The notes under the pieces are model-generated. The model was not told the origin of the DNA. It worked only from the letters and a program-made list of their open reading frames with translations, and did not search any database. The position numbers were made by a program, and so were the translations under genes. A DNA stretch of 21,330 nucleotides from a virus. This document shows positions 1-21,330 of this stretch, one piece after another. The DNA lies in IMG/VR virus record IMGVR_UViG_3300047564_003886, positions 1-21,330 of that record. One strand, given 5' to 3'. Positions within the stretch are counted from its first letter, which is position 1, and every line of letters starts with the position of its first letter.

Positions 1-59
1 AGCGGTAGAGCGAGCGGCTGTTAACCGCTTGGTCGCAAGTTCGATCCTTGCCGGGGGAG
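1..59 (+). tRNA. tRNA-Asn (anticodon GUU), 5' end cut by window
   Basis: The window starts inside the D-loop. The anticodon stem AGCGG (13-17) pairs with CCGCT (25-29) around the 7-base loop CTGTTAA, giving anticodon GTT (20-22), asparagine. The T-stem GCAAG (35-39) pairs with CTTGC (47-51) around TTCGATC. The 3' acceptor strand CGGGGGA (52-58) is followed by discriminator G (59), as usual for bacterial tRNA-Asn. No CCA is encoded. About 13 bases (5' acceptor strand and first D-stem strand) lie upstream of the window. Phage tRNAs of this kind are common in T4-like cyanophages. Whether others precede it cannot be seen. Confidence 0.93.
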
Positions 60-75
60 TTGTTAACAATTTATT

Positions 76-246
76 ATGAAAATTAATCTTTGGTATTGCG
101 AATCTTTTAAAGAATGGAGATGGACTCTAACTGATGATCATCGTCCTATCTTGAAACAAGAATCGGGACAAAGACCAGATCTTAGAGACGCAATGAATGA
201 CATTGCAAATACTGTTGAATATATGTTAGAAGCTCAACAATCATGA
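76..246 (+). CDS. Small hypothetical protein, 56 aa
   Basis: A short frame opens with ATG at 76, 16 bases after the tRNA, and ends with TGA at 244-246. It encodes a 56-residue protein starting MKINLWYCESFKEWRWTLTD. The product is soluble-looking, with an aromatic N-terminal half and a helical tail (residues 35-53), and has no membrane segment. Its stop overlaps the next gene's start (ATGA at 243-246), the same coupling used by the next gene pair, which supports it being real. I recall similar short 'hypothetical' proteins in cyanomyovirus genomes but know no function. No clear Shine-Dalgarno sequence precedes the start. Confidence 0.7.
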   Translation: MKINLWYCESFKEWRWTLTDDHRPILKQESGQRPDLRDAMNDIANTVEYMLEAQQS

Positions 247-737
247 ATAATGTAAAAGTTCATGACCAATTTTTTGAAACTAGATTATATTTTGAATTGG
301 TCAAATATTTGTATAATGTAAAAAAATATGCATTTGGTGAGTTCGATCATTCTTATGCTCCACCAGTAGGTTTAATTGCAGATTTTACAGATGCACTAGA
401 ATTTCCATTATCCACTGCTGTATCAAAAATTCAAAAACTTATTCCAGATAATTTAAATCTAGATAGAATCTATTGCAATTGTTTTGCACCAAATGAATTT
501 CCTTATTTTCATATAGATAGCAGTTTACCACAGGAAAAAACTGTATTAGTCTATATTTCTGATAAAGAATGGTCCATTAATGATGGGGGAGAAACGCAAT
601 TTTATCAAGACGATAGAATTTTTGGAGTTCCTCCAAGACAGAATAGATTAATTATATTTGATTCCAATATTTTGCATCGAGCAACTTCTTTTCACAATAG
701 GCATAGATTTACGTTAGCACTTAAATATAAAACATGA
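243..737 (+). CDS. 2-oxoglutarate/Fe(II)-dependent dioxygenase (prolyl-hydroxylase-like), 164 aa
   Basis: A compact double-stranded beta-helix dioxygenase. The iron-binding facial triad is visible as HxD (His90, Asp92 in YFHIDSS) and a distal histidine (His145 in LHRATSF). Arg155, ten residues on in RHRFTLAL, is placed to bind the 2-oxoglutarate carboxylate. The segment NDGGETQFY (113-121) is the usual strand between the iron ligands. All catalytic residues are present, so the enzyme is likely active: it would couple 2-oxoglutarate decarboxylation to hydroxylation of an unknown substrate. The size suits the minimal P4H-like family often found in cyanophages. It overlaps both neighbours by ATGA and is probably translated with the methyltransferase. 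Substrate (protein, nucleic acid or small molecule) cannot be told from the sequence. Confidence 0.88.
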   Translation: MNNVKVHDQFFETRLYFELVKYLYNVKKYAFGEFDHSYAPPVGLIADFTDALEFPLSTAVSKIQKLIPDNLNLDRIYCNCFAPNEFPYFHIDSSLPQEKTVLVYISDKEWSINDGGETQFYQDDRIFGVPPRQNRLIIFDSNILHRATSFHNRHRFTLALKYKT

Positions 738-1465
738 CTTTCGATCTGGATGAATTCTATTCTGAAAATGATATAGAATCTTGGAAAATGGTTGTGGGAG
801 AAGATCTTCATTACCATCTAGGTTCTAGATCTGAAGGTGATATTTTTGAGCAAACAATTCGCAACCTTTATCAATATATCCCAGACAATTCCAAAATTCT
901 TGATTGTGGATGTGGATGGGGTGGACCAGCAAAGATGCTAATGAAAGAAAAAAATTGCAGCATCACTGGAGTTACCATCTCAAAATCTCAGGCAGAGTAC
1001 ATTACAGAATTTCCCGTCATATTGGATGATTTACAAACATTTGTACCAACAGAACGATATGATGTTGCTTTGTTTGTCGAATCTTTAACGCATGTCCGCA
1101 ATCCGAAAAAAGTTTTGAAAAATATTCACGATCATGTTGGCAAAGTAGTAATTAAAGATTATACTTGGGACCATAGATTTTACAATCCAGTTTGGGGAAT
1201 GCAATTCTATCCAAGAGATGAATTTATTCATATGCTAGAAACTTCTGAATATAAAGTTGATCTTTGCGAACCAGATACAGATATTGATATTGTAAAAACT
1301 TGTTCGTTGTGGTACAATAATTTACAGAAGTTAGATCCAATAAAAATTACTGGTCACTTGAGAGCATTAGAATTGTTATCAATTTCTGTTTTAAATCATC
1401 TAGGTTCAAAATATAAAGACGGAGAGGCAGCTCCAATGCTGATCACATGCGCTACTCCAGTATAA
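734..1465 (+). CDS. Class I SAM-dependent methyltransferase, 243 aa
   Basis: A Rossmann-fold methyltransferase. Motif I is ILDCGCGWGG (55-64), followed by the post-I strand ITGVTISKSQAEY (77-89), which resembles the cyclopropane-fatty-acid-synthase, tocopherol and sarcosine methyltransferase group. An acidic pair (Asp98-Asp99) and the motif-IV-like strand VALFVESLTH (111-120) follow, then helix and strand VLKNIHDHVGKVVIKDY (127-143). The C-terminal third (about 150-243) is probably the substrate-binding part. The CGCGWGG form points to a small-molecule or lipid-type acceptor more than to DNA; no DPPY/NPPY motif of N6-adenine methylases is present. The start overlaps the dioxygenase stop (ATGA, 734-737), so the two are co-translated. 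Its stop codon lies inside a late promoter for the next gene. The acceptor is unknown. Confidence 0.87.
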   Translation: MTFDLDEFYSENDIESWKMVVGEDLHYHLGSRSEGDIFEQTIRNLYQYIPDNSKILDCGCGWGGPAKMLMKEKNCSITGVTISKSQAEYITEFPVILDDLQTFVPTERYDVALFVESLTHVRNPKKVLKNIHDHVGKVVIKDYTWDHRFYNPVWGMQFYPRDEFIHMLETSEYKVDLCEPDTDIDIVKTCSLWYNNLQKLDPIKITGHLRALELLSISVLNHLGSKYKDGEAAPMLITCATPV

Positions 1466-1468
1466 ATA
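1461..1468 (+). promoter_or_regulatory. T4-type late promoter TATAAATA
   Basis: An exact copy of the T4 late promoter consensus TATAAATA, the element read by the phage sigma factor (gp55 in T4). It spans the methyltransferase stop codon (TAA at 1463-1465) and ends 31 bases before the giant structural gene's start at 1500. By T4 spacing, transcription would start near 1475, leaving a leader of about 25 bases. It is the only exact copy I found by eye in this window. It implies that the structural genes are late-transcribed, while the enzymes upstream depend on another promoter outside or before the window. Confidence 0.8.
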
Positions 1469-1499
1469 ACACAGAAGAAATACTAGCAGCGCAATAATT

Positions 1500-4400
1500 A
1501 TGTCTCTTACAAGACTTGATAATCTGTATTCCAGTAAAACTGGAAAGTATCTGTATGTCTCGCCAGATGACTTTAATGCAACAGATAATCTAGATAACAG
1601 AGGTAATTCTCCTCTACGTCCATTTAAGACAATTCAGAGAGCATTTTTAGAGGTAGCTCGTTTTTCTTATCAGCCAGGTGCTAATAATGATCGTTTTGAT
1701 CAATTTAGCATTATGCTTATGCCTGGTGATCACTATATTGATAACCGCCCAGGTCTAGCAAACTACAGCATTGGTGGCAGCAACACAGCAAGAAACAGAT
1801 ATTTTGATGCTGCTAACTTAATTGAAGCAAACAAAGAACTGATTGCATATGAAGCATATGCAAGAATGCTGGATAATAATCCAGGATTCCAAACACCAAC
1901 CGGATCTCCACAAGATTGTATTGATGATGTTTTGGATATTCTGAACGCTATTATTTACAACGTTAAATTTGGTGGAAACGATAAAACTTTTGACGCTGCT
2001 TTAGTATATCAAAACAATCCAGATTTAATTGCTAGCGAGCAGCAAGAATCTATCGAAGTTTATGATAATGCAAGAGAACTTGCAAATTTGGCACTGATTC
2101 AGGCACCAATTTCGCCACTTCTTCATGCTGATTATCTAACCGAATTATCAATCGGAGCACCATTTGAGCAGTACTTTGACCCAACAATCTTAGTTGGACC
2201 AAGCATCTTTGGTCAGTCTGGTGCTAACATTAACTATGGTCAAGCAGAAACCTGTGCTGATGTACAATCGAGTGTCAACACTCTCTTCTCAATTATTGAA
2301 GAAGGAATTAATGAATCATTGGTATTTGATGATCGTCAAGAACCAGAAACTTTAGGAGAACTTCCTGTATTTAATTTTGATCAGGAGTCTGGTCAGTGGG
2401 ATGATAACTCTATTATTGATCTGAGAAATCCTGATAATATCTACTGGAAGTTTAATGCCTCTACTGGTGGAGCAATTGTTCCTAGAGGTTGCTCTCTGGT
2501 TGGTTATGACCTGCGTAGAACTATTGTAAGACCTCTGTACGTTCCTGATCCAGCAGACTCAAATCAGGGAAGAACATCAATTTTTAACCTAACTGGTGGA
2601 TGCTATATCTGGCAGTTCACAATCAAGGACGGAGATCTTTCAAGTAACTCTCCTCTATATGATGTAAATGAAAATGTTGGTAAAGTTTATTACCAAAAAG
2701 GAAATATTTCTACACTTGCAGTTCCTGAATATTCTCACCACAAAATCTGCATCATGGAGTATGCAGAAGAACAAGAACTTGAAGCTTACTACCAAAAAGT
2801 AGGTATTGCATTCTCCAAATACCAACCAACAATTGACGATGATGGAGAATTTAGCGCACTTGTTCAGGAAAACAGAATTGTTGGTCCTCTATCTGATACA
2901 AGATCAATTGAAAGTATTAAACCAATTGATACAAACATTGGACAACCAAATCAAAAATTAGTATTAGAAGTTACTACTAAGATTGATCATGGTTATTTTA
3001 AAGATCAGTACGTTGCTATTTTAAATACTGGTCTTGATGAAGAAACAAATGGTACATTTAAAGTTGCCAGCATTAGTCCAACAAATCCAAGACTATTTAC
3101 TTATGAAGTTCCCGGCAAAGTTTCTGCTGGTCTTGGATTAACTAACTTCCAAACATATCGTGTTGGATCCGGACTGAGCAACAATGCTGTAGCACAAGCA
3201 GAAATTGACTCTGTGGAATCTGCATCGCCATATGTGTTTAACTGCTCTATCCGCTCTACGTGGGGTCTGTGTGGTATGTGGGCAAATGGTTCTAAGTCAA
3301 CTGGATTTAGATCCATGGTTGTTGCCCAGTACACTGGTGTATCTCTACAGAAAGACGATAGAGCATTTATTCGTTATGATAACTTTACCAACACTTGGAA
3401 TCAGGCATCACTGAGCGATTCCTTTGCTACTGTTCCTTATCACACCAAAGGTGATGCTTACTGGAAGGATGATTGGAGAAACTTCCACATTCGTGCTTCT
3501 GATGACGCATTCGTTCAGTGTGTGTCTGTGTTTGCTGTTGGATTCTTTGACCACTTCCTGATGGAGTCTGGTGGTGACATGTCCATCACAAACTCCAACT
3601 CAAACTTTGGTAATACTTCACTTCACTCTGTAGGACATAAAGGATATTCCTTTAACCAGGACAAGGGAGGTTATATTACAGATATTATTCCTCCTCAAGA
3701 ATTGTCTGGTGGATATGGATCAAATCCAAATATTGCCTCTACAAATTCAACAAAGATTCCTTATTTCCCAATTGATATTGTATCATCGAACGATCTTTCA
3801 AATAAGACAAAACTATTCCTTGGTGGAGATACTGTATATGATCCTAGTTCAAGACCAGCAGCAACTCTAAACGGATTTAGACTCGGTGCCAGACCAGATG
3901 AAAAACTATTCCTCAAACTTGAACCAGATGTATCGGGAAGTGGAGATACTTTCTCTTCTACATTAACTCCTACTGGAGTAGAGAGTTACATGGTTGGAAT
4001 TGACTTCTTGAATCCAACAGGAATTTCGATTGATAATAAAGCACAAGATGCTGCCAACTTAATCAACTCAAATAAAGAGTTTATTCAAGATGAAGTTTAT
4101 GGATACATCACAACAAAGTATCCAGATCTTCTTACAGATCCAGAACTTACAATGTCACTCTGCCGTAGAGACGTTGGATATTATGTTGATGCTATTGTAC
4201 AAGACTTGAGACTTGGTGGAAACATCAATAGTATTCAGGCAGCAGAAGCATATTTTGTTGGCGGGTCACTCACATATATCCAAAATGAAAAGGATGAGAC
4301 TATTGATGCTCTTGGAGTTACGAGAGATTTATGTATTGCAGCAATGCGTAATTGGGATTATTTCCTGACCGGATGTAGTTGCAGTACAGCAACACTTCCA

Positions 4401-7400
4401 GTAGATGTGAGAGACATTATTAATGTTCCTTCAACTGAGGGTCTTGCTGTTGGCATGAAGGTTACTTCATATAATAATATTAATCCATCTAATAATACTG
4501 AACCATCTGGATCTCCTTCTGGTGTTGTACCACTCGATAGTTACATTGTTGAGATCATTGACGATACAACAATTAGAATTGGTGAAAAAGGTCAGTGGAT
4601 TTTTGGTCCCGAGGAGTATGATCCATCAACTGCAGATAAGTTTGTTACTCAGACAGTAACGGCATCTGGTCCCGGAACTGGACTTTTCCTGTTGTTCACA
4701 ATGCGTGATGAGCAAGTTCAGACATCACAAGATAATATCATTGCTGTAAGAGATGGCATCTTCTCATTAAAGAGAACTGTGTATGATGATTCTGTGGTTC
4801 AAGATGTTGTAAATATTGCATCTGAAACTGAATGTAGTGATATTGCGTCAGTTATTTCTGGACTCTTTACTGATATTACAACTCTTCTGTCTTCTCCATT
4901 TGGTGAAGATGGTGTAGAAAGAGTTGAACCATCAACTGATTTCTCTGCTTTATCAAAGAGAGCAACAATCTTTAGAGTTTCTGGTGGTAATCCACATGAG
5001 ATGGAAACAGGAACTGCTGTTAGACTTGTTCCAAAACCAGCACCAGGAAAAGATCCGGATCCTAGAGTTGTCAGACTTCCAAAGGGATTCAATACAAATA
5101 CTAAGTATTATGTGATTGCTCCAGGTAGAACTACATCGCCAGAAAATTATTCAAACACTAGCGCATTTAATTCTTCTGATCAAACAGTTTTCATGCTTGC
5201 ATCCACTCTTGAAAATGCAAGAGCTGGCAACTACATCTATTCACCAGAAACTGATGCAATTGATCCGGACATTATAATTGAAGTTAATAAGTATATTGTC
5301 GATCAACAATATGATCTATATCAATACACTTCTAAAATTTCTGTTGGTGCTGGTAGCGGTGTAATTGAGACAGATCTTGCTCACTCTTTTGACATTCCTT
5401 CTCCAAATGTAGAACCACAGAAAGTATTCTTTAGACAAATTGATGTTGATACTCCTCTACCACAGAGAACAGTTAATATTGGTATTAACTCATTCCAGAT
5501 TGCATTAGATCCACAGGATGAATTCTATACAAGATTTATTACTGCAAATCAATTCTGTATCTATGAAACATTTGACGATGCAAGAAATGATATCAATAGA
5601 GTTGTATTAAATGGATCTCAAAAATTTGTTTCTTATGCAAACAAGAGATTTAGTCCTCTAAGATTTGATCCAGCACCACTTAGTTATGGAACTAGAACTA
5701 ATTTAACGGGTCAGTGGTATCTTCAGGTTAAGTCATACAATGATGATGGAGAAAATCCAGCAACAAGTATTCTAAGAAGAATCACAAAACCAGAAGATAC
5801 AACATATTCAGGTTCCGCCCCAGCATCTACTAGAAGTAATGATACTTGGTTTGAGCGTGTAAATGATAAGAGAATTCCTGAAGATAGAGTTTACAAACTC
5901 AGATATGTAATTCCTAAGTATCTAGAAACGGTTAGAGATCCTCTGAATGGATTTGTAATCAAACTCAGAACTGACACCAAGAGAAGACTAAGACCACAGA
6001 AGATTGTTCTGAAACCAGTAGATATTAATCTACATAGCACCTCAGATTCTTATAATTCAACTTCTGTTGCTACTTTCCTCAACAACGGAACATTTGATGA
6101 TACTGGATTATACACAAATCCTGCAGAAAAATTAGGAAGAACTTCCACTTCCTATGAAAATGAGAACGTAACACCACTCTATGATCCATATGTTAACCCT
6201 AAGGTTATTGAAACTATTGGAAGCAAAACAGCATTCTCTGTACAATCTGCTAAAGTAGTAACACAATCAAGATTTGAAAATGGAGTTAATGTTCCATATA
6301 AGTATCTTGAATTGACTGCCTTTGATCACACAATTGTTAATCAAGGTTTGAAAAATGAGTCTTTCACAGTTGTACAGATTGATGCTCCTCAGGGTATTGG
6401 ATTTACTGCAAATACTTCGGTAAGCAATGAAACTAACCTAATTCAGTGGAGTGGTCATAGCTCTGGTACTGGATTCCTTCATGGATATTTCACCACATCA
6501 AATCCAACAACATCACCAAAATCTGTACAACCACAAAGATATTTCCTGATCATTAAAAATATTATTGATGGCGAAATTAATTATAATGGTTTAGTTGCAA
6601 CTAATTTCTTCCAAGGAGGAGACAATCTAACTAATTCACTATGCAGAGCAAAATTAATTGCTAAACCAAATAGCACTGGAGATGCTGACGGAAAGAGTAA
6701 GTCCGATAGGAAGGACTATCTCTATTCGATCAAGGGCTCTAATGTTTATACAATCACTCCTGGTGACATTGTAAGAGATGATGCTGGTGTAGATTATTAC
6801 GTTGATTCTGTCAATGATGTTGGAGAAATTGAAGATACATTCTATATCTTTGACATCCAAGAACTCAAGGAAAGAATTCCTGGTCAGCAAGATGGTATTT
6901 ACTACTTAATTTGTCTCAAAGGAAATGTTTCACCATACCCAGTTGGTCCTGGTGTTGGCACTAACTTTAGAAACTTTAAGTTCTCACAACCTATTTCTTC
7001 TCTGTATCCACAAGATTATAAAAATGATCCATTCTGGTTCAAACAGATTGATAATTCTTTAAATGATCCTCCCGCCTCTTATTGTGCCGCAGACAACTAT
7101 GTGCATGGTTTGGTTACAATCAACGATGCAAGATATAGCGAAACTAAAGAAGCAGTTAGCTTCCTGATCGAGAACCCAGCTCTTGAGGAATATACATTCG
7201 ATAATGATATTCAGGCAGACATTGATGCTAGACTGAGAGCACAGCCTGGTAATGCTCTTGCTGGTGCTGAAGATCGTAAGATTCCTATTAAGGGTATCAA
7301 TCAGTATCCAACCGATTCAAAACTTTATGTAGAACTTCGTAGACCATCTATTGCTCGTTCTGGAAACCACACCTTTGAGTATCTTGGATTTGGTCCTGGT

Positions 7401-10400
7401 AACTACTCAACTGGTTTCCCACTCCGTCAAGAAGTTATTCTTACTGACAAGCAAGACTTCTATGCTCAGGCAAAGAGAGAAGATGGTGGCATCGTATTCT
7501 ACACTGGTCTAAACTCCAATGGAGACCTTTACATCGGTAACAAGAAGATTAATGGTATTACTGGTGAAGAATCGTTCTTAGAATCTGCTGCTCTAATTGG
7601 TTCGGAAGATACTGATGATGAAGTTGGTGGAACTCTCGTTACCACTTTTGAAACCCCAGTAACATTTAACAATAAAATTAGTGTAAATGGTGTTGCTGCC
7701 TTCACTCAACCAGTTACAATTCAGGTTGACCCAGAAGATAATATTTTCCCAATTGTTTCTCTGAGAGTTCAATCACTTGTTGACTCTGCAAATCTTGGTG
7801 AAGATCCAACTCTTGATAGATCTTCATTCTTGAACAGAAACCTAGGTGATATTACAATTGGTAAAAACAGAATTCAATCTGCGATTTTTGGAATTAATGC
7901 TAGAGGTAATACTGCGTATACTGGTCAATCGTATACAGTAAGAACTCACTACATGACTGAGGCAGATGAACTGGGTTCATTTACAGTTAATAGACCTTCT
8001 AATCTAACTCCAGAACAATCACCACTTATCTTTGATTCTGGAAACGTTCTATCTGCTAACTCAAATAGACTATTTGCAAATCAGCAAGTATTCTATGGAA
8101 ATAGTTCCAATGTTCCACAACCAGGAGATATGCTTCTCAAGGGTAAGGAAGTTGGTAAGTCTGGATCATGGAGTTGGATCTATGCAAATACATTCTTGAC
8201 GATTCCAAATAATTTAATTGGAATTATTGCAACTCCAAAGCGTAATCAAATTGGCGAACTGGTTGTAAATGCTGGTACTGGACCAAACTTTACAGCACAA
8301 CCTCTTGTTAGACTTGTTTGGGCAACATTGAATGGTGCTCAGTTAACAAACCAAGACATCTTTGATGATTATGGTCTGACCGTAAACTCATTGATTCGTG
8401 TCTCTGGCGTTGAGAATGATCTGTTTACAATTTTCAATGGAACATTCTCAATCTTCCCAGATACCTATAATATCAATAGTCCATTCATTGATGTTCGTGT
8501 TAATCAAAATATTGCTTCTGTTGATATTTTTGAGGACTGGGGAGATTATGAACCAAATGCTGAAGTTTCTGTTTCCAATTCAGTTTGGAAAGAAATGGGT
8601 GTACTTGGTGCTGAGGCCATCAGAACTGAGACAAATAGAATTGGTCAGTATAAAGTTGGCATCAACACAGTTGCTAGAACAAACCATAGTGCATATCTAA
8701 CAGGATTTGTTGATGCTGCAACCACCGATCCACGCGCAAATCTTGATGTATTTGGTAACACGTTTATTAGCGGTAGAACTCTTGTAGATTATCGTAATCC
8801 TGCGTTTGCACAAACACCTCTCACAAGACCACTCAATGATTTAGATAATGCCTTGCTTGTTGGTGGCAACGCATATTCGCCAAATGATCTTGCAATCTTT
8901 AGAGTTTCTACCACAAATGGAGGAAGAGTTGGCATTAATTGCACAAATGCACAACTTAATGGTACAGCAGATGCACAAATTTTCAACAAAGATTTTGCAG
9001 TACAGGGTAGCGCAGCAATCAGTGGAAATCTGAGAGTTGAGCAAGATGTAGAAATCAATGGTGCCCCATCTGAAGTTTATGACGGCAGTTATGTAACAGC
9101 AGATCTTACCTCCAGAGCTCCTACATTTAACCTTGTAAATACTAGTTTCCTCAGCACATTAAATGTTGGTGCATATGCTTCAACAATTAATATGTTCAAT
9201 ACCTGGGATCAATCTCAGACAATTAACATCGGTACTAATGCTGCTAATGATCTAAATGACGATACAACTACTACACTTAACATTCACACCAATTCTGCAA
9301 AATCTACAGTTAATATTGGTACAGTTGTTGGAGGTGGTGGTGAGAATGAATCGAAGATTACAATTGGTGGTGCTATTGGATCTCCAAATAATTCTTTCTT
9401 CAATATCAAAAATTTCAGAACCATTTTTGATGGTAAACTGGTAATTCGTGGTGGTGCAAGTCAAACTAATGATGTTGGATATATTGAATCTGAAGGTATT
9501 CAGAACTTTGAATTCTTACCAGATGGAATTAGAACTCTGAACATTGGTAGACGAGTAGGAACACTGAATATTGCTGGTACATCTGGAACAACTACTATTA
9601 GAAATAGTTGCGATATTCTTGGTTCTGCTCTTGTCAAATCCGATATCACATTGGAAGGTGGACTAAGAAATACCAGTCTTGGAATTGAGAGAAACATCTT
9701 TGGACAAATCGCCCCAAATTCTGCTTCCCGCACAAATAATGAAGTAACAATTACAACATTATCTAATCATAATTTGACTAATGGCGATACAATTCGTGTT
9801 TACCTGTCAATTGAAGATCTTGCACCAGCAGGAACAACAACAGCAACGGTACTTACTCCAACTACATTTAAATATGCTAACGTAGGTTCTAATGTTTCTA
9901 CTACATTAGTAACTGGTACAGTTGTTAAAGTTGGTGTTGGATCTCCTCAAGGTGTAGGAAATCTAGAACAAAACAATCTCAACGTAGATTATTATGATCT
10001 GATCTCGCAAATTGCTCCTCTGAGAACAATTACAACAGTTACTACAGCACCTAATTATAAACTGCTACTTGATTTTAACTATTTTACTGAAAATGATCCA
10101 GTAATCTTTACTGATGTTGGAAATCTAACTGGAGTTCAAACTGGAGTTACTTATTATGTTCTTGATTCCGAAGGATCTTCTCTCACGGGAGCAGGTGGAA
10201 CTGCTGGTATTATTCTAACCACTACACCTGGATCTAACACTCCAATTCCGATTGGATTACAGAGCGGAACAACAGACGCCGGAAATTCTAAAATTTATCT
10301 TGCATTCACTTCGATTCAAACTCAGGGTGATGTCCCATGGGGCGGTCCTTCATTCCAAAATCCTGATGGATCTTATAGATTATATGTAAATAATCCAACT

Positions 10401-11927
10401 GGACTTGCAGCAAATCAATATCTATTGATTAATACTGAAGTTCTATTCACAACAAATGAACCATCTCTGACATATCCATACTATGTTGATGTACAAAGAG
10501 GTGTTGATGGAACTAGACTGCAAGCACATCCATCTGGAGATAGGGTATATGCACTTGGTAAGGAAGAAGGTGCTACATACATCTTCCCCAACCCAATTGA
10601 TTCCACATCTACTTCCCTCAACATTGGAGAATTCTCTGCAGTTGTTGAGCCAGGAGATCTCTTTAGATTAAATGCTGGAGGTGCTGGTGAAGAATGGGTG
10701 AGAATTACACAGGTAAATCTTTCCAATGCACAAAAATTTGTCATCAATAATGGTGACTTTGGTGATCAAGTAAGTCCACTTGATCCACTGGAAGTATTTA
10801 AAGTTACTAGTACAACTGGAAATACTAGAATTGTAGGAGATTTGACAATTGGTTATGATACAAGTAATAACGCACTTCTTGATGATGATGTTACCAATAG
10901 TGCAGCACAATTCTCCAGAACAGGAAGGGCATCCAGCACATCATTTAATGGTGGTGGATTAAATGAAACTGGTGGTGGTAATTTAAGAGTTCACAACTCT
11001 ATTGAACTTTCTGGTAATCAACTTACGACCTTACCACAGAGACAATATTTCGTAATTACTAATGGTGAGTTCCCAAGATTCCTAAGTGAAACTGCAACTG
11101 GAAACACGAGTATCTATGGTGGTGGTAATTTTACAATCTATTCCGATGAATACTATTCAAATGGTCCATGGAGTAAGACAAGAGTTAGCATTGCCGATAA
11201 CCTGAAGTTTGATATTCAAGGTGATACTGGTAATACTACAATTGCTGGTACTCTAAGAATTGGAGATGATTTAAACCTAGGAACATTGGTAGATAGAAAT
11301 ATACCAGAAGATGGATCTAATCTCTTTACATCTAGAGTATCGATCACTGCTGCAACTGGTGCAACAATTCTTGGTGAATCACTAACAATTACTGGACAAT
11401 CTAGTGCTACTCCTTCCGATGGTATTCCTGTTCTTGATGTTCAAGGTATTGGCGTAAGTGGCAACAAACCATTTACTATTAATCAGGATGCTTCTATTAA
11501 TGCATTTGGTAATGATAGATTCTTTACCAAGAATGGTGGAAGAAAACTGATCTTTGTTTCTGAGCAGGGTAACACACAGAATACAGCAAGAACACTCATT
11601 CCTAACCTGACTTATGCAGTAAGACCAACATCCAATCTTGTTCTTATTCTACCGACTTCCGGTGTGGAATCTGGTGATACAATTAGAATTGTTGATGTTG
11701 GTGGTGCTCTGAACTTTGCAGTGAACCTTGTAATTAGATCTGCTGATCCAATTCAGGGTCAACTAGGTGGAACAACTATTGGTGGACTTGTATCAACATG
11801 GGGTGGCGGTGAACTTGTTGTCAATACTCCAAATGCAGCATTTGGACTGATTTATCTTGCTTCTGTTGATGGAGAAAACAACTCTATTCCTGGAGCAAAT
11901 CAAGGTTGGTACTTAACCGAAATCTAA
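1500..11927 (+). CDS. Giant virion structural protein (probable tail-fibre or baseplate adhesin), 3475 aa
   Basis: The N-terminus (17-85) has YVSPDDFNATD, PFKTIQRAF and IMLMPGDHYIDNRPG, the layout of a pectate-lyase-like beta-helix start (as in DUF1565). I recognise it from cyanomyovirus structural proteins. Further beta-helix-like stretches include RGCSLVGYDLRRTIVRP (329-345) and about 660-720. A helical Cys module occurs twice (103-271 and 850-1125). A segment around 1945-2030, with FEYLGFGPGNYSTGFP, is also familiar from cyanophage fibre proteins. Then come NIG beta repeats (2575-2693), TGNT repeats (3100-3299) and a Gly/Asn-rich end. No signal peptide or membrane helix is seen. The start is chosen because MSLTRLDNLYSSKTGKYLYV matches remembered homologues and lies just after the late promoter; the Shine-Dalgarno is weak (GAAGAAA near 1473). 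The next gene begins one base after the stop. Exact virion position is unknown. Confidence 0.85.
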   Translation: MSLTRLDNLYSSKTGKYLYVSPDDFNATDNLDNRGNSPLRPFKTIQRAFLEVARFSYQPGANNDRFDQFSIMLMPGDHYIDNRPGLANYSIGGSNTARNRYFDAANLIEANKELIAYEAYARMLDNNPGFQTPTGSPQDCIDDVLDILNAIIYNVKFGGNDKTFDAALVYQNNPDLIASEQQESIEVYDNARELANLALIQAPISPLLHADYLTELSIGAPFEQYFDPTILVGPSIFGQSGANINYGQAETCADVQSSVNTLFSIIEEGINESLVFDDRQEPETLGELPVFNFDQESGQWDDNSIIDLRNPDNIYWKFNASTGGAIVPRGCSLVGYDLRRTIVRPLYVPDPADSNQGRTSIFNLTGGCYIWQFTIKDGDLSSNSPLYDVNENVGKVYYQKGNISTLAVPEYSHHKICIMEYAEEQELEAYYQKVGIAFSKYQPTIDDDGEFSALVQENRIVGPLSDTRSIESIKPIDTNIGQPNQKLVLEVTTKIDHGYFKDQYVAILNTGLDEETNGTFKVASISPTNPRLFTYEVPGKVSAGLGLTNFQTYRVGSGLSNNAVAQAEIDSVESASPYVFNCSIRSTWGLCGMWANGSKSTGFRSMVVAQYTGVSLQKDDRAFIRYDNFTNTWNQASLSDSFATVPYHTKGDAYWKDDWRNFHIRASDDAFVQCVSVFAVGFFDHFLMESGGDMSITNSNSNFGNTSLHSVGHKGYSFNQDKGGYITDIIPPQELSGGYGSNPNIASTNSTKIPYFPIDIVSSNDLSNKTKLFLGGDTVYDPSSRPAATLNGFRLGARPDEKLFLKLEPDVSGSGDTFSSTLTPTGVESYMVGIDFLNPTGISIDNKAQDAANLINSNKEFIQDEVYGYITTKYPDLLTDPELTMSLCRRDVGYYVDAIVQDLRLGGNINSIQAAEAYFVGGSLTYIQNEKDETIDALGVTRDLCIAAMRNWDYFLTGCSCSTATLPVDVRDIINVPSTEGLAVGMKVTSYNNINPSNNTEPSGSPSGVVPLDSYIVEIIDDTTIRIGEKGQWIFGPEEYDPSTADKFVTQTVTASGPGTGLFLLFTMRDEQVQTSQDNIIAVRDGIFSLKRTVYDDSVVQDVVNIASETECSDIASVISGLFTDITTLLSSPFGEDGVERVEPSTDFSALSKRATIFRVSGGNPHEMETGTAVRLVPKPAPGKDPDPRVVRLPKGFNTNTKYYVIAPGRTTSPENYSNTSAFNSSDQTVFMLASTLENARAGNYIYSPETDAIDPDIIIEVNKYIVDQQYDLYQYTSKISVGAGSGVIETDLAHSFDIPSPNVEPQKVFFRQIDVDTPLPQRTVNIGINSFQIALDPQDEFYTRFITANQFCIYETFDDARNDINRVVLNGSQKFVSYANKRFSPLRFDPAPLSYGTRTNLTGQWYLQVKSYNDDGENPATSILRRITKPEDTTYSGSAPASTRSNDTWFERVNDKRIPEDRVYKLRYVIPKYLETVRDPLNGFVIKLRTDTKRRLRPQKIVLKPVDINLHSTSDSYNSTSVATFLNNGTFDDTGLYTNPAEKLGRTSTSYENENVTPLYDPYVNPKVIETIGSKTAFSVQSAKVVTQSRFENGVNVPYKYLELTAFDHTIVNQGLKNESFTVVQIDAPQGIGFTANTSVSNETNLIQWSGHSSGTGFLHGYFTTSNPTTSPKSVQPQRYFLIIKNIIDGEINYNGLVATNFFQGGDNLTNSLCRAKLIAKPNSTGDADGKSKSDRKDYLYSIKGSNVYTITPGDIVRDDAGVDYYVDSVNDVGEIEDTFYIFDIQELKERIPGQQDGIYYLICLKGNVSPYPVGPGVGTNFRNFKFSQPISSLYPQDYKNDPFWFKQIDNSLNDPPASYCAADNYVHGLVTINDARYSETKEAVSFLIENPALEEYTFDNDIQADIDARLRAQPGNALAGAEDRKIPIKGINQYPTDSKLYVELRRPSIARSGNHTFEYLGFGPGNYSTGFPLRQEVILTDKQDFYAQAKREDGGIVFYTGLNSNGDLYIGNKKINGITGEESFLESAALIGSEDTDDEVGGTLVTTFETPVTFNNKISVNGVAAFTQPVTIQVDPEDNIFPIVSLRVQSLVDSANLGEDPTLDRSSFLNRNLGDITIGKNRIQSAIFGINARGNTAYTGQSYTVRTHYMTEADELGSFTVNRPSNLTPEQSPLIFDSGNVLSANSNRLFANQQVFYGNSSNVPQPGDMLLKGKEVGKSGSWSWIYANTFLTIPNNLIGIIATPKRNQIGELVVNAGTGPNFTAQPLVRLVWATLNGAQLTNQDIFDDYGLTVNSLIRVSGVENDLFTIFNGTFSIFPDTYNINSPFIDVRVNQNIASVDIFEDWGDYEPNAEVSVSNSVWKEMGVLGAEAIRTETNRIGQYKVGINTVARTNHSAYLTGFVDAATTDPRANLDVFGNTFISGRTLVDYRNPAFAQTPLTRPLNDLDNALLVGGNAYSPNDLAIFRVSTTNGGRVGINCTNAQLNGTADAQIFNKDFAVQGSAAISGNLRVEQDVEINGAPSEVYDGSYVTADLTSRAPTFNLVNTSFLSTLNVGAYASTINMFNTWDQSQTINIGTNAANDLNDDTTTTLNIHTNSAKSTVNIGTVVGGGGENESKITIGGAIGSPNNSFFNIKNFRTIFDGKLVIRGGASQTNDVGYIESEGIQNFEFLPDGIRTLNIGRRVGTLNIAGTSGTTTIRNSCDILGSALVKSDITLEGGLRNTSLGIERNIFGQIAPNSASRTNNEVTITTLSNHNLTNGDTIRVYLSIEDLAPAGTTTATVLTPTTFKYANVGSNVSTTLVTGTVVKVGVGSPQGVGNLEQNNLNVDYYDLISQIAPLRTITTVTTAPNYKLLLDFNYFTENDPVIFTDVGNLTGVQTGVTYYVLDSEGSSLTGAGGTAGIILTTTPGSNTPIPIGLQSGTTDAGNSKIYLAFTSIQTQGDVPWGGPSFQNPDGSYRLYVNNPTGLAANQYLLINTEVLFTTNEPSLTYPYYVDVQRGVDGTRLQAHPSGDRVYALGKEEGATYIFPNPIDSTSTSLNIGEFSAVVEPGDLFRLNAGGAGEEWVRITQVNLSNAQKFVINNGDFGDQVSPLDPLEVFKVTSTTGNTRIVGDLTIGYDTSNNALLDDDVTNSAAQFSRTGRASSTSFNGGGLNETGGGNLRVHNSIELSGNQLTTLPQRQYFVITNGEFPRFLSETATGNTSIYGGGNFTIYSDEYYSNGPWSKTRVSIADNLKFDIQGDTGNTTIAGTLRIGDDLNLGTLVDRNIPEDGSNLFTSRVSITAATGATILGESLTITGQSSATPSDGIPVLDVQGIGVSGNKPFTINQDASINAFGNDRFFTKNGGRKLIFVSEQGNTQNTARTLIPNLTYAVRPTSNLVLILPTSGVESGDTIRIVDVGGALNFAVNLVIRSADPIQGQLGGTTIGGLVSTWGGGELVVNTPNAAFGLIYLASVDGENNSIPGANQGWYLTEI
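1806..2312 (+). repeat. Helical Cys module, copy 1 (residues 103-271 of the giant protein)
   Basis: The first copy has DAANLIEANKELI (103-115), then C140-x2-D-V-x4-N-A-I with KFGGN ending at 160. A helix with EQQESIEVYDNARELANLAL (180-199) follows, then a second part TCADVQSSVNTLF (251-263). It aligns by eye with copy 2 at 4047-4874. It is predicted to be alpha-helical, unlike the beta-rich surroundings. Confidence 0.75.
4047..4874 (+). repeat. Helical Cys module, copy 2 with insertion (residues 850-1125 of the giant protein)
   Basis: The second copy has DAANLINSNKEFI (850-862), then C888-x2-D-V-x4-D-A-I with RLGGN ending at 908. A helix with DETIDALGVTRDLCIAAM follows, then the second part ECSDIASVISGLF (1111-1123). 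About 112 extra residues between the two parts, relative to copy 1, hold a small beta module (VDVRDIINVPSTEGLAVGM onward). The repeat is visible in protein but diverged in DNA. Confidence 0.72.
9222..9578 (+). repeat. NIG beta-strand repeats (residues 2575-2693 of the giant protein)
   Basis: A run of short strands with the core hydrophobic-N/T-I-G: INIG (2575), STVNIG (2602), KITIG (2619), LNIG (2680), TLNIAG (2688). The spacing and turn residues suggest a triple-stranded beta-helix or beta-prism shaft, as in phage fibre stems. The repeats are imperfect and the unit length varies. Confidence 0.55.
10797..11396 (+). repeat. TGNT-type beta repeats near the C-terminus of the giant protein
   Basis: Three copies of an approximately 19-residue unit with pattern hydrophobic-x4-T-G-N/A-T-x-I-x-G-x-L-x-I: FKVTSTTGNTRIVGDLTIG (3100-3118), FDIQGDTGNTTIAGTLRIG (3237-3255) and VSITAATGATILGESLTIT (3280-3298). 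A fourth, weaker copy, ETATGNTSIYGGGNFTIY, lies between the first two. They probably form a fibre shaft or repeated hairpins. Confidence 0.55.
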
Positions 11928-11928
11928 G

Positions 11929-13101
11929 ATGACAATATTTCTAAACAGACTCAAATCACATAGAGGATTCCCTGTAGGATCTATTATTCCATGGTCAGCA
12001 TCTGCAGGAGATATTCCTAAAGGGTGGGTTCCATGTAGTTCAAGCACATCGCTTAAAACTACAGATTATCCTCTTCTGTATAGACAAATTGGAAACATTT
12101 ATGGAGGTTCTGCTGGAGTTAATTTTAGACTTCCTCGATTGAATGATGGCACTAGTGCCGCAATGGATATGTTTAAGGGTCATTTTTATTATCTTCAGGA
12201 TAAAGGTGATGCACATAAACCCGAAAAATCCGTAATTAGTGATGATACATTTTGGCAAACAGTTGGTGGTGCTTTGACAGGCAATGCTCCATCTACAACA
12301 CAGACAAATTATGTGTCAACAGTTGATATCGTTGGAGAATTGAGTAATACAGACCCAGTAACTGGATCTGAATTGCAATTGTCTGCACTCTATAGTAGTT
12401 TTGAATTAATTGTTGGTGAATTTACTCAAGTTCTCATCCCATCTGGAAGAAAATTGGGAGACAAACATATACCAAATCATGGTCATGGATATAGTATTGC
12501 TGAAGGAGATGTTACAAACTATACAACCACTTATGGAACCAGAGCAAAAGATTGGTCTGGTGGAAGTTTACATGACGACTTTTTCTGTGATTTAGATTCA
12601 GAATCTGCTTGTATTCAAAGAGCAATTCCATTGGATCTTAATGGTACTCAAATGGCATCGATGCCAAATAACATTGGTCCTGGAGGATTGGCTGTAAGTT
12701 GGGCGTCGGCAGATATTAGATGGGGAGGGGGTTCATTTGGTGTTTGTCCCGGTGGTGAAACTGGATCACAATGTTATGATCCAACTCAAGGTGCTGATGG
12801 TTATACTGGTGGTGATATGTGGGCACATAGAGGTGGCACCAAATATTATTGGTCAAACTTATCTAAACCAGCAAGTGTTGCAGCAGACAGAACTTTTGCT
12901 AATGTGAGTGATCATGGTCATGCCGTTATGCAATATACATTCTCTTCTAAATACATAAGAGTTCTCAATCCAGCATTAGTTTCTGATGTTAGATTAAATA
13001 ATGTTGCTATTATTAATTCAACCGGACTCAATTTTGGCACAATTAATGCAAATACTGCCACACCAAATTTAACAATGACGTACATTATTAAAGCTTTCTA
13101 G
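11929..13101 (+). CDS. Tail-collar domain protein, short-tail-fibre/receptor-binding candidate, 390 aa
   Basis: The N-terminal part (14-72) is a phage Tail Collar domain: GFPVGSIIPW, IPKGWVPC, DYPLLYRQIGNIYGG and NFRLPRLND in the expected order. This domain occurs in short tail fibres such as T4 gp12. The C-terminal two thirds are Gly-rich, with two His-x-His motifs (HGH 184-186 and HGH 329-331) of the type that binds metal ions in T4 fibre tips. Cys residues at 220, 228, 273 and 282 are also present. The chain ends TYIIKAF, resembling the ends of the next two proteins. Translation is coupled to the giant gene (stop 11925-11927, start 11929). It probably trimerises and sits at the distal baseplate or fibre; receptor binding is inferred, not shown. 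Confidence concerns the collar call. Confidence 0.85.
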   Translation: MTIFLNRLKSHRGFPVGSIIPWSASAGDIPKGWVPCSSSTSLKTTDYPLLYRQIGNIYGGSAGVNFRLPRLNDGTSAAMDMFKGHFYYLQDKGDAHKPEKSVISDDTFWQTVGGALTGNAPSTTQTNYVSTVDIVGELSNTDPVTGSELQLSALYSSFELIVGEFTQVLIPSGRKLGDKHIPNHGHGYSIAEGDVTNYTTTYGTRAKDWSGGSLHDDFFCDLDSESACIQRAIPLDLNGTQMASMPNNIGPGGLAVSWASADIRWGGGSFGVCPGGETGSQCYDPTQGADGYTGGDMWAHRGGTKYYWSNLSKPASVAADRTFANVSDHGHAVMQYTFSSKYIRVLNPALVSDVRLNNVAIINSTGLNFGTINANTATPNLTMTYIIKAF

Positions 13102-13102
13102 T

Positions 13103-14002
13103 ATGTCCTACTATTCATTTCAAAAGGGAAAACATGGCGGAACAGCAGGATTTATCTTTCCTTTTTTTACGGCATTAAATGGTCTTACTCCAGATGAACA
13201 ATATGCTGAGTTAATTCCTGCTGGATTTTTGAAGTGTCAAGGACAAATTTTACCCGCTTCTCAATATAGAGCACTAGCATCAATTATTGGTGTTGGAAGT
13301 AATTGCATTTACAAAAAAGAAGGAGTCGAATTAGATGAGGCAGATGATAACGGAGAAGGTGGACAGATACAATTACCAGACTTAGGATCTAAATATATTG
13401 CTGGATCTATAAATCCAGGAATTTACAATAATTTAGAAACATCTGTATCAAATACACAGAGAGCAGGAATTGCTGTCGAATTGTTTGCGCTTGGGGACAA
13501 CATTGATTTCTTTTATAGTGGAGATTTTAAAGTTCCATCGAGATCATTGAGTGTTACTGGAAATATCGCTAGCGTATCTCCTCCGTCTTCAACCCCAAGA
13601 ACAACACTAACTCAAAGCAACTATTTACCTCATGGTCACAACTCAACCTTTAGTGTAGCTAGAAGAATCAATACTAATTGTAGAGCAATTAATAGTGCTA
13701 CTTGGAGGGCAAATAATTACTACTGCAGTAGAAGAGGTAGAGTATGTTTTGGTGATAGTAATTTTGGTGTGAAATTTACAATTGTTGAACTGACGGAAAG
13801 TGGCACTGATGCTGGATCTACACATAATCATACTGGTACTTTGCCTAGAATTACTTCTGAAAGTAAAGCAGCATCGATGCAGGAAACTTTAATCAATGCA
13901 TCATCTATTGTTACTAATGTTAAAGTGAGGACCAATACACAGGTGAAAATGGACGAATTCGCTCCAAAATACATCTTATGCGAATATCTAATTAAGTACT
14001 AA
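13103..14002 (+). CDS. Tail-collar-like protein, second receptor-binding candidate, 299 aa
   Basis: A diverged collar domain spans about 38-101: IPAGFLKCQGQILPASQYRA, then IIGVG, an inserted acidic loop (70-87) and IQLPDLGSKYIAGS. The C-terminal half again has two His-x-His motifs (HGH 177-179 in YLPHGHN and HNH 241-243). Basic and Cys-rich residues lie between them (C193, C208, C215). It ends ILCEYLIKY, like its neighbours' tails. The start follows the previous stop by one base (stop 13099-13101, ATG 13103), so the genes are coupled. The shared plan suggests that this and the 390- and 1569-aa proteins are paralogues or form one fibre complex. It is the smallest of the three and could be a fibre tip or an adaptor. 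Confidence 0.8.
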   Translation: MSYYSFQKGKHGGTAGFIFPFFTALNGLTPDEQYAELIPAGFLKCQGQILPASQYRALASIIGVGSNCIYKKEGVELDEADDNGEGGQIQLPDLGSKYIAGSINPGIYNNLETSVSNTQRAGIAVELFALGDNIDFFYSGDFKVPSRSLSVTGNIASVSPPSSTPRTTLTQSNYLPHGHNSTFSVARRINTNCRAINSATWRANNYYCSRRGRVCFGDSNFGVKFTIVELTESGTDAGSTHNHTGTLPRITSESKAASMQETLINASSIVTNVKVRTNTQVKMDEFAPKYILCEYLIKY

Positions 14003-14006
14003 GGAG
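14001..14006 (+). promoter_or_regulatory. Strong Shine-Dalgarno AAGGAG for the 1569-aa gene
   Basis: AAGGAG overlaps the preceding stop codon (TAA 14000-14002) and ends 7 bases before ATG 14014. It is the clearest ribosome binding site in the window and fixes this start. Other genes here rely on coupling or have weak sites. Confidence 0.85.
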
Positions 14007-14013
14007 TAAGTTA

Positions 14014-17000
14014 ATGGCAATTAAAATTCTTAGCTTAATTCCTAATGGTGGTCTCACTACTGATGGATATATTTCGGCTGTTACTTTAGTTAATAGCACA
14101 ATTACTTGGGAAGTAACCTTTTTAGATACAAATCACGCATCTGGTGGTATTAATGCAAACAACAGAGTAAGTGTTGTAGCATTTGAAGTTACTCCACAAC
14201 CCGGTGCTGGACTTGCTCCAATTGGAATTGATAATGGTGGTAGTGTAGTATATCAATCTATTCCTGGAGCAACATTTACCGGAATTGCACCAACAACTCA
14301 AGAAGAAATTGAACCACCAACATCAAATACTCCTGGTATATATCGCGTTACTTGGGAATCATCTTCGCAAAGTATCAGCAATAACGGAGATTTTTATAGA
14401 GTTAAATTAACTAATGGATTAAGTGGAGAAACAATTACATCAGAAATTCATTATTCTGATGGTGCTGCCCTTGTTCCTGGTGTATATGACGATGAATACT
14501 ACAAAAATTTATCTGCACAATTTCCTGAAGGTTTAGGACCAGCTGGAGATCCATCGAATTTTGCTGATAATAATTTTGATAGTTATTTTGCTGATATTGG
14601 ACCAAGACAAGTAGTTGTTAATGCACAACCAGAACTTGTCTCAGTTGCAGAGAATTATAATCCATCTTATATTGTAAGTGCTGGATCGACAGTTACAGTT
14701 TCTGCTGCTGCTTCATATACTAACTTAACGGTTAGTTCTCCAGCAGCTGTATCCGATATTGTCATCACATGGCAGAAGAGTTATAATTACGATCCTAGTA
14801 CAGGATCAGGAACTTGGGAAAATATTACGCTCCCATCTTCTGTTGCAGGCGAAGCAGACTATGCTGAGGTTACTGCTGGTGGTCAATCTGGACCTTACAT
14901 TTATGCTGTAACAGCAGATGGAGATCAGTATGCTCAGCGTAGCACATTAGAGATCAGTAGTATTGACGCTGGAGCAAATAATCTTTATTTTAGACCTGTT
15001 TATTTTGGACCATCTGCTCCAATTAATACTATTATTTCACAGAATCCATTTAGACTGATTGTAGATCCACAGATTACAATCATCAGTCAACCGGGACAAG
15101 CAGCAAATAATACCAAAAATACTGCATTTTGCTATGGACAGGGAAACACTAGTAATGGTGTATATACATCAGATTCTGGGGGTGATATTAGAATAACAAT
15201 CTCTGCTGTGAGCTCCGTTGGGGGAGGATCAACATTAAATTATAATTGGCAGTATAGAATTTTTGATGATGGTCATGATGGAACTGATCAGACTGAAGTA
15301 ACCGCTTCTGGATGGACTGGTCTCTCTCAAGGTGGTGTCGGTGCAAACAATTACTTCAGTATAGTACAAGGAACATCAACTGCAGATACTCAGGTTCTTC
15401 TGAGAAGAACTGAGTACTATGATAGGTATCAATTTAGATGTCTTGTTACTGGCAGTACTGGTGAAAATCAGGTTATCTCTGATACACATGAAATTTATAT
15501 GAGGGATAATAGATCTTGGCCAACTGCATTTAATGATCAGGGAAGCGCAGCATATACAATTACAACAAATGAAGATTTTTATGGTAATGTAACAGATAGA
15601 AGATTACTCACTTTATATCCAATTAGAACGGCATCTTTTACATCAAATCTTGAAGTTTCAAATTATCGTGGTATTCAAGGAAATGTCAGTCTTCAATGGC
15701 AAAGATCAAATGATAATGGATCTACATGGTTCGATGTAGGAAATCCTGATCAAACAATTACATCATTTAGAACTGATGGTGATGCAGGAAATCCCGATCC
15801 AGGAAGTATTTTATATCAAATTGGATATACAACTCCTCCATTGAAAATTGGACAGAATAGTGAATTGGTGAATCAAAATGATAATAATAGTAGATATAGA
15901 ATTAAATTGACATCTAGTTCTTACTATACATTTAATCCTGGTGGTGATAGATTAGATCCATCAACAATGAAAACTTTAATTCCGTGGTATTCCACTGATG
16001 CTGGATTTGGATATTATGGTACATTAAGTCTGTTTAGAGAAATCTTTATCATTGGTGAACCGAGTACTACGGAAGTTTTTATTCCAAATATTGCTGCATT
16101 TGAAGTTACTGCTGCTGCAACTAGTGAGGCATCTGGACTTAGATATCAATGGCAAGTTTCTACTGCCGTAAATAATGCACCATCAACCTGGAGTAATTTA
16201 AGTTCTGGTCCACTATTTGGTGTTACTGGACAAAACGTGGTATCTGGTCAAAATACCACAACGCTAACAATTTCTAACACAACGATTGCCATTGACAAAA
16301 CACGATTCTTTAGGTGTATTGTTTCTTTTGATGCCTCTGTGAATCCTGGTGCTCTTGCATCTGTAACTTCACAACCAGCACAGGTTAGAGTTATTCCAGA
16401 TAGATTTGATAGAATTACAACCATTGACGATAAATTTGTTGATGAATTCCAAGATGTAGAGTGGACTGTAGAAGCAACTACTCTTTCTCTTGCCACTATT
16501 ACATTCCAATGGCAAAGAAGTTATAATTATGGATCTTTGTTTCAAAATGCAACTTGGTCAGATCTCACAAGTGGAACGCAAGTAAATGGAGGAACTATCA
16601 CTGGTGCCTCATCAGTAGGAAATACTTCTACTCTATCAATTGGCGGCGTTCGCTCCGCAGTTGATAAAGGATACTACAGATTAAAAATGACATCTTTAGG
16701 TGGAATTGTTGCTTATAGTAACGTTGTATATCTTGGTGTCAGCAGTGTAGACATTATCTTTACTAAGAATTTTGCAACTTCTTTGACATTTATTGAGGAT
16801 AGTGTAGTTAGTCCAGCATTTGAAGTATCTGCATATGCTACAACTGGTCTTGATGTTTCTTATAGGTGGGAATACCAAAAAGTTGGAGGCACTTCATTTA
16901 CTGCGTTTGCTCTTGGACAAAATAACGAACCAGCAACTTCTAATCCATATCAACCAATGCCATTCAATAAAGACGCAAATTGGGATGGTGCTCAAATCAG

Positions 17001-18723
17001 AGCAGCTGCAATTATTCCTACACTTACAAAATATAGTAATGTAGCAACAATTGATGTTAGAAGAAGATTCTATTATTATGCTGACACTGCAGTTAGAACA
17101 GTTTCAATTGGAACTGCATTTAGTTTGGATCTAAGACCAAGTTGGACTGGATTGACAACACCAACATATGAATGGGAATATAGTGCAAATAGTGGATCTA
17201 CGTGGCAATCTGTAAATAATCTTGGAGCAGTAAATAATCTTGAAGTGTTATATATTGCTAATGTTCTTTCTAGTTACGATGGATATCTCTTTAGATGTAA
17301 GGTATCTCTCCCTCTTGTAGATGATTTCATTTATTCTAGAAACAATATAGGATTCGTTGATACAACAAATCCAGATGGAACTACAATTTCAGTTGTTGGA
17401 TATGGATACACAGAAAATATTGAATTGAATGCCATCAGTGCTCCAATTTATCCAGTATATGCATCTGCAGAAACAGGAAAAACTGGATGTGCAGTTGGAA
17501 CTGTAATTTGCATTCCAAAACCACCTGGATATGTCAACAACAATGATACTGCTGTTGTTGATGACATTTCATCATGGGGTTGTGCTCAATCTGGAGACCC
17601 ATTCTCTACTGGAAATGTAACTTCTGTGGTGACTTCTGGAGCAATATTTGATCAAAATCGTTCCTATTTGAATAGGGGTTATAGTTGGATTGATACGAAT
17701 ACATATCTATTCAATTCTGCTCTTGGTGAAGTTCGTAATACTCTTAGATTGCCAAAATGGTTACAAGTTGATGATAGATTCCCTGGATTTATTGAACTGA
17801 GAGGACAATGGTTACTTAGATCTGAATTTCCACTTTTATATGAAATCATTGGAGATGAATATGGAACTAGTGGATCTGGAGTAAACTTTAAATTTAAACT
17901 ACCAAACCCATATTCTAAAAAGATTATGGGAACTGGTGCTATCAATAGTCAAACTGGAAGAACTAGTGTTGTTCCATTATTTGATGCTAATGGTAATTCT
18001 GGTGGTGATAGATTGATTCCTGGAACAATTGGTGGTGTATACTTATACGAGAAATCTAGACAATTGCCACCAGGATCTCCTAATGTTTCTGGTCAACCAG
18101 ATGGAACTGCTGGATCTCCAGACCCAGCAACATTTACTCTGGGAACATACAGAACTGATGGATGGGAAGATGCTCAGGGAATTACATTTACTAATTTTGT
18201 TGGTAACTTTACATTTAGAGTTGGTCCCCTTGGCGGTGCTCTTGTTGCATCTCCTCCACCTCACCAGCATGTTGGTGTTGCAATCAGTGCTCAACAAGCT
18301 AGAGCAAGTTCAAACTGCGAAAGATCTTCTTTTATAAGTCCTGATTTCTATGGAGTGGATTATGGTGGAGGAGAACTTTTACAAGGTCCAGAATATATTG
18401 GTGGTGATGAGCGTGGTATTACACACACTCATGGATTATCTGACGATTCTGCACAATCTGGAAATAATTACACACTAAATCATGGAACTGGAAAGGGTGA
18501 CGTTGGAACGGGTGATACCTATACAAACAGCATCAATATTAATTTCATTCCTGGTTCTACTGACCCAACATTAAACGTGTTTCTGGAGTTTGCTGACGTA
18601 ACAATGTCCATTGCAAGTAGAAACAAATTTGATAATGCCCTTAAATTTTATGTAAGAAATTCTGAACCAATTCCAATTATCTCTAATTATTTTAGAGTCA
18701 AGTGGATGATTAAAGCATACTAA
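14014..18723 (+). CDS. Large Ig-like/tail-collar fibre protein, 1569 aa
   Basis: The first 200 residues form a beta-rich head with WEVTFLD and YRVTWESS strands. About seven Ig-like domains follow, marked by core tryptophans W253, W412, W562, W713, W833, W952 and W1054 in patterns such as LQWQRSNDNGSTW, most with a matching FRCxV or YRLKM strand. A collar domain then appears in two pieces: GCAVGTVICIPKPPG (1158-1172) and, after about 85 residues, FIELRGQWLLRSEFPLLYEI with FKFKLPNP (about 1259-1303). The C-terminal part has HQH (1417-1419) and HTH (1471-1473) plus His1490, probably metal sites, and ends WMIKAY. No membrane segment is seen. Ig-like domains in phage virions often bind surface carbohydrate; here that is inference. 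A strong Shine-Dalgarno supports the start. Likely a long fibre with receptor-binding tip. Confidence 0.84.
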   Translation: MAIKILSLIPNGGLTTDGYISAVTLVNSTITWEVTFLDTNHASGGINANNRVSVVAFEVTPQPGAGLAPIGIDNGGSVVYQSIPGATFTGIAPTTQEEIEPPTSNTPGIYRVTWESSSQSISNNGDFYRVKLTNGLSGETITSEIHYSDGAALVPGVYDDEYYKNLSAQFPEGLGPAGDPSNFADNNFDSYFADIGPRQVVVNAQPELVSVAENYNPSYIVSAGSTVTVSAAASYTNLTVSSPAAVSDIVITWQKSYNYDPSTGSGTWENITLPSSVAGEADYAEVTAGGQSGPYIYAVTADGDQYAQRSTLEISSIDAGANNLYFRPVYFGPSAPINTIISQNPFRLIVDPQITIISQPGQAANNTKNTAFCYGQGNTSNGVYTSDSGGDIRITISAVSSVGGGSTLNYNWQYRIFDDGHDGTDQTEVTASGWTGLSQGGVGANNYFSIVQGTSTADTQVLLRRTEYYDRYQFRCLVTGSTGENQVISDTHEIYMRDNRSWPTAFNDQGSAAYTITTNEDFYGNVTDRRLLTLYPIRTASFTSNLEVSNYRGIQGNVSLQWQRSNDNGSTWFDVGNPDQTITSFRTDGDAGNPDPGSILYQIGYTTPPLKIGQNSELVNQNDNNSRYRIKLTSSSYYTFNPGGDRLDPSTMKTLIPWYSTDAGFGYYGTLSLFREIFIIGEPSTTEVFIPNIAAFEVTAAATSEASGLRYQWQVSTAVNNAPSTWSNLSSGPLFGVTGQNVVSGQNTTTLTISNTTIAIDKTRFFRCIVSFDASVNPGALASVTSQPAQVRVIPDRFDRITTIDDKFVDEFQDVEWTVEATTLSLATITFQWQRSYNYGSLFQNATWSDLTSGTQVNGGTITGASSVGNTSTLSIGGVRSAVDKGYYRLKMTSLGGIVAYSNVVYLGVSSVDIIFTKNFATSLTFIEDSVVSPAFEVSAYATTGLDVSYRWEYQKVGGTSFTAFALGQNNEPATSNPYQPMPFNKDANWDGAQIRAAAIIPTLTKYSNVATIDVRRRFYYYADTAVRTVSIGTAFSLDLRPSWTGLTTPTYEWEYSANSGSTWQSVNNLGAVNNLEVLYIANVLSSYDGYLFRCKVSLPLVDDFIYSRNNIGFVDTTNPDGTTISVVGYGYTENIELNAISAPIYPVYASAETGKTGCAVGTVICIPKPPGYVNNNDTAVVDDISSWGCAQSGDPFSTGNVTSVVTSGAIFDQNRSYLNRGYSWIDTNTYLFNSALGEVRNTLRLPKWLQVDDRFPGFIELRGQWLLRSEFPLLYEIIGDEYGTSGSGVNFKFKLPNPYSKKIMGTGAINSQTGRTSVVPLFDANGNSGGDRLIPGTIGGVYLYEKSRQLPPGSPNVSGQPDGTAGSPDPATFTLGTYRTDGWEDAQGITFTNFVGNFTFRVGPLGGALVASPPPHQHVGVAISAQQARASSNCERSSFISPDFYGVDYGGGELLQGPEYIGGDERGITHTHGLSDDSAQSGNNYTLNHGTGKGDVGTGDTYTNSININFIPGSTDPTLNVFLEFADVTMSIASRNKFDNALKFYVRNSEPIPIISNYFRVKWMIKAY
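14626..17403 (+). repeat. Seven tandem Ig-like domains (about residues 205-1130 of the 1569-aa protein)
   Basis: Core W[QE] motifs recur at residues 253, 412, 562, 713, 833, 952 and 1054, giving spacings of 159, 150, 151, 120, 119 and 102. Most share Y/F-x-W-[QE]-x-S followed by GxxW, and several end in a strand such as FRCIV, FRCLV, YRLKM or FRCKV. Domain edges are approximate; the copies are diverged in DNA. Confidence 0.68.
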
Positions 18724-18726
18724 ATA
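18719..18726 (+). promoter_or_regulatory. Possible degenerate late promoter (ACTAAATA)
   Basis: This octamer matches TATAAATA at 6 of 8 positions and overlaps the preceding stop codon. The eight bases from that stop onward, TAAATAAC (18721-18728), are identical to those at 1463-1470 in the exact promoter. It would start transcription just before the 348-aa gene. In AT-rich DNA such a match can arise by chance. Confidence 0.3.
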
Positions 18727-18743
18727 ACTAAAAAGGTTCTATA

Positions 18744-19790
18744 ATGTCTATTTTATTGTCAGCAAAACTGAACCATCTTAATTTGCCTGGATCAATTCCA
18801 AGTCATATTTTGTATGGAAATCGAAACTACAATTTGACTGCTGCTGATTATCAGTATGTAATGGAGAATCTTGGTAGTGAGTACTCTAATGATACTGAAA
18901 AATTATCTGTTTTTAGAGTAGAAAAGGATGACACTACTGGTCATGTGATTTACTTCTGTGAGATGGAGAAAACTGTATTTGATTTCCGTGAAAGAGAATA
19001 CATTAAAAGATATGCAATCAAAGAACTTACGAGCGAAGAGAGTAGTTATCTTTACGAGAAGTTTAAAGATTTTTTGAATAGATTTTATACTTCAAATATT
19101 GATGATTTTTATAATTATGTTGTTGACAATGTTGGTGGAACACCTCTAGTTGCTGCTAATATTCTTGAAATCAGAAATGAACTTCTTAGAGAATCTGATA
19201 GATACATGCTTTCTGACTATCCTCATGCTTCGGAAGAAGTAAAACAGGCATGGATTACATATAGACAAGAACTTAGAGATCTTACAGATCAAGAAGCATA
19301 TCCTAATGATTTTGTTAACATTCAGATTCCTGTAGCACCAGATGCTTTCGCACAATTTGATGTACTGAAAAATTATATCAGTATTGATAATACATTACTG
19401 AATGAAATTGGACCTGAGTTTATGCAGGTTGGTCTTGATAATATGATTAAGAATTTTGCTGGTGCTGCATTAAAAGTAGAAGTTCTTAAGTCTCTGTCTA
19501 AACTGAGAATTCCAATGTTTGTTGAGCAAGGATTGACAGCAGAAAGAGTTGTTGAGCTAAGAAGTGGTTTGGATAGAGCTCTATTTGATATTGGTACATA
19601 TGAGAATACTTCGGAAGAGAATCCAGATGCATGGAACGATGCCATGGGATATCTCAACTCTAAAGTAGAAGCAATTAACGAAAAGATTGCTGAATATGAT
19701 CTTGGATTTACAGTCGAAGATCTAATTGATGAACTTGTTGAAGAAACTAAAAAATCTATTGCTGCTGAGCAACTAATTGACGAACTATGA
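18744..19790 (+). CDS. Tail-fibre assembly chaperone-like protein (Phage_tail_APC-type segment), 348 aa
   Basis: Residues 144-196 contain RNELLRESDRYMLSDYPHAS, then AWITYRQELRDLTDQ and YPNDFVNIQIPVAP. This is the familiar pattern (RxxLLxxSDxxxLxDxP, AWxxYRQxLRDLT, YPxxxxWP) of phage tail assembly chaperones, family Phage_tail_APC. Those act on tail fibres and are usually much shorter or C-terminal in a small protein. Here the segment sits in the middle of a longer chain: an N-terminal 140 residues of unknown fold, and a helical C-terminal 150 residues with an acidic coiled-coil-like end (about 300-348). AAAAAGG at 18730-18736, 7 bases before the ATG, is a usable ribosome binding site. Placement right after three fibre/collar genes fits folding or attaching those fibres. 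A structural role is the alternative. Confidence 0.68.
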   Translation: MSILLSAKLNHLNLPGSIPSHILYGNRNYNLTAADYQYVMENLGSEYSNDTEKLSVFRVEKDDTTGHVIYFCEMEKTVFDFREREYIKRYAIKELTSEESSYLYEKFKDFLNRFYTSNIDDFYNYVVDNVGGTPLVAANILEIRNELLRESDRYMLSDYPHASEEVKQAWITYRQELRDLTDQEAYPNDFVNIQIPVAPDAFAQFDVLKNYISIDNTLLNEIGPEFMQVGLDNMIKNFAGAALKVEVLKSLSKLRIPMFVEQGLTAERVVELRSGLDRALFDIGTYENTSEENPDAWNDAMGYLNSKVEAINEKIAEYDLGFTVEDLIDELVEETKKSIAAEQLIDEL

Positions 19791-20167
19791 AAAATTTAAT
19801 TTTTGGATCAAATATCTTTACTGAAAGAGAAATTCAGGAGATGCTTGCTAAATTCACTCACAAGTGGGTGGTACATATTAAAGCAGTTGGATTGCTTGAG
19901 AATCCTGATAAAGAAATGGATACTTGGCAATTTTATTCTGTTATTACACCAACTCCAGTATTGAATGCATTAATCAATTCTGCTAAAGACTCACGCGAAG
20001 CTTATGTTCTTTTAGATACAATGGATGAGGCAACTGAAGCATATGAGCATTGGTTTGCAAAAGAACCTGAACTTTTAGAGTCTGAAAGGCATTTATATGT
20101 TAGAATGGTTATAATGTCACCTGATATGAGCTATGTCTTCACAAACGAATCTGCAGCACCTCAATGA
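19787..20167 (+). CDS. Hypothetical protein, 126 aa
   Basis: I do not recognise this family. The product is a small acidic alpha/beta protein with strands around WVVHIKAVG (28-36), WQFYSVITP (47-55) and LYVRMVIMSP (103-112), and a helix EATEAYEHWF (81-90). No signal peptide, membrane segment or catalytic motif is seen. Its ATG overlaps the stop of the chaperone-like gene (ATGA, 19787-19790), so the two are made together, and its end overlaps the next gene by 35 bases. Position after the chaperone suggests an accessory role in fibre assembly or an unrelated late function. Only the reading frame is well supported. Confidence 0.72.
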   Translation: MKNLIFGSNIFTEREIQEMLAKFTHKWVVHIKAVGLLENPDKEMDTWQFYSVITPTPVLNALINSAKDSREAYVLLDTMDEATEAYEHWFAKEPELLESERHLYVRMVIMSPDMSYVFTNESAAPQ

Positions 20168-21098
20168 TTTCATTAGGATATCAGAACAGCACAAAATTAC
20201 ACTAGAATTTGATTCTCCTGAGATCCTAAAGACAGCATTAGATGAATATCGTAATTCTATACTGGATTATGAAATTCAAAAAAGATTTAAAGAATCAACT
20301 TTTATGATTCTTTATGAATTGGATTTGGAAAAGAGAAAGACCGTATCATGTGGTGCTGTTATATCTCCTGCATATGTTCATTTCACTCCATATTCTCCAT
20401 ATGTTGATAGACATCTAAAAGTAATAAGATTTCTATTTGATCGTTATCCTGTGCTTGATATTGATGCTGGTTTTATGATCATGTGGTCTGGAAAGGAACC
20501 TCATGTGTTTGAGAATACAGAAGGATTTGGATATGTGATTCCATCATATGTTCCAATTGGTGCGCCACCAGTTACAATTACTGATGAAGAAGTGCTCAGT
20601 TTCTATGAAAAGGCATTGCTTTCTCCAACACAAAAGAAATTTTTAATGGATCAATTTGACATTGTTGGTCCATATTATGCTGAATTTGGCATGGATTCAA
20701 CTACTCCAAATAAGTATGGATTTCATGCACATATTAGGGAAGATGTGATAGAAAAACACTATCAACCATGGGCAGATTATAAAAATATGCATGGTGTATT
20801 TGATATGATTAATGCAGCATTTATGGGATCGTTAATATCTGTTCAAATGTCAACAGATAATAGAGATTTTTTTGGATTTGAGTTTGGTATACCAATTGAT
20901 CATGCAGCAGGGTTTATCGATAGACTAATTGAATTTAAATGTGTGGATGACGATATCCTCAAAACATTAAACTCTATTATATTTCCAGAGTTTTTGGACA
21001 ATATTGTGTTTAAACTCAGGTGGGAGAATAAAGATACACAAAACGTAAAAGTGTATCTTGAGACACAAAGTAGAGAGTTTATCGAGACCAGTTTTTAA
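20133..21098 (+). CDS. Hypothetical protein, 321 aa
   Basis: No family recognised. The protein is aromatic-rich (many Phe, Tyr), mixed alpha/beta and acidic, without membrane helices or a signal peptide. Visible segments include FIRISEQHKITLEFDSPE (13-30), a strand-rich middle with FGYVIPSYVPIGAPPVTITD, then YYAEFGMDSTTPNKYGFHAH and DNRDFFGFEFGIP. The alternation of beta pairs and helices hints at a repeated alpha/beta layout. The ATG at 20133 overlaps the upstream gene by 35 bases. It is preferred because no other ATG in frame occurs before residue 58, and the ATG at 20164, which would overlap the upstream stop, is in another frame with a stop after 13 codons. It closes the AT-rich late block; the sigma70-type promoter follows. 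Low certainty about function. Confidence 0.72.
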   Translation: MSSQTNLQHLNDFIRISEQHKITLEFDSPEILKTALDEYRNSILDYEIQKRFKESTFMILYELDLEKRKTVSCGAVISPAYVHFTPYSPYVDRHLKVIRFLFDRYPVLDIDAGFMIMWSGKEPHVFENTEGFGYVIPSYVPIGAPPVTITDEEVLSFYEKALLSPTQKKFLMDQFDIVGPYYAEFGMDSTTPNKYGFHAHIREDVIEKHYQPWADYKNMHGVFDMINAAFMGSLISVQMSTDNRDFFGFEFGIPIDHAAGFIDRLIEFKCVDDDILKTLNSIIFPEFLDNIVFKLRWENKDTQNVKVYLETQSREFIETSF

Positions 21099-21109
21099 AG
21101 TGTCACACA

Positions 21110-21126
21110 CCGCTTGACGGCAGCGG
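21110..21126 (+). other. Small inverted repeat over the early promoter -35 region
   Basis: CCGCT (21110-21114) can pair with AGCGG (21122-21126) around a 7-base loop that contains most of the -35 hexamer. Just upstream, GTGT-C-ACAC (21100-21108) is a short odd palindrome. Either could be an operator or chance. There is no T-run after the stem, so a terminator is not supported. Confidence 0.25.
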
Positions 21127-21142
21127 CAAATGACCCTATAGT
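21114..21142 (+). promoter_or_regulatory. Sigma70-type early promoter (TTGACG-17-TATAGT)
   Basis: The -35 box TTGACG (21114-21119) and -10 box TATAGT (21137-21142) are separated by 17 bases, near the bacterial optimum. Transcription would start around 21149, about 16 bases before the helicase ATG. Early promoters of T4-like cyanophages are known to resemble host sigma70 promoters, so this probably gives early expression of the helicase. It lies in the only real intergenic gap after 18743. Confidence 0.82.
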
Positions 21143-21164
21143 ATGAAGACAAACGTGATTCGTT

Positions 21165-21330
21165 ATGAACCTCCGTCCCCACCAGCAACGTGCTCTCGCC
21201 GCCATGGAGAAGCATAACACGGGTCGTATTATCATCCCTACGGGTGGTGGTAAGACTCTGATTGCTATTGAGGATCTCAAGCGTCGTCTGCTCGCTTCTG
21301 ATGCCCCTAAGACTGCTGTAATCGTTGCTC
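21165..21330 (+). CDS. Superfamily 2 DNA/RNA helicase, N-terminal 55 residues (runs off window)
   Basis: The frame begins MNLRPHQQRALAAMEKHNTG with a Q-motif-like LRPHQQRAL (3-11). A Walker A/motif I follows, PTGGGKT (25-31), as in DEAD/DEAH and type-III-restriction-like superfamily 2 helicases. This family unwinds nucleic acid using ATP. It lacks the long N-terminal domain that precedes the Walker A in T4 UvsW, so it is probably a different or trimmed phage helicase; I do not assign a symbol. The visible DNA is about 54% GC by hand count and rich in CGT and CTC codons, unlike the AGA-rich genes to the left. No strong Shine-Dalgarno is present. The C-terminal domain lies outside the window. 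Confidence 0.85.
   Translation, partial: MNLRPHQQRALAAMEKHNTGRIIIPTGGGKTLIAIEDLKRRLLASDAPKTAVIVA

Follow-up and report, generated by a model that had tools for sequence, protein, structure and literature searches.

In the beta subunits of phycobiliproteins (PBPs; CpcB and CpeB, PF00502), helices A to H carry two bilin-site cysteines and adjacent aspartates, among them the beta-specific Asp39. In phycocyanin, the bilins at the two beta positions lie 38.7 Å apart, and the one at Cys153 is held by Asn35 and by Asp39, the latter through a hydrogen bond (PMC6614406). This beta-Cys153 is the site served by the T-type bilin lyases (PMC10452541). Cyanophages encode a lyase of this family, CpeT (PF06206), which is an enzyme and not an acceptor of bilin, and the literature discusses its action on host phycoerythrin. 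PBP relatives are also found outside the phycobilisome, i.e., the bilin biosynthesis-associated globins (BBAGs) from heterotrophic bacteria, for which self-assembly with bilin has been reported (PMC10151467). Here, we describe PBP beta-type domains that are embedded in the tail fibre of a T4-like cyanophage. These modules share with the beta subunits the predicted set of helices A to H as well as the two cysteines of the bilin sites and the adjacent aspartates, but they lack the N-terminal X and Y helices and the interface formed by Arg91 and Tyr95, occur in tandem repeats and, in one copy, accommodate a beta insert between helices G and H. They resemble the BBAGs, to which we liken them by description, in standing outside the phycobilisome, and the cpeT gene is their neighbor in related phages.

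The window, i.e., the whole stretch of DNA that was analysed, comprises positions 1-21,330 of the IMG/VR record IMGVR_UViG_3300047564_003886 and derives from a marine cyanophage. Its giant tail-fibre gene (1500..11927, plus strand as all features given here) encodes 3475 residues and shows the backbone of T4-like cyanophage fibres (phrog_4527, E 0; phrog_529, 8e-281), together with phrog_38839 and phrog_5342. PHROG and NCBIfam scans of the fibre returned tail-fibre names or nothing. The gene is preceded by a 2OG-Fe(II) oxygenase gene (243..737), as in S-PM2, Syn1 and ACG-2014h, and by an adjoining methyltransferase gene (734..1465) that is shared by L081, the nearest relative. A methylated Asn72 occurs in PBPs, and a link of this methyltransferase to such a methylation is conceivable. 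At the left end of the window resides the 3' part of a tRNA that is truncated by the end of the contig (1-59; Rfam tRNA, 38.8 bits), and whose anticodon region looks like GTT (Asn). As a side observation on tRNAs, RefSeq places 16 tRNA features within the giant fibre gene of S-PM2 (L151, NC_006820); ARAGORN finds none there and nine upstream, and the annotations within the gene thus look misplaced.

The original prediction, made from the letters of the window, described a duplicated helical cysteine module within this fibre. We found both copies at the predicted residues of the open reading frame, with the four cysteines C140, C252, C888 and C1112 exactly as given. Copy 1 spans approximately residues 99-271 (1794..2312) and is placed between two fibre stretches that are contiguous in phrog_529, while copy 2 spans approximately residues 846-1132 (4035..4895). 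A whole-protein BLASTP self-search at E<=1 yielded only the trivial full-length match. A pairwise search of the two regions, in turn, aligned the copies with 34% identity over 104 residues (E 2e-11), and comparison of their profiles gave a highly significant score (99.7%, E 3.8e-25, 109 columns). Furthermore, the predicted models of both copies led to the same best PDB chain, 7ap5_BBB. The duplication is therefore real. In the AlphaFold model, copy 1 is nearly all helix (pLDDT 91), as anticipated. Copy 2 (pLDDT 75) is interrupted by the predicted beta-rich insert ahead of its second cysteine (4356..4784), with modelled strands at residues 953-1095 at the junction of helices G and H. It also contains additional cysteines at fibre residues 945, 959 and 961 (window 4332-4382), of which one near 959 is common to many relatives.

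The identity of the module emerged only from a family profile; neither a single-sequence search of the PDB nor a Pfam scan of the whole protein had revealed the relationship. Searched against the PDB, a profile built from 63 copies matched phycocyanin and phycoerythrin chains with a best E of 2.7e-7, and all matches listed were PBPs. PF00502 (Phycobilisome) was matched by 38 of the 63 profile members (best 1.5e-6), and five out of ten phage records passed the Pfam cut-off. Copy 1 of the window alone fell below this cut-off (E 0.011), and copy 2 as a single sequence had no Pfam match. Alignment by hhalign to cyanobacterial PBP profiles yielded E values of 9e-7 and 5e-8. The models point in the same direction. 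Foldseek gave best E values of 6.5e-5 for copy 1, whose best 50 matches were all PBPs, and 5.2e-3 for copy 2. In the VIA comparison, copy 1 reached a Z of 16.9 (rmsd 3.1 over 151; several chains 1.9-2.3 over 135-144) and copy 2 a Z of 15.9, both exceeding the value of ~13 that helical bundles can attain through a common arrangement, and in both copies the match to PBP beta subunits spanned almost the entire domain. As judged from these models, both copies adopt a globin-like fold with helices A-H, and we regard the modules as almost certainly homologous to phycobiliproteins. However, the structure alignments begin at PBP residues 19-34, corresponding to model residues 1-10, so that the X and Y helices are absent, and the interface residues Arg91, Tyr92 and Tyr95 are lost, with Asp replacing Arg91 in 75% of units. 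Because both the X-Y helices and the residues of the alpha-beta interface are missing, we consider the module a PBP-family domain and not a phycobilisome subunit.

We then located the bilin-site residues. The hhalign alignments place C140 and D143 of copy 1 on Cys82 and Asp85, and D103 (1806..1808) on Asp39, the residue that holds the bilin at Cys153/155 in the beta subunit (PMC6614406). The stretch C140-I-D-D143 (1917..1928) is equivalent to Cys82/84-x-R-Asp85/87, with Asp in place of Arg as in 30% of units, and C888-R-R-D891 (4161..4172) occupies the same position in copy 2. C252 (2253..2255), with which the C-terminal helix of this domain begins, falls on the helix of beta-Cys153/155; here the structure match reaches PBP residue 184 and the pairing was made by helix range and motif. 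In copy 2, its counterpart is C1112 (4833..4835), and D850 (4047..4049) is equivalent to Asp39. The putative second bilin site would hence be formed by C252 and D103 in copy 1 and by C1112 and D850 in copy 2. Both copies also have an asparagine at the position of Asn35 (N99 and N846). The Asp39 position was invariant in the beta (CpcB) set and not in the alpha set. Of the roles suggested by the original prediction, a binding site thus pointed in the right direction, whereas a hinge or trimer clamp finds no support in a phycobiliprotein globin fold in which the cysteines occupy the two bilin-attachment positions.

These positions are well conserved. Among 150 units that remained non-redundant at 75% out of 470 near-full units in the fetched loci, the Cys82 equivalent is retained in 97% and Asp85 in 98%; the Arg84 position is R in 69% and otherwise mostly D. 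The Asp39 equivalent is present in 94% of those units of this set that have a DAANLI-type first helix. A Cys153 equivalent occurred in every recognised C-terminal helix, a figure that is inflated because the profile for this helix was seeded on cysteine-bearing helices. Both cysteines occur together in 119 of the 123 non-redundant units that could be paired with a second-Cys helix. Some tandem units lack this helix, and these mostly retain the first cysteine. Losses were also observed: the first cysteine is missing in the close relative L085, and the modules of the Prochlorococcus phage P-SSM4 (L263, L264) have lost the bilin cysteines, with CpeT still encoded.

The module proved more widespread than the original prediction had counted. 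By tblastn against the phage collection, the module family was found at 871 places in 349 cyanophage records, comprising phages of Synechococcus and Prochlorococcus, and the matched proteins are annotated as short tail fibre, baseplate wedge initiator (gp7), YapH or structural protein. Single IMG/VR fibres contain up to approximately seven full modules, together with 43-aa half-repeats of the first helix, and baseplate-type proteins of related phages hold further modules. In the tandem arrays, the C-terminal C-x-D-V helix and the DAANLI-NKE first helix of the next unit occupy one slot. At the site of copy 1, between a segment ending in IDNRPG and one starting with IPRGCSLVGYD, the fibre of the window has one full module, S-PM2 and L098 have two, and Syn1 and L087 three. 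An open reading frame at position 1 of locus L046 shows tandem 43-aa first-helix repeats without cysteine at residues 761-890, followed by full modules. T4-like cyanophage fibres of 3.6-4 kb (Syn9, S-RIM2, S-WAM1, ACG-2014d and P-RSM4) have the same backbone and no module match within the gene. In phages with short fibres, the modules are located in other large proteins and retain their bilin sites, P-SSM4 excepted (Cys in 57/63 and Asp in 60/63, in a set that also takes in some long-fibre phage loci).

A gene for a CpeT-type bilin lyase lies 0.25-2.4 kb upstream of the fibre, on the same strand, in all ten IMG/VR loci that show 2.1 kb or more of the sequence preceding it. In S-PM2, Syn1, S-CAM4, S-WAM2 and ACG-2014h, the annotation has the two genes in this order as well. 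The first 249 bases of the window match positions 4713-4962 of L081, ~0.9 kb downstream of the L081 cpeT; the window does not include the position of this gene because the contig begins past the corresponding point. Across 25 phage genomes, 15 had both modules and CpeT, three modules only, none CpeT only, and seven neither (one-sided p 2.5e-4, which ignores relatedness within this hand-chosen and related set). CpeT was not detected in the module-bearing S-SKS1 and B23, and ACG-2014f, one of the three module-only genomes, has an annotated divergent CpeT. The neighborhood of cpeT and fibre may be inherited synteny. A bilin reductase was also considered as a partner of the modules and rejected, as it does not track them (2/13 genomes); pebS is reported in P-SSM2, a phage without modules.

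How the fibre uses these domains can be read in several ways. Our proposal starts from what the data support in one phage lineage, its related genomes and the predicted models, namely the homology, the predicted fold, the positions and conservation of the bilin sites, the repeat expansion, and the clustering and co-occurrence with CpeT; from these we infer bilin attachment, the kind of bilin and any effect of light. A PBP beta-type domain without X and Y helices would have been grafted into the tail fibre of this phage, and relatives would bear it in other large proteins of tail or baseplate type. During infection, phycoerythrobilin or phycocyanobilin would be attached to one or both module cysteines, with the bilin supplied by the host and, in some phages, also by phage enzymes, and the second cysteine would be served by the CpeT-type lyase encoded just 5' of the fibre in related phages. 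We lean slightly towards such an attachment. Yet it is quite conceivable, if less probable, that a PBP domain was captured from a host and serves the attachment apparatus in an unpigmented form, be it as a sturdy helical knob, a spacer or a ligand-binding head. The cysteine-free modules of P-SSM4 would fit such a use, as would the tandem arrays and ~43 aa half-repeats, which resemble the growth of structural repeats, and the occurrence of modules in some phages without a detected CpeT. On the other hand, the equivalents of Cys82, Asp85, Asp39 and Cys153 are among the best conserved residues while those of the PBP interface are lost, and cpeT adjoins the fibre, both of which favor bilin attachment.

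Two further explanations appear very unlikely. The two cysteines might form a disulfide, either in one chain or across chains, and thereby stiffen the fibre trimer or provide it with a hinge, and their joint retention in nearly all paired units would be in line with this idea, which leaves the conserved aspartates unexplained. By analogy to phycocyanin, though, the equivalent positions would carry bilins at a distance that makes a disulfide within one module unlikely, and units lacking the second-Cys helix mostly keep the first cysteine; on the inferred geometry and these single-Cys units we rejected the clamp within one module. A disulfide between chains would still be conceivable. Equally improbable in our judgment is that the domains act in the infected cell prior to assembly, e.g. 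as a sink that titrates bilins, lyases or linkers away from the phycobilisome of the host. Their fold would mimic that of host PBPs, and host phycoerythrin rises upon infection by S-PM2 (PMC2984593). Against this speaks that the modules are embedded in giant structural proteins of the tail and are devoid of the X-Y helices and interface residues for an alpha-beta partnership.

If bilin is attached as we favor, progeny virions would carry pigmented domains on the apparatus with which they attach to the host, and attachment could in this way come to respond to light. Modules are present in S-PM2, P-HM1 and P-HM2, and none were found in P-SSP7, P-SSM2 and Bellamy. Jia 2010 is reported to count S-PM2 among the phages with light-dependent adsorption. 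Such adsorption is described for marine cyanomyoviruses (PMC2984593), and P-HM2, unlike P-SSP7, is reported not to adsorb in the dark (PMC7112961). The contrast of P-SSP7 to P-HM2 and S-PM2 is weak evidence because P-SSP7 is a different type of phage. Very few phages underlie the correlation with light, whose effect might also be exerted via the host. Moreover, some module-bearing Prochlorococcus phages infect hosts without standard phycobilisomes, and what phage bilin genes bring in such hosts has been described as unclear (PMC2984593). That light-dependent adsorption depends on module-bound bilin is speculative, and we think it rather unlikely that in many marine T4-like cyanophages the attachment apparatus is a pigmented photoreceptor whose bilins, bound by a phage lyase to PBP domains of fibre and baseplate, make adsorption light-dependent.

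Within the open-access papers to which our literature search was limited, we found no description of PBP-like domains in phages or of such a use of the PBP family. If bilin is bound, these virions would bear an antenna-type pigment on their host-recognition apparatus. Two questions become testable, i.e., the substrate of cyanophage CpeT and the light control of adsorption in S-PM2 and P-HM2. Should the photoreceptor reading be true, it would account for the presence of cpeT in cyanophages as well.

Follow-up and report, generated by a model that had tools for sequence, protein, structure and literature searches.

Paired HxH motifs bracket a fast-evolving segment in three consecutive gp12-like tail proteins of a T4-like cyanomyovirus

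Analyses of three consecutive tail genes of a T4-like cyanomyovirus revealed that each codes for a gp12-like protein with a pair of HxH motifs, and that the stretch bracketed by the two motifs is the fast-evolving one. As the most variable stretch lies between the HxH pairs, it is the best candidate for the host-recognising part of these proteins. Cyanomyoviruses are abundant in the sea, and because by sequence they seemed to be devoid of T4 genes 12, 34 and 37 (PMC2984593), their receptor-binding proteins have so far been uncertain. The paired-HxH bracket provides a simple sequence rule: in hundreds of cyanophage tail proteins it marks the segment that putatively serves recognition, which makes the question of host recognition testable.

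The window, i.e. the whole stretch of 21,330 nucleotides analysed here (IMG/VR record IMGVR_UViG_3300047564_003886), is a genome fragment whose closest isolates are S-H9-1 and S-PM2 (Kyanoviridae); searches of phage genomes at the DNA level returned no match. As originally predicted, it harbours three ORFs of 390, 299 and 1569 residues at positions 11929-13101, 13103-14002 and 14014-18723, all on the + strand, which we call P1, P2 and P3. P2 starts 1 bp past P1, and the three genes form an operon-like run of gp12-like tail genes whose order is kept across marine cyanophages. P1 is next to P2 in 121 loci of the family survey, and the same gene order is found in S-H9-1 and in S-PM2, with S-PM2d219, S-PM2d220 and S-PM2d224 as the orthologues of P1, P2 and P3, respectively. 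The gene 5' of the trio (1500..11927, + strand) codes for a giant tail-fibre protein of 3475 residues (phrog_4527 tail family, E=0) without HxH motifs; it sits at the equivalent place in both isolates, and its S-PM2 orthologue is S-PM2d218. Directly 3' of P3 is a gene for a tail-fibre assembly chaperone of 348 residues (18744..19790, + strand; PF16778, E=5e-14; phrog_4697 tail assembly chaperone). P1, P2 and P3 are not covered by any NCBIfam model.

P1 has the features of a gp12-like short tail fibre tip, based on PF07484, phrog_4591 (short tail fiber), the gp12 profile and Foldseek. It lacks the extended N-terminal shaft seen in T4 gp12, and its collar domain spans residues 17-71 (11977..12141; PF07484, E=3e-10). 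It is followed by a first histidine cluster (12466..12486), a segment of residues 187-328 that might represent the receptor-binding tip (12487..12912), a second HxH made of H329 and H331 (12913..12921), and the C-terminal strand YIIKAF (13081..13098), in line with the family tally and with the ends of T4-type gp12 (YIIKV) and gp37 (YIVR). P2 matches the tail collar protein family phrog_4714 over its full length and PF07484 with E=2e-7. Its collar also begins around residue 17, with no gp12-like shaft, and the variable segment of residues 180-240 (13640..13822) is framed by H177 and H179 (13631..13639) and by H241 and H243 (13823..13831). P2 ends with the strand EYLIKY (13982..13999), and all 119 ORFs of its family finish with two hydrophobic residues and a Lys or Arg near the end.

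P3 begins with about seven Ig-like repeats and ends in a gp12-like tip, as judged from family profiles and repeat spacing. The repeats (14014..17403) match phrog_613 in four stretches and carry the strand signatures W-[QE] and F/Y-R-C/L; the S-H9-1 counterpart of P3, of 370 residues, is devoid of them. The original prediction of a collar in each protein is borne out by Pfam for P1 and P2, whereas P3 scores 19.7 bits with PF07484, below the Pfam cut-off of 24 bits; its collar (residues 1258-1298, 17785..17907) is nevertheless detected by the P1 collar profile (E=2.8e-16). Next come H1417 and H1419 (18262..18270), an intervening segment of residues 1420-1470 (18271..18423), H1471 and H1473 (18424..18432), and the C-terminal strand WMIKAY (18703..18720), read from the sequence and the family tally. 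Thus, the three C-terminal ends are as first described.

The HxH sites are also those noted at the outset, namely HGH184-186 and HGH329-331 in P1, HGH177-179 and HNH241-243 in P2, and HQH1417-1419 and HTH1471-1473 in P3, and none of the three proteins has a further HxH. In shuffled copies of the sequences, at least two HxH motifs arise by chance with p = 0.018 for P1, 0.0016 for P2 and 0.001 for P3. At least two are present in 305 of 310 homologous ORFs, the other five being apparently incomplete. Five histidines of P1 are invariant in an alignment of 69 sequences that reaches down to 18% identity, as are four in P2 (79/79) and four in P3 (20/20), with a single column, that of H184, at 68/69. 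The fifth histidine of P1, H180, had been overlooked and makes the first cluster an HxxxHxH motif. In the P1 and P2 alignments, the histidines are the highest-ranked columns after the collar. The pairing of HxH motifs is therefore real and far above chance, and its conservation is decisive. HxH motifs in cyanophage tails as such are not new, as they have already been reported; according to PMC11705849, which cites Bonnain 2016, they were proposed to serve as an organic iron ligand.

Profile comparisons support P1, P2 and P3 being distant cousins of the T4 short tail fibre gp12. A gp12 profile built from 14 sequences matched P1 (E=1.2e-14), P3 (E=3.5e-11) and P2 (E=6.1e-7), mainly over the collar part. 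Only a permissive alignment placed the first HxH of P1 on HKH445-447 of gp12 (H445/H447), with coinciding C-termini. With the AlphaFold model of P1, Foldseek gave the gp12 tip 1OCY as the best PDB match (E=2e-3, probability 0.85). The P2 model had no PDB match, so that fold evidence is limited to P1; in sequence searches, neither the profile of P2 nor the tip of P3 matched any PDB entry. In profile comparisons among P1, P2 and P3, the halves that follow the collar align marginally (E values of 0.09, 0.002 and 6e-4), and the case for a common tip fold is consequently based on the HxH pairs and on the C-terminal strand that all three have. We do not claim such a fold from these weak alignments, nor do we regard the matching C-termini as peculiar to the trio, since T4-type gp12 and gp37 end alike.

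The variability of the HxH-flanked regions across related phages, a check suggested with the original prediction, identified the inter-HxH segment as the fastest-evolving part. In clades distant from the window, and over sequence pairs that share ancestry, the median dN values of the N-terminal, middle and C-terminal parts are 0.074, 0.262 and 0.032 for P1 and 0.109, 0.301 and 0.086 for P2, with dS values of 0.48, 0.68 and 0.54 and of 0.47, 0.62 and 0.63, respectively. In some pairs the flanks are >90% identical and the middle 56-64%. A blind two-breakpoint fit in one P1 clade returned 193-337, versus HxH motifs at 183 and 338, i.e. within about 10 residues, and none of 396 shifted masks equalled the contrast. 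Close relatives of P3 share 32-39% identity between the motifs versus 56-65% from the collar to the first HxH. The comparison of the window with its nearest relative (L010) is an exception: the inter-HxH identities of 62% for P1 and 72% for P2 show no excess divergence relative to the flanks (61% and 68%). We looked for clean module swapping between the HxH motifs, but dS is only slightly raised in the middle, which makes rapid amino-acid change the more parsimonious reading. The dN/dS values of the inter-HxH segment, 0.37-0.48 and hence below 1, point to relaxed or diversifying change, short of proven positive selection.

Based on these features, we consider it probable that the three proteins are trimeric gp12-like receptor-binding tips in which two metal-clamp sites bracket a variable tip. 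They would be ancient tandem duplicates serving as adhesin tips of a marine T4-like cyanophage, possibly with separate roles, and each probably forms a homotrimer, assisted in folding by the chaperone whose gene lies just 3'. In each chain, the N-terminal collar would be followed by a strand with the first HxH, from which the chain would run outward into a variable loop or domain and come back via the second HxH; as it does in gp12 and gp37, the Y-I-I-K end strand probably folds back to a position close to the collar. At each HxH level, six histidines from the three chains would bind one metal ion, Fe or Zn, on the trimer axis; HxH trimers bind Fe in pyocin fibres and gp37 and Zn in gp12 (PMC6116203). 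Two such ions would clamp the outward and the returning leg of the chain together, and the bracketed segment would diversify for receptor recognition. In monomer AlphaFold models, confidence is low both between the motifs and around them, with mean pLDDT values of 58 for P1 and 70 for P2 and <50 in much of the segment.

The predicted role as receptor-binding tips is partly supported, by the gp12 likeness, by the variable bracketed segment and by the S-PM2 orthologues, all three of which acquired non-synonymous or high-frequency mutations during coexistence with the Synechococcus host (PMC9910659, mutations #56-60 and #63), and is weakened by the marginal alignment of the post-collar halves. 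In these orthologues, the HxH motifs enclose residues 188-389 of S-PM2d219, 187-239 of S-PM2d220 and 800-948 of S-PM2d224. The suggestion that the set might open up several hosts is speculative. A bolder and more tentative proposal is that the trio represents a standard adhesin cartridge in three tandem copies, whose bracketed segments would be the determinants of host recognition that have long been missing in cyanomyoviruses. If so, the two clamps would fix the chain legs and leave everything in between free to change.

Alternatively, though we find this rather unlikely, P1, P2 and P3 might be structural parts of the baseplate or fibre in which HxH-bound metal only stabilises the fold, the segments are solvent-facing and weakly constrained, and recognition lies elsewhere, in the giant fibre or in other adhesins. 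Structural proteins of uncertain role may indeed replace the missing tail fibres (Clokie et al., PMC2984593), further large virion proteins were mutated in the evolution of S-PM2d and S-TIM4, and dN/dS in the segment is under 1. Nevertheless, the limits of the contrast lie close to the HxH motifs in P1 and inside them in P2, inter-HxH lengths range from ~50 to ~350 residues within families, and the orthologues of all three proteins changed under host coexistence. The beginnings of the proteins might instead speak for a composite fibre, in which the three assemble together or cap the giant fibre, with HxH pairs perhaps shared between different chains. P1 and P2 have just ~16 residues ahead of the collar, and together with the short P3 forms they begin alike (Y-N/S-x-x-K...G), which suggests a common docking partner; the strictly conserved gene order also fits. 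This arrangement appears improbable, as each protein has a complete HxH pair and the comparable HxH sites known from PMC6116203 belong to homotrimers. The proposal that the HxH sites mainly load the virion with iron to exploit host iron uptake, as a Ferrojan or Trojan horse with metal-dependent receptor binding, draws on the organic iron ligand idea but is very unlikely, since HxH sites are structural in non-marine phages and pyocins too (PMC6116203) and fast change affects the protein between the metal sites rather than the sites.

Among known systems, T4 gp12 (Straboviridae; 1OCY, 5IV5) resembles the trio in its collar, an HxH past the collar and a C-terminal Y-I-I-K strand. It differs by having one HxH, as in 14 of 14 sampled T4-type gp12 sequences, versus two per chain, and an N-terminal shaft of ~340 residues, whereas P1 and P2 are shaftless and P3 has an Ig-like stalk; unlike gp12, the trio consists of three genes in tandem. 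P1, P2 and P3 belong directly to phrog_4591, phrog_4714 and phrog_4924 (short tail fiber or tail collar protein; PHROG/RefSeq); these are database names only, and their entries contain neither the paired-HxH bracket nor its variable content. The Ferrojan horse iron sites are likewise HxH motifs, found in marine phage tail proteins including those of cyanophages (PMC11705849), but Alteromonas phage R22Y has six HxH in the N-terminal region of a podovirus fibre, in contrast with two around a variable segment. The T4 gp37 tip also harbours several HxH past its collar, and its Y-I-V-R end resembles those of the trio. However, its sequence relation to the trio is confined to the collar, and it has seven HxH after residue 880, whereas those of the trio are two per chain and wide apart, with a long variable segment between them. 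The 'His boxes' of T-even gp37 reportedly flank exchangeable regions of adhesin specificity, following Tetart and colleagues. Both systems have His-rich motifs on either side of a variable receptor-specificity region, which is putative in the trio; there, in contrast, diversification looks mainly like amino-acid change at similar dS.

The window is a 21.3-kb fragment of an IMG/VR virus, and relatives of its proteins were found almost exclusively in Synechococcus and Prochlorococcus myoviruses. Three collar proteins of 390, 299 and 1569 residues, named P1, P2 and P3, are encoded at 11929-13101, 13103-14002 and 14014-18723 (+), downstream of a giant tail fibre of 3475 residues (1500-11927, +). 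Cyanophage S-H9-1, one of the nearest isolates, has the same gene order, giant tail fibre, P1, P2 and P3; it is also found in S-PM2, except that three additional structural genes separate P2 from P3. A tail-fibre assembly chaperone gene (18744-19790, +) comes immediately after P3 here; in S-PM2 it sits one gene downstream. The 321-residue protein encoded at 20133-21098 has no match in Pfam, PHROG or NCBIfam.

In every isolate examined, several genes for 2OG-Fe(II) oxygenases lie beside or within the tail-fibre cluster (window 243-737; comparison loci L002 to L005). It is conceivable that these enzymes hydroxylate fibre proteins. The window copy matches phrog_274, a family whose database name is 'DNA endonuclease V'; for an oxygenase this name seems to be wrong. 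In the S-PM2 RefSeq record, 16 tRNA features are annotated within the CDS of the giant tail fibre (NC_006820.1, 2917-7744). They appear to be misplaced, since ARAGORN detected no tRNA in that stretch.

The original prediction that each collar protein carries two His-x-His (HxH) motifs and a related C-terminus was correct in all coordinates, lengths, motif positions and C-termini when rechecked on the sequence. Four of the five histidines of P2 and four of the nine of P3 belong to these motifs, and the probability of at least two HxH in shuffled sequences is 0.018 for P1, 0.0016 for P2 and 0.001 for P3. Conservation provides a stronger test than shuffling. A set of 310 distinct ORFs covering the three families was assembled from viral contigs and a small number of isolate genomes; 305 contain at least two HxH, and the other five look like incomplete ORFs. 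The HxH columns show no variation across alignments of 69 P1, 79 P2 and 20 P3-tip sequences, bar one P1 cell with a shifted motif. Of all columns after the collar, they are the top-ranked ones in both P1 and P2, a rank shared in P2 with two glycines only. In P1, His180 is a fifth invariant histidine, giving HxxxHxH.

When sequences were split at the two motifs, close relatives were found to diverge most in the middle. Median dN before, between and after the motifs is 0.074, 0.262 and 0.032 in a 23-member P1 clade, and 0.109, 0.301 and 0.086 in a 17-member P2 clade; median dS differs little across the three parts (0.48-0.68 and 0.47-0.63, respectively). A blind two-breakpoint fit selected residues 193-337 for the P1 clade, in which the motifs start at 183 and 338; when the mask was shifted, the contrast at the HxH borders was not matched in any of 396 cases. 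For P2, the fit selected 232-499, which lies within the 177-523 span, and the contrast was reached by 10 of the 579 shifted masks. Pairwise comparison among the window's nearest relatives placed the highest variability of the tip in the middle for five of the six P1 pairs and five of the six P2 pairs, the exception being the window and its nearest relative L010, and for all six P3 pairs. The middle varies in length from about 50 to 350 residues. Most cysteines of P1 (four of five: 220, 228, 273 and 282) and half of those of P2 (three of six: 193, 208 and 215) are located there, and because of this clustering disulphides or further metal sites are possible.

The best account of P1, P2 and P3 is a putative receptor-binding tip that would be trimeric and stapled by metal at its axis, with two clamps bracketing its variable part. 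The anatomy, the conservation, the relation to gp12 and the contrast in rates are established by the sequences, and the trimer, the metal, the axis placement and the receptor contact are inferred from them and from known systems. The results lend no support to the suggestion that one phage could use several hosts. HxH trimers bind Fe in T4 gp37, pyocin fibres and phage spikes; crystallised T4 gp12 contains Zn, its native metal being uncertain (PMC6116203). When S-PM2d was evolved in the laboratory with Synechococcus WH7803 as host, non-synonymous mutations arose by day 39 in S-PM2d218, 219 and 224, and a run of SNPs appeared later in S-PM2d220 (PMC9910659). According to the GenBank record, their window orthologues are the giant fibre (218), P1 (219), P2 (220) and P3 (224). 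AlphaFold monomer models of P1 and P2 are weak (mean pLDDT 58.2 and 69.5), confident only in the collar and C-terminal strand, with pLDDT <50 over much of the inter-HxH segment.

The three families are already named in databases, and HxH sites in cyanophage tails were proposed earlier as iron ligands, according to a statement in PMC11705849 citing Bonnain 2016. Among the papers searched, none was found to describe the invariant pair, its occurrence in three tandem genes or the bracketed variable segment. The finding matters because cyanomyoviruses were thought to have no recognisable gp12, gp34 or gp37 (PMC2984593), and the inter-HxH segment now offers a concrete, testable candidate recognition segment.

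A short N-terminal start, Y-N/S-x-x-K...G, precedes the collar in P1 (11929-11978), P2 (13103-13150) and the short P3 form of S-H9-1, and may be a shared peptide for docking to the baseplate or giant fibre. That P3 form is a bare 370-residue tip devoid of the approximately seven Ig-like repeats encoded at 14014-17403 in the window. In S-RSM4 and comparison locus L012, the large P3 insertion is glycine-rich and located after the second HxH; the same tip has therefore acquired long domains of different kinds at separate positions.

Post-collar parts of P1, P2 and P3 align weakly with one another. In T4, gp12 has one HxH (H445) and ends in NYIIKVKE, and gp37 has seven after residue 880 and ends in FNYIVRLA. 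All 14 Straboviridae gp12 sequences compared carry a single HxH and have a C-terminus of the YIIK type. Profile comparisons with this set gave E-values of 1.2e-14 (P1), 3.5e-11 (P3) and 6.1e-7 (P2), with the signal mainly in the collar. In a permissive alignment, the first HxH of P1 falls on HKH445-447 of gp12 and the C-termini are joined. The profile matches, together with the gp12 tip (1OCY) being the best PDB match of the P1 model, argue that P1, P2 and P3 are gp12-like proteins. Nevertheless, each has two HxH motifs where T4 gp12 has one. P1 and P2 start about 16 residues ahead of the collar and lack the shaft of gp12, whereas P3 of the window has approximately seven Ig-like repeats in its place.
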